A stretch of 64,000 nucleotides of DNA, taken from contig NZ_LMLE01000011.1 of the NCBI RefSeq assembly GCF_001422545.1, forward strand, positions 1 to 64,000, written 5' to 3'. Origin of the DNA: Pedobacter sp. Leaf41. Lineage in GTDB: Bacteria > Bacteroidota > Bacteroidia > Sphingobacteriales > Sphingobacteriaceae. The notes beneath the pieces are model-generated. The model was given only the letters and a program-made list of their open reading frames with translations, searched no databases and was not told the origin of the DNA. Below are positions 1-64,000 of the stretch, in pieces. The translations under genes and the position numbers were made by a program. How positions within the stretch are numbered: the stretch's first letter is position 1; every line of letters starts with the position of its first letter.

Positions 1-27
1 GTGGGAGAGTAGGTCGGTGCCAAATCT
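1..27 (+). rRNA. rrf: 5S ribosomal RNA, 3' end only
   Basis: The window opens with the bases that close Bacteroidota 5S rRNA genes (GTGGGAGAGTAGGTCGGTGCC followed by AAATC, given here as 20 + tail). Only the last ~27 nt are present; the rest of the rRNA operon lies to the left. A terminator hairpin follows immediately, which fits the end of an rRNA operon. The exact 3' end is approximate. Confidence 0.85.
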
Positions 28-53
28 TAAAGCCCAAACAGGGCATTAGCGAG

Positions 54-91
54 AACCCCTTCAGCAACAGCTGATGGGGTTTCTTCGTTTA
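54..91 (+). terminator. rRNA operon terminator
   Basis: The stem AACCCCTTCAGC / GCTGATGGGGTT has 12 positions with one mismatch and a 4-nt loop (AACA), and is followed by the T-rich TTTCTTCGTTT. It sits about 30 nt after the 5S 3' end, as expected for the end of an rRNA operon. Confidence 0.85.
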
Positions 92-539
92 AAACGGTTT
101 CTGTTATTCAAGGGGAGAGAACAATAAAGAGCAGGGAACGGAGAGCAACTGTCTTTAAAGAGATGCTACTATTGCTAATTGGGTTTCATGGCTACATCAA
201 TCCCAGATCTTTCTGGATCTTATTGAACCATATAGGAATATAGGTCATATAGCTGGGTGAACCTGGTTTTGTATACCTGCGGGAACGCAGTCCCGGCCTA
301 TGAACCACCTTCCCTGGGTTTGATAAACCCGATGGTAGAAAATCCTTTTTGTACCGCTGCCGCTCAAAACCGATAGACCCCAAAACAAAAAGATTGAAGA
401 GACAGCGGGGCTGAAGGAGAAATGAAATGCTAACAATCATTTTCAAATACTATATTGAAATCTGTTAAAAAATGTAAAATGTATAGCCCACAAGGCAATA
501 AAAACGTATTATTGTAGTATTACGTACACTCTATTTATC
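92..539. other. intergenic stretch with a likely dispersed extragenic element (about 240-425)
   Basis: No convincing gene lies between the rRNA terminator and the subtilase. Around 240-425 the sequence has a structured look: a CTGCG-GGAA-CGCAG hairpin near 280, GGTTTGATAAACCC near 316, and a segment in which AATCCTTTTTG and CAAAAAGATTG flank a short middle part, followed by CAGCGGGGCTGAAG. I recall similar intergenic blocks after rRNA, tRNA and other genes in Sphingobacteriaceae, but cannot verify this. Two overlapping leftward reading frames here (84 and 63 codons) have no recognisable domain, and I take them as chance. Confidence 0.35.
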
Positions 540-2309
540 ATGAATAATATATCCAATAAATTAGTTTTATTCATTTTTTTCTACGTGTTGACTGCAAGTG
601 TTTTTGGTCAATCTAAGAACGTACAACTTCCTGCTAATTGGTACAATTTGGATTTAGCTGAAAGTGGCTATTTTGGTATTAGTGCTGAAAAAGCATACAA
701 GGAGTTATTGAAAGATAAAAAAGCTGAGCAAAATGTCATCGTTGCGGTTATTGACGGTGGGGTTGATACGAGCCATCCGGATTTAAAAAGTGTTTTGTGG
801 ACGAATAAAAAAGAGATTCCCAATAATGGTATTGATGATGACGGAAATGGATATGTTGATGATATTCATGGATGGAATTTTATAGGATCTAAAAAAGGTA
901 ATCTGGAATTTGATAATTTGGAACTTGTAAGACTCCTAAAAATTTATGCTCCAAAATACCAATCTACCACTAATCTTACTCCTTTAGATAGCGCACAAAA
1001 AGAAGAATATAAGCTGTATAAAAAAATGGTTGGCGATTTCGGAAAAAAATATGAAGATGCCAGCAAAACGTTTTCCGTTTTAATTGCCATTAATAAGGTT
1101 TTGGATTCGGTATCAATGGTAAGTAAGAAGAAAATTCCATCCTACGAGGACATCGAGAAATATAAAGCTGATGATGAAACGGAGGAACAAGTCAAAACCA
1201 TTATCAGAAAAGGCTCAAAAGAAGACGGGAGTTTTGAGAAATTTTATAAAAGTATTAAAGATGGGTATAAGCAATATGACGCGATGCTCAAATATAATCT
1301 TAATCCTAAATACGATGTTAGAGCTGAATTGGTAGGAGATGACTATACTAATTCTCATCAAAGAAACTATGGTAATAGCGATGTAAAGGGGCCAGATGCC
1401 TTTCATGGTACACATGTATCTGGAATTATTGGTTCCGATCGTTCAAATTCTTTGGGCATTATGGGGGTGGCAAATAGTGTAAGTATTATGGCAATTAGAG
1501 TAGTGCCTACTGGCGATGAGCGTGATAAGGATGTGGCTAATGGAATCAGATATGCGGTAGATAATGGTGCCAGAGTAATTAACATGAGCTTCGGAAAAGC
1601 CTACAAATGGGATAAAAAGATTGTAGATGAAGCAGTGAAATATGCCGAAACCAAAGGGGTTTTGTTGGTACACGCCGCTGGGAATGATAACCAAAACAAT
1701 GATATCGAAGAAAATTTTCCAAATAAATATTTTGAGAGCAAGGAAGCTGAAGCCTATAAAGAAGCCCATAAAAAACCTGCCAAGCCAGATTTTGTACCAC
1801 TTTCAAGAACTAATCAAAGTAGCGGAATTGGGGGAATGGCACCTTCGATAGGGAGAATGCCTGAAGGCAAAGCAATTCCCTTAGATACCGCAAAGTTTGC
1901 TCTCCCGCATTCCAATAATTGGATTGAAGTAGGTGCAAGTTCCTACAAAGATGATGAAAACTTGAAAGCAAGTTTTTCAAATTATGGAAGACATACTGTA
2001 GACGTTTTTGCTCCTGGATTTTTAATCAATTCTACTATTCCTGAAGGGAAATATGAAGAGGCTGATGGAACAAGTATGGCTGCCCCGGTGGTGTCAGGTC
2101 TTGCGGCACTAATTATAAGTTATTATCCGCATTTAACTCCTGCACAGGTACGAGAAATCATTATGAAATCGGTTTCGCCAGTGGTGCACAAAGTGAAATA
2201 TAAAGATATTAAGGGTGACAATGTTCGTGCTATGTTTAGCGAAATTTGCGTAAGTGGTGGAATAGTTAATGCTTACAATGCGTTGAAATTAGCAGAGACC
2301 TATAAATAG
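540..2309 (+). CDS. secreted S8 family serine peptidase (subtilase)
   Basis: Subtilisin-type protease of 589 residues. An N-terminal signal peptide (about 1-23, ending VFGQ) points to export. The catalytic triad is visible: Asp72 in AVIDGGVDTSHPDL, His292 in FHGTHVSGIIG and Ser512 in DGTSMAAPVVSG. The oxyanion Asn region HAAGNDNQNN is also present. A spacer of some 200 residues separates the Asp and His blocks, longer than in classical subtilisins but common in Bacteroidota members that carry an insert there. No C-terminal sorting domain is seen, so it is probably periplasmic or cell-surface. It is a single gene, convergent with the deacetylase that follows. The substrate is unknown. Confidence 0.93.
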   Translation: MNNISNKLVLFIFFYVLTASVFGQSKNVQLPANWYNLDLAESGYFGISAEKAYKELLKDKKAEQNVIVAVIDGGVDTSHPDLKSVLWTNKKEIPNNGIDDDGNGYVDDIHGWNFIGSKKGNLEFDNLELVRLLKIYAPKYQSTTNLTPLDSAQKEEYKLYKKMVGDFGKKYEDASKTFSVLIAINKVLDSVSMVSKKKIPSYEDIEKYKADDETEEQVKTIIRKGSKEDGSFEKFYKSIKDGYKQYDAMLKYNLNPKYDVRAELVGDDYTNSHQRNYGNSDVKGPDAFHGTHVSGIIGSDRSNSLGIMGVANSVSIMAIRVVPTGDERDKDVANGIRYAVDNGARVINMSFGKAYKWDKKIVDEAVKYAETKGVLLVHAAGNDNQNNDIEENFPNKYFESKEAEAYKEAHKKPAKPDFVPLSRTNQSSGIGGMAPSIGRMPEGKAIPLDTAKFALPHSNNWIEVGASSYKDDENLKASFSNYGRHTVDVFAPGFLINSTIPEGKYEEADGTSMAAPVVSGLAALIISYYPHLTPAQVREIIMKSVSPVVHKVKYKDIKGDNVRAMFSEICVSGGIVNAYNALKLAETYK

Positions 2310-2346
2310 TTTTAATCTGCTCCTTGCAGTTTTATTTATCTATCAA

Positions 2347-3126
2347 TTACTTTTTGATGTTTCTGAGAAACTGCTGAAAAGTACCGAACGGATAGTCTTT
2401 TGATTTTAGCCACTTGATAAACTCGTCCATTCTACTCATCATTTTATCACCAGTGTTTTTACGAACATAAGCTGGAAAGCCAAATCTTTCAAAATCGTCA
2501 AGATCTGTAAATTCCCATGGGTGGAAGTAAATATTAAGGTATTTATCTTTTTTATAAGTCCAGCTGGCCAATTTCTTATAAAGGCTTAAAGGTAAATTAT
2601 GAAAGGAAAGCCAAAAGAGTGGAAACCTTACAATTGGACTTACTGAAGCCGGAATTTGTAAAACATTCTCTTCGGTATAAAATGTTCTGGAGATATGGAA
2701 ATTGTTGTACCGCCCAGGAAGGTAAGTAGGATTAATGGAAGTATTATATTGATATCCTGCTTTTCCGATCTCCTTTTCATCCACAGGCATCATTCGAGCC
2801 ATGCGATAGCCGGTGATTTCTGCACCCGATAATTCTTCCAATTTCAATTTTGATTGAAGCAAATGTTCCGGTTTGAAATCGGAATGGTAGTAACCATGAG
2901 AAGCCAATTCGTGGCCAGTTTCAACAATTCGTTTGATAAGATCTGGAATATTTTCTGCAAATGTTACGGTGCAAAAAAAAGTAGCTTTAATTTGATGTTT
3001 ATCTAATAAATCCAGAATAGCAATTGTACCCTTTCTGGAAATGGCGATTTGATCGGCAAAAGATATATCTTTTCCGTATTCAAAGGGCATATCAAATTCT
3101 TCAATATCGAAACTTAAAAGCACCAT
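2347..3126 (-). CDS. polysaccharide deacetylase family protein
   Basis: NodB-homology carbohydrate esterase-like protein of 259 residues. Visible motifs are FDIEEFD at the N-terminus (catalytic/metal Asp), ATFFCTVTFAENIP (motif 1 neighbourhood), HELASHGYYH (zinc-binding SHxxxH type motif), GYRMARM (Arg motif) and IYFHPWEF (C-terminal His motif). The layout resembles the deacetylases found in exopolysaccharide and lipid-linked glycan clusters (DUF3473-like C-terminus). It has no signal peptide and is probably cytoplasmic or membrane-associated. Its ATG overlaps the stop of the upstream glycosyltransferase by one base (TAATG), so the two are translationally coupled. It is the last gene of a leftward glycan operon. 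Confidence 0.88.
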   Translation of the reverse strand: MVLLSFDIEEFDMPFEYGKDISFADQIAISRKGTIAILDLLDKHQIKATFFCTVTFAENIPDLIKRIVETGHELASHGYYHSDFKPEHLLQSKLKLEELSGAEITGYRMARMMPVDEKEIGKAGYQYNTSINPTYLPGRYNNFHISRTFYTEENVLQIPASVSPIVRFPLFWLSFHNLPLSLYKKLASWTYKKDKYLNIYFHPWEFTDLDDFERFGFPAYVRKNTGDKMMSRMDEFIKWLKSKDYPFGTFQQFLRNIKK

Positions 3127-4058
3127 TATTTATTGGGAAGATTTGTTGAACGGATAATGTAATTTGGGCGGTTTTTAGTTTGCATAAACATTTTACCCAC
3201 GTAGATGCCGATAATACCTAAAATGATCAGTTGCAAACCACCAAAAAATACGATAGTCATGATCATTGACGCCCAGCCGGAAACTTCTACATTGTTTACA
3301 AATGCATAAATAACGTAAGGAATATAGAGTACCGAAGCCAGTGATAAGATGAAGCCTAAATAGACGGCAGAATAGAGTGGTTTAATACTAAATGAGGTAA
3401 CACCATGAAGTGCGAGGCGAAACATCTTTTTTATGGTGTATTTACTTTTTCCAGAAAAGCGTGCAGCCGGATTATATTTTATGGCGTACTGTTTAAATCC
3501 CAACCATTTTACCAATCCACGCAGAAACGGTTCGTTCTCCTGGAAATTTCTAAACACATTCACTACTTTTTGATCGAGCAGGCGAAAATCTGCTGCTCCG
3601 GGTTCTAAATCGATATCTGATAGCCAGTTTAATGTTTTATAAAATAAACTCGACGAACTGCGTTTTCCTTTTGAAAGCGTCTTATCCTCCTCACGAATGG
3701 TATAGACAACTTCGAAACCCTCTTGCCATTTTTGTAGCATTTCTGGAATCAGTTCTGGCGGATGTTGCATATCACAATCCATAGAAATTACACAATCACC
3801 GAAAGCATGGTCCATCCCTGCTTTTACTGCGAGTTGATGGCCAAAATTTCTGGAGAATTCAAGGAAAAAAACATTATCGGAAGTTGATGCATAAGCTTTG
3901 ATCTTTTCGAGCGTATGATCGGCACTTCCATCATCCACCAATATGATTTCATAATGATAATCTATTGAAGAGAAAACCTTTTTAATACTTTCTGCAATAA
4001 CAAAGATATTATCAGCTTCGTTGTAAGCCGGTATCACTATGGAAACTAATTTTCTCAT
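3126..4058 (-). CDS. glycosyltransferase family 2, polyprenyl-phosphate sugar synthase type
   Basis: GT2 enzyme of 310 residues resembling dolichyl/undecaprenyl-phosphate mannose or glucose synthases (GtrB/ArnC type). The N-terminal catalytic domain shows VSIVIPAYNEADN, ILVDDGSADHT and the DxD-type MDCDMQHPPEL. ADFRLLD and the RFSGKSKY block are typical of this subgroup. Two C-terminal transmembrane helices (about 230-252 and 265-290) place it in the inner membrane. The start ATG overlaps the stop of the upstream GT87 remnant (ATGA), and its own stop overlaps the deacetylase start. It probably transfers a sugar from a nucleotide donor to a lipid carrier that the neighbouring proteins modify or use. 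Confidence 0.9.
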   Translation of the reverse strand: MRKLVSIVIPAYNEADNIFVIAESIKKVFSSIDYHYEIILVDDGSADHTLEKIKAYASTSDNVFFLEFSRNFGHQLAVKAGMDHAFGDCVISMDCDMQHPPELIPEMLQKWQEGFEVVYTIREEDKTLSKGKRSSSSLFYKTLNWLSDIDLEPGAADFRLLDQKVVNVFRNFQENEPFLRGLVKWLGFKQYAIKYNPAARFSGKSKYTIKKMFRLALHGVTSFSIKPLYSAVYLGFILSLASVLYIPYVIYAFVNNVEVSGWASMIMTIVFFGGLQLIILGIIGIYVGKMFMQTKNRPNYIIRSTNLPNK

Positions 4059-4480
4059 TTATCGGTAGTCAAATAAGATTCAAAATTTTCTTTCAGTATC
4101 TGGAAAATAATGGTTAGCCAGATGATTATACAAGGTAGAGCTTTGAACGAATATAGACGAATAAATTCTTTTATCGCTCTTGGAAAAATGTCAGTAGGCA
4201 ATAAACCATCTGGCAATGATGCAAAAGGTGCTATAAACAATGAAAATATAGGGCCATAATGGTTACTATTGCCATACTCAGGATAATTATTATAAAGGTT
4301 CTGTAAGTCTATCGTGTGGTAATAGACATATTTAAAAATGAGATAGTTGTTATAAGAATGATGTTGGTATTGCTTGAAGCCAGCAATAATGGCCAGGAGA
4401 ACATAGACGGCAATGATACATTCTTTTTTTAGTAGAAAGCTAAAGATTTTACGTGATTTTGGGTTATTTGAATCCGCCAT
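4055..4480 (-). pseudogene. GT87-like (DUF2029) membrane glycosyltransferase, internally deleted
   Basis: About 141 residues from the ATG at 4480; a longer reading frame up to 4540 lacks a better start. The N-terminal part looks like the first membrane helix and first outer loop of GT87 mannosyltransferase-like proteins: a helix at about 14-28, then HxxYNNYLIFKYVYYHT, LQNLYNNYPEYG and NHYGPIFSLFIAPFASLP. It then jumps to a tail reading KALPCIIIWLTIIFQIL, which resembles the C-terminal end of the same family. Full-length members have nearly 400 residues and about ten helices, so the middle ~220-250 residues appear to be lost in frame. It remains coupled to the GT2 gene by an ATGA overlap. Confidence 0.6.
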
Positions 4481-4552
4481 GGTAATTAACAGCCGAAGAT
4501 AAGCATTTTTGGTAAGTGCATTATTTTCTTGAAACAGCAAATAAGAAGTAAA

Positions 4553-5365
4553 TTATTTCCAATTGCTAACCATCATTTGGTCTCCCAGGTTGATTTTACC
4601 TTCTCCTTTGTGGATAAGATTTTGACCGAACATAATCTTATTACCTTCTTTACGGTAGCTAGCTAAAGTCTTTAAGGGCTCGCCGCTTTTCATTCCTGTT
4701 TCTTGATCAACGGTAATTAAAATACATCTGGCACAAGGTTTAACGCATTGGAATTCAATTCCATTTAATGCGAATGTTTTTATACGGTCTTCCATATGTG
4801 CCTCACCACCGGTAAAAACAAAGTTAGGGCGAAATCGATTCATGTTGATGGGATCTTCAAGCTTTTGATTAAGATTATCCAGTGATGATTGCCCGATAAG
4901 CAGGCATGGATAACCATCTGCAAAACTCACGATTTCACCCTGAGCAGCATAATTTGGATCGACTTTTCTTTTTGCTGTTAAAGGCATTTTTACAAGTCTG
5001 ACTTCCATTTTCATAAAGTCAGAGAACCATTCGCTCACATTTTTACTCACTTCTACGCCGATAGAAAAATCATCCCAAATGCTAACCACAATTTCTGTAG
5101 CACTAACTTCGGATATGAGAAACGAAATTTTTATGCCCGGATCGTTTTTGTGAGAAACAATAATGGTTTCATTTTGAATTTCTACTTTAAGTAAGGCTAA
5201 TTGATGGTGCTTCCGTTGTGTAATAAAAGTTCCTTCATCATCAACAAGCATCCACCTTCTATCGTATTTTAAGCCACGATCTTCCATAATAGCCTCCTTT
5301 AAACTAACGCCACCAAGTGACTTGATTGGATAGATATATATGCCAGAAATGTATAAGTCATTCAT
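4553..5365 (-). CDS. MOSC domain protein (YcbX/mARC-like)
   Basis: MOSC protein with an N-terminal beta-barrel domain, 270 residues from the ATG at 5365. An upstream ATG at 5464 would add 33 hydrophobic residues with no counterpart in the family, so I prefer the internal start (MNDLYISGIYIYPIKSLGG). SLGG near the N-terminus and QCVKPCARCILITVD in the C-terminal half are typical; the Cys of PCARC is the presumed molybdenum-cofactor ligand. Relatives (YcbX, mARC) reduce N-hydroxylated compounds with electrons from a ferredoxin-like partner, but no electron-transfer domain or partner lies nearby. Monocistronic and divergent from the photolyase gene. Confidence 0.87.
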   Translation of the reverse strand: MNDLYISGIYIYPIKSLGGVSLKEAIMEDRGLKYDRRWMLVDDEGTFITQRKHHQLALLKVEIQNETIIVSHKNDPGIKISFLISEVSATEIVVSIWDDFSIGVEVSKNVSEWFSDFMKMEVRLVKMPLTAKRKVDPNYAAQGEIVSFADGYPCLLIGQSSLDNLNQKLEDPINMNRFRPNFVFTGGEAHMEDRIKTFALNGIEFQCVKPCARCILITVDQETGMKSGEPLKTLASYRKEGNKIMFGQNLIHKGEGKINLGDQMMVSNWK

Positions 5366-5551
5366 CCCATAAAGATAGAAAACAAAAAACCTTTTGCAGA
5401 GTAGGATAGATAATAAGCCCTGCCAATTGGTTTTTAATAATAAGTTCAGTTTAATAAATATCAAGCCGCTTGAAGATTATGAAGCAAAATTGCTGTCTAA
5501 AACTTTAGCTAAGCTGTACTGTTGTTATAGCTTCATCTTGATATATTCTTA

Positions 5552-6937
5552 ATGGCAAAACGCGGCTTGGTTTGGTTTAAAAATGATTTACGATTGCATG
5601 ATAATGAAGCCTTAACAAAGGCAGCAGAAGAATGCGATGAATTAATGTTTTGCTATTGTTTTGAAAAGTGCGATTTTGAAAAGTTGGAGCTTGGATTTCG
5701 AAGAATAGATATAGTGAGATTCAGATTTTTGGAACAATCTATTTTGGATTTAGAAAAAAAACTTGAATCGAAAGGTGGTAAATTGGTCATCGGATCCATT
5801 TCTGCGCTAGAAACTTTACCCATACTGGTAAAAGAGTATGGCATAACAGCTATTTATTCGGAAAAAGAATATGCTGATTATGAACTGAACCTGGTTAATC
5901 GCCTCACTGAAGCTTTATCAGAGGTAAAATTTCATTTTTACTGGGGCAAAACGCTTTATCATATAGATGATATTCCCTTTACGATAGCCAGGATTCCACT
6001 CACCAGTAAAGCTTACCGAATTCCCGCGGGGAAAGAAGCTGATCCACGGGCAACCCTCGGCACACCTGATAAACTAAAATCAATCACAACGATTGTAAAT
6101 CACAAATTACCTTCCTATAAAACTTTCGGATTCACTAAAAAGGAATATGACGGTGCAAAGCCTTTTGTTGAGGGTGGTGAAACGGCAGCTTTAAAAAGGT
6201 TGGAATATTATACCTTCGAATCCGAACTTTTAACTGGTTACCGCTGGAGTAGAAATAAATCGGACGGGCTAGATTACAGTTCGAAGTTTTCTCCTTATTT
6301 GGCATTAGGCTGTATTTCCGCCCGAAAAATTTATGGAAAGGTTAAAGATTACGAATCGAAGATCAAAAAAAATCAAAGTACCTGGTGGTTGGTCTTTGAG
6401 CTGGTATGGAGAGATTATTTTACTTTCAAAGCTATGCGCTTCGGTAGCAAAATTTTCAAAACCGAAGGTTATAAAAAGAAAGAATTAGAGTGGGAAAACG
6501 ACCCATTGAAGTTTAAGAAATGGTGCGATGGTGAAACGGGAATTCCCTTTATTGATGCGCACATGCGGCAATTAAACGAAACCGGATATATGAGTAATCG
6601 TGGGCGGGTAAATTGTGCCAGTTATTTTGTGCACGATTTAAAAATCGATTGGACTTGGGGTGCTGCTTATTTCGAATCGAAATTAATCGATTATGATGTA
6701 AGCTCCAATTGGATGAACTGGCATATGCAGGCATTCGAAATCTGGTATACGAACCCGGTGCACCAATCAAACAAATACAAGGCACAGGATTTTATACGCA
6801 AATGGATTCCCGAACTTTCGGACAAAAACGATATTGAAGTTTTAATCCCCTGGCAATTTGAAATTCCAGAATATGTAAAGCCAATTGAGGTTTACAAAAA
6901 GTGGGGCAGGGCAATTGGCTTGATAGAAAAACTGTAA
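5552..6937 (+). CDS. DASH-type cryptochrome / deoxyribodipyrimidine photolyase
   Basis: Flavoprotein of 461 residues. The N-terminal alpha/beta photolyase domain begins LVWFKNDLRLHDNEAL. The C-terminal FAD-binding domain shows GYRWSRNKSDGLDYSSKFSPYLALGCISAR, WWLVFELVWRDYF, TGIPFIDAHMRQLNETGYMSNRGRVNCASYFVHDL and YDVSSNWMNWHMQAF. These signatures, and especially the RxNCASYFVHDLxxDWTWGAxYFE block, match the cryptochrome-DASH subfamily, which repairs pyrimidine dimers in single-stranded DNA under blue light. The length is usual for the subfamily. It stands alone between the divergent MOSC gene and an SGNH hydrolase. Confidence 0.93.
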   Translation: MAKRGLVWFKNDLRLHDNEALTKAAEECDELMFCYCFEKCDFEKLELGFRRIDIVRFRFLEQSILDLEKKLESKGGKLVIGSISALETLPILVKEYGITAIYSEKEYADYELNLVNRLTEALSEVKFHFYWGKTLYHIDDIPFTIARIPLTSKAYRIPAGKEADPRATLGTPDKLKSITTIVNHKLPSYKTFGFTKKEYDGAKPFVEGGETAALKRLEYYTFESELLTGYRWSRNKSDGLDYSSKFSPYLALGCISARKIYGKVKDYESKIKKNQSTWWLVFELVWRDYFTFKAMRFGSKIFKTEGYKKKELEWENDPLKFKKWCDGETGIPFIDAHMRQLNETGYMSNRGRVNCASYFVHDLKIDWTWGAAYFESKLIDYDVSSNWMNWHMQAFEIWYTNPVHQSNKYKAQDFIRKWIPELSDKNDIEVLIPWQFEIPEYVKPIEVYKKWGRAIGLIEKL

Positions 6938-7013
6938 GTTTGAGGAAAGGATAATTTAGTAAGCAACCAGAAGGTGAAAACAGGTATATCTTTTAATCAA
7001 AGTTAATACGTAA

Positions 7014-7769
7014 ATGAACAAAATTTTATTGGCCCTACTGTTAGGTATCATTAGTTTTAAAAGTTTCGGCCAGCCATCAAATCTATCGCCAGAGAAACTT
7101 AAGAAACTATATCCCGAGCAAACTAACGTATCCCCTTATCACAACTCCTGGACGCAAAAGCATTTTCCAAAACGGATTAAAGAGTTTATGGAGCAGCCGC
7201 TTGAATTTGGAGAAATTGTTTTCATTGGCAATAGCATTACAGAAGCTGGTGGTGATTGGAGCAGTAAGTTTGGTATCAATCATATTCGTAATCGGGGTAT
7301 TGCAGGCGATCTATCAGATGGTGCGTTGCGACGTTTGGATGAGATTACGTATTTCAGACCTAAAGCTGTTTTTATCCTTATCGGGATTAACGATTTGTTT
7401 AATATCCACCAGTTGGAAGATAATCCTGCTTTAAAATATACCAACACCGTTCCTTCTCCGGCTTTTGTAGCCAAAAACATATTGAAAATTACAAAGCAGA
7501 TTCACCGCAAATCGCCCCTTACCAAAATCTTTGTTCGAACGCTACTCCCAACCAGAAGAGCCTTTCTTAAGCAGGACATTCTTATTTTAAACGGTCATAT
7601 TAAGCAAAATGCAACCAAGGGTTTTTATCAGCTTCTTGATCTCTATTCTGTATTTTTAGATAGCAACGGCGAGTTAGACAAAGAGTTTACAAAAGATGGT
7701 GTGCATTTAAATGATAAGGGATATCAGAAATGGGTCGCCTTTGAAAAACCACTGCTAGAACAGCTATAG
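7014..7769 (+). CDS. secreted SGNH/GDSL-type hydrolase
   Basis: Esterase/lipase-fold protein of 251 residues with a signal peptide (1-20, ending KSFGQ). The blocks of the superfamily are visible: Ser74 in FIGNSITEAGG (block I), a Gly in GIAGDLSDGAL (block II), Asn in IGINDLF (block III) and Asp/His in KDGVHLND (block V). Proteins of this kind remove acetyl or acyl groups from carbohydrates or act on small esters in the periplasm; the substrate here cannot be told. It starts about 75 bases after the photolyase stop and may be a separate unit. Confidence 0.88.
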   Translation: MNKILLALLLGIISFKSFGQPSNLSPEKLKKLYPEQTNVSPYHNSWTQKHFPKRIKEFMEQPLEFGEIVFIGNSITEAGGDWSSKFGINHIRNRGIAGDLSDGALRRLDEITYFRPKAVFILIGINDLFNIHQLEDNPALKYTNTVPSPAFVAKNILKITKQIHRKSPLTKIFVRTLLPTRRAFLKQDILILNGHIKQNATKGFYQLLDLYSVFLDSNGELDKEFTKDGVHLNDKGYQKWVAFEKPLLEQL

Positions 7770-7846
7770 CAATTCAATATTATTCGTTTCATGCACAGCC
7801 ACAATGTAGGCAGTTGAGTTAAAGGCAACGAAAGATTTTTTCTAAA

Positions 7847-8674
7847 TCAGGCTAATCTTTTCCTAAAGTCAGTAGGTGTTTGTCCTAATAATTTTTTAAC
7901 GTACCGTGTAAAAAAAGACGTGCTGCTGAAACGCATCTCCTCCGCAATCTCCGATATATTTAAGTGTCTATTTTGCAAGAGCAAAATGATTCTTTCTCTG
8001 GCATGGCTTCTTATCCAATCGGAGGCGGTGCGATCTGAATGGATTTTGCAAAGGTAGTTTAAGTATTTTGGTGTAATGTTTAATTCATTGGCATAAAGTT
8101 GTACCTCTCTTTGGGTGAGGCAATGCTGTTGCAGTAACTGGACAAACTGTTCGTAGAGCGTTCCCGTTTGCAAACTATGCCGCCGCCGCTCATATTCGTT
8201 TGCAAAGCTATGCCACATCTCTAAAATAAACAGACGCATTTGTAATTTGAGTGCTTCTTCGTAAAAGCGGTGATCGGTTTCCTGGAAACGCAGCAGGAGC
8301 CAGGTAAAGTTGTTTAATATTTTATTCTTCTCGGCTTTAGTGTTAATATCTTTAACAGGGTGTACTCTGGAATGGAGCTGTGCATTGATGCTCCATCCCT
8401 GATCGGGAACGTTATCGATCAGGAACTCTTTCTCCACGAGTAAAACCGTTGCCTTAAAACCTTTTGATACTTGAGCTATTTTCCATCTGGATTCTGCAAA
8501 CCAAAAGAGAAACTGGCCAGCTGCACAGCTCATTTGCTGATCGTTGAAAATAAAATGTAGTTTCCCACTATGGCAATACAAGTGTACATGATACTTTTTT
8601 AAAAGTTTTTGAGTCGCATCATCCATGTGCCGAAGTGATAAGGATAGAACTCTTGGAGCAGGCGTTTGTGTCAT
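7847..8674 (-). CDS. AraC family transcriptional regulator
   Basis: Protein of 275 residues. The C-terminal third (about 175-275) holds the two helix-turn-helix motifs of the AraC family: QREVQLYANELNITPKYLNYLCK with DWIRSHARERIILLLQ, then NISEIAEEMRFSSTSFFTRYVKKLLGQTPTDFRK. The N-terminal part is an AraC-type ligand-binding region of cupin type, poorly conserved. It is divergent from the acetyltransferase/cupin/CMD operon starting at 8777, with 102 bases between the starts, so it is the obvious candidate regulator of that operon. A small inverted repeat GCCA-TTAG-TGGC lies in the shared gap (about 8722). Confidence 0.9.
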   Translation of the reverse strand: MTQTPAPRVLSLSLRHMDDATQKLLKKYHVHLYCHSGKLHFIFNDQQMSCAAGQFLFWFAESRWKIAQVSKGFKATVLLVEKEFLIDNVPDQGWSINAQLHSRVHPVKDINTKAEKNKILNNFTWLLLRFQETDHRFYEEALKLQMRLFILEMWHSFANEYERRRHSLQTGTLYEQFVQLLQQHCLTQREVQLYANELNITPKYLNYLCKIHSDRTASDWIRSHARERIILLLQNRHLNISEIAEEMRFSSTSFFTRYVKKLLGQTPTDFRKRLA

Positions 8675-8776
8675 TTTTATTATTTGTATTCTAAATTAAG
8701 TAATATTTGACATTTACGGCGCCATTAGTGGCATAAATCAGAACTAAACTGGTCGGAAATTTGATGATAACAAAAG

Positions 8777-9394
8777 ATGAAAAAGAAAGATCACTCGGTA
8801 TTTGATGATTTAAGAAATGGCGAAACAATCACATCATCCCATCCCGGTCGCGACGAACTTAGAAAATCATCCTACGCAACTATTGGCTTATTACAGCAAA
8901 TGAATAGCAGCGCCGATCCGCTTTTAATCAATGATTTTTTGGCTAAAATTACCGGTAAAAAGATAGATGAAACGGTAGCTGTGTTTCCGCCATTGTACAT
9001 CAACAACGGAGCAAATTTAAGTATTGGAAAAAATGTTTTCATCAACTTCGACTGCACTTTCCTGACTTTAGGGGGAATCACCATTGAAGATCATGTACTT
9101 ATAGGCCCCAAAGTAAGTTTGCTTTCTGAAGGACATCCCCTGGCTGCTGCAGAAAGGGATGCATTGTTGCCAGGCAAAATCCACATTAAAAGAAATGCCT
9201 GGATAGGTGCTAATGCCATTATTTTGCCAGGCGTAACGGTTGGCGAAAATGCTGTGGTTGCTGCTGGTGCAGTAGTATCAAAAAACGTTGATGACAATAC
9301 CGTTGTTGGCGGAGTACCGGCAAAGTTTATTAAACAGATTAATGTAGTAGATAATGAAAAAGTTGATCATCCTAAGTTTGATAGCATGCTTTAG
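8777..9394 (+). CDS. maltose/galactoside-type sugar O-acetyltransferase
   Basis: Left-handed beta-helix acyltransferase of 205 residues (LbH-MAT type). The hexapeptide repeats run from about residue 75 to 190 (NNGANLSIGKNVFINFDC, ITIEDHVLIGPKVSLLSEGHPL, IHIKRNAWIGANAIILPGVTVGENAVVAAGAVV, NTVVGGVPAKFI). The presumed catalytic His is in SEGHPL. The N-terminus (VFDDLRNGETI) aligns with the usual Mac domain start. The last ~14 codons overlap, in another frame, the signal-peptide codons of the cupin gene (41 bases), so translation of the two is probably linked. First gene of a three-gene operon. Confidence 0.88.
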   Translation: MKKKDHSVFDDLRNGETITSSHPGRDELRKSSYATIGLLQQMNSSADPLLINDFLAKITGKKIDETVAVFPPLYINNGANLSIGKNVFINFDCTFLTLGGITIEDHVLIGPKVSLLSEGHPLAAAERDALLPGKIHIKRNAWIGANAIILPGVTVGENAVVAAGAVVSKNVDDNTVVGGVPAKFIKQINVVDNEKVDHPKFDSML

Positions 9395-9872
9395 TACGCT
9401 CCAGCTGCAGGCACAAGTAAAACCTGAAAAAACAGAAAACAACATGAAAAGAGATATTCCAAAAATCAGCGATTTTCCAACGGGAGAAGAAAATACAGGC
9501 TTTGCCCAATATTTCACGGGTAAATCTTACCTCGCTCCATTAACCAGCAATAAAGGCCTTAACGTTCCATTGGCAAATGTAACTTTCGAACCTGGATGTA
9601 GAAATAACTGGCACAGCCATACCGGCGGGCAGTTGCTCATCGTAATTGGCGGCGAAGGCTTATATCAGGAGCGGGGCAAACCGGCGAGGCATTTAAAGGC
9701 GGGTGATATCGTTGAAATCGGGCCAAATGTTGAACATTGGCATGGCGCCACAGCCAACAGTTGGTTTTCTCACCTTGCCACCAATGGTAGCCCGGCTTCC
9801 AACGAAAATAAATGGCTGGAGGCTGTTAGTGATGAGGATTATCAGGTTGCTAACAATCAAATTTTGAAATAA
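9354..9872 (+). CDS. secreted cupin domain protein
   Basis: Protein of 172 residues with a signal peptide (MKKLIILSLIACFSTLQLQAQ). The single cupin barrel shows NNWHSHTGGQLLIVIGGEGLYQERG (motif 1: HxH and later Glu) and PNVEHWHGA (motif 2 His), a full metal-binding set. Related Bacteroidota proteins are encoded beside carboxymuconolactone decarboxylases, as here. The start chosen lies inside the acetyltransferase gene; a shorter version from MKRDIPKISDF (9444) would lose the export signal. The stop overlaps the next ATG (TAATG). Function unknown; possibly a small-molecule isomerase or sensor. Confidence 0.85.
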   Translation: MKKLIILSLIACFSTLQLQAQVKPEKTENNMKRDIPKISDFPTGEENTGFAQYFTGKSYLAPLTSNKGLNVPLANVTFEPGCRNNWHSHTGGQLLIVIGGEGLYQERGKPARHLKAGDIVEIGPNVEHWHGATANSWFSHLATNGSPASNENKWLEAVSDEDYQVANNQILK

Positions 9873-10921
9873 TGAAAGTCATCAGCTGGAAAGTTGGATT
9901 GCTCCTATTGCTCTCCAATATCATGATCCTCAAAACGAAAGCACAAAAAATGGCAACATTAACTAAACAGGAAAAAAGCCTCGCTGGTATTTCTGCTACA
10001 ACGGCAACAGGTAAGCTAGACTTGCTTAAAGTTCAACTCGTTGAGGGTTTGAAGAATGGACTGACGGTCAATGAAATCAAAGAAACCCTGACGCAATTAT
10101 ACGCTTACTGTGGTTTCCCACGAAGTTTAAATGCTATCAATACGTTTTCTGCCGTATTAACCGATCGCAAAGCGAACAACATTAAAGATGTTGAAGGAGA
10201 AAAAATTATCCAGAATACGGTAAAGGATAAGTATGAACAGGGCAGAATGGTTTTAGAACAATTAACTCAAACACCGCAAGCAAAGCCGGCACCTGGTTTT
10301 GGAGAATTTGCGCCTCGTATCGACGCTTTTTTGAAAGAGCATTTGTTTGCCGATATTTTTGCCAGTAAGGTGTTGGATTTTCGCCAGCGGGAAATGGTTA
10401 CCATTAGCGCACTCGCTTCTATGGAGGGCGTAGAAAGCCAACTACAATCTCATATCAAAATGGGCAGAAACTCAGGAATTACAGTTGCCGAGCTGGAAGC
10501 ACTGAGTGCTGTGGTTCGGCAGCTGGTAAGTACTACGCAGGCGAACACTTTGCTTAAAAATATAGATCGACCGACACTTGCAGTGATCAAGCCCGATATG
10601 ATGGTTCGTATTTCCGAAATCGAAATATTTCCGGAACATCTGGAGACCTATAAAGCGATCTTAGAGGAAGAAGCGGCGGCATCATTAGCGAAAGAACCGG
10701 GTGTGATCGCCATTTTCCCAATGTTGCAAAAGGAGCAGCCCACACAAGTGAGGATTATAGAAATTTATGCCGACAAAGCTGCCTACGAACAACATTTGCT
10801 TACCCCTCATTTTAAAGAATATAAAACTTCTACTTTAAAAATGGTGAAAGCATTAAAATTGATCGATATGGAAAGCCTGGATCAGGAAACCATGAAGGCA
10901 ATATTTAAAAAGTTAGAATAA
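9872..10921 (+). CDS. exported carboxymuconolactone decarboxylase-like protein fused to an ABM domain
   Basis: 349 residues in three parts. A signal peptide (about 1-25, ending KAQ) is followed by two CMD/AhpD-like regions (about 35-110 and 130-215, the second with LDFRQREMVTISALASMEGVESQLQSHIKMGRNSGIT). A C-terminal antibiotic-biosynthesis monooxygenase (ABM) ferredoxin-like domain covers about 245-345 (MVRISEIEIFPEHLETYKAIL, EPGVIAIFPM, RIIEIYADKAAYEQHLLTPHFKEY). CMD proteins act as decarboxylases or peroxiredoxin-type enzymes, but the Cys pair of AhpD is not evident. The operon with a cupin and acetyltransferase under an AraC regulator suggests stress or aromatic/quinone detoxification in the periplasm; this is inference. 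Confidence 0.85.
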   Translation: MKVISWKVGLLLLLSNIMILKTKAQKMATLTKQEKSLAGISATTATGKLDLLKVQLVEGLKNGLTVNEIKETLTQLYAYCGFPRSLNAINTFSAVLTDRKANNIKDVEGEKIIQNTVKDKYEQGRMVLEQLTQTPQAKPAPGFGEFAPRIDAFLKEHLFADIFASKVLDFRQREMVTISALASMEGVESQLQSHIKMGRNSGITVAELEALSAVVRQLVSTTQANTLLKNIDRPTLAVIKPDMMVRISEIEIFPEHLETYKAILEEEAAASLAKEPGVIAIFPMLQKEQPTQVRIIEIYADKAAYEQHLLTPHFKEYKTSTLKMVKALKLIDMESLDQETMKAIFKKLE

Positions 10922-11404
10922 ACCTGCACTATTTTCTGAGATGCTCATAATAAGACGAACCAAACCCTAGTGCTTTTACTACTCTTTTAAATAAATAGGC
11001 TACGGACCGTGGTATTCCTTAAATCTGTTCCAAAACAGATTTCGTTGATCTTAGGTGAATATAGGACCTCTTTAATAGAGGATTCTAAAGCAATTATTTT
11101 TACTTTTGGTACTAACCCGAATTCTAGTTAGCTTACGTTTAATAGAAGATAAACCGCTGTTAAGAAGCGTAATAGTTAGGAAACCAATTAGGATGACTTG
11201 CTTAGAATGTCTTTCTGTTTAATGAATCAATTTTTATTGGATGCCTTAACATTCCTTTATCATGCCTTCATCCTGCCTTAGGGATGCAATAGGGGTGCAG
11301 TAGGTCATCATCATGGCATTGGATAGAATCCTGTTACATTAAAAAACCATCGTCTCTAATATGCAAAACTGGACTCAAAACCGCAAAATATACCTAATGA
11401 AGTA
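10922..11404. other. gene-free stretch with a hairpin
   Basis: No open frame of note. A perfect hairpin AAATCTGT-TCCAAA-ACAGATTT lies at 11021-11042, but no T-run follows, so it is not a clear terminator for the operon upstream. Around 11254-11305 there are near-repeats of the type ATGCCTT / ATCCTGCCTTAGGGATGC / GGGGTGCAG, of unknown meaning. Confidence 0.4.
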
Positions 11405-11497
11405 ATGAAAAGGATTTTACAGATTTCTATACTGTCAATGGTAACATTATTTTCATTTAGTAATGATAAAAATGAAAAATTAATAATAACAGCCTAA
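11405..11497 (+). CDS. possible 30-residue hydrophobic peptide
   Basis: A short frame, MKRILQISILSMVTLFSFSN followed by DKNEKLIITA, looks like an isolated signal peptide with a short polar tail. The rest of a secreted protein is missing, because a TAA stops the frame. It may be the start of a decayed gene or a chance frame; there is no strong ribosome site (Bacteroidota rarely use one). It lies just before the decayed frame at 11560-12195. Confidence 0.25.
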   Translation: MKRILQISILSMVTLFSFSNDKNEKLIITA

Positions 11498-11559
11498 AAA
11501 GGAGAAAACATTAATTACGAAATGTGATTTCATGTATGCAATAAATTTCATTTCGCTAA

Positions 11560-12195
11560 GTTTATTTGGCCTACTTCAATGGCAAAGGAATCCCTCACAA
11601 GATTTTATCACAATTAAAACAACGTGCTGTTGGGTATGAACCAGATACCCTTGGAGAATATTACACATTTTACAAGGGGACTAGGTTTATTCCCTTAAGA
11701 AGTTATGTTGAATAGGCCAAGGCAAGAAAATCAAGCCTTCTTGGGAGTTTGGTGTCTGTAGAGGAGGCAGTAGAGAATGGTCAGATCGATAAAGATAAAT
11801 TCTATCAAGTTGATCACTATTACCTTTTGTTAAGTAGTAGTGAAACTTTTCCAAAAGATTGGCTTATTTCTCCAAATTATTCGTTTTCTATCGAGCTTAT
11901 CGATACTGTTTTTAAGGGGCAGCATGAACTATTATATAATCAGCATCTTTATGATAATGATCCAAAAAGCCAGTATCATTTGCCAATTTTAGAGAAACTT
12001 GATCTAGGCGATGAAACCGTAATAAGCCCTCATTTTATTGATAAAAAGCATGCTGAAGTGCTCATTCATATTTTAGATCAGCACAAAGTCGATCACAATG
12101 ATTCTCTCGAAAAGGAGATCAAGTTGTTCAAACATTTACTGCATAAGGTGGTTTTATGCGATATTATATCGGTACTAAACAATCATAGCCAATAA
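11560..12195 (+). pseudogene. unrecognised gene remnant with an in-frame TAG
   Basis: One frame runs from 11560 to the TAA at 12195 and is interrupted only by TAG at 11713-11715. Before the stop it reads GKGIPHKILSQLKQRAVGY...FIPLRSYVE. After it comes AKARKSSLLGSLVSVEEAVENG and a further ~140 residues rich in charged and aromatic residues. A start is possible at the TTG at 11749, leaving 148 residues, but sense-like coding before the stop argues for an older, longer gene. No ATG is found at the 5' end, so the start is also lost. I do not recognise a family. The long open downstream part suggests recent decay. Confidence 0.45.
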
Positions 12196-12296
12196 TGTAT
12201 TTTTGAAGCAGATAATCAGGATTATAGATGATCTGATAATAAGGAACTTAGCAAAACTGTTCTCATGAAGACGATTTAAGTGCTTAATTTGTTTTA

Positions 12297-12315
12297 CTGT
12301 CTCATTTGTGTCTCA
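12297..12315 (+). repeat. 19-base repeat, left copy
   Basis: CTGTCTCATTTGTGTCTCA matches CTGTCTCATCTGTGTCTCA at 57667-57685 at 18 of 19 positions, in the same orientation and about 45 kb apart. Both lie in gene-free DNA. They could be remnants of attachment or integrase-end sequences; unproven. Confidence 0.5.
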
Positions 12316-12350
12316 ACTTTCCAAAAAAGGTATATCTTCATTTCAGAAAA

Positions 12351-12390
12351 CAAAAAAGCCTCAAGAAATTAATCTCAAGGCTGTTTTTTA
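12351..12390. terminator. bidirectional terminator-like hairpin
   Basis: CAAAAAAGCCT and AGGCTGTTTTTT form a stem with an internal mismatch bubble (CAAGA...TCTCA), flanked by an A-run on one side and a T-run on the other. It would end transcription from the remnant upstream and possibly leftward transcription. Confidence 0.5.
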
Positions 12391-12485
12391 ATCTGTAGCC
12401 GTTACTGGACGGATTTCGAATTTTTTCTTATCTGATTTGCAGGAATTAGTGAAAGTTGCTAATTATCTTAAACATTAAAATAAGG

Positions 12486-12502
12486 TTCGTTTTGCGAGAC
12501 AA
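12486..12502 (+). repeat. dispersed 17-base motif, copy 1
   Basis: TTCGTTTTGCGAGACAA differs from the consensus TTCGTTTTGTGAGACAA at one position. Intergenic. Confidence 0.6.
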
Positions 12503-12638
12503 AAACTACAGCTAATAAGTTGTGGCCTATCATACCGTCTGTTTAGTATTAATTTCTTGAGTTTTAAGTAAAAATCTGCTTACATGAGAGTTGCTTCACT
12601 TTTATTTTCTGTAGAGTTTAAAGTAATGTTTACAAAAA

Positions 12639-12665
12639 AAGCAGAAAAAGCTAAATTCCCTGCTT
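12639..12665 (-). terminator. possible terminator of the leftward lipoprotein operon
   Basis: AAGCAG...CTGCTT stem with an A-run on the left side, which becomes a U-run in leftward transcripts. The stem is short, so this is a weak call. Confidence 0.35.
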
Positions 12666-12689
12666 CAAAAACCTATTCCTTATTCAATA

Positions 12690-13115
12690 CTATGGACAAT
12701 TAACTGCCCGGCTATAATCAGCCTCAGTAAAAGTGTAGGTAAATTTATAAGTTACATCATTTACACGCTCAGCTTTATAGTTTTTAATATTTCTTACGCT
12801 ATTAAGATCTTCTTCCTTTATATCTATTAAGCACTTAACTTTATTAAAGCTAATTTTTATATTATTGAAATTAGCAAGAGGCGTATTATAATTATTCTCC
12901 TGTGATTTTTTTTTACTTATTCTCGCTTGATTTTTAAAAATTGTGGTAGAATTTGGCGCTACATTAAATTCCTCCAAACCTTTTTGGTAAGTAATGCTAT
13001 AGTTTGTTGTATTCACAAAATGGAATTCCCCCACCATTGTAAAATCTTTTACGCAACCTCCTAAAATAGAGGTAATGCTAATAATTAAGCCAATAATTAA
13101 ATAGCGTTTCAACAT
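12690..13115 (-). CDS. small lipoprotein, unknown function
   Basis: 141 residues from the ATG at 13115 (MLKRYLIIGLIISITSILGG-C). This start gives a textbook lipoprotein signal with the lipobox Cys at about residue 21; an ATG five codons upstream is less likely. The mature part is soluble and beta-rich looking (EFHFVNTTNYSITYQKG, THYTFxFTFTEADY), with no family I recognise. It overlaps the 3' end of the metalloprotein gene by 38 bases in another frame, so the two are co-transcribed and probably work together at the cell surface or periplasm. Confidence 0.65.
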   Translation of the reverse strand: MLKRYLIIGLIISITSILGGCVKDFTMVGEFHFVNTTNYSITYQKGLEEFNVAPNSTTIFKNQARISKKKSQENNYNTPLANFNNIKISFNKVKCLIDIKEEDLNSVRNIKNYKAERVNDVTYKFTYTFTEADYSRAVNCP

Positions 13116-14493
13116 GCTGTTCTGTTCCATTGCTGTGATTGTTTATAATGTTATCTTTCCACTCTCCCCAGGTAGTGGGGCTATTTATGCAGGAGTTTTG
13201 AATATCTACAATATTATATCCTTCAACTTCATCTTTAGGAGCACTAAAACCGTAATTGAAACTCCCAGGTGAGTCAATCAGATCCATAACTACATTCCTA
13301 TAATTATCATTAACAGGAACGTTAAACCCCTTGTAATCTGGATATTCCATTTTAGTAAGATACCATTCCACACCAGTAGCCCAGGACTCTCTAACAGTTG
13401 AAGAGCTTAACACAAATGATAAATTTGAATTATCCCAATGGGCAGCGTGAGTCAATTCATGTATGGTTGTAGAATAGCTATCATCTATAGAAGCTAACAT
13501 GCCGTAAATCTTGATGCTCTCACCTAAATGCCAACTGATTGGAAACATTATACCGCTGGTAGAAGCTGAGTGATCATTAAGCGGTAAAATATGAACCTTA
13601 GCTGCCCAAAAACTATTCATAGGCGGCCGGTGTAACCCATCTATATTTTTGTGATAATAGTGATAAGCTGCTCTAAATACTGTTGAGCAAAATTTATCAT
13701 AACCCGTAAATTCGACATCCCAAGCAGCTTCGATTTTAGGACCACTAATTTCCCTATTCCCATTCATAGGATTTTCACCGTCCATAATTTCATAATCATA
13801 CCTCTCGAAGTTGAGCCAATAATTTGCCGGTCGGGTAAACCATCCATCAACAGCATAATAGCCATTCGCATCGGTGAAGCCATCGTATGTGGTAAACCAA
13901 CGGCGGGCCCTAACACGTATGCCTTCTACACCAATAATGCCCTTGATGTCGTCATGTACAGTAACGCGGCCATGAGGTCGCCAATTTTCACCATTGCGAT
14001 ATGGATCGTTTGGTGGATATGGGCCTCCGCCACCTCCGCAGTCATCATATTCTTCAAGCACCTCCTCGTCAATTGGTTCTCCTTCTCCTCCACCTCCGAC
14101 TTCGCCACCTCCGCACTCAGCAAAATTAGCCAATTCCTGCCCATCCACGCTATACGATGAATTTCCAGGGGCTTTAAGCATTATTGTATTACCATGTTGG
14201 TTTTCATTTGGTATATAAAGGTCTTCAAGTTTTTGGTAAGGTACATCTGGCAACCTGTATGCTATAGGTACTGCGGCATATTGGTAAGTAGGTACATCTG
14301 GGAGTACTGATGGGTCATGGTAACTTCCCTTGTACTGGGTCTGTTCATTATCAAGTGGAAAAGGATAAATGGTTAAATTGCTATCGACTTTCAATTTATC
14401 CATATCGGCTTGGTTCCGAGGAATAAATTTAATATAGTAATGGGTTGCTGTAATGCCTTGCTCGGCAATTTTTAAGCTTTCATTAAGTGTCAT
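13078..14493 (-). CDS. putative secreted zinc metallopeptidase-like protein (HExxH), possibly the 3' part of a split gene
   Basis: 471 residues. The N-terminal region (ATHYYIKFIPRNQADMDKL, IYPFPLDNE, YHDPSVLPDVPTYQYAAVPI) belongs to a Bacteroidota family in which this block normally follows a lipoprotein leader and an NPYSVxNM motif. A Gly-rich linker (about 125-160) comes next, then a carboxypeptidase-regulatory-like beta-sandwich (about 170-235) and a C-terminal domain with HELTH at 345-349, a zinc-site motif. There is no leader of its own. The leader plus NPYSVSNM lie in the upstream frame that overlaps this start by 4 bases (ATGA). Either two coupled genes or one gene broken by a frameshift; I slightly favour the latter. 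Confidence 0.65.
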   Translation of the reverse strand: MTLNESLKIAEQGITATHYYIKFIPRNQADMDKLKVDSNLTIYPFPLDNEQTQYKGSYHDPSVLPDVPTYQYAAVPIAYRLPDVPYQKLEDLYIPNENQHGNTIMLKAPGNSSYSVDGQELANFAECGGGEVGGGGEGEPIDEEVLEEYDDCGGGGGPYPPNDPYRNGENWRPHGRVTVHDDIKGIIGVEGIRVRARRWFTTYDGFTDANGYYAVDGWFTRPANYWLNFERYDYEIMDGENPMNGNREISGPKIEAAWDVEFTGYDKFCSTVFRAAYHYYHKNIDGLHRPPMNSFWAAKVHILPLNDHSASTSGIMFPISWHLGESIKIYGMLASIDDSYSTTIHELTHAAHWDNSNLSFVLSSSTVRESWATGVEWYLTKMEYPDYKGFNVPVNDNYRNVVMDLIDSPGSFNYGFSAPKDEVEGYNIVDIQNSCINSPTTWGEWKDNIINNHSNGTEQHVETLFNYWLNY

Positions 14494-14756
14494 TTGCTTA
14501 TTAATGCCAACGCCTCTTTTGTGCTTAGAATCATTTTCCCTTTTACATACCCTAATTTGTTGTTGCGGCTAAGCTGAGCATCGCCTGCAAGCATACCTGC
14601 CAAAGCCTTCCGCATATTGCTAACTGAGTAAGGGTTATAATTTTTATTGGTTGTGGTTAGGGATGGAGGAGCACCGCTAATTGTTTCATTTTTTTTACAG
14701 CCTACCATTGCTGCAAAGCATAAAATGCTTAAGAGAGACATTAATTTAATTTTCAT
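14490..14756 (-). CDS. lipoprotein leader segment of the metalloprotein locus
   Basis: 88 residues from the ATG at 14756 (MKIKLMSLLSILCFAAMVG-C), a lipoprotein signal with the Cys at about residue 20. The rest (NYNPYSVSNMRKALAGMLAG) carries the NPYSVxNMRxAL motif that precedes the xxTHYYIKFxP block in one-piece relatives. The frame stops with TGA at the very point where the next frame starts (AAATGA), so expression as two polypeptides would be coupled. If the pair is really one broken gene, both parts are a pseudogene and this is its 5' end. Confidence 0.55.
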   Translation of the reverse strand: MKIKLMSLLSILCFAAMVGCKKNETISGAPPSLTTTNKNYNPYSVSNMRKALAGMLAGDAQLSRNNKLGYVKGKMILSTKEALALISK

Positions 14757-15030
14757 GAATTTTTTGTTTTTGTTTAATACTAATAGGAGTAAACATAAAT
14801 AATTTAATGTGAAAACAAAAGTTGATTTATATTTGATCATATGTCCACAATCGAATATGTAATTAAATACAAAAGTCGTCCAAAAATTATTTTTTATTAC
14901 TTTTTTTCAAGTTTCCTTATTTCCTAGTTTTTTGGGGCAGGTCGCTGTTTGTCGGTGGCAATCTTAGTACTCCTCACGTAAAACAAAGTACAATAGGTCA
15001 AATATCTTGTTAGTATGGAGCAGCAAAATA

Positions 15031-15047
15031 TTCATTTTGTGATACAA
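15031..15047 (+). repeat. dispersed 17-base motif, copy 2
   Basis: TTCATTTTGTGATACAA, two changes from TTCGTTTTGTGAGACAA. It lies 90 bases before copy 3. Confidence 0.5.
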
Positions 15048-15051
15048 TTTT

Positions 15052-15150
15052 TCTTTTTGCCGTCATTGGTGCAATAGAACTTACAGATGAAAAAAAGATA
15101 TACAATAGGGGATGAATACTTTCGTTTTGTGAGACAACTATTTAGTTTTT
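15052..15150 (+). repeat. extended dispersed repeat (core copy 3 at 15121-15137)
   Basis: Shares an ordered series of blocks with 19249-19344: TTTGCCGT, TTGGTGCA, CTTACAG, TGAAA, ATA-AGGRGGATGAATAC-like spacer, core, CTATTTA. The core here is the exact consensus TTCGTTTTGTGAGACAA. A diverged member without the first blocks is at 37539-37616. Confidence 0.65.
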
Positions 15151-15229
15151 CCCATGGTGTTTTATTTATAAAATAACCTACAATCTCATGGTTGCTTTGG
15201 TTGCAAAATTTAGGTAATGAGCTTTAATT

Positions 15230-15400
15230 GGAGATTTCGCTAGGAGTGATCAACTCATTTCGGAATTTAAGGTCAGTTTGTTTCGGTCTAGACTGACCAC
15301 TCCAATAAACTAATATTTAATATGCTAAAGATGAGTTATGTGTTTTCTTGGACTGGTCAGTCCGCTACGGAATTACACGGTCAATGAAGCCGAAATCTCC
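15230..15400. repeat. 171-base element with 10-base terminal inverted repeats
   Basis: GGAGATTTCG (15230-15239) and CGAAATCTCC (15391-15400) are perfect inverted repeats. Inside are GGTCAGT...ACTGACC and GGACT-GGTC-AGTCC. There is no open frame and no clear target duplication (flanks ATT and ACC). It looks like a small non-coding element (MITE-like) or a large regulatory structure. Confidence 0.4.
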
Positions 15401-15471
15401 ACCTGAAGGTATTGTCTGCATCAATTTACTGCTATCTAATGGCAACAGCTTGAATAAAACTGCCGCAATTT

Positions 15472-15494
15472 TTATTTAGTTTTATTCTAAATAA
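15472..15494 (+). promoter_or_regulatory. Fur-like operator
   Basis: TTATTTAG (15472-15479), 7-base spacer, CTAAATAA (15487-15494): a perfect 8-base inverted repeat. It resembles iron-box palindromes I remember ahead of Bacteroidota iron-uptake genes. It abuts the promoter -7 element of the siderophore receptor gene, so a bound repressor would block transcription when iron is plentiful. Confidence 0.7.
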
Positions 15495-15498
15495 TAGT

Positions 15499-15506
15499 TA
15501 TGTTTG
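15499..15506 (+). promoter_or_regulatory. Bacteroidota -7 promoter element
   Basis: TATGTTTG fits the Bacteroidota TAnnTTTG -7 consensus and lies 27 bases before the ATG at 15533. The -33 element is not clear. It lies just downstream of the Fur-like palindrome. Confidence 0.6.
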
Positions 15507-15532
15507 CGAAAATTTAATCCAAACTCTTCGTT

Positions 15533-17905
15533 ATGAATCTTTTTACCTTGCCGGACAAAACAGTCCAAACATCCATATTCAAATACTTCAGCGTCATTGT
15601 TTTTCTTCTGGTTTCTGCTTCCATGAGCGCTCATGCGCAATTATCTGCTCTTGTTGGAACGGTAAAGACTTCCGATGGAAGAGCAGCGGTTGCCGTAACG
15701 ATCGCCATTTCACCTTTGAATCGATCTACTCAAACCAATGAAAAAGGGGAATTCAGATTCAACAGGCTTCCTGCAGGAAATTATACGGTCACTGCAAAAT
15801 CTGTTGGTTTACAGGTCCAGGTTAAGGAAACAACTGTAATATCTGGTCAGAATACTACACTAATCTTTACGCTGACTGAAACTTCGGGACAACTTGAATC
15901 CGTAAATATAATGTCTTTTAAAACCAATAAGTTCGCCAATAAAAAATCAGACTATGTTGCCAGAATGCCTTTGGATAACCTGGAGAATCCTCAGGTTTAC
16001 ACATCGGTAGGTAAAGAACTGATTGCTGAACAGGTTATTGTAGATTTCAAGGAATCATTGAGAAATGTACCTGGTATTGCACCTAATAATAATCCCGCAG
16101 GAGGAACAGGTGCTACTATCCGCGGCTTCAATGCGACTACAACGGTTAGAAATGGTTTAGCAGTACAGTCTTACCAAACTGATCCCATCAATCTCGAAAG
16201 GGTTGAAGTAATCAAGGGTCCATCGGCAACCTTGTTTGGTTCAAGTATCGTTAGTTTTGGTGGACTAATCAACCAGGTAACCAAAAAACCTTTTGATAGT
16301 CTGGCGGGTGAAGTAGGAGTGACGCTTGGTAGTTATGAACTGAGCAGGCTAACTGCTGATATTAATACCCCATTAAATAAAGATAAAACAGCGCTCTTGC
16401 GGATAAATGCAGCAGCACATCGTGAAAATTCATTTCAAAATTTCGGGTATAAGCGCATGTATACCTTTGCACCAAGTTTTGCCTATAAGGTGAGTGATCG
16501 CTTATCTTTCCTTTTTGAAGGAGAATTCAATCAGACCAACCGTTCAACGGTGGCATACTACCAGAATCTGGGCAAAACGAGTTACAAAAACTTCAGGGAC
16601 ATTCCAATAGGTTTTGAGACCTCTCTTGGCGGAGCAGACATTAATGCTTCTTTAAAATCAACAAATATATTCGCCGAAGGGAAATATAAGATTTCAGAGG
16701 AATGGACTTCAACTACCAGTATCGCCTATGGAGAAAACCAGATAGATCACAGTAGCCAGATATATCCGCAGTGGGTTTCAGATAATATATTTGACCGTTC
16801 AATATTTAATTATGGTCCCCGGATTTTTACTTCATTAAATGGTCAGCAAAACTTCAATGGTGATTTTAAGCTTGCAGGAATGAGAAACCGCTTATTGGCG
16901 GGGGTGAATTTCTATACATTCAGAAGTTCCTTAAGATTCACCAACCTTGGTGTATATGATAGAATCAACCTGAACACTTCTCAAGTGATTCCGGGACTAA
17001 ATTCTGAAAAACTAAGTGCTTTAATAGCCACTTCAACCAGTCAGACCAACACCACGAACAAACAGGGCTCGTACAGCGCCTATGCATCTGATGTGTTGAG
17101 CATTACAGACCGGTTAAATGCCATGTTGAGCCTTCGTGTGGACCGTTTTGAAAACGCAGCACCAATCTCCAACGGGATAAAGGCAACCACAGGGTCCTTT
17201 AACCAGACAGCTTTCTCTCCAAAACTTGGCTTGAGTTATCAGCTTGTGAAAGATCAATTGTCATTATTTGGAAACTATATGAACGGTTTCCAGAACAACG
17301 GTCCGGTAACGCAGCCAACTGGAACGATAGATATCCTGAAACCTCGCCAGGCTAACCAGTGGGAAGGCGGCGTGAAATTAGAAGCCTTCGGTAAAAAACT
17401 GAATGCAACATTAAGTTATTACGACATCAAAATCTCTAACGATACCCGCTTGGTCAACGGCATCACTATTCAGGATGCAACTTCAAAAAGTAAGGGATTT
17501 GAGGCTGAAGTAATTGCTAACCCGGTTTCAGGATTAAATATCGTCGCAGGTTATGCCAAAAACAGTTACCGCATCATCAATGCAGGTGCGAACGTAGGCA
17601 ACTACCAGGCGCAAACACCGACAGATTATGCCAACCTCTGGGTGAGCTATAAATTCACCGGACAAACCCTCAAAAACATCGGACTTGGATTTGGTGGCAA
17701 TTATGTGTCTGAGAACTTTTTTGATGCAGAAAACACCATTGTTATTCCACAATATACGGTAATCAATGCGTCTGTATTTTATGATCAGCCCAAATGGAGA
17801 TTAAGCATTAAGGCCAACAACATCTCTAATGAAAAATATTGGACCAATTACGGCATCCCGGAAACCTTGAGGCAGTATTTGGCGAACATCAGTTTTAAGT
17901 TTTAA
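15533..17905 (+). CDS. TonB-dependent siderophore receptor
   Basis: Outer-membrane receptor of 790 residues. The parts are a signal region (about 1-36, ending AHAQ); a carboxypeptidase-regulatory-like domain of ~85 residues (LVGTVKTSDGRAAVAVTIAI...GEFRFNRLPAGNYTVTAKSVG); a plug domain (about 150-260; DFKESLRNVPGIAPNNNPAGGTGATIRGFNATTTVRNG, LERVEVIKGPSATLFG); and a beta-barrel to the C-terminal Phe (ANISFKF). Plug motifs such as IRGF and VEVIKGPSA place it with ferrichrome/siderophore receptors (FhuA/FhuE type). A Fur-like box covers its promoter. It is followed 55 bases later by a PepSY membrane protein, the usual partner for releasing iron from siderophores. Confidence 0.93.
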   Translation: MNLFTLPDKTVQTSIFKYFSVIVFLLVSASMSAHAQLSALVGTVKTSDGRAAVAVTIAISPLNRSTQTNEKGEFRFNRLPAGNYTVTAKSVGLQVQVKETTVISGQNTTLIFTLTETSGQLESVNIMSFKTNKFANKKSDYVARMPLDNLENPQVYTSVGKELIAEQVIVDFKESLRNVPGIAPNNNPAGGTGATIRGFNATTTVRNGLAVQSYQTDPINLERVEVIKGPSATLFGSSIVSFGGLINQVTKKPFDSLAGEVGVTLGSYELSRLTADINTPLNKDKTALLRINAAAHRENSFQNFGYKRMYTFAPSFAYKVSDRLSFLFEGEFNQTNRSTVAYYQNLGKTSYKNFRDIPIGFETSLGGADINASLKSTNIFAEGKYKISEEWTSTTSIAYGENQIDHSSQIYPQWVSDNIFDRSIFNYGPRIFTSLNGQQNFNGDFKLAGMRNRLLAGVNFYTFRSSLRFTNLGVYDRINLNTSQVIPGLNSEKLSALIATSTSQTNTTNKQGSYSAYASDVLSITDRLNAMLSLRVDRFENAAPISNGIKATTGSFNQTAFSPKLGLSYQLVKDQLSLFGNYMNGFQNNGPVTQPTGTIDILKPRQANQWEGGVKLEAFGKKLNATLSYYDIKISNDTRLVNGITIQDATSKSKGFEAEVIANPVSGLNIVAGYAKNSYRIINAGANVGNYQAQTPTDYANLWVSYKFTGQTLKNIGLGFGGNYVSENFFDAENTIVIPQYTVINASVFYDQPKWRLSIKANNISNEKYWTNYGIPETLRQYLANISFKF

Positions 17906-17919
17906 TTTATGCTGCATTC

Positions 17920-17948
17920 AGCGCAGCCGCTTAACCGTTGGCTGCGCT
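17920..17948 (+). other. intercistronic hairpin
   Basis: AGCGCAGCC and GGCTGCGCT form a perfect 9-bp stem with an 11-nt loop between the receptor and PepSY genes. The following bases (AATTTATTT) are only moderately T-rich, so it may be a partial terminator or an mRNA-stabilising structure that sets the ratio of the two products. Confidence 0.55.
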
Positions 17949-17960
17949 AATTTATTTCCC

Positions 17961-19199
17961 ATGCTTACAACCAAACAAAATATAACCAAAAAATCAAAAA
18001 AGTCAACCTTCAGAAAAATTTCTGAATGGCTACACCTCTGGCTTGGACTAACTTCGGGAGTTATCGTCTTTATTGTCTGCCTGACTGGAGGCATCTGGAC
18101 CTGGAGGTATGAAACCTGGTATTTTACAGAACCCTATCAGCGGGTTACTGCCCTTGACAAGCCTTATTTGATTCCTTCAGAAATAGAAAAAAAGGTTCAG
18201 GACTATTTCGATAAAAAAGGGTTGAAAGATGCTGAAATCACAGGTATTAATTATGGAAAACCTGGAAAATCGGCGCTGATTTTTTATCATCCGGATTCAT
18301 TAAAGTTTGCCCAGTTATATGTTAATCCATATACCGCAGAGATTTTACAGGATAAATCCGAAGCGGCTACGGCGGAAAAGTTTTTCATCTTCATCCGGGC
18401 TGGCCACCGCTTCCTTTGGCTTCCGCAAAAAATTGGCAGCCCGATAGTGGGTGCTGCCTGTATCATATTCGTGATAACTATGATTACCGGGCTCATCTGG
18501 TGGTTTCCGCTCAAATGGACAAAGAAAACAAGGGAGAAAAGTTTCAAGGTAAAATGGTCTGCCAGCTGGAAGCGCTTAAATATCGATTTACATAATGTTT
18601 TCGGCTTTTATTCATTGCTTTTCGTTATGCTGCTGACCATAACGGGGATTATGTTCACTTTTCGATGGTTTGAACATGGTGTCTTCCGCACTCTTACCTG
18701 GAAGGCACCGGCAGAAAAATCATATGATCCACCAACATCGGACACCATCACTACTGTAGATACTCATTCGGTAAATATTGAAGATAAAATATGGGAGAGG
18801 ATGCATCAGAAATACGGAGACCGCTATGGTAAAATTTCTATCGATTTTCCCGAAAAATCAAATGATTCCTATCAGGTGATGGCCCAGTTCGGGGACGGAA
18901 CGCTTATTTACAATAATGCTGTACATTATTTTGACAAAATCTCAGGCAAGGAATTATTGAGTAAAGGTGAACGAGCCAGGCCTTATAGTAGCTTGTCCTT
19001 AGGCGAAAAGATCTACCGGATGGACTTCGATATTCATACCGGACAAATCCTCGGTTTGCCAACTAAAATAATTGCGTTCATAGCCTGTATTATTGGGGCA
19101 AGTCTTCCAATAACTGGTTTTATTATCTGGTATAACAGGAAATGGGGTAAGAGAAACAAGAAAGTATATAGAAAGAGTCAAGTTGATGGGGCCGAATAA
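17961..19199 (+). CDS. PepSY-associated transmembrane protein (siderophore iron reductase type)
   Basis: Inner-membrane protein of 412 residues of the PepSY_TM family. Helices lie at about 28-50 (GLTSGVIVFIVCLTGGIWTW), 153-177, 205-228 and 370-393. His residues near the membrane (EWLHLWLGLTSG, AGHRFLWL, DLHNVFGFYS, DIHTGQILG) are the candidate haem or metal ligands of this family. The periplasmic loop between helices carries PepSY-like sequence. Members next to TonB siderophore receptors are thought to reduce ferric siderophores during uptake. Same strand and probable operon with the receptor, hence under the same Fur-like box. Confidence 0.88.
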   Translation: MLTTKQNITKKSKKSTFRKISEWLHLWLGLTSGVIVFIVCLTGGIWTWRYETWYFTEPYQRVTALDKPYLIPSEIEKKVQDYFDKKGLKDAEITGINYGKPGKSALIFYHPDSLKFAQLYVNPYTAEILQDKSEAATAEKFFIFIRAGHRFLWLPQKIGSPIVGAACIIFVITMITGLIWWFPLKWTKKTREKSFKVKWSASWKRLNIDLHNVFGFYSLLFVMLLTITGIMFTFRWFEHGVFRTLTWKAPAEKSYDPPTSDTITTVDTHSVNIEDKIWERMHQKYGDRYGKISIDFPEKSNDSYQVMAQFGDGTLIYNNAVHYFDKISGKELLSKGERARPYSSLSLGEKIYRMDFDIHTGQILGLPTKIIAFIACIIGASLPITGFIIWYNRKWGKRNKKVYRKSQVDGAE

Positions 19200-19248
19200 A
19201 TTGAATTTGTTCTTACCAGAATTATTTGTTCATTTTTTAAAGATTTTT

Positions 19249-19344
19249 TCTTTGCCGTATTTGGTGCAGGTAACCTTACAGCTGAAAGAACAATATAGTA
19301 GGAGGAATACCTTAGTATTGTAAGAGTCCACTATTTAATCTTTG
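19249..19344 (+). repeat. extended dispersed repeat (degenerate core copy 4)
   Basis: TTTGCCGTATTTGGTGCAGG, then CTTACAGCTGAAAGAA, ATAGTAGGAGGAATACC and a worn core (TTAGTATTGTAAGAGTCC), followed by ACTATTTAATC. The blocks match the repeat at 15052-15150 in order and spacing, and AGCTGAAAGAA...ATAGTAGGAGG matches 37539-37616. Confidence 0.6.
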
Positions 19345-19402
19345 ATGTAATAAGCTATTAGATATTAAATATGAATGACTTATTTTAACTGGGGTGGATT
19401 CC

Positions 19403-19419
19403 TTCGTTTTTTGAGACTA
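19403..19419 (+). repeat. dispersed 17-base motif, copy 5
   Basis: TTCGTTTTTTGAGACTA, two changes from the consensus. Confidence 0.55.
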
Positions 19420-19561
19420 TTATGGAGTTCTATGTTCTGCGTGATCTGTCGGTTCTGTGTTATTGTTTGAGAAAAGATTTATAGCTTGATAGTATCTCAA
19501 AATATAAACTTAGTGAAAACCGTATTTACAATCAAGTAGCCAACCTTGTAAAGTTTTACTT

Positions 19562-20938
19562 TTATTGCATTGCTTTGTTAAGTGCTATTATTGCTGGACG
19601 GTAGTCTTCACGGTCCAATATAAACTGTATGTTTACCTTACGTAGTGCAAATCCCGCGCTTTTGATATTAATCCCATTTTCAGTCAAGGCAGAAGCACTT
19701 TTTGCAAGCAGGCCAGGTTGGTCTATATTGGAGCCAAGTAAACAGACAATCGCAACCTTTTCATATATGACTTTTTCAAACTCACGTTGGAGATCTGTGA
19801 TCAGGTTTTTTCGGAAATCTTTTTCCCATATCAAAACTGAAATACTATTTGCACTGGTCGTCTTAAAAGTATATGAAATATTATGGGCGGCGAAAATATG
19901 CATCGCCTTTAAATCGCTGCCTACGCTTCCAACCATTAAAGCATCATATATGTCAATAAGCAGAAGTTTCTCTGCTCCGGTAATCATTTCTATGCGCTTT
20001 TTCTCACAAAGGTAAGACTTGGTTATAAGCGTTCCTTCATGGGCTGGATCAAATGTGTTTTTAATTCGAAGTGAAATCCCTTTCATTTCGAGTGGCTTGG
20101 AAGCAGAAGGATGGATTGCCTCCATGCCTACATCAGCCAGTTGATCGGCAATGTCGTAATTGGTAAAGCCAACCGGGCTACAGTTTTCTTTGCCAACGAT
20201 AGCAGGATCGGCAGTTGACAGATGATATTCCTTATGGATGATGGCTTCATCGGGGCGCAGGATTTCTGCGATTTTGCTAAAGGTTACTTCAGAATATCCC
20301 CGGTCAAACTCCCTCATAATCCCTTCTGTTCCTTTAGTATAACCGGTAACAATGCAGATGGTCCGTGCTAGTGGTACCTCTTTAAATGCTTTTTTGATTC
20401 GCTGATCAATGGTGATTGAAGCATGGTCATCAAAACCTCCAAGATCCATCCGGTGAACACTAAGCCCGCGGTTTGCCAAGATATTGCTCAAAACGAAAGC
20501 AGAATGACTCTCACCAACGGAGGCAAGTATTTCCCTGGCTGCCAGCAAAATCCCGCTTTTGCTTACATACCCAGAGGAGAGGATGTTGACAAGATTATCC
20601 AGGTATTCAGCTGCTTTTTTGACATGGTTTTCAATAAAAAAATCTGCTGCCTGCAGATCCAATCCAATCTGGACATAACGAAGATTAATTGATTTGAGCT
20701 TGGATACCAAAGACTGCATCGGTCCGGCAAAATCCTGGTGTTTAGTTATCTTGTGATATATCCCAGGTGCTCCTGTTTTTTTGTTTTCCAAAAGCAAATC
20801 GGTAACACCTGAAAAAGCAGAAACGACAAATACCCGATTATAAAGTTCATCACCGCTCTTTCCATAAAACATGATATTTTCAATTACCTCATATAGTGCG
20901 GACATCGAGGTTCCGCCGATTTTTTCTACGCTTAACAT
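19562..20938 (-). CDS. aspartate kinase, ectoine-cluster (Ask_Ect) type
   Basis: 458 residues. The amino-acid kinase domain starts VEKIGGTSMSALYEVIENI (Lys6-Ser11 is the KxGGTS motif) and continues VVSAFSGVTDLLLENKKTGAPG, ASVGESHSAFV, EGIMREFDRGYSEVTF and ADPAIVG. Two ACT domains close the protein (DALMVGSVGSDLKAMHIF, and LGSNIDQPGLLAKSASALTENGINI). VEKIGGTSMS and the DLLLExKKxGxPG block match my memory of Ask_Ect, the aspartokinase of ectoine clusters, better than LysC (KFGGTS). Ask_Ect phosphorylates aspartate to supply aspartate-semialdehyde. No ectABC is present here. Divergent from the GNAT/ArgE operon, 346 bases apart. I found no sigma-54 element for it. Confidence 0.82.
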   Translation of the reverse strand: MLSVEKIGGTSMSALYEVIENIMFYGKSGDELYNRVFVVSAFSGVTDLLLENKKTGAPGIYHKITKHQDFAGPMQSLVSKLKSINLRYVQIGLDLQAADFFIENHVKKAAEYLDNLVNILSSGYVSKSGILLAAREILASVGESHSAFVLSNILANRGLSVHRMDLGGFDDHASITIDQRIKKAFKEVPLARTICIVTGYTKGTEGIMREFDRGYSEVTFSKIAEILRPDEAIIHKEYHLSTADPAIVGKENCSPVGFTNYDIADQLADVGMEAIHPSASKPLEMKGISLRIKNTFDPAHEGTLITKSYLCEKKRIEMITGAEKLLLIDIYDALMVGSVGSDLKAMHIFAAHNISYTFKTTSANSISVLIWEKDFRKNLITDLQREFEKVIYEKVAIVCLLGSNIDQPGLLAKSASALTENGINIKSAGFALRKVNIQFILDREDYRPAIIALNKAMQ

Positions 20939-21135
20939 TAGATTGCTTTTTCATCACCTATACCATTGTCATGCCAATACAAACCAAATTACAGTTGTTC
21001 CAAAGGCATAACAGCTAAAAATAGCCTTGATTTGGTATGCAACGGAGAAATAGTTTACTAAAACCCACGTGTTTTTTTTCTGCCGTTGCCACTGATCTTT
21101 TATGCACTATTGTTTACACAGCCAAAATGAAATTG

Positions 21136-21156
21136 ACCCTTTCATTTTGAAAGGGT
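21136..21156 (+). promoter_or_regulatory. upstream activator palindrome 1 (GNAT operon)
   Basis: ACCCTTTCA - TTT - TGAAAGGGT: perfect 9-base arms, centre at 21146. It lies 97 bases upstream of the first G of the -24 element at 21243. The likely ligand is the NtrC-like regulator encoded in the same operon. Confidence 0.8.
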
Positions 21157-21241
21157 TTGGCATTAAGGGTTTCCAGTCACAGAAAATAAAAGTATCCGCT
21201 CATTTGCGCTAAAACCCTTTTTCAAGTCGGGCACTGATTTA

Positions 21242-21257
21242 AGGCACCACCTTTGTA
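21242..21257 (+). promoter_or_regulatory. sigma-54 promoter 1 (GNAT/ArgE-like/regulator operon)
   Basis: AGGCACCACCTTTGTA: GGCAC at -24 and TTTG at -12 with correct 12-base phasing between the G residues (21243 and 21255). The GNAT ATG is 27 bases further on. Confidence 0.8.
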
Positions 21258-21284
21258 ATTGGCCTGTAATGAAATTTTAAGATA

Positions 21285-21890
21285 ATGGATAACCAAATTA
21301 TTTTTATACGAATCGCAGATGAGCGAGATACCAAATTTATACCCGAAATCATCGCCGAAACTGAGCGGTCTGCTATAGCGAGGGGTTCGGGAATTGCTAA
21401 AAGAACACCTTCTTCTGTAGAAGAGAAAATTCTTGCGGGAAAGTCAGTCATAGCGGTAACCAGTAGCGATCAGTGGGTTGGCTTTTCTTATTTAGAGACT
21501 TGGGAACAAGGCAGGTTTGTTTCGAATTCCGGCCTGATTGTCGCGCCTAAATTCAGGAATTCAGGAGTAGCAAAATCCATAAAGAACCGGATATTCAAAC
21601 TCTCCAGGAGGCTATACCCGGAAGCGAAAATTTTTAGTATCACTTCAGGGCCTGCTATTATGCGCATGAATGCCAAGCTAGGCTTTCTGCCTGTAAGTTT
21701 CGCTGAGATTACCCATGATGAGCATTTCTGGGAAGGCTGTAAGAGCTGCGTTAATTACGATATTTTAAAAAGGAAGGAAAAATGCAACTGCCTTTGTACC
21801 GCAATGCTCTTTGATCCGGAATACCTCATTGACGCACAGCCGTTAATTTACCTTAACACAGAAATCTATCAGGAAGTTTCTTATTCTTAA
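21285..21890 (+). CDS. GNAT N-acetyltransferase, Bacteroidota arginine-cluster type
   Basis: 201 residues. It closely resembles, from memory, the GNAT protein that opens Bacteroidota arginine biosynthesis clusters and acylates glutamate: ARGSGIAKRTP, FVSNSGLIVAPKFRNSGVAKSIKNRIFKLSRRLYP (acetyl-CoA-binding segment), AKIFSITSGPAIMRMNAKLGFLPVSFAEITHDEHFWEGCKSCVNYDIL and CNCLCTAMLFDP. The Cys-rich tail (CKSC, CNCLC) is typical of that group. Here it sits outside any arg cluster, first in a sigma-54 operon with an ArgE-like deacetylase (14 bases downstream) and the NtrC-like regulator. It may acetylate glutamate or another amino acid when potassium is short. Confidence 0.82.
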   Translation: MDNQIIFIRIADERDTKFIPEIIAETERSAIARGSGIAKRTPSSVEEKILAGKSVIAVTSSDQWVGFSYLETWEQGRFVSNSGLIVAPKFRNSGVAKSIKNRIFKLSRRLYPEAKIFSITSGPAIMRMNAKLGFLPVSFAEITHDEHFWEGCKSCVNYDILKRKEKCNCLCTAMLFDPEYLIDAQPLIYLNTEIYQEVSYS

Positions 21891-21904
21891 AAACCAATTA
21901 ATCC

Positions 21905-23059
21905 ATGTACAACATCATCAGAAAAACAACTGCCGGAGCACCGGACCTGAACCAAATTTATCAGCATTCGCTTCAACTGCTTTCAACCCTTATCTCAACG
22001 CCTTCTTTCAGCAGCGATGAAATGCTGACTGCCGATGCTATTGAGTCCTTTTTAAACCTAAGTGGTGTCAATACCTTTAGAAAATATAACAATGTCTGGT
22101 GCTACAACAAGCATATGGATGCCGAAAAGCCTACCATTTTGCTAAACTCACACCATGATACAGTGCAGCCCAATGGTCAATACACTAGAGATCCATTTAA
22201 TCCAGCCATAGAAGATGAGAAGATTTTTGGCCTTGGCAGTAACGATGCAGGTGGCTCTCTGGTTTCATTGATAGCTGCTTTTTTATATTTCTTTGAGCGC
22301 GATGACTTACCTTTTAATCTATGTCTGGCAGCGACTGCTGAAGAGGAGACCTCGGGGGAATTGGGTATCCGTTCGATACTTGGTGATCTGAAAGATATTT
22401 CGTTCGCAATAGTAGGTGAACCAACAGGGATGCAGATGGCCATTGCCGAAAAAGGGTCAATGGTCTTAGACTGCGTAGCCAAAGGCCGCTGTGGGCATGC
22501 AGCCAGGGAAGAGGGTGACAATGCCATTTATCATGCACTGAAAGACATAGAATGGTTCCGGACTTTCCAGTTCCCGATTATGGATGGTCAGCCACAACCC
22601 GTAAAAATGAGCGTAACTGAAATTAGGGCTGGTATTCAGCATAATATCATCCCAGCCGAGTGTCATTTCACGGTAGACATCCGTTATGATCATAATTACA
22701 ACGAAAGGGAATTGATCAATATGATAATAAACCATACATCTAGTTATTTCAAGATTCGCCCCAATGTGTTGAAACCATCATTCATTGATTTGACCCATCC
22801 GATAGTAGTATCCGGATGCTCTCTGGGAAGAGCGACTTATCTTTCCCCGACAAGCTCAGACCAGGGCTGGCTGGATGTGCCCTCAATAAAGATGGGTCCG
22901 GGAAACTCTGCGCGCTCTCATACAGCTGATGAGTACATTGGTATTGATGAAATTGAAGAGGGTATCAATATTTACATTGCCATTCTTGAATCGCTGGATT
23001 TAACTCATCATAAAAACGTTCTCAGATTCGAGAAAGTGACGGATATCAATCCTGGATAA
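21905..23059 (+). CDS. M20 family deacetylase, ArgE-like (N-acetyl/succinyl-ornithine deacetylase type)
   Basis: 384 residues, M20 metallopeptidase fold. Zinc and catalytic positions are all visible: His and Asp in LLNSHHDTVQP, bridging Asp in GLGSNDAGGSL, Glu-Glu in ATAEEETSGELG, the acidic position in VGEPTGMQMAIAEKG, the dimer-domain His in GRCGHAAREEGDNAIYHA, and the last His ligand, His339, in SARSHTADEY. These motifs match Bacteroidota ArgE. The enzyme would release an amino acid (ornithine in arginine synthesis) from its N-acyl form. Second gene of the sigma-54 operon. A paralogue at 34194 lacks the last His. Confidence 0.87.
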   Translation: MYNIIRKTTAGAPDLNQIYQHSLQLLSTLISTPSFSSDEMLTADAIESFLNLSGVNTFRKYNNVWCYNKHMDAEKPTILLNSHHDTVQPNGQYTRDPFNPAIEDEKIFGLGSNDAGGSLVSLIAAFLYFFERDDLPFNLCLAATAEEETSGELGIRSILGDLKDISFAIVGEPTGMQMAIAEKGSMVLDCVAKGRCGHAAREEGDNAIYHALKDIEWFRTFQFPIMDGQPQPVKMSVTEIRAGIQHNIIPAECHFTVDIRYDHNYNERELINMIINHTSSYFKIRPNVLKPSFIDLTHPIVVSGCSLGRATYLSPTSSDQGWLDVPSIKMGPGNSARSHTADEYIGIDEIEEGINIYIAILESLDLTHHKNVLRFEKVTDINPG

Positions 23060-23112
23060 AGGAAGATTTTCCATTCCATCTTCATATCGAAAACGAACAT
23101 TATATTTACCAC

Positions 23113-24444
23113 ATGGAAAAAACTGTCCTCATCATAGATGATGAGCCAAAAATACTTGGTCTGTTGTCCAGGATAATAGAACTTGAAGGCTTTAAAGTTC
23201 TTCAGGCTGATACTGGGAAAACAGGATTGAAAATCGTGAAATCCAGAGAGGTACATGTCGTCATAAGTGATGTTAAGTTGCCTGACATTAACGGTGTAGA
23301 ACTGGTTTTAGCAATCAAAAAGCTAAAGCCTTTTATCGAGGTGATCAATCTCACGGCTTTTGGTACGATTTCCGACGGTGTTCAGGCCATGCGAAACGGC
23401 GCTTTTGATTATATTGTAAAAGGGGATGACAATGATAAAATCATTCCCCTACTGCATAAGGCTATTGACAAGGTGAAGCTCCAGATCCGTGTTTACGAAC
23501 TGGAAAGGCAAGTTGGAAAAAAACATAGTTTTGATGAAATTATCGGTAGTTCCCCGTCAATAACTAATGCTATTGATATGGCAAAAAAAGTAGCCAATTC
23601 CGATGCTACTGTGCTCCTTCTTGGAGAAACAGGTACGGGAAAGGAGGTTTTTGCGCAGGCGATCCATCATGAAAGTCCCAGGAAGCTAAAGCCTTTTGTC
23701 GCACTGAACTGTAGCGGATTTAATCCTGAACTTCTTGAGAGTGAACTATTTGGATACAAGGAGGGTGCGTTTACCGGAGCTGCACGTGACAAAAAAGGGC
23801 TATTGGAAGAAGCTAACGAGGGAACACTATTTTTGGATGAAATAGGTGAGATGAACATAGATCTTCAGGCCAAACTTTTACGGGTACTGGAAAACCAGAG
23901 TTTCATCAAGATAGGAGATACCAAAACCAGCAAAGTTGATGTAAGAATCATTGCAGCGACCAATCGAGGTTTAAAGGAGGAGGCTGAAAAAGGTACTTTC
24001 CGGTCAGATCTTTATTACCGTCTGTCGGTGTTCTCACTAGAACTTCCCTCACTTGGTCAAAGGAGGGCAGATATTGTGCCTATTGCAAAACATTTTCTTA
24101 ATTTATTTGCAGCTAAGGTAAACCGGGCAGAGATGGTAATGGATAAAGAGTTTATAACCCTACTTACCAATCATGCCTGGAAGGGAAACATCAGAGAACT
24201 TAAGAACATCATTGAGCGGGTAGTCATTCTTGCCGACGGCAATTTGATTACCGCCGATCTTTTGCCCTTTGAGTTCCATGATCTTGATGGTGCAAACGGG
24301 GGGCTGAGCATGGCGGCAGTAGAGCGTCAGCATATCAAAAAAATCTTGATGCACACTGGCGGAAACAAGACCGAGGCGTCCAGGGTTCTGGGAATTGGGC
24401 TTACGACCCTTTATCGTAAGCTCGAGGAATACGGATTAAACTAA
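23113..24444 (+). CDS. sigma-54-dependent response regulator (NtrC family), probable Kdp regulator
   Basis: 443 residues in the full NtrC layout. The receiver domain (1-120) has the phosphoacceptor Asp53 in VVISDVKLPDINGVEL. The AAA+ domain (about 140-370) has Walker A GETGTGKE, the sigma-54 contact motif GAFTGA at 218-223, and LFLDEIGEM. A C-terminal Fis-type helix-turn-helix covers about 400-443 (NKTEASRVLGIGLTTLYRKLEEYG). It belongs to the GNAT operon and so is probably self-activated. Four sigma-54 promoters with matching palindromes nearby mark its likely regulon. This replaces the OmpR-type KdpE of enterics; the kinase partner is probably the protein at 31950. Confidence 0.92.
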   Translation: MEKTVLIIDDEPKILGLLSRIIELEGFKVLQADTGKTGLKIVKSREVHVVISDVKLPDINGVELVLAIKKLKPFIEVINLTAFGTISDGVQAMRNGAFDYIVKGDDNDKIIPLLHKAIDKVKLQIRVYELERQVGKKHSFDEIIGSSPSITNAIDMAKKVANSDATVLLLGETGTGKEVFAQAIHHESPRKLKPFVALNCSGFNPELLESELFGYKEGAFTGAARDKKGLLEEANEGTLFLDEIGEMNIDLQAKLLRVLENQSFIKIGDTKTSKVDVRIIAATNRGLKEEAEKGTFRSDLYYRLSVFSLELPSLGQRRADIVPIAKHFLNLFAAKVNRAEMVMDKEFITLLTNHAWKGNIRELKNIIERVVILADGNLITADLLPFEFHDLDGANGGLSMAAVERQHIKKILMHTGGNKTEASRVLGIGLTTLYRKLEEYGLN

Positions 24445-24463
24445 TTTTTCCATAATGAAAATG

Positions 24464-24484
24464 ACCCTTCCATTTTGGAAGGGT
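24464..24484 (+). promoter_or_regulatory. upstream activator palindrome 2 (kdp operon), doubling as regulator terminator
   Basis: ACCCTTCCA - TTT - TGGAAGGGT: perfect 9-base arms, centre at 24474, 97 bases before the -24 G at 24571. It is followed directly by a run of T (24484-24492), so the same bases make a good intrinsic terminator for the regulator gene that ends 20 bases upstream. Confidence 0.8.
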
Positions 24485-24493
24485 TTTTTTTTG
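24464..24493 (+). terminator. terminator of the GNAT/ArgE-like/regulator operon
   Basis: A 9-bp perfect stem with a 3-nt loop followed by nine T residues. It overlaps activator palindrome 2. Confidence 0.75.
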
Positions 24494-24569
24494 AGAAAAT
24501 ATTTCAAAAGTAATTTACTTTCGTTTAATTATTTGACTTTCAGCGTTTTATGCGTTTATTAATTATTTG

Positions 24570-24585
24570 TGGTACGGGAGTTGAA
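24570..24585 (+). promoter_or_regulatory. sigma-54 promoter 2 (kdpFABC operon)
   Basis: TGGTACGGGAGTTGAA fits TGGCAC-N5-TTGCW with GG (24571-24572) and TTG (24581-24583) in phase. The first small gene starts 27 bases after it. Confidence 0.82.
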
Positions 24586-24611
24586 TAAGGGCTTATCAAA
24601 AGCAACATATT

Positions 24612-24692
24612 ATGACTATACTATTTATCATCATCCTTCTTTTGCTCTGCTGGGCAGCTTACAAATCAATCGACTGGTTCGAAAAAATCTAA
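24612..24692 (+). CDS. 26-residue single-helix peptide upstream of kdpF
   Basis: MTILFIIILLLLCWAAYKSI then DWFEKI. One hydrophobic helix with a short charged tail, of the size of KdpF but different in sequence. It is the first gene behind the sigma-54 promoter, four bases before the kdpF start. I recall similar peptides before kdp genes in Bacteroidota but cannot name one. It may be an extra small subunit or a leader peptide. Confidence 0.6.
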   Translation: MTILFIIILLLLCWAAYKSIDWFEKI

Positions 24693-24696
24693 AACT

Positions 24697-24774
24697 ATGA
24701 TAGCACTATTTATTATCGCAATTGCCGTATTCATCTACATGATTTACGTGCTGATTAAACCCGAAAAATTTTAA
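24697..24774 (+). CDS. kdpF: potassium-transporting ATPase small subunit KdpF
   Basis: 25 residues (MIALFIIAIAVFIYMIYVLI then KPEKF): one transmembrane helix ending in the KPEKF tail usual for KdpF. It lies 37 bases before kdpA. KdpF stabilises the KdpABC complex in the inner membrane. Confidence 0.85.
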   Translation: MIALFIIAIAVFIYMIYVLIKPEKF

Positions 24775-24811
24775 TCCTGTCTCCCGCTTGGGACCATTAA
24801 CAAATTAAGAA

Positions 24812-26530
24812 ATGAACACTGAATTAACCGGCATTATTGCCACATTCCTGCTCACCCTGGTTATCGCCATTCCTTTAGGGATGTACCTGGCCAAGGTTTT
24901 TGCAGGGGAAAAAGTCTGGACAGATTTTTTAAAACCTCTTGAATCCGGGATCTATAAGTTATCTGGAATAAACATCAAAGAGCAAATGAACTGGAAACAA
25001 CAGATGAAAGCATTGATGACTATCAATTTATTATGGTTAGTCTATGGTTTCTTTGTGCTTATCTTCCAGGACAAGCTCCCCTTTAACCCAGATGGAAATC
25101 CTGGAATGACTCCTGATCTTGCTTTCAATACCATTATCAGCTTTGTTGCTAACTGTAACCTGCAACATTATTCAGGCGAAAGTGGCGTAAGTTACCTTAG
25201 CCAGCAATATGTGTTGATGTTTTTGCAATTTGTGAGTGCAGCAACAGGTATAGCAGCAGCAATTGTGTTATTTAAAGCATTCAGGGATAAAACAACTACA
25301 GAACTTGGAAATTTTTGGGAATTTTTTGTAAAAGCAATTACTCGCTTGCTTTTGCCCTTATCTATTGTAGTTGCATTGATCCTAACATTTAACGGTACAC
25401 CATCAAGTTATGAAGGTAAAGACCAGTTTATATCCATGCAGGGAGATACAGTAAATGTTTCCCGTGGACCTGCTGCACAGATGATTGCCATAAAACACTT
25501 GGGTACAAATGGTGGAGGCTACTTTGGTGTGAATTCGGCCCATCCTTTTGAAAATCCAAGCTACTTTACCAATATGGTAGAGTTGATTGCGCAGGTCATC
25601 ATTCCAATTGCCATGGTCATTGCCTTTGGCTTTTTCATAAGAAGGAAAAAACTTGGCTGGACTATTTTTGGGGTAATGACCATTGGCCTTTTCATGTTGC
25701 TTATTCCAATGCTCAGCTCAGAGCTTGGCGGAAGTCCGGCATTAGCTAAAATGGGTATTTCCCAAACAACAGGGGCTATGGAAGGGAAGGAAGTACGTTT
25801 CGGGCCAGCTGCATCTGCATACTGGGCTACTGTAACGACCATTATTTCTACAGGTTCGGTGAACAGCATGCATGATAGTACCATGCCAATGTCCGGTACA
25901 TGGCAGCTATTGGGCATGATGATTAATTCCTTTTACGGGGGATGTGGAGTTGGTCTGCTGAATTACTTTATTTACTTAATTGTAGCGGTTTTTATTTCAG
26001 GACTAATGGTTGGTAGAACACCAGAGTTTTTAGGGCATAAGGTAGAAGCCAGGGAAATTAAGATAGCTGCTATTATTACTTTACTGAGTCCATTTTTAAT
26101 TTTGGCCGGAACAGCCATTGCAAGCTATGTTTTTACGAATTATGGAGATGCGGGCTGGGCAGTTCAGCCTAAAAACTGGCTAAATAATCCAGGTTTTCAT
26201 GGATTTTCAGAGATGCTTTATGAGGTAACCTCATCGAATGCGAATAACGGATCTGGTTTTGAAGGACTTGGAGATAACAACATTTTCTGGAACCTGTTAA
26301 CAGGTGTTATTATTTTCCTTGGTCGTTTTCTTCCCATTATTGGTCCTATAGCTATCGCCGGATTGCTTGGCGCTAAAAAATTCATCCCTGAATCAGCCGG
26401 TACACTTAGAACAGATACGAAGACCTTTGCACTGATGACCTTTGCTGTTATTATCGTGCTGAATGCACTTTCTTATTTTCCTGCATTGGCCCTGGGCCCA
26501 ATAGCGGAATATTTTACCATGCTTAAATAG
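24812..26530 (+). CDS. kdpA: potassium-transporting ATPase potassium-binding subunit KdpA
   Basis: 572 residues, polytopic inner-membrane channel-like subunit of the KdpFABC potassium pump. The four selectivity-filter loops typical of the family can be seen: NCNLQHYSGESG, KHLGTNGGGYFGVNSAHPFENP, GSVNSMHDSTMPMSG and SSNANNGSGFEGLGDN. The N-terminal ITGIIATFLLTLVIAIPLGMYLAKVF and the length are usual. Followed 8 bases later by kdpB. High-affinity uptake at very low external potassium is the established role. Confidence 0.97.
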   Translation: MNTELTGIIATFLLTLVIAIPLGMYLAKVFAGEKVWTDFLKPLESGIYKLSGINIKEQMNWKQQMKALMTINLLWLVYGFFVLIFQDKLPFNPDGNPGMTPDLAFNTIISFVANCNLQHYSGESGVSYLSQQYVLMFLQFVSAATGIAAAIVLFKAFRDKTTTELGNFWEFFVKAITRLLLPLSIVVALILTFNGTPSSYEGKDQFISMQGDTVNVSRGPAAQMIAIKHLGTNGGGYFGVNSAHPFENPSYFTNMVELIAQVIIPIAMVIAFGFFIRRKKLGWTIFGVMTIGLFMLLIPMLSSELGGSPALAKMGISQTTGAMEGKEVRFGPAASAYWATVTTIISTGSVNSMHDSTMPMSGTWQLLGMMINSFYGGCGVGLLNYFIYLIVAVFISGLMVGRTPEFLGHKVEAREIKIAAIITLLSPFLILAGTAIASYVFTNYGDAGWAVQPKNWLNNPGFHGFSEMLYEVTSSNANNGSGFEGLGDNNIFWNLLTGVIIFLGRFLPIIGPIAIAGLLGAKKFIPESAGTLRTDTKTFALMTFAVIIVLNALSYFPALALGPIAEYFTMLK

Positions 26531-26538
26531 ATATATAA

Positions 26539-28566
26539 ATGAAACCCAATAATAAACTGTTCGAACCTGCCTTGGTGCAGACCGCACTAAAACAATCCTT
26601 CATTAAGCTAGATCCCAGGGTAATGGTCCGTAATCCGGTGATGTTTACCGTAGAGATCGGAACCCTAGTAATGGCTTATGTTACCATATATTCTTTCAGC
26701 CATAGCGGACAGGGATCTCCCTTATACAATTTCTTTATCTTTTTAGTTTTATTGCTGACCGTACTGTTCGCGAACTTTGCTGAAGCCATTGCAGAGGCAA
26801 GAGGTAAGGCACAGGCTGACAGTCTGCGCAAGACCAGGGAAGAAACACCTGCAAAAGTGCTTCTGGCAAACGGAAGCATTGAGATCCGTTCATCTAATAT
26901 GCTTAAGAAAGGTGATGTGTTTGTCTGTGAAACAGGAGATACCATCCCAACTGACGGAGAAATTATCGAAGGTATTGCAACCATTGATGAATCGGCCATT
27001 ACAGGGGAATCTGCTCCGGTAATCCGCGAATCGGGTGGTGATAAATCATCCGTTACCGGTGGTACAAAAGTCTTATCAGATGAGATAAAAGTGCAGGTAA
27101 GTACTGCACCTGGCGAAAGCTTTTTAGATAAAATGATTGCTTTGGTAGAAGGTGCATCACGTCAAAAAACTCCTAATGAGATTGCTTTGACAATTCTACT
27201 AGCAAGCTTTACTCTAGTATTTATCATTGTATGCGTAACCTTAAAACCTTTCGCAGATTATGCAAATACTCCAATTACCATTGCAGCTTTAATTTCGCTT
27301 TTCGTTTGTTTAATTCCTACAACAATAGGTGGTTTGTTATCTGCTATTGGCATAGCCGGTATGGATAGGGCTTTAAGAGCAAACGTAATTACCAAATCGG
27401 GTAAAGCAGTTGAAACTGCAGGTGATATCGATGTACTGCTATTGGACAAAACCGGAACGATTACTATTGGTAACCGTAAGGCTACCAATTTTTACCCAAC
27501 AGAGGGAGTAGATGAAAAAACATTTACTGATGCCTGTGTCTTGAGTTCACTGGCCGATGAAACCCCTGAGGGAAAATCGATCATCGAACTTGCAGGTGAG
27601 AAGGGTTTCAGAACAAGCGGAACCCCTGAAGGTTCAACTTTTATCAAGTTTACGGCTGAAACCCGTTCTAGCGGACTGGATACAGCTGATGGTAGAAGAA
27701 TCAGAAAAGGTGCTTTCGATTCAATCAGGAACATAGTTGAGAAAGCGGGTAACATTTTTCCTTCTGATATAGAAAACCATGTGAAAACTATTGCAACAAA
27801 TGGTGGAACACCGTTAGTTGTTTCTGAAAATGAAAAAGCGCTTGGTGTAATCGAACTTCAGGATATTATTAAACCAGGTATCAGCGAACGCTTTGAACGG
27901 CTTAGAAAAATGGGTGTTAAAACGGTAATGGTAACTGGTGATAACCCTTTGACGGCTAAGTATATTGCTGAAAAGGCGGGTGTTGATGATTTTATCGCCG
28001 AGGCAAAGCCTGAGGATAAGATGAACTACATCAAGGATGAGCAAGCCCTTGGTAAGCTGGTTGCGATGATGGGTGACGGTACAAACGATGCGCCGGCTTT
28101 AGCTCAGGCAGATGTTGGTGTAGCCATGAATAGTGGAACACAAGCGGCAAAGGAGGCAGGAAACATGGTCGATTTAGATAACGACCCAACCAAATTAATT
28201 GAGATTGTAGAAATCGGGAAACAGCTGTTAATCACCCGTGGAACGCTGACTACCTTTTCGATTGCCAATGACGTTGCGAAGTATTTTGCTATAGTTCCTG
28301 CCTTATTTATCGCTTCAATCCCTGCGTTGCAGAGCTTAAATATTATGGGACTGCATTCTCCGGAATCGGCGATCATGTCGGCGGTCATCTTCAATGCGAT
28401 TATTATCCCGATCCTGATTCCGTTAGCACTTAAAGGTGTTGCCTATAAGCCAATCGGTGCGACCGCACTCTTGCGCAGGAATCTGTTCATATATGGTATA
28501 GGTGGGGTGGTTGCTCCATTTATAGGCATCAAAATTATTGATTTATTAGTAGGCTTATTCGTATAG
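26539..28566 (+). CDS. kdpB: potassium-transporting P-type ATPase subunit KdpB
   Basis: 675 residues, P-type ATPase. The phosphorylated Asp303 lies in [16 protein letters not shown]. Also present are the TGES motif in AITGESAPV, the KGA motif in RIRKGAF and the hinge [31 protein letters not shown] with [21 protein letters not shown]. Membrane segments lie at about 35-80, 215-275 and 575-675. It couples ATP hydrolysis to potassium transport through KdpA. Confidence 0.97.
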
Positions 28567-28584
28567 GCCTTAAATTAAAATAAA

Positions 28585-29145
28585 ATGAAAAAGTATATTA
28601 TTCAATCCATCCGCTTAACAGTTGTCTTAATTGTATTGTTATGCGTTGTTTATCCCATTAGTGTTGCCTTTATGGGTAAAATGTCCAAAGGAAACGGCGG
28701 GGGTGAGAAAATCATCAAAAACGGCAAAACAGTGGGATACGCATTACTTGGCCAGTCTTTTACCAAACCGGAATATTTCTGGGGAAGGCCATCTGCAGCT
28801 GGCTATAATGCGGCCGGTTCAGCGGGTTCAAATAAAGGACCTTCTAATCCGGATTATTTAAAGGATGTACAGTCTCGTATCGATACCTTATTGAAATACA
28901 ACCCTGGGATTAAAAAATCCGATATCCCCGCCGATATGGTTACTGCATCAGGAAGCGGGCTTGACCCGAATATTTCTGAAGCCGGCGCCGCCATCCAGGT
29001 GGCAAGGGTGGCCAAAGCCAGGAAAATAGACGAGCAAAAAGTGAAAGAACTGGTTGCCATGAATACCCTTAAGCCCTTTATGGGACTTTTCGGACCATCA
29101 TCGGTAAATGTACTGAAACTCAACCTGGCCCTTGATGAACTATAA
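28585..29145 (+). CDS. kdpC: potassium-transporting ATPase subunit KdpC
   Basis: 186 residues, one N-terminal transmembrane helix (about 8-30), then a periplasmic domain with the family's GRPSAAGYNAAGSAGSNKGPSNPDY block and the C-terminal NxLxLNLALDEL. It acts in KdpFABC assembly and ATP affinity. It lies 18 bases after kdpB. Confidence 0.96.
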   Translation: MKKYIIQSIRLTVVLIVLLCVVYPISVAFMGKMSKGNGGGEKIIKNGKTVGYALLGQSFTKPEYFWGRPSAAGYNAAGSAGSNKGPSNPDYLKDVQSRIDTLLKYNPGIKKSDIPADMVTASGSGLDPNISEAGAAIQVARVAKARKIDEQKVKELVAMNTLKPFMGLFGPSSVNVLKLNLALDEL

Positions 29146-29160
29146 AAAACTGACCATCCT

Positions 29161-29205
29161 GCTGCCTGCTTTTAAAGCGTTTGCCAAAACAGTCAAGTAG
29201 GCAGC
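29161..29205 (+). other. hairpin between kdpC and the porin gene
   Basis: GCTGCCTGCTT and AAGTAGGCAGC form a 10-of-11 bp stem around a ~23-nt loop. No T-run follows, so it is more likely an mRNA-processing or stability structure than a terminator. The remaining ~190 bases up to the porin start show no promoter I can defend. Confidence 0.5.
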
Positions 29206-29401
29206 ATCACCGGTCAATCTGATAACACCCTAAAATTAACAACAACAAAGTTTTTGGGGCCCGTAAAAAAAGAGCACGGGGCTCAAGGGCTTTGCCCTAA
29301 AAAGCACATTTTCAATTTTTATGAAACCGTCATAATTTTTCATACCGCGTTGTGGGATGAACAAATTCGATGGCTTCATTACCGTTAAATTATTCAAAAA
29401 G

Positions 29402-30472
29402 ATGAAAAAATTATTATTACTAGCCGCTGCAGTTTCAACAGTATTCTTAGCCAAAGCGCAGGAAGAACCAAAGATCAAGGTAACCGGATACCTGGAAGCC
29501 TATTATGGATATGACTTTAACAAACCGGCAGATCATAACCGCCCTGGCTTTATCTATTCACATAACCGCGCAAACGAAGTGAACTTAAATCTTGGTTTTA
29601 TCAAAGCGGCTTACGATAGCGGTAATATCCGTGCAAACCTGGCTGTGATGGCAGGGACATACGCAAACGCCAACCTTACGGCCGAACCAGGAGTGTTGAA
29701 AAACGTCTTCGAAGCCAATGCGGGTGTAAAGCTTTCTAAATCTGAAAATCTTTGGATTGATGCGGGTATCTTTTCATCACATATAGGCTTCGAGAGCGCC
29801 ATATCTAAGGACTGCTGGGTACTTACCAGAAACATTTCTTCCGAGAATACGCCTTACTATGAGTCTGGTGCAAAAATTACATATGGTACAAAGGATGGTA
29901 AATTTACAGCAGTCGCACTATATCTGAATGGATGGCAGCGAATTACACGCCAGAATGGCAATGATAAACCTGCAGGAGGCTTGCAGCTGACTTGGAAGCC
30001 TACGGATAAAATTACGGTAAATTACAGTAATTTCCTTGGAAGCGAAGGCGCTGACACGGTTAGGGTAAACCGCTTCTATCATAACGTTTATGGTATCTTT
30101 CAGCTTACCGATAAGTTCGGCGTAACACTAGGTTTCGATTACGGAACCCAGCAAAAAATAAAAGGAAGTAATGACAAAAATGAAGTGATCTCACCAGTAG
30201 CTATCCTGCAATATAAGTTTGCGCCAAAATGGGCTGTTGCGGGTAGGTTCGAATATTATGAAGATAAAAATGGCGTATTTATAGCAACAGGAACTCCAAA
30301 TGGATTTAAAACAAAGGGTTATTCTTTAAACCTTGATTATTCTCCAATTCCAAACGCTGTTGTTCGTTTAGAAGGAAAAGCATATGACAGCAAAGATAAA
30401 ATATTTGTCAGAGATGCCGGTGCGGTTAATGCCAATGCAGCATTAACTGCCAGCATAGCCGTTTCATTTTAA
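29402..30472 (+). CDS. outer-membrane beta-barrel porin of the kdp locus
   Basis: 356 residues from the ATG at 29402 (MKKLLLLAAAVSTVFLAKAQ, a clean signal peptide); an ATG 15 codons upstream would only lengthen the leader. The mature part has alternating aromatic/hydrophobic strands and ends with a C-terminal Phe (ASIAVSF), as in outer-membrane barrels. Short strands (VTGYLEAYYGYDFNKP, EVNLNLGFIKAAYDSG, NAVVRLEGKAYDSKDK) resemble the putative porins often encoded after kdpC in Bacteroidota. Its likely job is to let potassium cross the outer membrane during starvation; that role is inferred from context. Confidence 0.82.
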   Translation: MKKLLLLAAAVSTVFLAKAQEEPKIKVTGYLEAYYGYDFNKPADHNRPGFIYSHNRANEVNLNLGFIKAAYDSGNIRANLAVMAGTYANANLTAEPGVLKNVFEANAGVKLSKSENLWIDAGIFSSHIGFESAISKDCWVLTRNISSENTPYYESGAKITYGTKDGKFTAVALYLNGWQRITRQNGNDKPAGGLQLTWKPTDKITVNYSNFLGSEGADTVRVNRFYHNVYGIFQLTDKFGVTLGFDYGTQQKIKGSNDKNEVISPVAILQYKFAPKWAVAGRFEYYEDKNGVFIATGTPNGFKTKGYSLNLDYSPIPNAVVRLEGKAYDSKDKIFVRDAGAVNANAALTASIAVSF

Positions 30473-30486
30473 TAAAGCTCATTTAT

Positions 30487-30511
30487 CCACCCGGAAACAT
30501 TTTTCGGGTGG
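30487..30511 (+). terminator. possible terminator/attenuator after the porin gene
   Basis: CCACCCG...CGGGTGG, a 7-bp perfect stem 14 bases after the porin stop, with a weak T-content tail (TCAATTTAAA). It probably reduces but does not end transcription into the sensor genes. Confidence 0.45.
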
Positions 30512-30526
30512 TCAATTTAAAAGATT

Positions 30527-30781
30527 ATGCATCCTTACATAGAAATCATATACTGCTTAATTTTGATCACCCTAGGTGTGATTTTAATTAAAAGGCTTAG
30601 GGTAGTTAAGAACAGGAAAAATATAAACTTTTACAGGACATTTGCCGCTAGGAAATATTGCGAGCTCATGTCCAGAAAATTAACCATCCGGTTAATTATT
30701 ACGGTATTTGTACTAAGCCTGGTCGTAACCAGTTTTATACTAATCGAAAAGGGTATCATGAGTGTGGTTTGGAATTATTAG
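30527..30781 (+). CDS. small two-helix membrane protein of the kdp locus
   Basis: 84 residues with helices at about 6-22 and 53-76, separated by a strongly basic cytoplasmic loop (KRLRVVKNRKNINFYRTFAARKY). No family recognised. It lies between the porin and the KdpD-like protein, six bases before the latter's ATG, so it is co-transcribed with the sensor genes. It could be a membrane anchor for the soluble KdpD-like protein, which lacks helices of its own; that is a guess from position. Confidence 0.6.
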   Translation: MHPYIEIIYCLILITLGVILIKRLRVVKNRKNINFYRTFAARKYCELMSRKLTIRLIITVFVLSLVVTSFILIEKGIMSVVWNY

Positions 30782-30787
30782 ACGATA

Positions 30788-31918
30788 ATGGAAGAGCAAC
30801 AAAAGGAAGAATCGGTAAAACATTTTCTCGATCTAGTTAAAAAGTCGAGGCGTGGAAAGCTGAAAGTGTATATTGGCATGAGTGCCGGTGTTGGCAAAAC
30901 GTACAGGATGCTCCAGGAAGCACACGCTTTGCTTCGTAATGGTATCGATATCTGCATTGGATATGTAGAGACCCATAACCGGGCGGAGACCCATGCTCTT
31001 GTTGGCGGTCTTCCTGAAGTCAAGAGGCGAAAGATATTTTATCGTGGTAAGGAACTCGAAGAAATGGACCTTCAGGGTATCATCAATCGTCATCCTGAGA
31101 TTGTCATTGTTGATGAACTTGCCCATACGAATGCGGAAGGTAGTAAAAACAGCAAACGCTGGCAGGACGTTTTTGATTTGCTGGAAGCCGGGATCAGTGT
31201 TATCTCCGCCGTCAATATTCAACATTTGGAGAGTATTAATGAGGAGATAGAACAGATTACGGGTATAGCGGTGACCGAGCGCATACCGGATAAGATTTTG
31301 GAGCTCGCCGATGAAATCGTAAATATTGACCTTACAGCTGATGAGCTGGTAACCAGGCTGAAAGAGGGAAAGATCTATGATAAGAGTAAGATCGAACGAG
31401 CACTTGGAAATTTTTTCCAGTCCGATAAAATCCTTCAGTTGCGCGAACTGGCCCTCAAAGAGGTCGTACACCAGGTAGAACGGAAAATCCAGACCGAAAT
31501 CCCCAAATCCATTAAACTTAGACCTGAACGCTTTCTGGCCTGTATATCTTCCAATGCTGAAACAGCAGGTGTGGTAATCAGGAAAACAGCCCGCCTGGCA
31601 TCCTATTACCGTTCTCCTTGGATTGTGCTGTATGTACAGAGTGATAGTGAAAGCTTAGAACGCATAAAACTAGACAAGCAAAGGCACCTGATCAATAATT
31701 TCAAGCTTGCTACTGAACTCGGGGCGGAAGTTATTAAAATCAAAAGTAATCAGGTTACACGTGCCATCATTGATCTGGCTACCGAAAAGGAGGTTACAAC
31801 CATCTGTATCGGGAAGCCTCACCTGAATATCTTTCAAGTCATTCTTCGAACGGCAGTCTTCAACGGACTGTTGAAAAATCTTGCTATGAAGGATATCGAT
31901 CTGGTCATTCTATCTTAA
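30788..31918 (+). CDS. KdpD-like sensor protein without kinase domain
   Basis: 376 residues matching only the N-terminal cytoplasmic half of KdpD. The KdpD domain (about 20-230) has the Walker-like GMSAGVGKTYRMLQEAHALL, GYVETHNRAET, EIVIVDELAHTNAEGSKNSKRWQDV and AVNIQHLESINEEI. It is followed by a UspA-like domain (about 250-376). The four helices and histidine-kinase core of full KdpD (about 900 residues) are absent, with no sign of a broken gene. A separate histidine kinase follows 31 bases downstream, so sensing and phosphorylation are divided between two proteins. Confidence 0.9.
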   Translation: MEEQQKEESVKHFLDLVKKSRRGKLKVYIGMSAGVGKTYRMLQEAHALLRNGIDICIGYVETHNRAETHALVGGLPEVKRRKIFYRGKELEEMDLQGIINRHPEIVIVDELAHTNAEGSKNSKRWQDVFDLLEAGISVISAVNIQHLESINEEIEQITGIAVTERIPDKILELADEIVNIDLTADELVTRLKEGKIYDKSKIERALGNFFQSDKILQLRELALKEVVHQVERKIQTEIPKSIKLRPERFLACISSNAETAGVVIRKTARLASYYRSPWIVLYVQSDSESLERIKLDKQRHLINNFKLATELGAEVIKIKSNQVTRAIIDLATEKEVTTICIGKPHLNIFQVILRTAVFNGLLKNLAMKDIDLVILS

Positions 31919-31949
31919 TTCTTATCATATATACAAACAAATAGTCATC

Positions 31950-33698
31950 ATGAAAGTAAAGACTAAACTCCGCCTTGGCTTCGGCTTCCTTTTTATATTA
32001 GTGCTCTCTTTTGGACTAATTGCCATTTTTTTTCTCAATGAGCTCTCTGATAAATCCAAGGTAATTCTCAAGGATAATTATAAAACCTTAAAATATATCG
32101 CCGCAATGCGTGGTGTGTTGGACAACAACAGCCTCCCATTGCAAAATGCTGAAAAAGCAGTTTTCGCTAAGAACCTGAAAATGGAACAGGAAAATATTAC
32201 AGAACCCGGGGAGCGGGATGCTGTAGAACGTCTTCATCTGGGTTTTGATAAGATTTCAAATGCAAGATCCGCAGAGGGACAGGAAAGTTTTCTAAGGGAA
32301 ACGAGAACAGCTCTGCAGCAAATAGAAGATCTGAATATGAAAGCCATATATGAAAAGAACGGTTTGGCTACAGCAGCTTCCGAGCGAGCGAACATCTATA
32401 TCGGCATAGCTGCAACAGTTTGTTTTATGATTCTATTTACTTTTATTGTAAATTTTCCTGGCTTTGTTGCCAATCCGCTTGCCGAATTCAGCAAGGCCAT
32501 CCGGGAAATCAGCAGAGGAAATTATAAGCAGCGCCTGCATTTTAATAATAACGATGAATTCAGTGAACTTGCTTCCTCGTTCAACAGCATGGCAAAAAAG
32601 CTTAACGAATGGGAGAATAGCAATCTCTCGAAACTCAAATCGGAAAAGCTGCGCATTGAGGCCATTATTGCCCAGATGCAGGATGCTATTATTGGTCTTA
32701 ATGAAAAAGGCGAGGTTCTCTTTCTAAATACTCTAGCTTCAAAACTGATTAATCTGGATGCCGAAAAGACCGTTGGTCAAAACGTGTCACAGCTTATCGA
32801 AAAAAATCAGCTGCTTAAACGTATCTTGAGTCCTCAGACAGATACCAAGCCATTAAAGATATTCGCCGATGATAAGGAAAGTTATTTTCAGCTCGAAAAC
32901 AGAGAAATTGTTATACCCAATTTCGAGGTACAAGCAGGTGATACGCTCGTTGAATCCTCTAAATCAGCGGGTAGCGTTTACGTTTTGAAAAACATTACCC
33001 AATTTAAAGAACTTGACGAGGCTAAGACCAACTTTATTGCTACTGTCTCCCATGAACTAAAAACTCCGCTATCATCGATAAAGATGAGCCTGAAGCTTTT
33101 AAAGGATGAAAGAGTCGGAGGAATGAACGACGAACAAAAAGAATTACTCGAACATATTCGGGAAGATTCCGATAGATTACTTAAGATAACCAGTGAGCTA
33201 TTGGACCTCTCCCAGGCCGAAACTGGCAATCTCAAGCTTAGCTTTGCGATCACCAAACCACTTGAAATCGTAAATTATGCGATTGATGCGGTAAGTTTTC
33301 AGGCGGAACAGAAGCATATTAGGCTCGAGGTGAACTGTGATGAAAACCTTTCAAAAGTGAATGCCGACATCCAGAAAACCGCCTGGGTGCTGGTAAACTT
33401 TCTTTCCAATGCGCTGCGATATAGCTCGGAAAAATCAAGGGTTATTCTTGATGTCGTTCAGCTGTCCGGTCAGGTCCGGTTTTCTGTACGGGATTTTGGA
33501 AAGGGCATTGACGAAAAGTACCAAAAAAGGCTTTTCGACAGGTACTTTCAGGTGCCTACGGACGGGCAAAACAAGTCGGGATCAGGCTTAGGCCTCGCCA
33601 TTTCCAAGGATTTTATCGAAGCGGAAAAGGGCAGGATCTGGGTCGAAAGCGCAATCGGAGAAGGGAGCAGCTTCTTTTTTACGCTACCCAATGCATAG
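31950..33698 (+). CDS. HAMP-PAS sensor histidine kinase, probable partner of the NtrC-like regulator
   Basis: 582 residues. The order is helix 1 (about 8-30), an extracytoplasmic helical region, helix 2 (about 150-172), HAMP (about 173-227, NPLAEFSKAIREISRGNYKQRL), PAS (about 235-350, IIAQMQDAIIGLNEKGEVLFLN) and HisKA with phospho-acceptor His368 in ATVSHELKTPLSSIKMSL. The HATPase_c domain has LVNFLSNALRYSSEKS (N box), VRDFGKGIDEKYQKRLFDRYFQV (G1) and GSGLGLAISKDFIEAEKGRIWVES (G2). It follows the KdpD-like gene in the kdp block. By context it phosphorylates the regulator at 23113 in response to potassium status. Confidence 0.9.
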   Translation: MKVKTKLRLGFGFLFILVLSFGLIAIFFLNELSDKSKVILKDNYKTLKYIAAMRGVLDNNSLPLQNAEKAVFAKNLKMEQENITEPGERDAVERLHLGFDKISNARSAEGQESFLRETRTALQQIEDLNMKAIYEKNGLATAASERANIYIGIAATVCFMILFTFIVNFPGFVANPLAEFSKAIREISRGNYKQRLHFNNNDEFSELASSFNSMAKKLNEWENSNLSKLKSEKLRIEAIIAQMQDAIIGLNEKGEVLFLNTLASKLINLDAEKTVGQNVSQLIEKNQLLKRILSPQTDTKPLKIFADDKESYFQLENREIVIPNFEVQAGDTLVESSKSAGSVYVLKNITQFKELDEAKTNFIATVSHELKTPLSSIKMSLKLLKDERVGGMNDEQKELLEHIREDSDRLLKITSELLDLSQAETGNLKLSFAITKPLEIVNYAIDAVSFQAEQKHIRLEVNCDENLSKVNADIQKTAWVLVNFLSNALRYSSEKSRVILDVVQLSGQVRFSVRDFGKGIDEKYQKRLFDRYFQVPTDGQNKSGSGLGLAISKDFIEAEKGRIWVESAIGEGSSFFFTLPNA

Positions 33699-33735
33699 GA
33701 AAAAGAGCTAATACATTCTCCTTTTAAAAATTTCT

Positions 33736-33775
33736 AAAGAGATGTGCCTTTTTACATGGTCATCTCTTTTTCTCT
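33736..33775 (+). terminator. terminator of the kdp sensor operon
   Basis: AAAGAGATG...CATCTCTTT, a 9-bp perfect stem with a 16-nt loop and T-rich downstream bases (TTTCTCTTTTC), about 38 bases after the kinase stop. Confidence 0.75.
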
Positions 33776-33802
33776 TTTCAATATTTTTCCAAAACGGTAA
33801 TA

Positions 33803-33823
33803 ATCCTTCTATTTTGAAAGGGA
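33803..33823 (+). promoter_or_regulatory. upstream activator palindrome 3 (second ArgE-like operon)
   Basis: ATCCTTCTA - TTT - TGAAAGGGA: imperfect arms with the same ATTTTG core as sites 1 and 2. The centre at 33813 is 97 bases upstream of the -24 G at 33910. Confidence 0.72.
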
Positions 33824-33908
33824 TAAGTATTGATAAACTTTATTCCTGAATGAATAAATCTCGCTTTATGGTCTATAATGGCCCTTTTTTTTATGTAGAA
33901 GATACTCT

Positions 33909-33924
33909 GGGCATCCACTTTGAT
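33909..33924 (+). promoter_or_regulatory. sigma-54 promoter 3
   Basis: GGGCATCCACTTTGAT: GGCAT at -24 (33910) and TTTG at -12 (33922) in correct phase. The next ATG is at 33945. Confidence 0.75.
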
Positions 33925-33944
33925 AATAATGGATCAAGTAAGCA

Positions 33945-34178
33945 ATGAAAATTAAGAGTATGGCAAACAACGAAAATCATGAAAAAATAATCGTAAAAAG
34001 AAACAGCGCCGGCAGTTTTCGACACCTGTATGAATGGGTAAGGGTTTATCTTTCTCCTTTTAAAACAGTCAAAAAACCTGTTAGCAATAAAATTCATGGA
34101 AAGCTTGCACATAAGGAAAACCTTGTCGAAGACCGGAAGGGCAGGCCCACTTTTTATATTTCCTATACAGGATTATAA
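33945..34178 (+). CDS. 77-residue basic protein in the sigma-54 regulon
   Basis: Unrecognised small protein, rich in Lys, Arg, His and Asn (ANNENHEKIIVKRNSAGSFRHLYEWVRVYLSPFKTVKKP), with no helix long enough for the membrane and no signal peptide. It begins 21 bases after sigma-54 promoter 3 and ends 15 bases before the second ArgE-like gene, so it is the first gene of that operon. The position argues that it is real. An internal ATG six codons in (MANNENHEK) is an equally good start. Role unknown. Confidence 0.6.
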   Translation: MKIKSMANNENHEKIIVKRNSAGSFRHLYEWVRVYLSPFKTVKKPVSNKIHGKLAHKENLVEDRKGRPTFYISYTGL

Positions 34179-34193
34179 CTAAAACTAAAAAAT

Positions 34194-35366
34194 ATGGAAA
34201 CCTATATGATTATAAATCCCGCTCCCATCAAAACTCCTGAAGAACTGGGACATCAGGCTATCGAACTCTTAAAAACACTGATCGCTACGCCATCGCCCAG
34301 TGGGGAAGAAAAACATGCTTCAGACTTTATTGAAAATTTTCTCAGTGAATACTATGCCATCAGGACGATCAGAAAATTCAACAACATCTGGTGTTACAAT
34401 AAGTGCTTTGATCTTAAAAGGCCAACGGTCCTGCTGACCTCGCACATTGATACCATATACCCACATGATAACTGGACCAGGGACCCGTTTATAGCATCAA
34501 TATATGAGGGAAAAATTTACGGACTCGGAAGCAATGATTCCGGAGCTTCGCTGGTCGCTCTTTTGTCGGCATTTTTATATTTTTATGACTGGAAGGGCCT
34601 GCCGTTCAATCTTTGTCTAGCGGTAACCGCAGAGGAGCAGAATTCTGGAAAAAACGGTCTGCGATCCATTCTTTCTGATCTGATGCCAATATCCTTTGCC
34701 ATATTGGGGGAGCCTACAGATATGGATATGGCCATCGAGGAAATGGGCGCTATAGTGTTAGACTGTACATCCGGCGGAATATCCGCACACGCGATCTCAA
34801 GTGACGCAGATAATCCCATTTACCGGGCAATGAAGGATATTGCATGGTTTTCGAGCTTTCAATTCCCAGTCCATGGTTCTGACCATCAAGCAGTGAAGAT
34901 GACCGTGACAGAAATAAGTGGCGGAGTAAGGCACAACATTGTGCCAGGTGAATGCTCCTTTACCGTGGATATTCGTTTTGATCACCACTACAGTGAAAAA
35001 GAAATTATGAACATTATCCGCAACCACACTTTCTGCGAGACATCGATTCGGACAAATCTGGTTACTCCCTCAGCCATTGACCTAAACCATCCATTGGTCA
35101 TTTCGGGAAAACAGATTGGCAGAAATACCTTTTTTTCACCAACCAGCTCGGAGCGGAGCCTATTGCATATGCCCTCTTTAAAAATGGGTCCGGGTTCTGC
35201 TTCCAGATCGTTAATGAATGATGAATATGTCTATTTATCAGAGGTTACCGAAGGAACCGCTCTGTACATAAAGCTGCTGGAATCCCTGAGCGCGATTTTT
35301 AATCATCACCCAGAAAATCGTAATACTGGCTATGAAGGAAAAACTGAGCCGGAACTAAGTACGTAG
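34194..35366 (+). CDS. M20 deacetylase-like protein, ArgE paralogue lacking the last zinc-ligand His
   Basis: 390 residues, clearly paralogous to the protein at 21905 along its whole length. Retained are TSHIDTIYP, GLGSNDSGASL, VTAEEQNSGKNGLRS, LGEPTDMDMAIEE and the dimer-domain His (SAHAISSDADNPIYRA). At the position of the last zinc ligand the paralogue has SRSHTADE, while this one reads SRSLMNDE: Leu340 replaces His. It may thus bind one metal, have changed activity or act as a regulatory or hetero-oligomeric partner. The gene is open over its full length and stays under the shared sigma-54 control. Confidence 0.82.
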   Translation: METYMIINPAPIKTPEELGHQAIELLKTLIATPSPSGEEKHASDFIENFLSEYYAIRTIRKFNNIWCYNKCFDLKRPTVLLTSHIDTIYPHDNWTRDPFIASIYEGKIYGLGSNDSGASLVALLSAFLYFYDWKGLPFNLCLAVTAEEQNSGKNGLRSILSDLMPISFAILGEPTDMDMAIEEMGAIVLDCTSGGISAHAISSDADNPIYRAMKDIAWFSSFQFPVHGSDHQAVKMTVTEISGGVRHNIVPGECSFTVDIRFDHHYSEKEIMNIIRNHTFCETSIRTNLVTPSAIDLNHPLVISGKQIGRNTFFSPTSSERSLLHMPSLKMGPGSASRSLMNDEYVYLSEVTEGTALYIKLLESLSAIFNHHPENRNTGYEGKTEPELST

Positions 35367-35450
35367 AAATCATGAAGAGCAAAAATAATGTTGTTTTCAG
35401 ATATTCCTCATTCATATCGCAGTATCTCATCAATTACCAAAATGAAAAAT

Positions 35451-35471
35451 ACCACCCCATTTTGATATGGA
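35451..35471 (+). promoter_or_regulatory. upstream activator site 4 (SPFH gene), weak palindrome
   Basis: ACCACCCCA - TTT - TGATATGGA keeps the outer bases and the ATTTTG core, but the inner arms do not pair. Taken alone it would be doubtful. Its centre (35461) is, like the other three, exactly 97 bases before the -24 G (35558), which makes it credible. Confidence 0.55.
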
Positions 35472-35556
35472 TTGCTAGGTTATTGTTTTTTGCGCATGAG
35501 AAAGAAAATGTCTTTTAAAGAGGCACCGATGCCTTTATCTGACCTTTGAAATTTTG

Positions 35557-35572
35557 GGGCATTTCCTTTGCT
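35557..35572 (+). promoter_or_regulatory. sigma-54 promoter 4 (SPFH gene)
   Basis: GGGCATTTCCTTTGCT: GGCAT at -24 and the full TTTGCT at -12, the best -12 match of the four. The reading frame starts 30 bases later. Confidence 0.78.
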
Positions 35573-35601
35573 GAAGGTATCTATAAATTAAAACCAATAT
35601 T

Positions 35602-36502
35602 ATGTTTCTCATTATCCTAGGATTCCTTATTGTTGTAACAAGTATTATTTCCGCAAAAGGTGATACGCCTCTCACCCGCTACAGAAGGCTCATCAGAATA
35701 ACAGGTGTTGTCGTTATCCTGCTGGGGGCGTCGCTTTCCATGTTTAAGGTTATTCCCGCGGGTCAGGTCGGGGTAAAAACACTTTACGAAGGTTGACAAC
35801 GATGTGCTCTTCAGCGGGCTTAATATAGTGAATCGCCTGGTTGAGGTCACTACCTTTGATGTCAAGACCCAGAACTATACCATGTCGGCGGTGCATGATG
35901 AAGGTAATAAAGCGGGGGATGATGCCATCCGTATACTGACCTCGGACGGTCTCGAAGTTACAATCGACCTTTCTGTTCTCTTCAGTGTGACACCCAAAGA
36001 CGCACCAAGAATCTTAAAAGAAATCGGAGATGATTACCTTGACAAAATTGTCCGCCCCATTGCCCGTACTGCTATCCGGGACAATGCCGTTTCTTATGAA
36101 GCTGTGGCCCTGTATTCTACCAAAAGACAGGAATTCCAGAGCAAAATCTTTTCTGCAATTGATCAGAGTTTTGCCAAGCGAGGGCTAAAGCTTGAGCAGC
36201 TTTTGGTCAGAAACGTTACGCTTCCCGAATCTGTCCGCAAAGCAATCGAATCTAAAATCAATGCTGAACAGGATGCCCAGAAGATGCAATTTGTACTGCA
36301 AAAGGAAAAACAGTTGGCTGAGCGTAAGCGTATCGAAGCGCAGGGTATAGCTGATTATCAGCGAATCCTTTCTACAGGCCTCAGCGACAAACAGCTCCAG
36401 TATGAATCCATTCTCGCCCAGAAAGAAATCGCACTATCAACAAATGCCAAAATAATTATCATGGGTAACGCAAAAAACCCTATAATTCTGGGAGGAAATT
36501 AG
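35602..36502 (+). pseudogene. SPFH/prohibitin family protein, frameshifted
   Basis: Two frames that together make one prohibitin-like protein. 35602-35796 encodes 64 residues with one or two N-terminal helices and ends IPAGQVGVKTLYEG, then TGA. 35804-36502 continues in another frame with LFSGLNIVNRLVEVTTFDVKTQNYTMSAVHDEGNKAGDDAIRILTSDGLEVTIDLSVLF and the rest of the SPFH domain plus a C-terminal coiled-coil. In intact relatives TLYGKV(D/Q)NDVLFSG is continuous. Here TAC-GAAG-GTT has four bases where three or six are needed, so two bases were lost or one gained near 35787. It may be a recent break, a sequencing error or, less likely, a programmed shift. Its sigma-54 promoter is intact. Confidence 0.8.
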
Positions 36503-36509
36503 AAAATAG

Positions 36510-36537
36510 ATATCCTCCTTCTATGGGAGGAGGATAT
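36510..36537. terminator. hairpin between the SPFH gene and the convergent gene
   Basis: ATATCCTCC and GGAGGATAT form a perfect 9-bp stem with a 10-nt loop, 8 bases after the SPFH stop. There is no long T-run, but the position between convergent genes suggests a terminator. Confidence 0.55.
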
Positions 36538-36542
36538 TGGAT

Positions 36543-36941
36543 TCATGCTGTTGAACTTCCAAGTTTTTCGCGAATGATTTTCTCCAGTCTGGCCAACTGA
36601 TTTGCAATTTTTAAATAGCTATCAGTATTAAGTTTTTGGGCATGCCTGCGAGCTATTAATCCATCGAGGTAATTTATGTCTCTAGTGATCTCGAGATGCG
36701 ATTTTACCAGATTTTTATCCAGTATCACATCTGCCCACATCTCTGCATATTCCTGAATAATCCTGCTAAGAATTTTTTGCTCATTCCGTTGATCCGCATT
36801 TCCCATATTGAATTTAATGTGTGAGGCCTGCTCTCGGCTATTGACATTCAGTACCCATTCCGAGTTTAAAGCACTTAGCGTTATGGCCACAACATCCTTT
36901 TTATAGCAGCTTTTTTTTAAGTTATCGAAGATAAACTTCAT
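36543..36941 (-). CDS. hypothetical protein, 132 residues
   Basis: A soluble, mostly helical-looking protein. The first half is beta-rich (DVVAITLSALNSEWVLNV); the second is helical and charged (ARRHAQKLNTDSYLKIANQLARLEKIIREKL), with coiled-coil character near the C-terminus. No family recognised. It starts 7 bases after the stop of the small membrane protein upstream, so the two form a leftward pair convergent with the SPFH gene. Coding potential is supported by length and by tight spacing to its neighbour. Confidence 0.6.
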   Translation of the reverse strand: MKFIFDNLKKSCYKKDVVAITLSALNSEWVLNVNSREQASHIKFNMGNADQRNEQKILSRIIQEYAEMWADVILDKNLVKSHLEITRDINYLDGLIARRHAQKLNTDSYLKIANQLARLEKIIREKLGSSTA

Positions 36942-36948
36942 CTACAAT

Positions 36949-37188
36949 TCAATCATGCTGTGACCGGGGCAGTTTTCTTATGCCTGCAAAAAAGGCACAG
37001 CCGATAATGACCACAATTAGGGATATTGTTGAATAAATCACTGTCAGCGCATCAATTTTTAACATGCGGATAGGGACGCCTACAAGGATGACTGTTGCAT
37101 AAAAAATTACTAAGTAATGAAAAGGTTTGACCTTACCGAGCCTGATCAGCAAACTTCTTTTTTCGATAATATTATAAGATCGTTTCAT
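36949..37188 (-). CDS. small two-helix membrane protein
   Basis: 79 residues with two hydrophobic segments (about 22-41, FHYLVIFYATVILVGVPIRM, and 48-70, LTVIYSTISLIVVIIGCAFFA) and basic ends. No family recognised. First gene of the leftward pair with the 132-residue protein. Confidence 0.55.
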   Translation of the reverse strand: MKRSYNIIEKRSLLIRLGKVKPFHYLVIFYATVILVGVPIRMLKIDALTVIYSTISLIVVIIGCAFFAGIRKLPRSQHD

Positions 37189-38012
37189 GTTCTCTATTTG
37201 CGATCATTTTACCAAAATCATTCCGATAACTTTATCTTCCTGCAAGCCGCTTATAATCAGGCGTTTATTTTTTATTCTAAATTTATATGCTGTGTGAATC
37301 CATTCATAATGGGGTGGTAATTTTCAAGTTGGGTGTGTCAGATTGGATAAACCAACCTAAATTGACTCCTCATCGCCGAAACAACTCTATTATGAAGTGC
37401 TAATTATCAATGCATTATTAAGTGATCAAAAGTTGGAGTAAGGGGCCAAGTATTTTGATTTTTTCCAATGCTCATATTTAGTAAAAATTAAATATAAGAG
37501 GGATGGTTTTTTGACACATATTTCTCTATGGTATAATTGATGCACATAGTTACTGCTGAAAGAAAGATACATAGTAGGAGGAGATGGATACGTTCGTTTT
37601 TTGAGATAAAATATTTGAAGAAGTTTCTAAGGCATAATAAAATACTAATCGAATCTCAATACTTCGCTATCATCAAAATTGCTTAAGAAGCATTTAACGC
37701 AAGAGATATCGATAGATTCTTTAAACTCATGCTTACCTTAATGCCCATACGAATACAACAAATTCATTTGATAAATCACAAGCTTTTAAAAGGGACTAAC
37801 AGAATATGATTGAAATTTGTTAATAAATAATGATAGTATAGCTTCAGTCTTCAACCCGAATAAAGAAGTTTTGAAACTTCTTTGAAGAACTATAATCGCT
37901 TCAATACTAAACTGCATCCACTCAATTCTCATTAAAAGACGTTAGATTCTCAGTGTCAATTGTCAAAGTCATAATGCTAAGCTACTTTCGCTAAACACTT
38001 AAATTTTATTAT
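37189..38012. other. 824-base gene-free stretch with one extended repeat
   Basis: No credible gene on either strand. It contains a diverged copy of the dispersed repeat (37539-37616). The rest is AT-rich with no strong hairpins that I can see. It marks the change from the kdp block to the accessory region. Confidence 0.5.
37539..37616 (+). repeat. diverged extended repeat (core copy 6 at 37593-37609)
   Basis: ACTGCTGAAAGAAAGATACA, then TAGTAGGAGGAGATGGATACG and the core TTCGTTTTTTGAGATAA, followed by ATATTTGA. It lines up with 19249-19344 from the AGCTGAAAGAA block onwards; the TTTGCCGT part is lost or too diverged. Confidence 0.6.
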
Positions 38013-38213
38013 ATGAAACACATATTATTAACTTCAGTTTTTGCATTCTTTTTTGGTTCACAGATGGCCAGAGCAAATATTTTTAATTTAGGAACAGGCG
38101 AATTATTAATCTTAATTGTTATCTGTATTTTTGTTTTTTTAATCTTAGTAGGCTTTATTTTTTTATGTTTATATCTAATTAAACGCACCAAATCTATAAA
38201 ACATGAACAATAA
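38013..38213 (+). CDS. small membrane protein, paralogous to the N-terminus of the adjacent LytTR protein
   Basis: 66 residues: signal-like start (MKHILLTSVFAFFFGSQMARA), then NIFNLGTGELLILIVICIFVFLILVGFIFLCLYLIKRTK, a single long helix with a basic end. The same pattern (N/L-x-G-x-x-EL-hydrophobic helix-LIK(R/K)) begins the next protein (LNMGSSELIALLIVGILFF...LIYFLIKKSR). The genes overlap by 11 bases. It looks like a duplicated membrane domain, perhaps a partner or regulator of the LytTR protein. Confidence 0.65.
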   Translation: MKHILLTSVFAFFFGSQMARANIFNLGTGELLILIVICIFVFLILVGFIFLCLYLIKRTKSIKHEQ

Positions 38214-38820
38214 GGTGATCTTCGGCTTAGTTTTTATCTTTAATTACGGAATCCAGGTTTGTTGTGCAGGTTTCTTAAATATGGGGTCTTCAGAATTAAT
38301 TGCTCTTTTAATTGTTGGAATATTATTTTTCGCGTTTTTTTTTGGGATTTTCTTCTTAATCTACTTTTTGATTAAGAAAAGTAGAGATCACCAATCAGCC
38401 ATAATTGCCAGTTCCGTAGCCATTAATTTCTCCCAGCCTGATCATTATCAAACGAAATGTGTGGAAGAAAATGAAGAAAAAACAATAATTAAAGCAACTG
38501 CTAATATTGCGTTACCCCAACATAATGAAACCCGATATGTTGATCCACAAGACGTCGTGAGGTGCGAAGCTGATAACAATTATACAAATTTTATTTTAAT
38601 AGGTGACGAAAAATTACTCATTTCAAAATCATTAAAGGAATACACAGATTTGTTAAAACCTTTCGGGTTTGTTCGGTCTCATCAAAGCCATTTGGTAAAT
38701 CCAAAATTTGTTAAAAGCTGGTTAAAAGAAGATGGAGGGACACTGTTGATGAAAAACGGAGATAAAATTCCGGTTTCAAAACCTAATAGAGATGCAGTCA
38801 AGATTATCTTAGGAAAATAG
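38203..38820 (+). CDS. membrane-anchored LytTR-type DNA-binding protein
   Basis: 205 residues. N-terminal hydrophobic segments (about 4-20 and 30-60) are followed by a polar linker (65-105) and a C-terminal LytTR domain (about 108-205; RYVDPQDVVRCEADNNYTNFILIGDEKLLISKSLKEY, FVRSHQSHLVNPKFVKSWLKEDGGTLLMKNGDKIPVSKPNRDAV). No receiver domain, so it is not a classical response regulator; signals would come through the membrane part or the small upstream paralogue. Targets are unknown. Confidence 0.8.
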   Translation: MNNKVIFGLVFIFNYGIQVCCAGFLNMGSSELIALLIVGILFFAFFFGIFFLIYFLIKKSRDHQSAIIASSVAINFSQPDHYQTKCVEENEEKTIIKATANIALPQHNETRYVDPQDVVRCEADNNYTNFILIGDEKLLISKSLKEYTDLLKPFGFVRSHQSHLVNPKFVKSWLKEDGGTLLMKNGDKIPVSKPNRDAVKIILGK

Positions 38821-39208
38821 CTTTACTCACTCTGTATAATATCAACCGAAGTGATAAGCTAGTGACATGCACAATGGTAAATTTAAACAATTTCTCTGCT
38901 GCGCTTTGTTGCAGTCGAAATAATAACTGGTAATATCCGGCAAGAAATATTAATGGACAATATAACCTCAGAGATTCAAAAATTTAGTTAAACAAAAATT
39001 CACACACCAGGTTTAGAAATTTTTCAATTTTAACGGTGAAGCACAGGGTTGATACAAGTTGATTCTATAAATCTAGATAGCAGAAAATATTTAAAAGATG
39101 CAAAAAATCATTCGTTTTGTGAGACAAGTCTCCCCTGTTAACGTTCAAAGACGCTAACATTGACCTAAATTATTGTAAATTTCCGGTTAGTGTATTTACT
39201 ACAATTTC
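38821..39208. other. gene-free stretch with repeat core
   Basis: 388 bases between a rightward and a leftward gene. It contains one exact copy of the 17-base motif (39111-39127). No gene seen. Confidence 0.5.
39111..39127 (+). repeat. dispersed 17-base motif, copy 7 (exact consensus)
   Basis: TTCGTTTTGTGAGACAA, identical to the copy at 15121. Confidence 0.65.
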
Positions 39209-39757
39209 TTACACTGAAACATATTTTATGTTAAAATCATCTGATAACTCTTGTAATATACTTTCAAATCCTGCTGTTAATTTGTGATCAGGGTCTAATC
39301 CTATATTAAGTCTGATCTGCCTATTGTCAGCTAGATTCAAATAAAATGTTTTTTTAGGCCAGTTACGTGCAAAAATGAAGTCGGACTTCAAAATACTACA
39401 ACTTCTCATCAAAGTATCGGTTGAAATTTTGACTTCCGATAAAATACCAATCTTCCTGATAGTTCTTTCGCTTTTGCTTACAATAATTTTGTAAAGACTT
39501 TTCAGGAACATCATGACAGATATTACAATGAATATTACCGAAAAAACTATTATCGGAAAGTTAAAAATGAAGTCGTTTAAATAGAAGAATATGCCTGAGA
39601 AAACTAAACAATTAAAAAATAATAATAAAGAAATTAACCTTAATTGAATGTTCGGATTGAAAACATATGTCACCTCGTTTCCCACCAATCTAATACTTGA
39701 ATAAGTGCCAAAATTGCTTATAACTCTTCTTTGTGATATTTGACCTTCAGTTTGCAA
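39209..39757 (-). CDS. hypothetical membrane protein, 182 residues
   Basis: Two adjacent helices (about 40-60 and 66-88) lie between an N-terminal soluble part and a C-terminal domain of ~90 residues (SERTIRKIGILSEVKISTDTL, KTFYLNLADNRQIRLNIGL) that looks beta-rich, perhaps PH-like. The start is probably TTG at 39757, since no ATG fits; an upstream start is not available in frame. No family recognised. It stands alone in an accessory stretch. Confidence 0.55.
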   Translation of the reverse strand: MQTEGQISQRRVISNFGTYSSIRLVGNEVTYVFNPNIQLRLISLLLFFNCLVFSGIFFYLNDFIFNFPIIVFSVIFIVISVMMFLKSLYKIIVSKSERTIRKIGILSEVKISTDTLMRSCSILKSDFIFARNWPKKTFYLNLADNRQIRLNIGLDPDHKLTAGFESILQELSDDFNIKYVSV

Positions 39758-40017
39758 TCTTAATTTAAAATGTTTTTGATTTGTAAAGATCCTATTTTCT
39801 TACTTTAGATTTATTTATTTAAACAATTTTTCTTCTCCCAAAATCGTTATACGGACATTCATGTTCCAAGTCTGGATATCGGCAAATCTGGTTACCGCAA
39901 AAGCTTTTCTTCCTCAAGGTTTAGGAAAGGCCCGTTTTTCGTAGTCATTCCTTTTTAATTGAGAAAGAAAATACTTTCTTTACTAACTGGCTTGTTAATC
40001 CGAAGACAAATGGGTTG

Positions 40018-40674
40018 CTAGATTTTTCCACCCTTTTTGAGGCCGGCTATAATTATACTGGAATAGTTAGTGTCTCCTGCAATTGGCAGATCTATGGTAC
40101 AGGTAGTCATATCCTTGCTCCATTTGACTACAGGTTGCCCGGTTTTGTTTAGCGTATTAATAGTGATGGCAATTTTATTGGCAGTTGGTCTCCATCCCAA
40201 TGCTACCCCAACGCCTCTTTCAGGATTCAGGAACTCTCCTATGGTAGTCAAGGTTGTCATACCAAGTTCGTAGCTGTTATCTGTTAATTTAACACCATTT
40301 GCGTTTAAAGTGATATGCAATTTGCCAGAAATTTTTGCAATTTCTTTAGCACATGCCGCTTTTTGCTCAGCTGTTGTATTCACTGCTGTTTTTTCTGCTG
40401 TATTTAATATATCGGTACCATAAACTTTATCAAAATACTTTCCTAAATATGAACTTAAATAGGAAAAGGTTGAAATGTCATAAGAGCGCTTATCAGACAT
40501 AATCCGGGTAAACATTTCCGATGGACCATTGATTGTGACACTCTCCTGGATCACCTTGGCCCTCGCCCAATTGTATTTTTGTTCCAGTGTTTCGACGATA
40601 TCAGAAGTTTTCTGTGCCATTGTATAAAAAGGAGTGGCTAAGCAAAAGATAGCGCAAAATAAAAATAGTCTCAT
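40018..40674 (-). CDS. secreted hypothetical protein, 218 residues
   Basis: Signal peptide MRLFLFCAIFCLATPFYTMAQ, cleaved after AQ. The mature part starts with a predicted helix (DIVETLEQKYNWARAKVIQES). It then carries beta-rich sequence near the C-terminus (KLHITLNANGVKLTDNSYELGMTT, NKIAITINTLNKTGQPVVKWSK). No family recognised. Single gene. The clear leader supports it as a real exported protein. Confidence 0.65.
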   Translation of the reverse strand: MRLFLFCAIFCLATPFYTMAQKTSDIVETLEQKYNWARAKVIQESVTINGPSEMFTRIMSDKRSYDISTFSYLSSYLGKYFDKVYGTDILNTAEKTAVNTTAEQKAACAKEIAKISGKLHITLNANGVKLTDNSYELGMTTLTTIGEFLNPERGVGVALGWRPTANKIAITINTLNKTGQPVVKWSKDMTTCTIDLPIAGDTNYSSIIIAGLKKGGKI

Positions 40675-41191
40675 TCTTTAATTTTTTTAGATGATGATTT
40701 AATATATAGTATGGAACCTGAAAAAAAATCACGTAGACCTATATTCTTTGTGAGTTTCAATTTGGGTCGCCATTGATAACAGCTTATTTAACTAATCGTT
40801 TGCTGATATTTAACTTCTTTTGATTTTATTTTCTGGTCTACGGTAGTTATATGGTTTGTTTAATAAGGATGCTGTTAACTTCCGCTACAAAGCTGTCCAC
40901 TTTTTTTGTGCCAAAGAAACTTGATAAAACTAATACATCTTCTTTCTGCTTGTCTGGTCTTAAAAAATATACCTGTACATCGGTTCCCGAATAAATCATA
41001 TAGTTCGTTTTTTGAGACATAATACCTAAAACAACAATCCGTGATTACCGAATCAGCTGCCCACACTTCACTTCTTAATTCAATAATCTGTTTTTAACTT
41101 CCAGGCATCTTAATGATGGTCTACAGGAGTCAAGATCTTGGAATAGATTTCGGCATAATGATTTATCCAAGATTAATCATTATTTTTCAAT
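40675..41191. other. 517-base gene-free stretch with repeat core
   Basis: Between divergent genes. It holds one copy of the 17-base motif (41004-41020). A 63-codon leftward frame at 40875-41066 has no features and crosses the repeat, so I leave it out. Confidence 0.5.
41004..41020 (+). repeat. dispersed 17-base motif, copy 8
   Basis: TTCGTTTTTTGAGACAT, two changes from the consensus. Confidence 0.55.
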
Positions 41192-41857
41192 ATGAAAATA
41201 TTATATGTCATTATTCTGCTATCACTCAATGGTGTTAAATTTGGTTTTGGACAAACCAAAATGATTGTGGAAGATGAAGTGTGGGAAGCTTTTACTTTGC
41301 AAGAATTTTCAAGTAAAATATCAAAAGTTGATGATTTGCCGAAAGATATTCAACGACGTATGAAGGCGATAATAGCTGAAGTATTTTGGGACCTAAAGGA
41401 TTCAATCCGGTTCTTCGGGGCACAGGTCATTGACGTTAAATCTGCAGTAAAGCATGTCAATCGGCCTAGTATATTAATGAGTGAGCGAAAACCGCTTATT
41501 CCAAAATATGAACTTTCCTTCTCCTTACAAGACACAACGATTGGGATTATTCGATATTATGTTTTGATCCATTTAGATGATTATGGACAAATCCTCGATC
41601 TAAACTGGCCAATCGGATATGGTGGAAGCAAACGAAATCTTTTAGATAGAAGATTAATTTATGAATTTGCCTCAAGGGAGGTAACAAAACGTGGATTTTC
41701 TTACGATAACTATTCGGTAATATTTAAATACAATGAGGAATATGCTCAATTATTTTGGACATTTAATTTCTTTAAAAATAATAATGAAGAAGGTGGCTAC
41801 ACTGTAACGATTCCTTGGAGTGAATTGAAAATAATTGAATCCTCAAGTGAACAATAA
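41192..41857 (+). CDS. secreted hypothetical protein, 221 residues
   Basis: A short signal peptide (MKILYVIILLSLNGVKFGFG) is followed by a polar mature protein with EVWEAFTLQEFSSKISK, YELSFSLQDTTIGIIRYYVLIHLDDYGQILDLNWP and RLIYEFASREVTKRGFSYDNYSVIFKYNEEYAQLFWTFNFF. The last blocks alternate as in beta-sheet plus helix folds. No family recognised. Possibly a periplasmic protein. Confidence 0.6.
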   Translation: MKILYVIILLSLNGVKFGFGQTKMIVEDEVWEAFTLQEFSSKISKVDDLPKDIQRRMKAIIAEVFWDLKDSIRFFGAQVIDVKSAVKHVNRPSILMSERKPLIPKYELSFSLQDTTIGIIRYYVLIHLDDYGQILDLNWPIGYGGSKRNLLDRRLIYEFASREVTKRGFSYDNYSVIFKYNEEYAQLFWTFNFFKNNNEEGGYTVTIPWSELKIIESSSEQ

Positions 41858-42204
41858 GACAGATAATTGCTTTCTATAACAACTCCGATAAATTGCTGGG
41901 CAAAGTATAATTTTCAGAAGTCGATGATGCAAGACCCATTGAGATATAATAGTTCATCATCGCTATTCTGATTTTAGATGGTTTTTCAACTTATCGTAAG
42001 TAGCATCTAGTAAAGACAACTTAAATAAAATTATAACAGTGAATTATATCTTCCTTTTGTGAAACGGAATTTGTAGTATTGGTTTTTTTAAGCATAATAG
42101 AATGAAAATTATTTGTAAGTTTAAGATAATGACATCAGGGGAATTTGGTAATTGCAAAGACAATATCAATTCCGCTTAACTTAGAATCTCTTACTAATGC
42201 TTTC
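41858..42204. other. gene-free stretch with worn repeat core
   Basis: 347 bases. A degenerate copy of the 17-base motif (TTCCTTTTGTGAAACGG, 42051-42067) is the only feature I can point to. Confidence 0.4.
42051..42067 (+). repeat. dispersed 17-base motif, copy 9 (degenerate)
   Basis: TTCCTTTTGTGAAACGG, four changes from the consensus; accepted mainly because of its intergenic position among other copies. Confidence 0.35.
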
Positions 42205-43479
42205 ATGGTAAATAAATTAAACGCGAAGATTTGGATTGTGTTTCTCTTTTGTGTTAGGGTTTGTTACGCCCAGAATGGGCTTTCTGATTCAGTTAACAAA
42301 TTAATCATTCCGATTGACTCAAATCAATCCGGGGGGTACACATATCCAACCGATTTCCTTTTTAAAACACTCGATGGAAATAAGGTCTACGCCATTGGTG
42401 AGGCGACCCACGGTACACGAAATTTTATCGATTTTCGATTTTCGCTGATCAAGACCTTAGTCTTGGAACACAACTACAAAGTAATAGTTACCGAAACAGA
42501 TTTCTCCAGTACCTTAATGTTAAATGATTATATCGTTAATGGGAACGGTTCGCCAAAGGATGCATTAAAGCTGATAGGGTATTGGATGTACAACAATTCG
42601 GATTTTTTGAATGTAGTCGAATGGCTTAAGACGTATAACGACTCCAAGGGGCCTGGTGATAAAGTTCATTTTTATGGCTGCGATATGACTGCCCCGGCAA
42701 TAATCGGATCGGTAATCCGTGGGGAATATAGGTTTAAGAATGCTGCGTTGAATGATGAAATGCTAGGTGCACTTAAGCAATTGAGAGTCCCGACTTCAAA
42801 GTCATTCACGAAAGATGAAGGAGACCTTTTTAATGGTATAGGTGTTAAAATCGACCAAGAGATTGCTTCACAACCCACCAATAGTGTCTCTAGGATTTCC
42901 TTAAATTCCATTTTGCAACTAATTAAATATCGCGCACTCGGTCCAGGAAAACTAAGGGCTGAATTAAGAGACAAAATGATGTACGAAAACATTAACAGCA
43001 TCATGGCCCTTCAGCCTAATGCGAAGGTGATATTCTTGGCACATAACATGCACATCTCGAAAAAATTAATGCTTGCAGGTCAGCAACCGGTAGGGCAATT
43101 GTTATCCAAGTCACTAGGCAAAAAATATTACGCCCTAGGCCTTCTGTTTTATGAAGGAGAGTTCCTTGCTAACGACAGAATTAATTCGGGCTTCAAGGTT
43201 TTCAATGTCAAACAGGACGATCCAGTTTTTTTTGAACAGAGAATTATCTCTTCCAAAAATGATGCTTATTTAGACTTTAATACCCTTCCCTACGATAGAG
43301 CGATTATAAATTTTCTTTCAAAAAAAGTCAAGACAAGACAGGTGGGTGCTACATTTAGCAATTCAAAGGCCGACCTAGAAAATACCTCAATCGAAACCCG
43401 CCCCAGCGAATCATTCGACGGAGTAGTAATATTCAAAAAAACCTACCCAATCAAACAGCCCTTCAAATGGAACGATTAA
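42205..43479 (+). CDS. erythromycin esterase family protein, exported
   Basis: 424 residues from the ATG at 42205 (MVNKLNAKIWIVFLFCVRVCYAQ, a signal peptide). A TTG 20 codons upstream would also be in frame but adds nothing. Family motifs include VYAIGEATHGTRNFIDFRFSLIKTLVLEH (Glu and His of the active site), VIVTETDFSSTLMLNDYIV, DKVHFYGCDMTAP and VIFLAHNMHISKK (second His). Erythromycin esterases open macrolide lactones, but most family members in Bacteroidota have unknown substrates, and a resistance role should not be assumed. Single gene. Confidence 0.85.
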   Translation: MVNKLNAKIWIVFLFCVRVCYAQNGLSDSVNKLIIPIDSNQSGGYTYPTDFLFKTLDGNKVYAIGEATHGTRNFIDFRFSLIKTLVLEHNYKVIVTETDFSSTLMLNDYIVNGNGSPKDALKLIGYWMYNNSDFLNVVEWLKTYNDSKGPGDKVHFYGCDMTAPAIIGSVIRGEYRFKNAALNDEMLGALKQLRVPTSKSFTKDEGDLFNGIGVKIDQEIASQPTNSVSRISLNSILQLIKYRALGPGKLRAELRDKMMYENINSIMALQPNAKVIFLAHNMHISKKLMLAGQQPVGQLLSKSLGKKYYALGLLFYEGEFLANDRINSGFKVFNVKQDDPVFFEQRIISSKNDAYLDFNTLPYDRAIINFLSKKVKTRQVGATFSNSKADLENTSIETRPSESFDGVVIFKKTYPIKQPFKWND

Positions 43480-43747
43480 ACGAAGTAAATGTAAGCCTTG
43501 ACTTAAGGACAAAGGTTGAACAATCGATAGTTAATTATTTCTTCTGAAGTGTTTTTGCGTGAACATGCAGGGCAAAGAAATAGCCCAATTAAGTATTTTC
43601 TAGAAAATGTTTATTTTTATTCCTTTACCCCGTCCTAAGTTTATAATTCACCACTTTTCATCAATGCTTCTGATATCCTGCTGAACCGGTGCAGTTTGTG
43701 TCGAAATGAAAAAAACTGTTTTCAGTGAGGTGCAACTTATTACTACA

Positions 43748-44707
43748 CTAACCATTGTTTATTTCATTCAATAGGTTTTGTATATCCAAATTAGCGTTAT
43801 TTAAATATCGGTTTCGTTGCTTTTCTCCATTACCACTAAATGAAACTGATTTTTTGATCAGTATATCCATCCAGGAATTTATACTGCTGCAAAAATCATT
43901 GTTTTGGGTTTTAAGATAATTGAATGTATTGAAACGGTTAAAGCTTATCAGACTTCCATCACCTTCTACAAGATAGCAAATGCTACCTAAAACATCATTG
44001 GCATACCAGCGGAATTTATGATCAGGATTTGGTGTTTTTCTTGAATTTAAAGAATAGGATTTTATATCTTCCAAACAAGATCTTAGTTGTTCTAAGATTG
44101 TTTCAGCAAAACAGGCTTTTAGATGACCAGCCTCATATGCATAGCGGATTTGCTCAATAGTACCATGAATAGTATCTTTCGACCATATTTCTGTACTCGG
44201 AATTTCTAAATATAATTTATTCAATTTCTGGGTTATATCCCTAATTTCTTCGCTCAGCTCAAAATTATGCAAATCTTCTTTTGGGATATCCATGCTGTCG
44301 GCCCAAAAAAACAGTTTAAATGCTGTTAATTCATCGTATTTAAAAAAATAAAACAGGGGAATGTCGTCAGTAGTAACCTTAATTTGCTTTTGTTTTAAAC
44401 GATGTATTGCCACCAAATCCTCATATAAACTATGTAAGTAAGCATACATTGGGTTTTTTTGTGAATCTATTTGTGGTGAAAGAAATGTAATAAATTCAGT
44501 ATCATTCGATTGATAATGATAGTTAAACTTCAACTCATCGCACAAAAGCGTTAACTGCTGTAAACTAAGTGAGCTCGTACCCTTGATTTTTTTATAGGAC
44601 TCATTTAAACTTATATTTAATACTTGCGCTACGATTTGTGGAAAATTAAAGTGTGTAGGTAAAGTAGATTTTAAACTTTTAAAAAAAGACTCTTGTGAGT
44701 TGTACAT
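43748..44707 (-). CDS. putative XRE-like DNA-binding protein, Bacteroidota type
   Basis: 319 residues. The N-terminal ~65 residues read like a degenerate XRE helix-turn-helix (FPQIVAQVLNISLNESYKKIKGTSSLSLQQLTLLCDELKF). The remaining 250 residues are helical with aromatic-rich blocks (YLHSLYEDLVAIHRLKQKQI, YFFKYDELTAFKLFFWADS, HKFRWYANDVLGSICYLVEGDGSLISFNRFNTFNYLKTQN). I recall proteins of this layout as uncharacterised regulators beside secreted-protein genes. Divergent from the DUF6252 lipoprotein gene with a 281-base gap, so it may control that side. Confidence 0.65.
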   Translation of the reverse strand: MYNSQESFFKSLKSTLPTHFNFPQIVAQVLNISLNESYKKIKGTSSLSLQQLTLLCDELKFNYHYQSNDTEFITFLSPQIDSQKNPMYAYLHSLYEDLVAIHRLKQKQIKVTTDDIPLFYFFKYDELTAFKLFFWADSMDIPKEDLHNFELSEEIRDITQKLNKLYLEIPSTEIWSKDTIHGTIEQIRYAYEAGHLKACFAETILEQLRSCLEDIKSYSLNSRKTPNPDHKFRWYANDVLGSICYLVEGDGSLISFNRFNTFNYLKTQNNDFCSSINSWMDILIKKSVSFSGNGEKQRNRYLNNANLDIQNLLNEINNG

Positions 44708-44988
44708 ACATGAATTGATGAAACGCTAAAATTATATGAAGTATGCTGCTAAAAATTGGGTTAAATATTATCCTTTGATGTGATTATTCCAATTTTGTTT
44801 AATCTAAAATAATTGTATTCATTACATTTTATCCTCGCAAATTAAACTAATCCAATTTAATTATTTTTTTAAACTTTTAGATTAAAAAATTGATAATCAA
44901 TACTTAATAGGGATGCTTCTCGATTTTTTTTATTTTTTACATTGCAACGTGCTTTGTTAAATTAAATACATATTAACCATAACTACCC

Positions 44989-45486
44989 ATGAAAACCCAA
45001 ATATTGTACCTATTGCTAATTGTAGCAATGGCAATAAGCTCCTGTAAAAAAGATAAAGATGATGGATTAACTCCTGAAACGCAAACCGGTGCAAATACTT
45101 TTTCCTGTAAAATTAATGGAGGAATATTCATTCCTGTAAAAGAACTATTTGGACCAACACCTCTGTATTCTCAAATTGATGTTTATAACGGAATAAAGAC
45201 ACTTGGAATAAGTGCAAGTAATCCGAATACATACATAAAAAACATGCATTTTAATATTTACGATTTCAAAGGAGAAGGAGAGTATCGCGTTGATATAACT
45301 AAAGATACATATATAGATTGCTATATAAATGTACCATCTCCAAATCTAGAAAAATCAGAAAGCGGTATTATTCGAATCACAAAGTATCAAGGAAAAATTG
45401 TATCAGGAACATTTGAGTTTAATGTTAAGCATGAAGGGGCAAATATTGCAGTTAGCTCTGGCCGCTTTGATATTACATTACGCTAA
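44989..45486 (+). CDS. DUF6252-like lipoprotein
   Basis: 165 residues. Lipoprotein leader MKTQILYLLLIVAMAISS-C with the Cys at residue 19, then KKDKDDGLTPETQTGANTFSCKINGGIFIPV. The TFSCKINGxxFxP start, GEYRVD and the closing ISGTFEF-type strand (KIVSGTFEFNV) match the Bacteroidota DUF6252 domain, of unknown function. It is followed 55 bases later by the lipase-like gene; the two may be co-transcribed. Confidence 0.78.
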   Translation: MKTQILYLLLIVAMAISSCKKDKDDGLTPETQTGANTFSCKINGGIFIPVKELFGPTPLYSQIDVYNGIKTLGISASNPNTYIKNMHFNIYDFKGEGEYRVDITKDTYIDCYINVPSPNLEKSESGIIRITKYQGKIVSGTFEFNVKHEGANIAVSSGRFDITLR

Positions 45487-45540
45487 ATCTCAAAATTTGT
45501 AAACATCATTCATAAGCTTTCATTTAAAAAAACAACTATT

Positions 45541-48500
45541 ATGAAAAAAACATCTTTATTAATTCTCTCTTTTATTTTTTGTTTATTTAAAGCGAATGCT
45601 CAAGTTGATGAATTTAAGCATACTGCTGATAGTCTTTTCCAGCATTTAGACAAGACAGGAATAAGTACCGGTGTACTTTATGACAGGGTATTTCCTTATG
45701 CAGCGCTTAATAATTTCAATCTAATTACCCCTGATACGAGCTCTATGTGGCATTTCAAACAGGCATATAGCGAGTATTATCGATCTGCTTACAATCCATC
45801 GCCTTCCTGGTTGACTGTGAATCAATTAAAGGAAAAGGCTATAATGGCACAACTTTAGCAAAAAGTACCAATAGCTTTGGGCGACTTTCAGTTTAATGTA
45901 ATTGATACTAATTCAATAGAAATCGGCTTAATTAGCTTAAATCCCACCGACAGTTTATATTATGATGTTAACGGACGCTCTAGACATCCATTTAATATTA
46001 CAAACACTTTTGTAGGGGCTGCCTTGGTTGATAGTGTACTGATGGGATCAGTAGATTACAAATTTTCCCCAGAATTTATTTTTAATTACAGCAACAGAAC
46101 CTTGACCAATTTATCTGTAGATTTTGGCGATGGAAATGGTTTACAGAGTGTTAGCTTAAATAGTGATAAGTCGATTTATTATAGTACTACTGGCTATGTT
46201 CACTTAAAGTTTATCGCAACATTTTCTGATAATACAACAATAACGACATTTTCTTCTCTAAAAATTTTTGGAGAACAATCAAATCAAAACCAAATGCGAA
46301 ACTTGAATAGTTGTAATACCCCGACTACATTTGATATTTGGAGTAAACTTAGTTTTCAGGGTTATGATGAAAGTAATGCGACAAAAGGTAAGGGAGATGT
46401 TACCATTTATCATTCTAAAATAAATAATTGCGATGGGATTATTAGAAAGCCCATTATTATAATTGATGGTTTTGATCCAGGAGATGGGCAAAAAGGTTAT
46501 CAATTATATGATACTTATCTAAACAATCCTAATAAAGGATTACTAGGAGATAGTTTACGCAATCGAGGTTATGATTTATTTATTTTAAATTTTCCTACTT
46601 ATCAAATCAATGGACACAGCAGAGACGGCGGTGCAGATTACATTGAAAGGAATGCCCGAGTTTTAATGGCTTTGATAGATTCGGTAAATCTTATGAAACA
46701 AGGCAATGAGAAAATGGTAATCATCGGTCCAAGTATGGGTGGCTTAATTAGCCGCTATGCTTTAACTTATATGGAACAAAACAATATGTTACATAATACA
46801 AGGTTGTGGATCTCATTTGATTCGCCGCACCTTGGTGCTAATATACCAATAGGTGACCAATATTGGCTTGATTTTTACGGCGAAGCTACCCAGAATGAAA
46901 ATATTCTTGTGAACAGAGATAAAAAAATCGGCTCAACTGCTGCGAAGCAAATGCTTGTTTCACATTATTTGAATAATGGTAATCCTCATAGCTTCCGAAA
47001 TACATTTATGAATACCTTAAATGCGCTAGGATTTCCCAATGGCGATGCCAACCAACCATTTCGTAAAATATCGCTAATCGATGGAAGTTTAGGTGGAACT
47101 GAAATAAATATTGCAGGGGATAAGGCCTTTACTTTTGATGTTCACAGATGGCATGATATAGATTTGTGGCTTTTTAAAGTGCGTTATAAAACTTATACCG
47201 TAGCTTCGTCGAGAGTGTATTTTACAGGGAGTTATGGTACTAGTAATGTCGTTTTTGATGGTTGGTACAAATTCAAAAGTAGAATTAATTATTCAAATAC
47301 TGCTATTTATACTTCGGGGTTTGACGTAGCACCCGGGGGAATTTTTGATACCCAACAACAAATAGCAGAGAATGGAGATGGACAATTAATACATGCCTTG
47401 GGCAAACAGCCACATGGAGGCATTAGATTTAAAACTAGCTTTTATTCTGTGATACCAAACCATAGCTTCATCAACACTAAAAGTGCTTTAGCTTATAATG
47501 GCTCAAACCAAAACTTATCAGAAAACATTAGTGAACGGAGCTTGGTTTGTACTGGTGAAACACCATTTGATAGCTACTTTGGTGATTTTAATTCAAATAG
47601 AGAACATGTAGAACTTTGGTCTCCTGCTGTCGATTATATTTTAAAAGAGATAGACGCAATCCCACAGCTACCATTAATAAAATCGAATTTATCAATTAGT
47701 GGGCAAACATCTTTTTGTACAAGTGCATCTTATACAATACCAAACTTGCCATCAGGTACAATGGTAACTTGGACCGCTAATAATCCCAGTTACGTAATTT
47801 TATCAACTTCAGGAAGCCAAAATGAAACTGTACAAGTCACAAATGCAGTATTTAGCGCAGCGGTAATTTTAACTGCTGAAATCAAAACAAATTGTAGCAG
47901 AGTTGTTTTAACTAAACAAATAATTTTCGGTCCTCCGGTCGGAGGCTATATTACATTTTCTAATGCTGGCGCCCCAGCGGGCAATCCTGTAAGTTTACAG
48001 CCATGTGAGCGCAGTAATTCAGGAACATTTTATTTTACAGATAACTATGGTAATACTTTCAATTCATATGATAATCCTGGTTATGAATTTGAGATTATAT
48101 CTACTGTAAATTGTGATTTTTATCCTGATAGATATTTTGACTTTGCCTTTGATATTGCCCCATCATTTTCAGGTGGCACAGCTACCGTTGTAGTCAAAGT
48201 TAAGAATAATTGCGGGTGGAGCGATCCGTAAACTGTTGATTTGATCGTGCCAACATGTTACGGTGGTAATAGGTTTGCTGTTTATCCTAATCCAGCAAAT
48301 ACAGAAGTAAAAATTTCGTTCGACCAAGATCTGAACTCAAAGTCAGCAAATAAATCTATTGCCAGTACAAATTATTTTAGTGTAAAACTTTTCGATGATA
48401 AAGGTAAATTGATAAAAGGTGGGCAAAAGGGGGTAGATAGTAGCTCAGTTGTATTAGGGACATCCGATCTTCCAAATGGCACATACTTTCTTCATATTTT

Positions 48501-48546
48501 AAAAGATAAGGCAGTTATCAAAAAGCAGATTATTGTACAACATTAA
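45541..48546 (+). pseudogene. T9SS-exported alpha/beta-hydrolase (lipase-like) gene with two in-frame stop codons
   Basis: One uninterrupted frame of 1,001 codons broken only by TAG at 45856-45858 (QL-stop-QKVPIALG) and TAA at 48229-48231 (WSDP-stop-TVDLIV). Domains are a signal peptide (ending KANAQ), an N-terminal region, an alpha/beta-hydrolase core with the nucleophile elbow in VIIGPSMGGLISRYAL and IIIDGFDPGDGQKGY, a PKD-like region near 730-880, and a T9SS type A C-terminal signal (FAVYPNPANTEVKISF...LPNGTYFLHILKDKAVIKKQIIVQ). Coding quality is high on both sides of each stop, so decay is recent or the stops are read through. The second stop removes exactly the sorting signal. Confidence 0.82.
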
Positions 48547-48603
48547 TAAATTACGCCTCATGGAGATGGCAACTTTGCTATCTCCATTTAACTCAACTGC
48601 TTT

Positions 48604-49713
48604 ATGAACACATTTCAAAGTTACGTCTTAACGGTATTTTGCGGCTTTATTATTTCAACCGCAGATGCACAATTAATAGAACAACCAAATGTACCAACAT
48701 CTAAGCTAGCTGTACCATTTTTATTGCTTTCTACAGATGCCATATCATCAGGTATGGGCGAGTCTGGCTCTGCCTTGCTCTCGAGCAGCACTACGGCTGA
48801 ACTCAATACAGCAAAGGCAAACTTTTTGGTCGAAAAATTTGGAATGAACCTGACATATACGCCTTGGTTGAGGAAATTAGTAAGTGATAGAAAACTCATG
48901 TTTGTTGGCGGCTTTTATAAGGTTGCACCAGAATTTACATTAACAGCATCTCTAAATTACCTTTCTTACGGACAAACTGATTTAATAGATATTAATCAAA
49001 TTAGTTTGGGTACCATACAGCCAGTAGAATATGTGGGTACTTTAGGTATTTCAAAAAGTTTCGGATCAAAATTCTCTTTGGGAATGAAATTGAAGATTAT
49101 ACGTTCTAATCTTTACACCGGATCTGATTCTTTTGTTTTCATACAATCTGGTACTGCTTATGGCGTCGATCTATCATCTTATCACATTTTTCCCATCAAT
49201 TCATTTTCGGGCAATTCAACGATTGCCTTTGCTATAAACGTTGAAAATATTGGTCCCAAAATCTCATACTTTAACCAGTTTGACCAAAAATCATATTTAC
49301 CAACTAATCTAAAAATTGGCACAGCTTTTAAAACGATAACCTCTTCTGAAAGCGAAATTGGTATTGCTTTAGATTTTAATAAATTATTGGTGCCACAATA
49401 TCAGTTAAAATCTGATGAGAGTGTGTTTGAAAGTATTGTTTCATCATTTGATGGCAAAAGTGGCTCTAGCATTAGCGATGTAAGTGTCTCTATGGGTGCT
49501 GAATATATTTATAATAAAGCTGTTTCTTTTAGATTAGGTTATAATCTGCAAGGCGATAAACGATTATTGGGTAGCTTTTTTTCGGCTGGTGTGGGTGCAA
49601 CACTAAAAAAAGTTAGTTTAAACATGGCTTATATAACTGGCAATCCACAACGGTCATTTTTGAGCAATACGTTGAGATTCACTTTGGGTTATTCTTTCCC
49701 AAGCGCTCTGTAA
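48604..49713 (+). CDS. PorV/LptO-like outer-membrane protein (type IX secretion)
   Basis: 369 residues. Signal peptide (to ADAQ), then LAVPFLLLSTDAISSGMGESGSALLSSSTTAELNTAKANFL, the start typical of the PorV/PorQ barrel family (AVPFLxIxPDARxGGMGxAGxA). A 14-strand barrel-like sequence follows, ending with FTLGYSFPSAL. PorV accepts T9SS cargo after translocation. This copy lies directly downstream of a T9SS cargo gene (57-base gap), so it may be a dedicated partner rather than the housekeeping porV. Confidence 0.82.
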   Translation: MNTFQSYVLTVFCGFIISTADAQLIEQPNVPTSKLAVPFLLLSTDAISSGMGESGSALLSSSTTAELNTAKANFLVEKFGMNLTYTPWLRKLVSDRKLMFVGGFYKVAPEFTLTASLNYLSYGQTDLIDINQISLGTIQPVEYVGTLGISKSFGSKFSLGMKLKIIRSNLYTGSDSFVFIQSGTAYGVDLSSYHIFPINSFSGNSTIAFAINVENIGPKISYFNQFDQKSYLPTNLKIGTAFKTITSSESEIGIALDFNKLLVPQYQLKSDESVFESIVSSFDGKSGSSISDVSVSMGAEYIYNKAVSFRLGYNLQGDKRLLGSFFSAGVGATLKKVSLNMAYITGNPQRSFLSNTLRFTLGYSFPSAL

Positions 49714-49803
49714 CGCGAGGTAATCATCCGTTACGACATCAACAAAAGAAATTATTTATTAGGAAGTTATTCTCATGCGGCATAATTCTGATCTCGGAAA
49801 CGC

Positions 49804-49820
49804 TTCGTTTTTTGAGACAA
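49804..49820 (+). repeat. dispersed 17-base motif, copy 10
   Basis: TTCGTTTTTTGAGACAA, one change from the consensus, in the gap after the PorV-like gene. Confidence 0.6.
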
Positions 49821-50001
49821 GAATCAACAGAAAAATTCTCTTTGAACAATTTACCTTTGACGTCACCTCGCTGCGCTCGGTCCAGAATTCTACTTTGAAA
49901 TGGTCTGAATTTTGGGAAGTGCACAAATCTGCGAGTTAATAACACACCTACATGAAGACTTCATGGACACCTTGTAAGTTATACAGGACTTAATTTATAT
50001 C

Positions 50002-50184
50002 CTATTCTGATCGTTCGATATAAGGATGATCACCTTCCGCAGGAATATCATTCTGCTGTTCATGTAAGGATGTATTCAAAGAACTAATAATTTGATCCTT
50101 AAATCCTTCTAATTCGGCGTTTGATGATAAGAAATTGGCCAATTTTTGCAAAGCTTCTCTGCTTCCAGCGATTTGTATGTTCAT
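50002..50184 (-). CDS. small hypothetical protein, 60 residues
   Basis: Read from the ATG at 50184 (MNIQIAGSREALQKLANFLS); a longer frame starting at 50244 adds a basic leader without support. Polar, helical, acidic at the C-terminus (DIPAEGDHPYIERSE). The N-terminus resembles the short Bacteroidota proteins that start with an I-x-G-(S/T)-xx-x-L-xxLA pattern. Function unknown. Confidence 0.45.
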   Translation of the reverse strand: MNIQIAGSREALQKLANFLSSNAELEGFKDQIISSLNTSLHEQQNDIPAEGDHPYIERSE

Positions 50185-50590
50185 AAATTTAAAGTGACAA
50201 ATTTTACGCCAAACTAGGCGTATAATCCTAAATCTGTCATACATTATCTGATAATTAGTATCCTATAATCGATTTAGCTCATTGTATTTATTCTAATTAA
50301 TATAAGATTGAAATTTACAACAGTTATTATTTTGGATCAATAAATAAGATCTACGATTTGCTTATGGGAAAAATATTCATTTTTTTAGACGAAAAATATA
50401 ATTACAAACCCCTCAACCTATCAAAAATCGACCGTTATTTGGTAATTTCAGTTTTATGAAAGCCATCATAGTTATTAATGGTTCTTTTATTATTTATTCT
50501 ATAATTTAGGTAATATAAATTTTTGGTGGGTTAGGCATATATCAAGTACCTTTATATTTCTGAAGTTAACTTACTAATGTTACAAAAAAT
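50185..50590. other. gene-free stretch
   Basis: 406 bases between divergent small genes, very AT-rich. Nothing convincing seen. Confidence 0.4.
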
Positions 50591-51295
50591 ATGACCCAGA
50601 ATAGGAATATTTCATTTGATAAACTTTTCTATAAAGTTGCGACAAATCAATTTTCCCTCGAATATTTAGAAGAAGTACAATCTTTTTATCCTGAATATTT
50701 AGAAGATGATTCTGATGAGATTAAATTTAAGTGTGAAGATTTAATTAGTGCCATATATTTTATGAACGGCATGTCTGACAAATCGCTTGAGATAGACTTA
50801 GAACTGCTTAAAAGGTATCGGATTGAAAGGTGTGATACGTTACTTCTGAGGACAGCAAAGACAAGTGCAGAATTGAAACGGACAGATGATGTTTTCACTT
50901 ATATAGTTCGTTTCTTAAAAGACACACACAAAGATGACGATTGGTCAAGGAAACTTCCATTGCTAGCATGGTACGTTGAATTCTATTCAAAGGGAGAAGA
51001 TGGCACATTTAATAATTTTGAACAAACGTTAACGTCTATAACAAACAACTTAGGCATCAAAGCTATCGCAGCGATTTCCTTTTCGGATCGTGTTAGATTT
51101 ATATGGGAAGATTTTTTACGAGCTCAAAAAGAGTTACGCGCATTCCATTTGGCTTACTGGAAAGCTAAGAAAGAACAAAAAGATAAGCTGTTAGAAGAAT
51201 ACTTACGGACTGAAACAATCGCTTATTTTAAAACTGAAATCATAAATACCATTAAGATAAGCGAATCAATAAAAGCTAATAACGAGAGAACCTGA
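50591..51295 (+). CDS. hypothetical protein, 234 residues
   Basis: Soluble, helix-rich, acidic at first (SLEYLEEVQSFYPEYLEDDSDEIKFKCEDLISA) and basic near the end (AYWKAKKEQKDKLLEEYLRTETIAYFKTEIINTI). The spacing of helices (FMNGMSDKSLEIDLELLKRY, LLLRTAKTSAELKRTDDVFTYIVRFLKD) recalls TPR-like repeats, but no consensus is met. No family recognised. Alone on the plus strand in the accessory region. Confidence 0.6.
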   Translation: MTQNRNISFDKLFYKVATNQFSLEYLEEVQSFYPEYLEDDSDEIKFKCEDLISAIYFMNGMSDKSLEIDLELLKRYRIERCDTLLLRTAKTSAELKRTDDVFTYIVRFLKDTHKDDDWSRKLPLLAWYVEFYSKGEDGTFNNFEQTLTSITNNLGIKAIAAISFSDRVRFIWEDFLRAQKELRAFHLAYWKAKKEQKDKLLEEYLRTETIAYFKTEIINTIKISESIKANNERT

Positions 51296-51480
51296 TCATA
51301 AAACCCTGATTATTTAATAAGTTTCATGAGTTAGGACTTAAGAATATTATAGTTAGCAGAGTTGCCTACGATTATCCTGCTGTATTCCGCTTTTTTCCTA
51401 TATTATCATAAACTCATTTCATTAATCAAACTCAATTATTAGTTTTAGATAATGAGTAAATGATAAAATATAATAGCAAA

Positions 51481-51672
51481 TTAAATGTTAGTAAATGCAC
51501 TTGCCCACCATTCTCTTTTTTCATCCTGTTGAACGGTATAGGTTTTGGGAAGAGTTTTAATGAAATTTTGTGATATTAAGTCACCTAAATCCAATAGAAC
51601 AGCTAATAGAAACAAACAAATAACTACACAAACGAAGTATAGTAATTTCTGTTTTGGGGTTGGATTTGACAT
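51481..51672 (-). CDS. small single-helix membrane protein
   Basis: 63 residues with one helix at about 8-28 (LLYFVCVVICLFLLAVLLDL) and a polar tail with a Trp-Trp pair (KREWWASAF). Last gene of the leftward cluster, 25 bases after the zinc-ribbon membrane protein. Unknown function. Confidence 0.5.
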   Translation of the reverse strand: MSNPTPKQKLLYFVCVVICLFLLAVLLDLGDLISQNFIKTLPKTYTVQQDEKREWWASAFTNI

Positions 51673-51697
51673 ATTATGTTCTTAGAGTTTATTACTA

Positions 51698-51991
51698 CTA
51701 TAATTTTGACCATAACCAGCGGCTACCACATTGTTCGCATTTTGCGTATAGATTTTTGACAAAGAAAAAACGGTACCCATAATAAAGGCCGATTACAGCC
51801 ACAGCGCTACCGGAAATTAATAATAAAAGGTCCAATTTTTTAGTTAATGTCCAAGCACAAAAGAGCACCCATAGAGTAGCTAAAATGAATTTTGTTAGCC
51901 AACTCTTGCGAGAATCTACCTTTAGTGGAAATCCACTGCATTTGGGACAACGTTTATACACTTCCATCGTTAAATGTTTTATAGGCAACAA
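51698..51991 (-). CDS. zinc-ribbon membrane protein
   Basis: 97 residues with two CxxC pairs, CPKC near the N-terminus and CEQC near the C-terminus, flanking two hydrophobic helices (about 33-48 and 53-70). The four Cys could form one zinc ribbon on the cytoplasmic side. An internal ATG at 51967 (MEVYKRCPKC) is an alternative start and would remove the 13-base overlap with the upstream nuclease-like gene. Role unknown. Confidence 0.6.
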   Translation of the reverse strand: MLPIKHLTMEVYKRCPKCSGFPLKVDSRKSWLTKFILATLWVLFCAWTLTKKLDLLLLISGSAVAVIGLYYGYRFFFVKNLYAKCEQCGSRWLWSKL

Positions 51992-52389
51992 TTTTGATTT
52001 AGCTTATCCCAATTTCCAAGAAATTCATCATTATCTATGCTTGAAAGATCGACTATGCCTCTCGTTAAATATTGCTTGCATTTATTATATGTTTCTTCAC
52101 CGGTAGCAATATAAAAGTCGGGAGCAGTCATGAGGTCTCCATTTAGATTCACAAATATATAGTAGTGGTTAATGTTAATTCTGTCTTTCATTAATGGCCA
52201 TCCTGTATTCTTTTTTTTATAAATGGCTTTAACTTGAATGATAAATTGCTTGTCATTCTTTTCTGCAAGAATATCAATTGATTTAGCGTTACCCATAGTA
52301 ATGCCAACGCTAAATCCTCTTCTGAGAAGCTCTGCTGCAACAAAATATTCACCTGAAAGTCCTGTACTGTTTCTTTCTATTTCAGCCAC
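51979..52389 (-). CDS. PD-(D/E)XK-like nuclease-fold protein
   Basis: 136 residues. The layout is that of small restriction-endonuclease-fold proteins: an N-terminal helix with Glu (TGLSGEYFVAAELLRRGFSV), then a strand with Asp (GNAKSIDILAEKND), then the QVK strand (KQFIIQVKAIYKK), as in Holliday-junction resolvase- and VRR-like enzymes. Later blocks (HYYIFVNLNGDLMTAPDFYIATGEE) are like those of many uncharacterised bacterial members with this fold. It lies 12 bases after the HEPN-like gene, in one leftward cluster. It may act on DNA in defence or repair; this is unproven. Confidence 0.65.
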   Translation of the reverse strand: MAEIERNSTGLSGEYFVAAELLRRGFSVGITMGNAKSIDILAEKNDKQFIIQVKAIYKKKNTGWPLMKDRININHYYIFVNLNGDLMTAPDFYIATGEETYNKCKQYLTRGIVDLSSIDNDEFLGNWDKLNQNCCL

Positions 52390-52401
52390 GCTTTTTTTAT
52401 T

Positions 52402-53076
52402 TTATTGAGACATTGAATCTAATCTCTCATCTAGTTTTACTAAAACCTCAAACACGGTGCGGAAGTAATCCAAGGCTAGATCTTTTGAGAAACTTTCTTG
52501 ATATAGTTGTGAAAACGTTGGGGAAAGTGTTGTGATTTCTGTTTTTGTTCCGCCAGTAATCGCCTTCCCTTGCATTAATTGCTCTTTAATATCATTTATA
52601 TTAAACATGAATCCTACAAACTTGGCAGGAGCATCGGCAATTATTTTTTTGGTTCCCGCATGAGAATATGGATTTCTAACCTTATCTCGAAGATTATTAA
52701 GTGTCTGAGATTCCTCGTCTGTAATCAGCTTTTCTTTTTTTGCAAACAACAACGTATTAAATAGGATTTCTCCATCATATTTTTTGATTGCTTCTTCAGT
52801 CTTTTGGTTGTATAGATCTGGTTGTGAATAATTAATACCTAGAGTATGCTTTTTTATTAATACCAATTTAACTAGGCGCTCTAACAGATGGTTCGTAGAA
52901 AATATACTAGCCTGGTTAAGTTCTAAAATTAAGCATTTCAATATTTCATTTATCAACGATGTTAGTTCAATGAAGTGCGAGTGTTTAGTTTCAAAATATA
53001 CGCTAATGGAGTTATAGTTTTTATCAATGGAATTTAAAAATTCCACTTTAAGTTTTTCGTTTAGAGAGACGCTCAT
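52402..53076 (-). CDS. HEPN-like protein with RX4H motif
   Basis: 224 residues, all-helical. The block LNNLRDKVRNPYSHAG holds R134-N-P-Y-S-H139, the RX4-6H active-site pattern of HEPN ribonucleases, preceded by long helices as usual for the fold. Other parts (VEFLNSIDKNYNSISVYFETKHSHFIELTSLINEIL) match no family I know. HEPN proteins cut RNA in toxin-antitoxin and phage-defence systems. The adjacent small proteins (157 and 136 residues) could be partners. The assignment rests on one motif and predicted helices. Confidence 0.55.
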   Translation of the reverse strand: MSVSLNEKLKVEFLNSIDKNYNSISVYFETKHSHFIELTSLINEILKCLILELNQASIFSTNHLLERLVKLVLIKKHTLGINYSQPDLYNQKTEEAIKKYDGEILFNTLLFAKKEKLITDEESQTLNNLRDKVRNPYSHAGTKKIIADAPAKFVGFMFNINDIKEQLMQGKAITGGTKTEITTLSPTFSQLYQESFSKDLALDYFRTVFEVLVKLDERLDSMSQ

Positions 53077-53079
53077 GTA

Positions 53080-53553
53080 CTATTTTAAATTTAAATCCTT
53101 GTATAGCAATTCAATTAATTTTTCTGTTTCATGACCTAATTTTTGATATACTTCAGAGTAATCTGCACTATCGTTTTTATCCGCTGCCAATCTTAACTCT
53201 AAATTACACGCCATACCCATTTGGCTTAAGAGTTGTTCAATTTTATTTCTATTGCTTTTAGAAAGGAATATGATATTGGCATCAACTACCTCAACAATTT
53301 CCCTAAGGTGCGCTAAAGTACTTCCGGAATATGCATAAGGAGAGAAATCCATCCCCCTGTATTCAGCAACCTTTCCAAAACATGATGATTTAAACTTGGT
53401 TAACTTACTAGATATTTCGGTAAAAGCCGGAATTTTACTTGCATATAATAGATCAAATTTTTTGCTTTTAATTGCAAAGAAATATGTTAATAATCCAACA
53501 GTACTAGCCGCTGCTATAGGTATAAGGAGAGTTGTAATTTGTAGTAAAGTCAT
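53080..53553 (-). CDS. hypothetical membrane-anchored protein, 157 residues
   Basis: One N-terminal helix (about 4-28, LQITTLLIPIAAASTVGLLTYFF) and a helical cytoplasmic part (KIPAFTEISSKLTKFKSSCFGKVAEYRG, LREIVEVVDANIIFLSKSNRNKIEQLLSQM). Proteins of this shape are common in accessory islands; no named family. It ends 3 bases before the HEPN-like gene starts, so the two are surely co-transcribed. Confidence 0.6.
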   Translation of the reverse strand: MTLLQITTLLIPIAAASTVGLLTYFFAIKSKKFDLLYASKIPAFTEISSKLTKFKSSCFGKVAEYRGMDFSPYAYSGSTLAHLREIVEVVDANIIFLSKSNRNKIEQLLSQMGMACNLELRLAADKNDSADYSEVYQKLGHETEKLIELLYKDLNLK

Positions 53554-53577
53554 ATTAAATTTTCAGAGTGATGAAAT

Positions 53578-54226
53578 TTAGATTTGTGGACTAAAAGAAT
53601 CCCTCTTGCAAGCTTTTATAAAGTTCCAACCGAAATCAGTTAAAAAGAAATCTTCTGAAGCAACTTGTTCTATTGACCATTGTGGGTTAGTAACGTGTGG
53701 ATCATTGCTAGGGTATTGAGAGTAGGCCGCTATTTCTCCAATGATGCCCAATCTTATTAAATTTGACATATCTTCTCCTAGTAAATCCGTTGGATATGTT
53801 TCGCCACTCATTCTCATCTCAACACTACCACCTCGTTCTTCAAATGTATTTAATATCTTTATCTCATCTGAAGATAATTGCGAAAGAATGTTGGGATAAA
53901 CAGTAGTTGTTAGGGTTACATTTACATAAATAATTAGTAAATAGATTTGCCCACATATTTTGTAACGATTCATCTTCTTCTAAGGAAACATTTTCCAAAT
54001 ACGGAAATAGCACTTTTAAATTCACATTTCTTAATTTAAGCCCTTCATCTTGTACAATTTGTTGCACCTTTTTTAGATTCCTTATTTGGTTTTTAAGACG
54101 TCTAGGCTTCAAATTATCTGAAATAATACCTCCCCACTCCTCAGCTGCAGGTCCAATTAACTTTGTTAAAATTCCGTTAGCGGTTTTGGCGGTTTCCACT
54201 AAACTCTCTGATTCAATTGGCGTCAT
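53578..54226 (-). pseudogene. DUF4393-like protein, frameshifted
   Basis: Two overlapping leftward frames form one protein. From 54226: ESLVETAKTANGILTKLIGPAAEEWGGIISDNLKPRRLKN...NVSLEEDESLQNMWANLFTNYL, typical of the N-terminal half of DUF4393. The match continues in the other frame as VNVTLTTTVYPNILSQLSSDEIKILNTFEERGG to the stop at 53578. The switch lies near 53925-53935 (ATTTATGTAAATG), where one base seems to be missing. In intact members WANLLxxxxxP...V(H/Y)PxFxxxLxxLSxDExxIL is continuous. DUF4393 proteins appear in mobile and defence islands; function unknown. Confidence 0.7.
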
Positions 54227-54291
54227 ATTATAATTTTAAATAAGAATTAAGTGTTAATCTATGATAGATACTCAAAATAATGGATAGTTTA

Positions 54292-54894
54292 TTATTTCTT
54301 CTGAAGTTTTTTTATTTCCTCGTTCGTGTGGGTATCTAGAATTTTAGCATAGCGATAAAACGTTGCTCTTGTTAATTGAAGCCCTTTATAAATTTGCTCC
54401 GGTGTTTTGTCCATGTCCTTATAAACCGAACGCATAACCAATAATTTAGAAATAGTATCTTTGGTAAGTCCTTTTGGCCTTCCTCCGGTACGACCTCTTG
54501 CACGAGCAGATTGTAAACCAGCGTTAGTTCTTTCTCTGATTAATTCCCTTTCATATTCAGCTAATGAAGCCATTATATTTAAAAATAGCCTGCCATTAAT
54601 CGTTGCTGTATCAACCCCATCGGTTAACCCTTTGATTATTATACCTTGATCGCTTAGATTCAAGACTAAATCAATAATATGTTTCAAACTTCTTCCTATT
54701 CGGTCCAATTTCCAAACAACTAATTCATCACCTTTTCGGAACTGTGCAATCATCTTATCGAGTTCCGGGCGAACCTTTGTTGCTCCAGAAATTGTTTCTT
54801 TGAAAATGATCTCACATCCCGCCTTTTCAAGCGCTTCGATTTGCAAATTTAAATTTTGTTCTTTCGTAGAAACCCTGGCATATCCGATCTTCAT
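54292..54894 (-). CDS. serine recombinase, resolvase/invertase type
   Basis: 200 residues of the small serine recombinase family: catalytic domain MKIGYARVSTKEQNLNLQ with Ser9, FKETISGATKVRPELDKM, VVWKLDRIGRSLKHIIDL, GLTDGVDTATINGRLFLNIMASLAEYERELIRERTNAGL. A C-terminal helix-turn-helix (about 140-185) follows GRTGGRPKGLTKD. These proteins resolve cointegrates or invert DNA at nearby crossover sites. The gap to the right (54895-55681) contains strong palindromes, which may be relevant. It could belong to the same island as the large recombinase. Confidence 0.92.
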   Translation of the reverse strand: MKIGYARVSTKEQNLNLQIEALEKAGCEIIFKETISGATKVRPELDKMIAQFRKGDELVVWKLDRIGRSLKHIIDLVLNLSDQGIIIKGLTDGVDTATINGRLFLNIMASLAEYERELIRERTNAGLQSARARGRTGGRPKGLTKDTISKLLVMRSVYKDMDKTPEQIYKGLQLTRATFYRYAKILDTHTNEEIKKLQKK

Positions 54895-54934
54895 TATTGT
54901 ATCATTAAAACGTTATTAAGTAAATTTAATAAAC

Positions 54935-54951
54935 TTTGTTTTGTGATACAA
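54935..54951 (+). repeat. dispersed 17-base motif, copy 11
   Basis: TTTGTTTTGTGATACAA, two changes from the consensus; it lies about 40 bases before the small resolvase start. Confidence 0.5.
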
Positions 54952-55118
54952 GTTTTTGGGAAACTAGTCTTGATAGAATCGATTAGTTATATACATTTCT
55001 TTAGAATCTCATAATACCACCGTTTTTAATGCTATAAACCACATTTGAAACAAACTTAATCAGTATTATTACTGACCACATGTCACTTAAAGAAATCCTT
55101 TAACCACTCTGGTGTTTT

Positions 55119-55185
55119 GCAAGATGTATTTTTGTATACACAAAAAATCTTGCGCCCTTGAGGTCGGGTATTTCCTCGGAAATAC
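55119..55185. other. two adjacent hairpins
   Basis: GCAAGAT and ATCTTGC, extended inward by TTTTTG and CAAAAA with a 3-nt bulge, form a 13-bp stem (55119-55153). Fifteen bases later GTATTTCC-TC-GGAAATAC (55168-55185) is a perfect palindrome. Between them is CCCTTGAGGTCGGG. No T-run follows either. Confidence 0.5.
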
Positions 55186-55681
55186 TTAAAACACTAATAG
55201 ATCATCCAAAAATTCTGCAATATCTAATTGGTAATGTATTCTAAAAAACAATAATCTAGGGTATACTAAATGGAAGACGTTTTTGTACACAACGAATATG
55301 CGAGATTTATATCGATAAGTAAGATATCCCTAATGCAGAGCAAAGAAAGCTAAAAATAAAAATGCTTTTTTTACCCTATAACTATAAGGGTAGTAGTAAA
55401 AACCTTTTCAAAGTCGGAACTTATCTAAGTTTCGAGCAAAATTAGAATGGCCAGCGCTCATCTGTGGATTGTGGACCCCACCATAGCGTAATGCTAATTT
55501 GCTTCTACCGATTAATTTTGATTTCAAAAAAATATCCGAATCACTATTGTGAAAGAAAAGGTATAAATCCAAATTGCATTATTCCAAAGCAGTAAATATG
55601 GCAAAAAAAAACACGTGATCCCGAACGTAATATACAAATGTTCATTTGACGTGTAATTAATTTTAGGTTTATCCACAGCTT

Positions 55682-55837
55682 ATGAGACATCTTCCGATAG
55701 ACCGAATGACCCCTGAGAAATTAATGGAAATGTTAAAGAAAAAAGGAGTAAAAATGTCTATAAATCAAGCGAAGGAAATCTTGGATTTGCTATATATTTT
55801 AGCTATTTTGGAAGTAGAGCAAGTTTTAAAAAGATGA
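55682..55837 (+). CDS. 51-residue protein coupled to the large serine recombinase
   Basis: MRHLPIDRMTPEKLMEMLKK and a helical remainder ending LLYILAILEVEQVLKR. Two or three amphipathic helices, possibly a small helix-turn-helix (TPEKLMEMLKKKGVKMSINQAKEIL). Its TGA overlaps the recombinase ATG (ATGA), which argues for coupled expression. I recall similar short proteins with a C-terminal LxxLxxIAxEQxLK pattern before integrases in Bacteroidota. It may be an accessory or directionality factor; no direct evidence. Confidence 0.65.
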   Translation: MRHLPIDRMTPEKLMEMLKKKGVKMSINQAKEILDLLYILAILEVEQVLKR

Positions 55838-57387
55838 TTACAGCAGATTTATATATAAGAGTAAGTACTGATGAACAGGCTGATAAGGGATATTCCCAGC
55901 GCAACCAAGAAGAGGTTTTACAGAAATATTGTTTCGCCAGAGATATCAAAGTGAGGAAAGTTGTTTTTGAGGATCATTCCGCCAAAAGCTTTATACGCCC
56001 TGCCTGGCAAAAATTATTGGCTGATCTAAAAAAGAAAAGAGGACAAACGGATTTGGTACTTTTCACCAAGTGGGACAGATTCAGTAGAAATGCGGGGGAT
56101 GCCTATCAGATGATAAAAATATTGGGTGATCTCGGTATAGAGCCGCAGGCCATTGAGCAGCCTCTTGATATCTCCATCCCTGAAAACAAAATGATGTTGG
56201 CTTTCTATCTCGCAGCTCCCGAAGTTGAGAATGATAGAAGAGCGCTCAATACTTTTCACGGAATGAGAAGAGCAAGGAAAGAAGGGCGATGGATGGGGCC
56301 GGCGCCCATAGGCTATACTAACAAGGTAACCGAAGACGGGCGAAAGTATATTTGTCCTGTAGAGCCACAAGCGTCAATAATGAAGTGGGTATATGACGAA
56401 TTATCTACGGGTAAGTGGTTCATTGATCAGATCTGGAAGGCAGCATCGGATAAAGGGCTGAAGACAGGTAGAAAAAATTTTTGGCAGATAATTAGAAATC
56501 CTATTTACTGCGGTAGGATACCCATTGCGAAATATAAGGACGAGGAAGCCCATACAGTTATAGGGCAACATAAAGCGATAGTTTCGGAAAGCATCTTTTA
56601 TAAAGCTATGGATGTTTTGAACGGCAGAAACAAACCAAAAAAGACTACTATATCTTCTCCTGATGCGCTTCCCTTGCGTGGCTTTCTGATATGTCCAAAG
56701 TGCGGCTACATGCTCTCAGGTAGTGCTTCAAAAGGTTACAGCAAGCACTATCACTATTACCATTGCTTTTCTAAATGTGGGGTGAGATATAATGCGGACA
56801 AAGTCAATAAGCTTTTCGTGGAGGAGTTAAAAAAATACACTATAGATCCACTGTTGCATGAGGCCTATGTTATGATTTTGAAGCAGGTTTATCAAGCTTT
56901 TGCAAGTGAAGATAATAATGAATTATCAAATGTAAAAAAACAGTTAGAGGAGTTTAATAATAGAATTTCGAAGGCTAGGGACAAGATGCTCAACGATGTA
57001 ATTCTTGATTTTGAGTACAGGAAAATAAAATCAGACTGTGAAAGAAATATCCTTGTTCTTGAAAATAGACTCATCGATTTATCCAGGGGAAAAGAGAATA
57101 TTGGTGAACTAATCGGAAAAGCGACTGGGTTGCTCAAAAACCTACATGAAACATATATAGAGGCAGATTCTGAAGGAAAAAGGCGATTAATTAGTTCGAT
57201 CTATCCCCAAAAACTCACTTTTGACGGAACACAACATCGAACTGTTCGAATGAATGAGGCTGTCCGCGTTCTAGGCACTTTAAAGGCCGTTTTTGAGGGC
57301 AAAAAAAAGGGGCAAACCAAACAAAAATTTGATTTGCCCACTATGGTAGCGGGGAGCAGGATCGAACTGCCGACCTCAGGGTTATGA
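55834..57387 (+). CDS. large serine recombinase (integrase) ending inside tRNA-Met
   Basis: 517 residues. Resolvase domain ADLYIRVSTDEQADKGYSQRNQEE with Ser11 and KWDRFSRNAGDAYQMI; recombinase domain with PAPIGYTNK and NFWQIIRNPIYCG; zinc beta-ribbon (CPKCGYML ... CFSKCG at about 287-315); C-terminal coiled-coil (about 365-440). The last ~15 codons (VAGSRIELPTSGL) are read from the antisense of the tRNA-Met 3' half, showing that the gene abuts an attachment site at the tRNA 3' end. The integrated element would therefore extend to the left. I did not find a second copy of the tRNA end in the window. Confidence 0.93.
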   Translation: MITADLYIRVSTDEQADKGYSQRNQEEVLQKYCFARDIKVRKVVFEDHSAKSFIRPAWQKLLADLKKKRGQTDLVLFTKWDRFSRNAGDAYQMIKILGDLGIEPQAIEQPLDISIPENKMMLAFYLAAPEVENDRRALNTFHGMRRARKEGRWMGPAPIGYTNKVTEDGRKYICPVEPQASIMKWVYDELSTGKWFIDQIWKAASDKGLKTGRKNFWQIIRNPIYCGRIPIAKYKDEEAHTVIGQHKAIVSESIFYKAMDVLNGRNKPKKTTISSPDALPLRGFLICPKCGYMLSGSASKGYSKHYHYYHCFSKCGVRYNADKVNKLFVEELKKYTIDPLLHEAYVMILKQVYQAFASEDNNELSNVKKQLEEFNNRISKARDKMLNDVILDFEYRKIKSDCERNILVLENRLIDLSRGKENIGELIGKATGLLKNLHETYIEADSEGKRRLISSIYPQKLTFDGTQHRTVRMNEAVRVLGTLKAVFEGKKKGQTKQKFDLPTMVAGSRIELPTSGL

Positions 57388-57420
57388 ATCCTGCGCTCTA
57401 ACCATCTGAGCTACCCCGCC
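57344..57420 (-). tRNA. tRNA-Met (CAT anticodon), CCA encoded
   Basis: Leftward cloverleaf: acceptor GGCGGGG/CCCCGCT (G1-T72 wobble), D-arm GCTC...GAGC, anticodon stem CAGGA/CCCTG with loop TTCATAA, variable AGGTC, T-arm GGCAG-TTCGATC-CTGCT, discriminator A and encoded CCA. The base pair 31-39 is A-C, a mismatch that a standard CAGGG/CCCTG stem would not have. Elongator Met fits better than initiator because the GGG/CCC anticodon stem and C1-A72 mismatch of initiators are missing; a tRNA-Ile with modified CAT cannot be excluded. The 3' end overlaps the recombinase gene. Confidence 0.92.
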
Positions 57421-57997
57421 GGATAAAAATATTTGCTTATATTGTCAAATATTTAGGTGGTTATTTTTTGGAGTTGCAAATATAGAATAAATTACCTTTC
57501 TTTAGAAAAATAAAATAAAAAAAATACGTCCGGATATATTCTGCAACCGCTGTTATTTACTGATTAAATTATTTAATTAATTGTTTTTATTACTGGGTTA
57601 ACTGTATTTCATATTGATAGTTTATATGAGCTAAATCATATCATATATGCTTGTTTTTGGCATTTACTGTCTCATCTGTGTCTCATGCAGAATTAATCTT
57701 TTTAAGCTTACGCATCATATATAACAGATATAGAATCACAATCATATCAATGATGATCCAAATACTTCTAACAAAAAGGGATTTTCCAAATTAGCTGAAA
57801 TTTTAGTGCTGCTCCAAGATATAAGAGTGTAAAATTTGAGTTTCGACAATATATTAAAGTTGCCTGTAAGCTAATACAACAAAGCCTACAGTAACTAATG
57901 TCATGTTTAATATATAAACTCCATAGGGAAGCTTAAATACGCAGAGTATTAGGATTAGAATCAAAAGGAATTTAAGAACCTTATCTGTTTGGATATC
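57421..57997. other. 577-base gene-free stretch right of tRNA-Met
   Basis: AT-rich, without a credible gene. It holds the right copy of the 19-base repeat (57667-57685). Confidence 0.5.
57667..57685 (+). repeat. 19-base repeat, right copy
   Basis: CTGTCTCATCTGTGTCTCA; see the left copy at 12297-12315. Confidence 0.5.
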
Positions 57998-58315
57998 CTA
58001 ATCTATCAAAACAATTGGTATAGCTTCAAGGGATTTAAAATCACATTTAGGGCATGGAATCTTACTATCTTTACTAATCATGGATGAATTTAAAATTTTA
58101 AATCCAGTTTTTCTAGAAAACCATCTTCCTGTTTCACCCTTTTTATTACACATTGGACAAGTCTTATTTGTAGTTACAGTTAATATTTTACGGTTTTTGC
58201 AGCTAGCTAATTCATTATTAGGCTGTTTGCTGTAAAATGCCATCTTAGATAATCCAACGGTTAGTTGTATTTTATAGTTACAGTGAGAACAAGAGAAGTT
58301 ATACTTAGTTGCCAT
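57998..58315 (-). CDS. multi-zinc-ribbon protein, 105 residues
   Basis: Three CxxC pairs and a single extra Cys: CSHC (about 9-12), CPMC (about 55-58) and CPKC (near 86), with basic spacers. The pairs could form one or two zinc ribbons. No catalytic domain and no membrane helix. Function unknown; possibly a nucleic-acid-binding or structural protein of the accessory region. Confidence 0.55.
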   Translation of the reverse strand: MATKYNFSCSHCNYKIQLTVGLSKMAFYSKQPNNELASCKNRKILTVTTNKTCPMCNKKGETGRWFSRKTGFKILNSSMISKDSKIPCPKCDFKSLEAIPIVLID

Positions 58316-58477
58316 CTGTAGGCTTTCTTATTTTTAGCCACTCTATTAGCTCATTTTTGCGCTTGAAACTTATAATATCAAGTACTAAACAAAGTGATAT
58401 AGTATGACTATTAGTGATAAAATATACCCTACAAATTCAAATCCTAACTTAATGAGACTCATGATTTTAGTTTCAGG

Positions 58478-58828
58478 TTAAAGGCTAGAAAAAAAATAGT
58501 ATACAGGAAGTGCTAAAATTGCGATAACGAATAAGGGAGCATATTCATCATTTATCCATCTTTTAGTTTTTAAAAACTTGTCGCTGTAATAAATTATGAT
58601 CCATCCAATTAACGTCAATGATGCCCAAATTGCTAACGATTTCCAAGCTTGGTTTAAATAGCTACTTGCTGTCGTACCATATTGAGTTAGTATAGTTTGG
58701 TCAGGATTTGCCTTCTGAAGGGAGGAATATTTTAAAACTAACTTCAGTTCATTAAAGGTTAAGAATATGCCAAATGCAATTATAATTAAACCTAATAGCG
58801 TTAAAAAATAGGATAATGTTTTTTTCAT
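58478..58828 (-). CDS. small membrane protein, 116 residues
   Basis: Hydrophobic segments at about 6-26 (YFLTLLGLIIIAFGIFLTF), 62-82 (SLAIWASLTLIGWIIIYYS) and 98-114 (LFVIAILALPVYYFFSS), with a soluble stretch after the first. No family recognised. It diverges from the XRE regulator gene, with palindromes between the two, so it may be under that regulator's control. Confidence 0.55.
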   Translation of the reverse strand: MKKTLSYFLTLLGLIIIAFGIFLTFNELKLVLKYSSLQKANPDQTILTQYGTTASSYLNQAWKSLAIWASLTLIGWIIIYYSDKFLKTKRWINDEYAPLFVIAILALPVYYFFSSL

Positions 58829-58854
58829 TTTTGATTAATTTAGATTTATAAAAA

Positions 58855-58872
58855 TATGTGATTTGTCACATA
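58855..58872. promoter_or_regulatory. palindromic operator candidate
   Basis: TATGTGA-TTTG-TCACATA: perfect 7-base arms in the gap between the divergent membrane-protein and XRE genes. A natural binding site for a dimeric regulator. Confidence 0.5.
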
Positions 58873-58892
58873 GATACAAAAGTATAAGAAAA

Positions 58893-58909
58893 CCACCTTT
58901 GATTGGTGG
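58893..58909. promoter_or_regulatory. second inverted repeat at the XRE start
   Basis: CCACC-TTTGATT-GGTGG spans the probable TTG/GTG start codons of the XRE gene. It could be an operator or an mRNA hairpin limiting translation. Confidence 0.4.
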
Positions 58910-59130
58910 CAAAAATTAGAGATCAGGAATACATTAAATCATTTGGGGCTAATCTGAGAAAGATTAGAAAATCCAAAGATATGTCCATGACTGAACTTGC
59001 TAATATTTGTGGTATAGAATACCGTCAAGTGGCAGATATTGAATTGGGCAAAATAAATACCACTATATCAACAGTTAAAGCTCTTGCTCTTGCCTTAAAT
59101 TTAAAGCCAAGAGATCTTTTTGAATTTTAA
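58903..59130 (+). CDS. XRE family transcriptional regulator
   Basis: 75 residues, a single helix-turn-helix domain: FGANLRKIRKSKDMSMTELANICGIEYRQVADIELGKINTTISTVKALALALNLKPRDLFEF. Start is TTG at 58903 or GTG at 58906 (no ATG fits). It is of the size of phage or restriction-system controller (C-protein-like) regulators. It is convergent with the OLD-like gene (18 bases between stops) and divergent from the membrane-protein gene; two inverted repeats lie upstream, suggesting self-control. Confidence 0.85.
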   Translation: MVAKIRDQEYIKSFGANLRKIRKSKDMSMTELANICGIEYRQVADIELGKINTTISTVKALALALNLKPRDLFEF

Positions 59131-59148
59131 TTTCTGGGAGAGAAAAGA

Positions 59149-60837
59149 TTATATATTAAGAATGTATGTCTTTACAAAGCACCTTATTTCTTCCAAATCT
59201 GGGCTTAAAATAAGATCTTTTTCAAGAACACTATTGACCCATTTTGGCCCATGATTACCTACGCTTTTGTCAAAAGACTCAATTTCTCCAATTTGAATTA
59301 TTATTATTCCGACTTTTTCAAGGTGAAGATTAAGTTTTTTAAAAGCAACAGTAGCATCACCGGCTGTCAAGATTGCCTTACCTGCGCTCTTTGCTTTTGT
59401 CCATGCTGAAGATTTTTTAAGAATTTGTTGTAATTCCTTTATTTGCTTATCAGATAAGTTAGGTTCTGAGGCTTCATCAAAAACATTTTCTAATGCTTTT
59501 TTAGCATCGACTGTATTTAATTCTGGTCTTTGGTTATCAATGTCTTGTTTAACAATTTTGAATTCTTTTTGGATGTCAGCCCAATTGCCTCCCATAATTT
59601 CATACATCTCTTTTAATGGCTGCTCATTGTTATAAAGATCAAAGTCAGCTATTATTGTCAATGGTACGTCAATTTGCTTTAAAGCATTCATAACGGTGGG
59701 AAATCTAGCTTTTCCACCTGCTTGAATATAATGTATATCTGGAGATGGCATAACTTCATGTTCAACGATTGCGGTTGCAAGAGCTGATAAAAGACGGCAA
59801 TCAGAATCACTTTCACACAGAACGACTTTAGAATGAAACAAACCATCAAGTACATTAGAGTGCCGCAGTATTGAATCTTTCCAAATGATTTTTAAGTCAT
59901 TGTTGTTAAGAGTCGAATATTCAACAACATTATTCTCTCGTTTTAATCTAATGATAGTTAATCTGTCTCCTGCATAATCTAAAATCCCCTTAAGAAAATG
60001 CTCGCTATGTGTTGCTATTAATATTTGCTTGTTCTCGTGTACATTTTTGGAAATCATCTGACCTAATAACTTGGCTTGAGGTGGATGCAAAAATGCCTCT
60101 GGCTCATCTATTAAATTGATACCATAGTTTTCTGCAATTAAAGAAAGAAAGACCCCTGCAAAGCTTTTCATTCCATCTCCTTGTACTTGTAATTGTGGAA
60201 GTTCCTTTAAATTTTTTAAATAACTTGAAGACACTCTATCATCTCCCTCTTTTATAATTGGCTTTTTACCTACATGCATTGGCACATTCCCACCTGCACC
60301 AAAATTCAAAGTTATGTCGATATCAAAGGCGGTTTTGAAATATCTTGTGAAGTCCGCAAGAAGATCACCATTCATCTGTAACGTATGAAAGGGATGAACT
60401 GGCGGCTGAGACAAAAGATCAATGCTACTTGGTGGAGAAACAAGATTTAATCTATCGCTAGTGTGCAAAATATTCACATTAAATTGGCTAAGAATACCAG
60501 AATCATTATTATCCCATGCTCTTTTAAGTCCATCATCTTGGAATGGACTCTGAGCTTTACTGAAGTACGACCCGTTTATTAAACGGTGTTCAATATTTTC
60601 TTTGAAGTCTTCCACGGATCCAGAAGTTTTCGTTGCAATTGAGGCTATTGCTACATTTTTTAATGTATTATTCTTCAAAAGTGCTGTATATAGCTCTTTT
60701 AAGGTTACACTTTTGCCAGAGTTGTTAGCTCCAACAAAGAGAACTATTGAGTTTTCTTCTAAAATAAGTTTATAACCATTTTTGAATGTTATTTCTTTCA
60801 GAGAGATTGATCCTATCATATGAGAGTGTTTTTTCAA
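59149..60837 (-). CDS. OLD-family-like ATPase with TOPRIM-type C-terminus
   Basis: 562 residues. ABC-type ATPase half: Walker A GANNSGKS at 36-43, the Q-loop/signature region near GDGMKSFAGVFLSLIAENYG, Walker B INLIDEPEAFLHPPQAKLLG and a switch His in LIATHSEHF. The C-terminal half begins VVLCESDSDCRLLSALATA (TOPRIM Glu) and has TIIADFDLYNN (TOPRIM DxD). This is the architecture of OLD endonucleases, several of which act in phage defence, alone or with a UvrD-like partner (as in Gabija). No helicase gene is adjacent; here it ends an operon of mobile-element genes. It may be defence cargo or part of the element's DNA metabolism. Confidence 0.85.
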   Translation of the reverse strand: MKKHSHMIGSISLKEITFKNGYKLILEENSIVLFVGANNSGKSVTLKELYTALLKNNTLKNVAIASIATKTSGSVEDFKENIEHRLINGSYFSKAQSPFQDDGLKRAWDNNDSGILSQFNVNILHTSDRLNLVSPPSSIDLLSQPPVHPFHTLQMNGDLLADFTRYFKTAFDIDITLNFGAGGNVPMHVGKKPIIKEGDDRVSSSYLKNLKELPQLQVQGDGMKSFAGVFLSLIAENYGINLIDEPEAFLHPPQAKLLGQMISKNVHENKQILIATHSEHFLKGILDYAGDRLTIIRLKRENNVVEYSTLNNNDLKIIWKDSILRHSNVLDGLFHSKVVLCESDSDCRLLSALATAIVEHEVMPSPDIHYIQAGGKARFPTVMNALKQIDVPLTIIADFDLYNNEQPLKEMYEIMGGNWADIQKEFKIVKQDIDNQRPELNTVDAKKALENVFDEASEPNLSDKQIKELQQILKKSSAWTKAKSAGKAILTAGDATVAFKKLNLHLEKVGIIIIQIGEIESFDKSVGNHGPKWVNSVLEKDLILSPDLEEIRCFVKTYILNI

Positions 60838-60855
60838 ATATATAAAAGTTAAGTC

Positions 60856-61125
60856 TTATTTTCCCAAAATCACAAAAGAGCTATATTCATAGTATGTTCC
60901 ATTAATCTTGTAATAGATTTTTTCATCATTTCCTGAGGCAATTGCAGTGACTGCTGAAATTTTCCTCATACCATCAGATACTGGAAAGGGACAATAGAGC
61001 CTTTTAATTTTTCCGTTTTTATTTACAACCAATAGGTTTTTTTCATTTTCATATCTATAAAAATTTAAATTATCCATAAAATAATATGTTATAAATAGCC
61101 CATCATAAGCTGACAGGCTACCCAT
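60856..61125 (-). CDS. hypothetical protein, 73-89 residues
   Basis: The ATG at 61125 overlaps the DUF3871 stop (TAATG); a second ATG at 61077 (MDNLNFYRYENEKNLLVVNK) is an equally likely start. Beta-rich with Tyr and Lys (KIKRLYCPFPVSDGMRKISAVTAIA, KIYYKINGTYYEYSSFVIL). No family recognised. The tight position between DUF3871 and the OLD-like gene supports it. Confidence 0.55.
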   Translation of the reverse strand: MGSLSAYDGLFITYYFMDNLNFYRYENEKNLLVVNKNGKIKRLYCPFPVSDGMRKISAVTAIASGNDEKIYYKINGTYYEYSSFVILGK

Positions 61126-62105
61126 TAATTAATAAACCAGTTATTTTGTTGTTTAGATAAAGAATTAGCAATACCATTAGTAAAAGAAAAAGCATTTAAG
61201 CCTCTATCTAAAAATGTATCTATGTAGCTTGCTTTATTTGCTCCTGTAAAAAGGTTATACAATTTCCACATGTTGATGCTACCATCATCTTCCCTGCAAA
61301 AGGATTCATCTTGGTAATAATCTTTTACTACTATGCTTATCTGAGTATCTCCAAAACTTAATTCCTGTAGATGCTTTTTATACTTTGGTGGCAAATGCTG
61401 ATACATTTTAGCTTTACCAATTAACTGTGCAAATTGATGTTCTGTTAAAGATTGCTTTGTCAAAGATTTTAATTGATCCAAGTGCTGCTTTGCATTGTAG
61501 TTCTCAATCAAGTTATAAATGCCATCAGTAAGCTCGTTTAAGCTCCTAACTTTTAAATCTGCAATCAAACCATCAGTAGAAATACACATGTTGGTACAAA
61601 CCTTATTTTGGAAGCCTATAAAGATTTTAAACCGTTCATCTGACCCTTTCTTACTATACAAGTTGTCAAGATTGTAGGCTTTAATTCCACCGATTGTTAA
61701 GTTTAACCTGTTCCCATTTATATTATCAGAAATTGATGGTATCTCCAGAGCAAAAGCCATTCTTTCATAGTAAATGGTTTTTTCTTCCTCTAATAATAAA
61801 TGAGCAGGTTTTTCTTTAGCGTCGGGTATTCTGCCTTTAATTGGGTAGCTTACACGTACACTTGGTTCTAAAATAACCTCTCTCTGAAAAATATGTTTAG
61901 CTATATCTCCAGTTAAATTGATAAAATCTGCTTGACTGATTACTGGTTGATTATCTTTTACAAAAACTGGTATTAGGTGTTGATCCTTTATTTCTTTAGC
62001 CGTACTACTTATGGTATTAGCTACTATAAAAGGAATTGGACTAGAATCAGAAAGCTCAACAAAAGGCGATTCTATGTAATTATCTACTAATTTTAATACT
62101 TCCAT
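61125..62105 (-). CDS. DUF3871 family protein
   Basis: 326 residues matching my memory of DUF3871, found in Bacteroidota mobile elements: PFIVANTISSTAKEIKDQHLIPVFVKDNQPVISQADFI, RLNLTIGGIKAYNLDNLYSKKGSDERFKIFIGFQNKVCTNMCISTDG and WKLYNLFTGANKASYIDTFLDRGLNAF. The last part resembles DUF932-like plasmid proteins (GxxxxYN.. tail), which act on DNA in unknown ways. It overlaps the ATPase gene upstream by 26 bases. A probable part of the replication or recombination module. Confidence 0.78.
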   Translation of the reverse strand: MEVLKLVDNYIESPFVELSDSSPIPFIVANTISSTAKEIKDQHLIPVFVKDNQPVISQADFINLTGDIAKHIFQREVILEPSVRVSYPIKGRIPDAKEKPAHLLLEEEKTIYYERMAFALEIPSISDNINGNRLNLTIGGIKAYNLDNLYSKKGSDERFKIFIGFQNKVCTNMCISTDGLIADLKVRSLNELTDGIYNLIENYNAKQHLDQLKSLTKQSLTEHQFAQLIGKAKMYQHLPPKYKKHLQELSFGDTQISIVVKDYYQDESFCREDDGSINMWKLYNLFTGANKASYIDTFLDRGLNAFSFTNGIANSLSKQQNNWFIN

Positions 62106-62949
62106 CTTGGTTAAATTTTGTTATGGTGAATGATTGGTTAATTTTTTGTAGTTCTTCTTTTTTAGCGGTGAATTCATTCGCTAAATTTTGCTGATGAAAT
62201 GGGTAATTTGTGTAGATAACTAAAAGTTCGTCTACAGAATTAGCAGAATCAATAAAAGATTTAATTTCCTGTAGTTCATTCTTGCCGTCATTACACCACT
62301 CTAAAATTTCCTGCCCCGTAGTTTGTGTCACTTGAAATTCTGGTTTACCAACAAATAAATTGGTTCTATCTTTTGATGCTGTCGCATGGTGTTTAGCATC
62401 AATATCTAATACTAGAGTAAATTCATAATCAACTCCATCCCTTTGAACTGCTTTAAGGCCTACTTTTTCAGGTACGTATTTTCCATCTTTTTGATTGAGT
62501 ACATAATCCTGTTTAACCCTCATAGTAGAAATAATGTGGCAGTCAGCTTGAAGAATAGCATTTATGAATGCATTTTGCCTTGGGGTTATTTTACTCCAAT
62601 TGGTAAAACTGTTACCACTCATGTTAGCATGGAGATCAATCAGATAATCCCAACAATGACTTGTGCTATCTATAATTATAACCTCAATTAGAGCTTTTAA
62701 GCACATTTGAATAGCTTCTATATATTTTTCTGGGGTATAAGGTGCTTGGATATTTAATACATTGTAATCGCCTAAATTGCTATATAAGTCAGCGCTGTTA
62801 TTTTCAGTATCAATGATTACAATCTTATTCCAATCACCACATAAACCATAAGCAATTAATAAGGCTGAATATGTTTTTCCTGCCCCACTAGAGCCTTGTA
62901 TAGCCATTTTTATTTTGGCCTTTTTGCGTTCAGCTTTTCTGATTTCCAT
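62080..62949 (-). CDS. Sak4-like / RecA-fold ATP-binding protein
   Basis: 289 residues. Walker A GSSGAGKT at 19-26, VIIDTENNSADLYSNLG following, Walker B EVIIIDSTSHCWDYL, then ISTMRVKQDYVLNQKDGKYVPEKVGLKAVQRDGVDYEFTLVLDID, the pattern of phage AAA_24/Sak4-like ATPases that work in single-strand annealing recombination. C-terminal part (about 215-289) polar. First gene of a leftward run with DUF3871, an unknown protein and the OLD-like ATPase. A terminator separates it from the gene upstream. Confidence 0.85.
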   Translation of the reverse strand: MEIRKAERKKAKIKMAIQGSSGAGKTYSALLIAYGLCGDWNKIVIIDTENNSADLYSNLGDYNVLNIQAPYTPEKYIEAIQMCLKALIEVIIIDSTSHCWDYLIDLHANMSGNSFTNWSKITPRQNAFINAILQADCHIISTMRVKQDYVLNQKDGKYVPEKVGLKAVQRDGVDYEFTLVLDIDAKHHATASKDRTNLFVGKPEFQVTQTTGQEILEWCNDGKNELQEIKSFIDSANSVDELLVIYTNYPFHQQNLANEFTAKKEELQKINQSFTITKFNQDGSIKISR

Positions 62950-62970
62950 TTGTTTAAAATTTAGTCCATA

Positions 62971-63006
62971 AAAAAAGGACTACAGTTGTGTACCATAGTC
63001 CTTTTT
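62971..63006. terminator. bidirectional terminator
   Basis: AAAAAGGACTA...TAGTCCTTTTT, an 11-bp perfect stem with A- and T-runs, between the 108-residue gene and the Sak4-like gene. It ends leftward transcription of the former. Confidence 0.8.
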
Positions 63007-63038
63007 GATTTGAATGTTTCTAATGTGTTTTTCAGTAG

Positions 63039-63365
63039 TTAACCGAACACTGCTTGTTCTTCCGTTTGTTGATCATTAACTGAATACACATACCTATAAT
63101 TAAGCATTTTCACTTCTCCTGTCGCCTGTACAGTATATTCATATTCATCTGTTTCAACTTTAAGGATTTCCCCTTTAAGCTCTTTACCTACCAATGCTTT
63201 GCATGTATTTTCATCGAAGGTTGAAGACATTAATGTTTTCCTCATTGTGGCATAAGGTAAGCCTGTTGCTTCAGAAATAACGATTTCTACGTCTCCTTGT
63301 AATTCTAATAGGAAGAACTCGTTTCCATCTTTCTCTTTTGTTTGGTAACCAGTAATTAAAACCAT
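63039..63365 (-). CDS. hypothetical mobile-element protein, 108 residues
   Basis: Beta-rich small protein (VLITGYQTKEKDGNEFFLLELQGDVEIVISEATGLPYATMRKTLMSSTF, VGKELKGEILKVETDEYEYTVQATGEVKMLNYRYVY). It has the look of an OB-fold or single-strand DNA-associated accessory protein, but no motif proves it. It precedes the Sak4-like gene, with a terminator between. Confidence 0.55.
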   Translation of the reverse strand: MVLITGYQTKEKDGNEFFLLELQGDVEIVISEATGLPYATMRKTLMSSTFDENTCKALVGKELKGEILKVETDEYEYTVQATGEVKMLNYRYVYSVNDQQTEEQAVFG

Positions 63366-63507
63366 GATAAATTTTCTTTAGGTGAATAAATAATTTGAAT
63401 TAGGAAGATGCAAGGGGGGACAAGCACTCTCTAAATTATGTGGGGGGAGTGTTCCGAGCCAGGCCATGAAATATCTGCTCAGAAAAAAAAACAAAAATTT
63501 TAAAAAA

Positions 63508-63535
63508 AATAGGATGCCGTTTCTGACATCCTATT
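63508..63535 (-). terminator. terminator of the leftward gene at 63610
   Basis: AATAGGATG and CATCCTATT form a perfect 9-bp stem with a 10-nt loop. The A-run to its left (63502-63509) gives a U-run in leftward transcripts. Confidence 0.75.
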
Positions 63536-63605
63536 AGTAGCTTAAGTATATTAAGTAGCTTAAGTAATTAATTTAACTTAAACTACTTAACCCACTTAAG
63601 GTATT
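63534..63605 (-). repeat. array of eight 9-base repeats (consensus CTTAAGTAX)
   Basis: Read leftward right after the stop codon of the gene at 63610: CTTAAATAC, CTTAAGTGG, GTTAAGTAG, TTTAAGTTA, AATTAATTA, CTTAAGCTA, CTTAATATA, CTTAAGCTA. Period 9 with no spacer, keeping the gene's reading register. It ends at the terminator hairpin. Could be a protein-binding array (iteron-like) or a decayed 3' coding end. Confidence 0.6.
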
Positions 63606-63609
63606 TAAG

Positions 63610-63969
63610 CTAGTTGATTACTGCAAGCCCATATTTGCCCTTTTCAGGATTAATAATTCTTCCTAATGCCGTTCCTTTTTTCAAGTTGGCATAAAGAGTT
63701 GGCTCAGAAATCATTTTGTTAATTACTAAGCTCTCAGTTAGTAATTTTGCATCAATCAGTTCGTTTTCTCCGTTTAACTCTTTCAATTTGTCCAAAATCA
63801 AACCTAGACTATGATCTGATCTTCTCTTATCAAAAGTTGGATTAAGAATTTGATGTTCTTCGGCATTGCCATTAACATTCACCCATAGATTTTCATCCAG
63901 TTCAAATTTCTCCACAGTTGAATTATTATCATTTGCATATCTAGCTGCAACAAGTTTGCTATACCTCAC
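63610..63969 (-). CDS. hypothetical mobile-element protein, 119 residues (start uncertain)
   Basis: Soluble protein with VEKFELDENLWVNVNGNAEEHQILNPTFDKRRSDHSLGLILDKLKELNGENELIDAKLLTESLVINKMISEPTLYANLKKGTALGRIINPEKGKYGLAVI. The second half looks like a small winged-helix fold (SEPTLYANLKKGTALGRI). The ATG at 63969 is close to the window edge and the true start may lie further right. No family recognised. Confidence 0.5.
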   Translation of the reverse strand: MRYSKLVAARYANDNNSTVEKFELDENLWVNVNGNAEEHQILNPTFDKRRSDHSLGLILDKLKELNGENELIDAKLLTESLVINKMISEPTLYANLKKGTALGRIINPEKGKYGLAVIN

Positions 63970-64000
63970 ATTGGATGAAGTCTTATTAATGCCAATTATA

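Follow-up and report, generated by a model that had tools for sequence, protein, structure and literature searches.

The P2/P4 hotspots and the Pseudomonas core hotspots reportedly combine one conserved site or recombinase with variable defence cargo. The locus described here lies in a window of 64,000 nucleotides (the whole stretch of DNA analysed, from Pedobacter sp. Leaf41) and likewise combines a conserved recombinase with variable defence cargo. It differs from those hotspots in its large serine recombinase, its tRNA-Met site in Pedobacter-type genomes and a left end that was not located, and in that no recognised defence genes were found in three of the seven loci of the window type. Literature searches listed no description of the gene cluster or of the tRNA-Met site. 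Eye-catching as it is, the row of small genes beside the recombinase most likely amounts to mixed cargo, and we consider it probable that it represents a mosaic of independently acquired defence or conflict genes. These would form part of a swappable, partly defensive cargo at the tRNA-Met site of Pedobacter-type genomes, each gene acting alone. A site of this kind, which swaps genes including defence systems, may be mined for new ones.

For the HEPN superfamily, the available part of the source names as hallmarks an Rx4-6H motif, a polar residue (N, D or H) after the R and an Ex3[KR] motif that supplies a second acidic residue (PMC3710099). Abi_alpha of Enterococcus is described, in the available part of its source, as a single-gene abortive-infection determinant with early lysis, and EF2833 of E. 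faecalis is one gene of 272 residues (PMC6356687). The cluster contains a gene for a protein with the HEPN hallmarks and a frameshifted Abi_alpha gene.

Gene content and layout of the cluster

The cluster is a row of six small leftward genes at 51481-54226, all on the minus strand, and the two recombinases which the sequence-only reading had placed next to it were found. Its coordinates and strand hold as well, but the DUF4393-like member is not intact and is split by a frameshift. The features are as follows:

51481-51672, minus strand: 63-aa protein, strongly hydrophobic segment at residues 11-29 (Kyte-Doolittle scan)
51698-51991, minus strand: small membrane protein, 97 aa, or 89 aa from the ATG at 51967 (Kyte-Doolittle scan)
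51979-52389, minus strand: 136-aa stand-alone PD-(D/E)XK-fold protein (model and motif)
52402-53076, minus strand: 224-aa HEPN-superfamily protein by motif (Ex3[KR] with E66 and K70; R134-N135-x3-H139)
53080-53553, minus strand: 157-aa protein, N-terminal hydrophobic segment and polar remainder (Kyte-Doolittle scan)
53578-53973, minus strand: Abi_alpha C-terminal piece, ORF of 131 aa (PF14337 positions 71-196)
53864-54226, minus strand: Abi_alpha N-terminal piece, ORF of 120 aa (PF14337 positions 11-59)
54292-54894, minus strand: 200-aa small serine recombinase, resolvase/invertase type
54895-55028, minus strand: 134 nt upstream of the resolvase, about 74% identity in two Chryseobacterium plasmids, kept with the gene
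55834-57387, plus strand: 517-aa large serine recombinase (Resolvase, Recombinase and zinc beta-ribbon domains)
57344-57420, minus strand: tRNA-Met (CAT), putative integration site (recombinase overlap and recurrence)

Read leftward, the resolvase is followed after 65 nt by Abi_alpha, the second Abi_alpha piece after 24 nt by 53080-53553, this gene after 3 nt by the HEPN gene and the latter after 12 nt by the PD-(D/E)XK gene. The next gene, 51698-51991, overlaps its predecessor by 13 nt with a TTG start or lies 11 nt away if the ATG at 51967 is used, and 25 nt separate it from 51481-51672. Spacing of 3-25 nt would fit a functional operon too. Promoter and terminator scans gave results at chance level, and among structured RNAs at Rfam cut-offs only the tRNA was found in 44000-64000.

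The membrane proteins that had been claimed for the cluster are supported by Kyte-Doolittle scanning, with one hydrophobic segment in 51481-51672, two in 51698-51991 and one, N-terminal, in 53080-53553. For the two smallest genes, 51481-51672 and 51698-51991, family searches gave no convincing match. The protein of 51698-51991 carries CxxC pairs close to both termini, which are zinc-ribbon-like.

Both Abi_alpha pieces score above the PF14337 cut-off of 29 bits (N-terminal piece: E 3.6e-7, 30.8 bits; C-terminal piece: E 6.7e-10, 39.7 bits), so the DUF4393-like assignment is right as to family; it does not describe one intact gene, as the pieces lie in different frames with an overlap of 110 nt and a single intact frame is absent. 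EF2833 is one gene according to the available part of its source (PMC6356687), whereas the window's copy is split. None of the matches in ten further genomes of the genus is interrupted by a stop. Because of the frameshift, the Abi_alpha gene in the window is probably non-functional.

The protein of 52402-53076 carries the RX4H motif as RNPYSH at residues 134-139, and this motif is kept in all 16 aligned proteins. The residue after the R is N in 15 of them and D in one, and the Ex3[KR] motif (E66, K/R70) is present in 16 of 16, so that all three hallmarks given in the available part of PMC3710099 occur throughout the alignment and the HEPN-like claim is well founded at the level of sequence. 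With RNase-type members of the superfamily, among them the DUF4145-like and Abi-associated families, the aligned proteins share the Rx4-6H motif, an N or D directly following the R, and the upstream Ex3[KR]. Unlike the named HEPN families, the protein has no family match in Pfam, NCBIfam or PADLOC-DB and is grouped by motif, its structure model being poor. Lone weak matches, each from one member of the 16 aligned proteins, were to DUF4145 (E 1.2e-4), HEPN pEK499_p136 (E 0.0041) and CARF-HEPN Csx20 (E 3.7e-5); a search of solved structures by sequence with the HEPN alignment gave no match. The AlphaFold2 model, built from three sequences, is mostly helical with a pLDDT of 53.5. Since the model is poor, the Foldseek search with it was uninformative (best E 0.55; none of 98 hits at E<=0.001), and its weak hits include MtlR and HepT-type toxin entries. 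By its motifs, 52402-53076 belongs to a HEPN family, itself worth having, that is without a name in the libraries searched, and it probably encodes an RNA-cutting enzyme. Most likely it would be a metal-independent ribonuclease, triggered by infection or by loss of the element, and cleavage of RNA by the triggered protein would most likely arrest growth.

The PD-(D/E)XK-like claim for 51979-52389 gains support from a structure model with the core fold (pLDDT 85.6) and from the residues E14, D39, Q52 and K54, which are invariant in all 19 aligned proteins. Structure prediction, which had been proposed as a check for all members, thus yielded the nuclease fold and a poor model for the HEPN protein. 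The nuclease model superimposes on I-Ssp6803I (Z 14.6, 122 aligned residues, rmsd 2.4), a homing endonuclease which we take to be of the PDDEXK_5 type, on archaeal Hjc (Z 11.9, 111 aligned, rmsd 2.5) and on the nuclease domain of SPARDA short-Argonaute systems (Z 13.0). All three have the fold and the E-D-QxK pattern in common with it. In contrast to them, the window's protein stands alone with 136 aa and scores below the cut-off of Pfam PDDEXK_5 (E 4.4e-4, 20.7 bits, cut-off 26.1), for which reason it is not filed in PF11645; an Argonaute-like partner as in SPARDA was not noticed among the scanned neighbouring ORFs. Residues 9-62 match PADLOC PDC-S01 (E 9e-6), and the best match to solved structures by sequence had an E of 0.1. 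The protein would most likely cleave DNA.

Distribution of the cluster genes in other genomes

The sequence-only reading had suggested one undescribed multi-gene system with a flavour of defence and had itself named a lack of co-conservation as the result that would speak against it. Six genes in one direction with short gaps, and the combination of a HEPN motif, a nuclease fold and membrane proteins, are consistent with a single system. We compared four distinct close HEPN loci (L006, L007, L025 and L037) and 11 distant ones (L026-L036) of 12.8-18 kb each, a count that leaves out five weaker matches (G202, G442, G627, G663 and G667). No match to any of the other five cluster genes turned up in the 15 loci (tblastn, E<=0.01).

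The loci of the other genes do not bring them together either. Across the genus, 144 other genomes yielded three relatives of 51698-51991, none of them accompanied by the other cluster genes; two of these three loci carry apparent phage-type genes, as read from their sequence. In ten other genomes no other cluster gene was found within about 1.5 kb of Abi_alpha, save for a 14-residue match with E 0.09. The PD-(D/E)XK protein has no match in the 144 other genomes, four weak relatives in plasmids and seven phage records from one Bacillus phage group. A single-protein query had pointed to no relative on viral contigs, which was overturned by an alignment scan that detected relatives on 55 of them; no other cluster gene is present in the DNA examined from these contigs. 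HEPN relatives were not found in phage records and viral contigs, relatives of 53080-53553 not in plasmids and viral contigs, and the Abi_alpha C-terminal piece not in plasmids. With co-conservation missing in the loci compared and one member frameshifted, the single multi-gene system was rejected and is very improbable. A defence flavour of the cluster is at least likely.

A smaller unit is conceivable, in which the membrane-anchored protein of 53080-53553 would sense for or restrain the HEPN ribonuclease and the rest would be unrelated cargo. The 3-nt gap between the two genes argues for it. At L006, where the HEPN relative is 79% identical, the product of the adjoining upstream gene likewise begins with a hydrophobic stretch and continues as a polar, coiled-coil-like region; these features were read from its sequence, for which there was no family match. 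Moreover, the two relatives of 53080-53553 are both surrounded by conflict genes: one adjoins AbiTii genes (L047), and the other has a GHKL-type ATPase as well as a nucleotidyltransferase/HepT-like pair in its vicinity (L046). However, these two relatives, the only ones in the 144 other genomes, occur without other cluster genes and without an adjoining HEPN relative, and the protein encoded upstream of HEPN varies among the close loci (253 aa with a hydrophobic stretch in L006, 304 aa in L007 and L025, 221 aa in L037). We regard such a pair as rather unlikely; it is compatible with a mosaic origin of the remaining genes, so that the probabilities of the two readings overlap.

The varying partners may also be read as the property of an undescribed family of infection-triggered HEPN ribonucleases with interchangeable upstream partners, in which gene shuffling, on elements with a plasmid resolvase and on those at tRNA-Met, provides one toxin with different sensors. 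In the window and in L006 the partner would be a helical protein anchored in the membrane. This appears unlikely.

The recombinases and the tRNA-Met site

Of 143 further genomes in the genus, seven have a copy of the large recombinase with 97-99% identity. The last 44 nt of the recombinase gene lie inside the tRNA-Met gene, and the same overlap was detected with ARAGORN in six of the seven loci. To the right of the tRNA, these six loci have two genes of identical type as in the window, which are presumably START-domain-like and LptF-like. Overlap and recurrence suggest that the tRNA-Met gene is the integration site. Identity to the window's DNA stops at about 54850-55100 in the six overlap loci and at 55817 in G542.

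Beyond this point the cargo differs. According to PADLOC, known defence systems lie beside the recombinase in four of the seven loci, three of them with the tRNA overlap: type I restriction-modification (G138), Dnd/Pbe (G647), a retron-type RT with a HamB-like helicase (G472), and DRT UG39 with RTasVirE-PriCT2 in G542, where the tRNA was not found on the stretch. Ten cargo proteins scanned in G590, G578 and G756 gave nothing convincing for defence; an exporter-type ATPase alone produced hits, all with AAA models (mad3 at E 1.4e-30, the others weaker). The site is therefore not restricted to defence genes. The recurrence of this recombinase with its tRNA overlap beside differing genes in six further genomes, the plasmid-type resolvase at the head of the row and cluster genes that were not found together elsewhere all argue for the mosaic.

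A left attachment repeat was not found in the window, the tRNA stretch being matched elsewhere over at most 12 nt, and we therefore infer the cluster's place in the element from adjacency. Among ten loci checked for a second tRNA copy, G472 alone has one, of 44 nt, which lies to the left of the tRNA at a distance of about 14.4 kb. The missing repeat, the split Abi_alpha gene and the lack of convincing family matches for the two smallest genes would suit the decayed, now functionless remains of a former island. Against decay, the open HEPN gene has every hallmark residue in place and departs from its L006 relative chiefly by silent changes (dN 0.13; dS about 2.0, saturated), and the large recombinase is open throughout and nearly identical to its copies elsewhere. 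On balance, we think decay unlikely and retain the mosaic of independently acquired genes.

The small resolvase has relatives with 67-80% identity in five Bacteroidota plasmids; nearly all of the 2,797 plasmid records matched at E<=1e-40 are below 60% identity. In a Chryseobacterium plasmid the 80% identical resolvase adjoins a HEPN relative, and in the four further plasmids it is accompanied by other genes. The resolvase also recurs in two of the four close HEPN loci, and a third has a partial match at 30%. We infer a plasmid origin of the resolvase and the genes following it, and the conserved stretch at 54895-55028 is a possible res site. The small recombinase also matches the Mpi invertase, below the cut-off. 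An invertible promoter driven by this enzyme was considered and found no support: 53700-55900 contains six inverted-repeat pairs (12-23 nt, 75-92%), and comparable pairs occur at two other resolvases. In G578, two pieces with 75% identity match both ends of the resolvase gene and read as the remnant of a related resolvase.

Organization of the cluster and conservation of the gene set

Short-spaced small leftward ORFs occupy positions 51481 to 54226 of the window:

53864-54226 and 53578-53973 (-), Abi_alpha gene in two pieces, first left of the resolvase gene
53080-53553 (-), protein whose N-terminus carries a hydrophobic segment, 157 aa
52402-53076 (-), HEPN-like protein, 224 aa, assigned by motif
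51979-52389 (-), PD-(D/E)XK-like protein, 136 aa, assigned by structure model and conserved residues
51698-51991 (-), membrane protein, 97 aa, with CxxC pairs
51481-51672 (-), membrane protein, 63 aa

The hydrophobic segments were called by a simple hydrophobicity scan only. Convergent with the cluster lies an ORF of 234 aa (50591-51295, +) without a convincing match in the family-library searches, which could be part of the element or lie outside it.

The sequence-only reading had proposed a possible undescribed defence system and named missing co-conservation as the result that would speak against it. The genes are not kept together: the other five were found in none of the 15 loci around HEPN relatives, four close and 11 distant (five weaker matches were left out). 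HEPN matches were found in 15 of 399 genomes drawn from the family and in five of 395 drawn from the phylum, Leaf41 being counted in each; it and some other genomes are in both draws. The close relatives derive from P. psychrodurus (L006, 79% identity), P. jeongneungensis (L007, 55%), the genome G447 (L025, 55%) and a Chryseobacterium plasmid (L037, 51%). Neighbours of the HEPN gene vary from one distant locus to another; the four close loci show three different settings, with the same genes adjoining it in L007 and L025. One distant relative adjoins an AbiTii gene (L027), another lies near a large serine recombinase (L034), and resolvase relatives were detected in L006 (56%) and L037 (80%).

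It is possible that the HEPN protein and a membrane partner form a functional unit, as the genes 53080-53553 and 52402-53076 are separated by a gap of 3 nt and the protein encoded upstream in L006 likewise has a hydrophobic N-terminus, but in the other close loci a different gene is located upstream. In the preferred reading, the cluster genes would each act on their own.

Directly upstream of the HEPN relative on the Chryseobacterium shandongense plasmid, a gene for a 221-aa protein (L037 8206-8871) carries an R-N-x3-H stretch (RNKFTH), and two HEPN-like genes may stand side by side there behind an Mrr-like endonuclease. At a relative of 53080-53553, three adjoining ORFs match AbiTii (PF18864; L047 5471-8816).

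Predicted functions of the encoded proteins

For the HEPN protein no convincing family match was obtained in Pfam, NCBIfam and PADLOC-DB. Within an alignment of 16 proteins (21-79% identity to the window protein) E66, R134, S138 and H139 are invariant, and three features described for HEPN proteins, namely Rx4-6H, a polar residue following its R, and Ex3[KR] further upstream (PMC3710099), are present in all 16, which bears out the proposed HEPN-like motif. The structure prediction suggested earlier, an AlphaFold2 model from three sequences, reached a pLDDT of 53.5 and gave no significant match in the fold search; weak matches included MtlR and HepT-type toxins. By its motif, we file the protein as a putative member of the HEPN superfamily. 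Compared with the L006 relative, changes in the gene are mostly silent (dN 0.13, dS about 2.0, saturated). Its predicted role is that of an effector which cuts RNA and arrests growth.

The PD-(D/E)XK-like assignment was strengthened by the predicted structure (pLDDT 85.6), which matches I-Ssp6803I (Z 14.6), SPARDA nuclease domains (Z 13.0 and 12.2) and Hjc (Z 11.9); the PDDEXK_5 (Pfam) score lies under the cut-off. An alignment-based scan identified 55 relatives in viral contigs, and E14, D39, Q52 and K54 are kept in the 18 aligned with the window protein. None of the 55 loci contains other cluster genes in the contig sequence compared. The protein would act as a DNA nuclease.

DUF4393 corresponds to Abi-alpha, described in the cited source as an abortive-infection determinant that consists of a single gene, resides on an Enterococcus prophage and causes early lysis (PMC6356687). 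The expected PF14337 matches are present, but instead of one intact gene two pieces in different reading frames were found, the N-terminal one covering profile positions 11-59 and the C-terminal one 71-196. As assembled, the gene is broken; a real mutation or an assembly error could alike account for the split. Among 144 genus genomes, PF14337 matches occur in 11, Leaf41 included, with no internal stop in any of the 10 others. In the window, Abi_alpha would be out of action.

The tRNA-Met site and its exchangeable cargo

The large serine recombinase gene (55834-57387, +) reaches with its 3' end 44 nt into a tRNA-Met gene. The recombinase is present at 97-99% identity in seven of 143 other genus genomes (G138, G647, G590, G472, G578, G756, G542), with the same tRNA overlap in six of these loci; no tRNA was seen on the G542 stretch, which lies at a contig end. 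Neighbouring genes are swapped at this site: DNA identity to the window stops just left of the recombinase, bar two short resolvase-end pieces in G578. These adjoining pieces (L071 12513-12778, 75%) correspond to both ends of the window resolvase gene and are probably a resolvase remnant beside the same recombinase.

Thirty chosen cargo proteins from the seven loci were scanned. Defence systems were found in G138, G647, G472 and G542; L067, L068, L070 and L073 carry type I restriction, Dnd/Pbe, a retron-type RT with a HamB-like helicase, and DRT UG39 left of the recombinase, and tRNA-Met was seen in the first three. Cargo scanned in G590, G578 and G756 gave no convincing defence match, an exporter-type ATPase matching AAA models only. 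Because defence cargo occurs in four of the seven loci and convincingly in none of the other three, the site carries defence genes often, but not always. Sites of this type, with defence genes as cargo, are known; the HEPN family is of a known kind too, but unnamed in the family libraries searched. A literature search found no paper on the cluster or on the tRNA-Met site, which merits a survey.

Relatives of the resolvase 54292-54894 (67-80% identity) are encoded on five Bacteroidota plasmids and are followed by differing genes: an Mrr-like endonuclease, a small hypothetical gene with a RelE/ParE toxin, Fic, a galactosyltransferase-related gene, or an oppositely directed VOC gene.

The left end of the element was not found within the window. 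In G472, a near-exact 44-nt copy (97.7%) of the tRNA-Met 3' part (L070 2226-2269), located to the left of this gene at a distance of about 14.4 kb, is probably the left attachment site.

Right of tRNA-Met, about 13.8 kb of extra sequence (contig positions 57543-71331, in the window to 64000 and then in L147) precede a gene which we take to be START-domain-like. This stretch includes:

59149-60837, OLD-like nuclease
65691-66581, putAbiC protein
67608-69887, AriA/AriB-like (PARIS-type) pair of AAA ATPase and DUF4435 protein
69893-71020, phage-type integrase

In the six close relatives with the same tRNA overlap the START-domain-like gene directly follows the tRNA; in Leaf41 its match begins only at residue 8.
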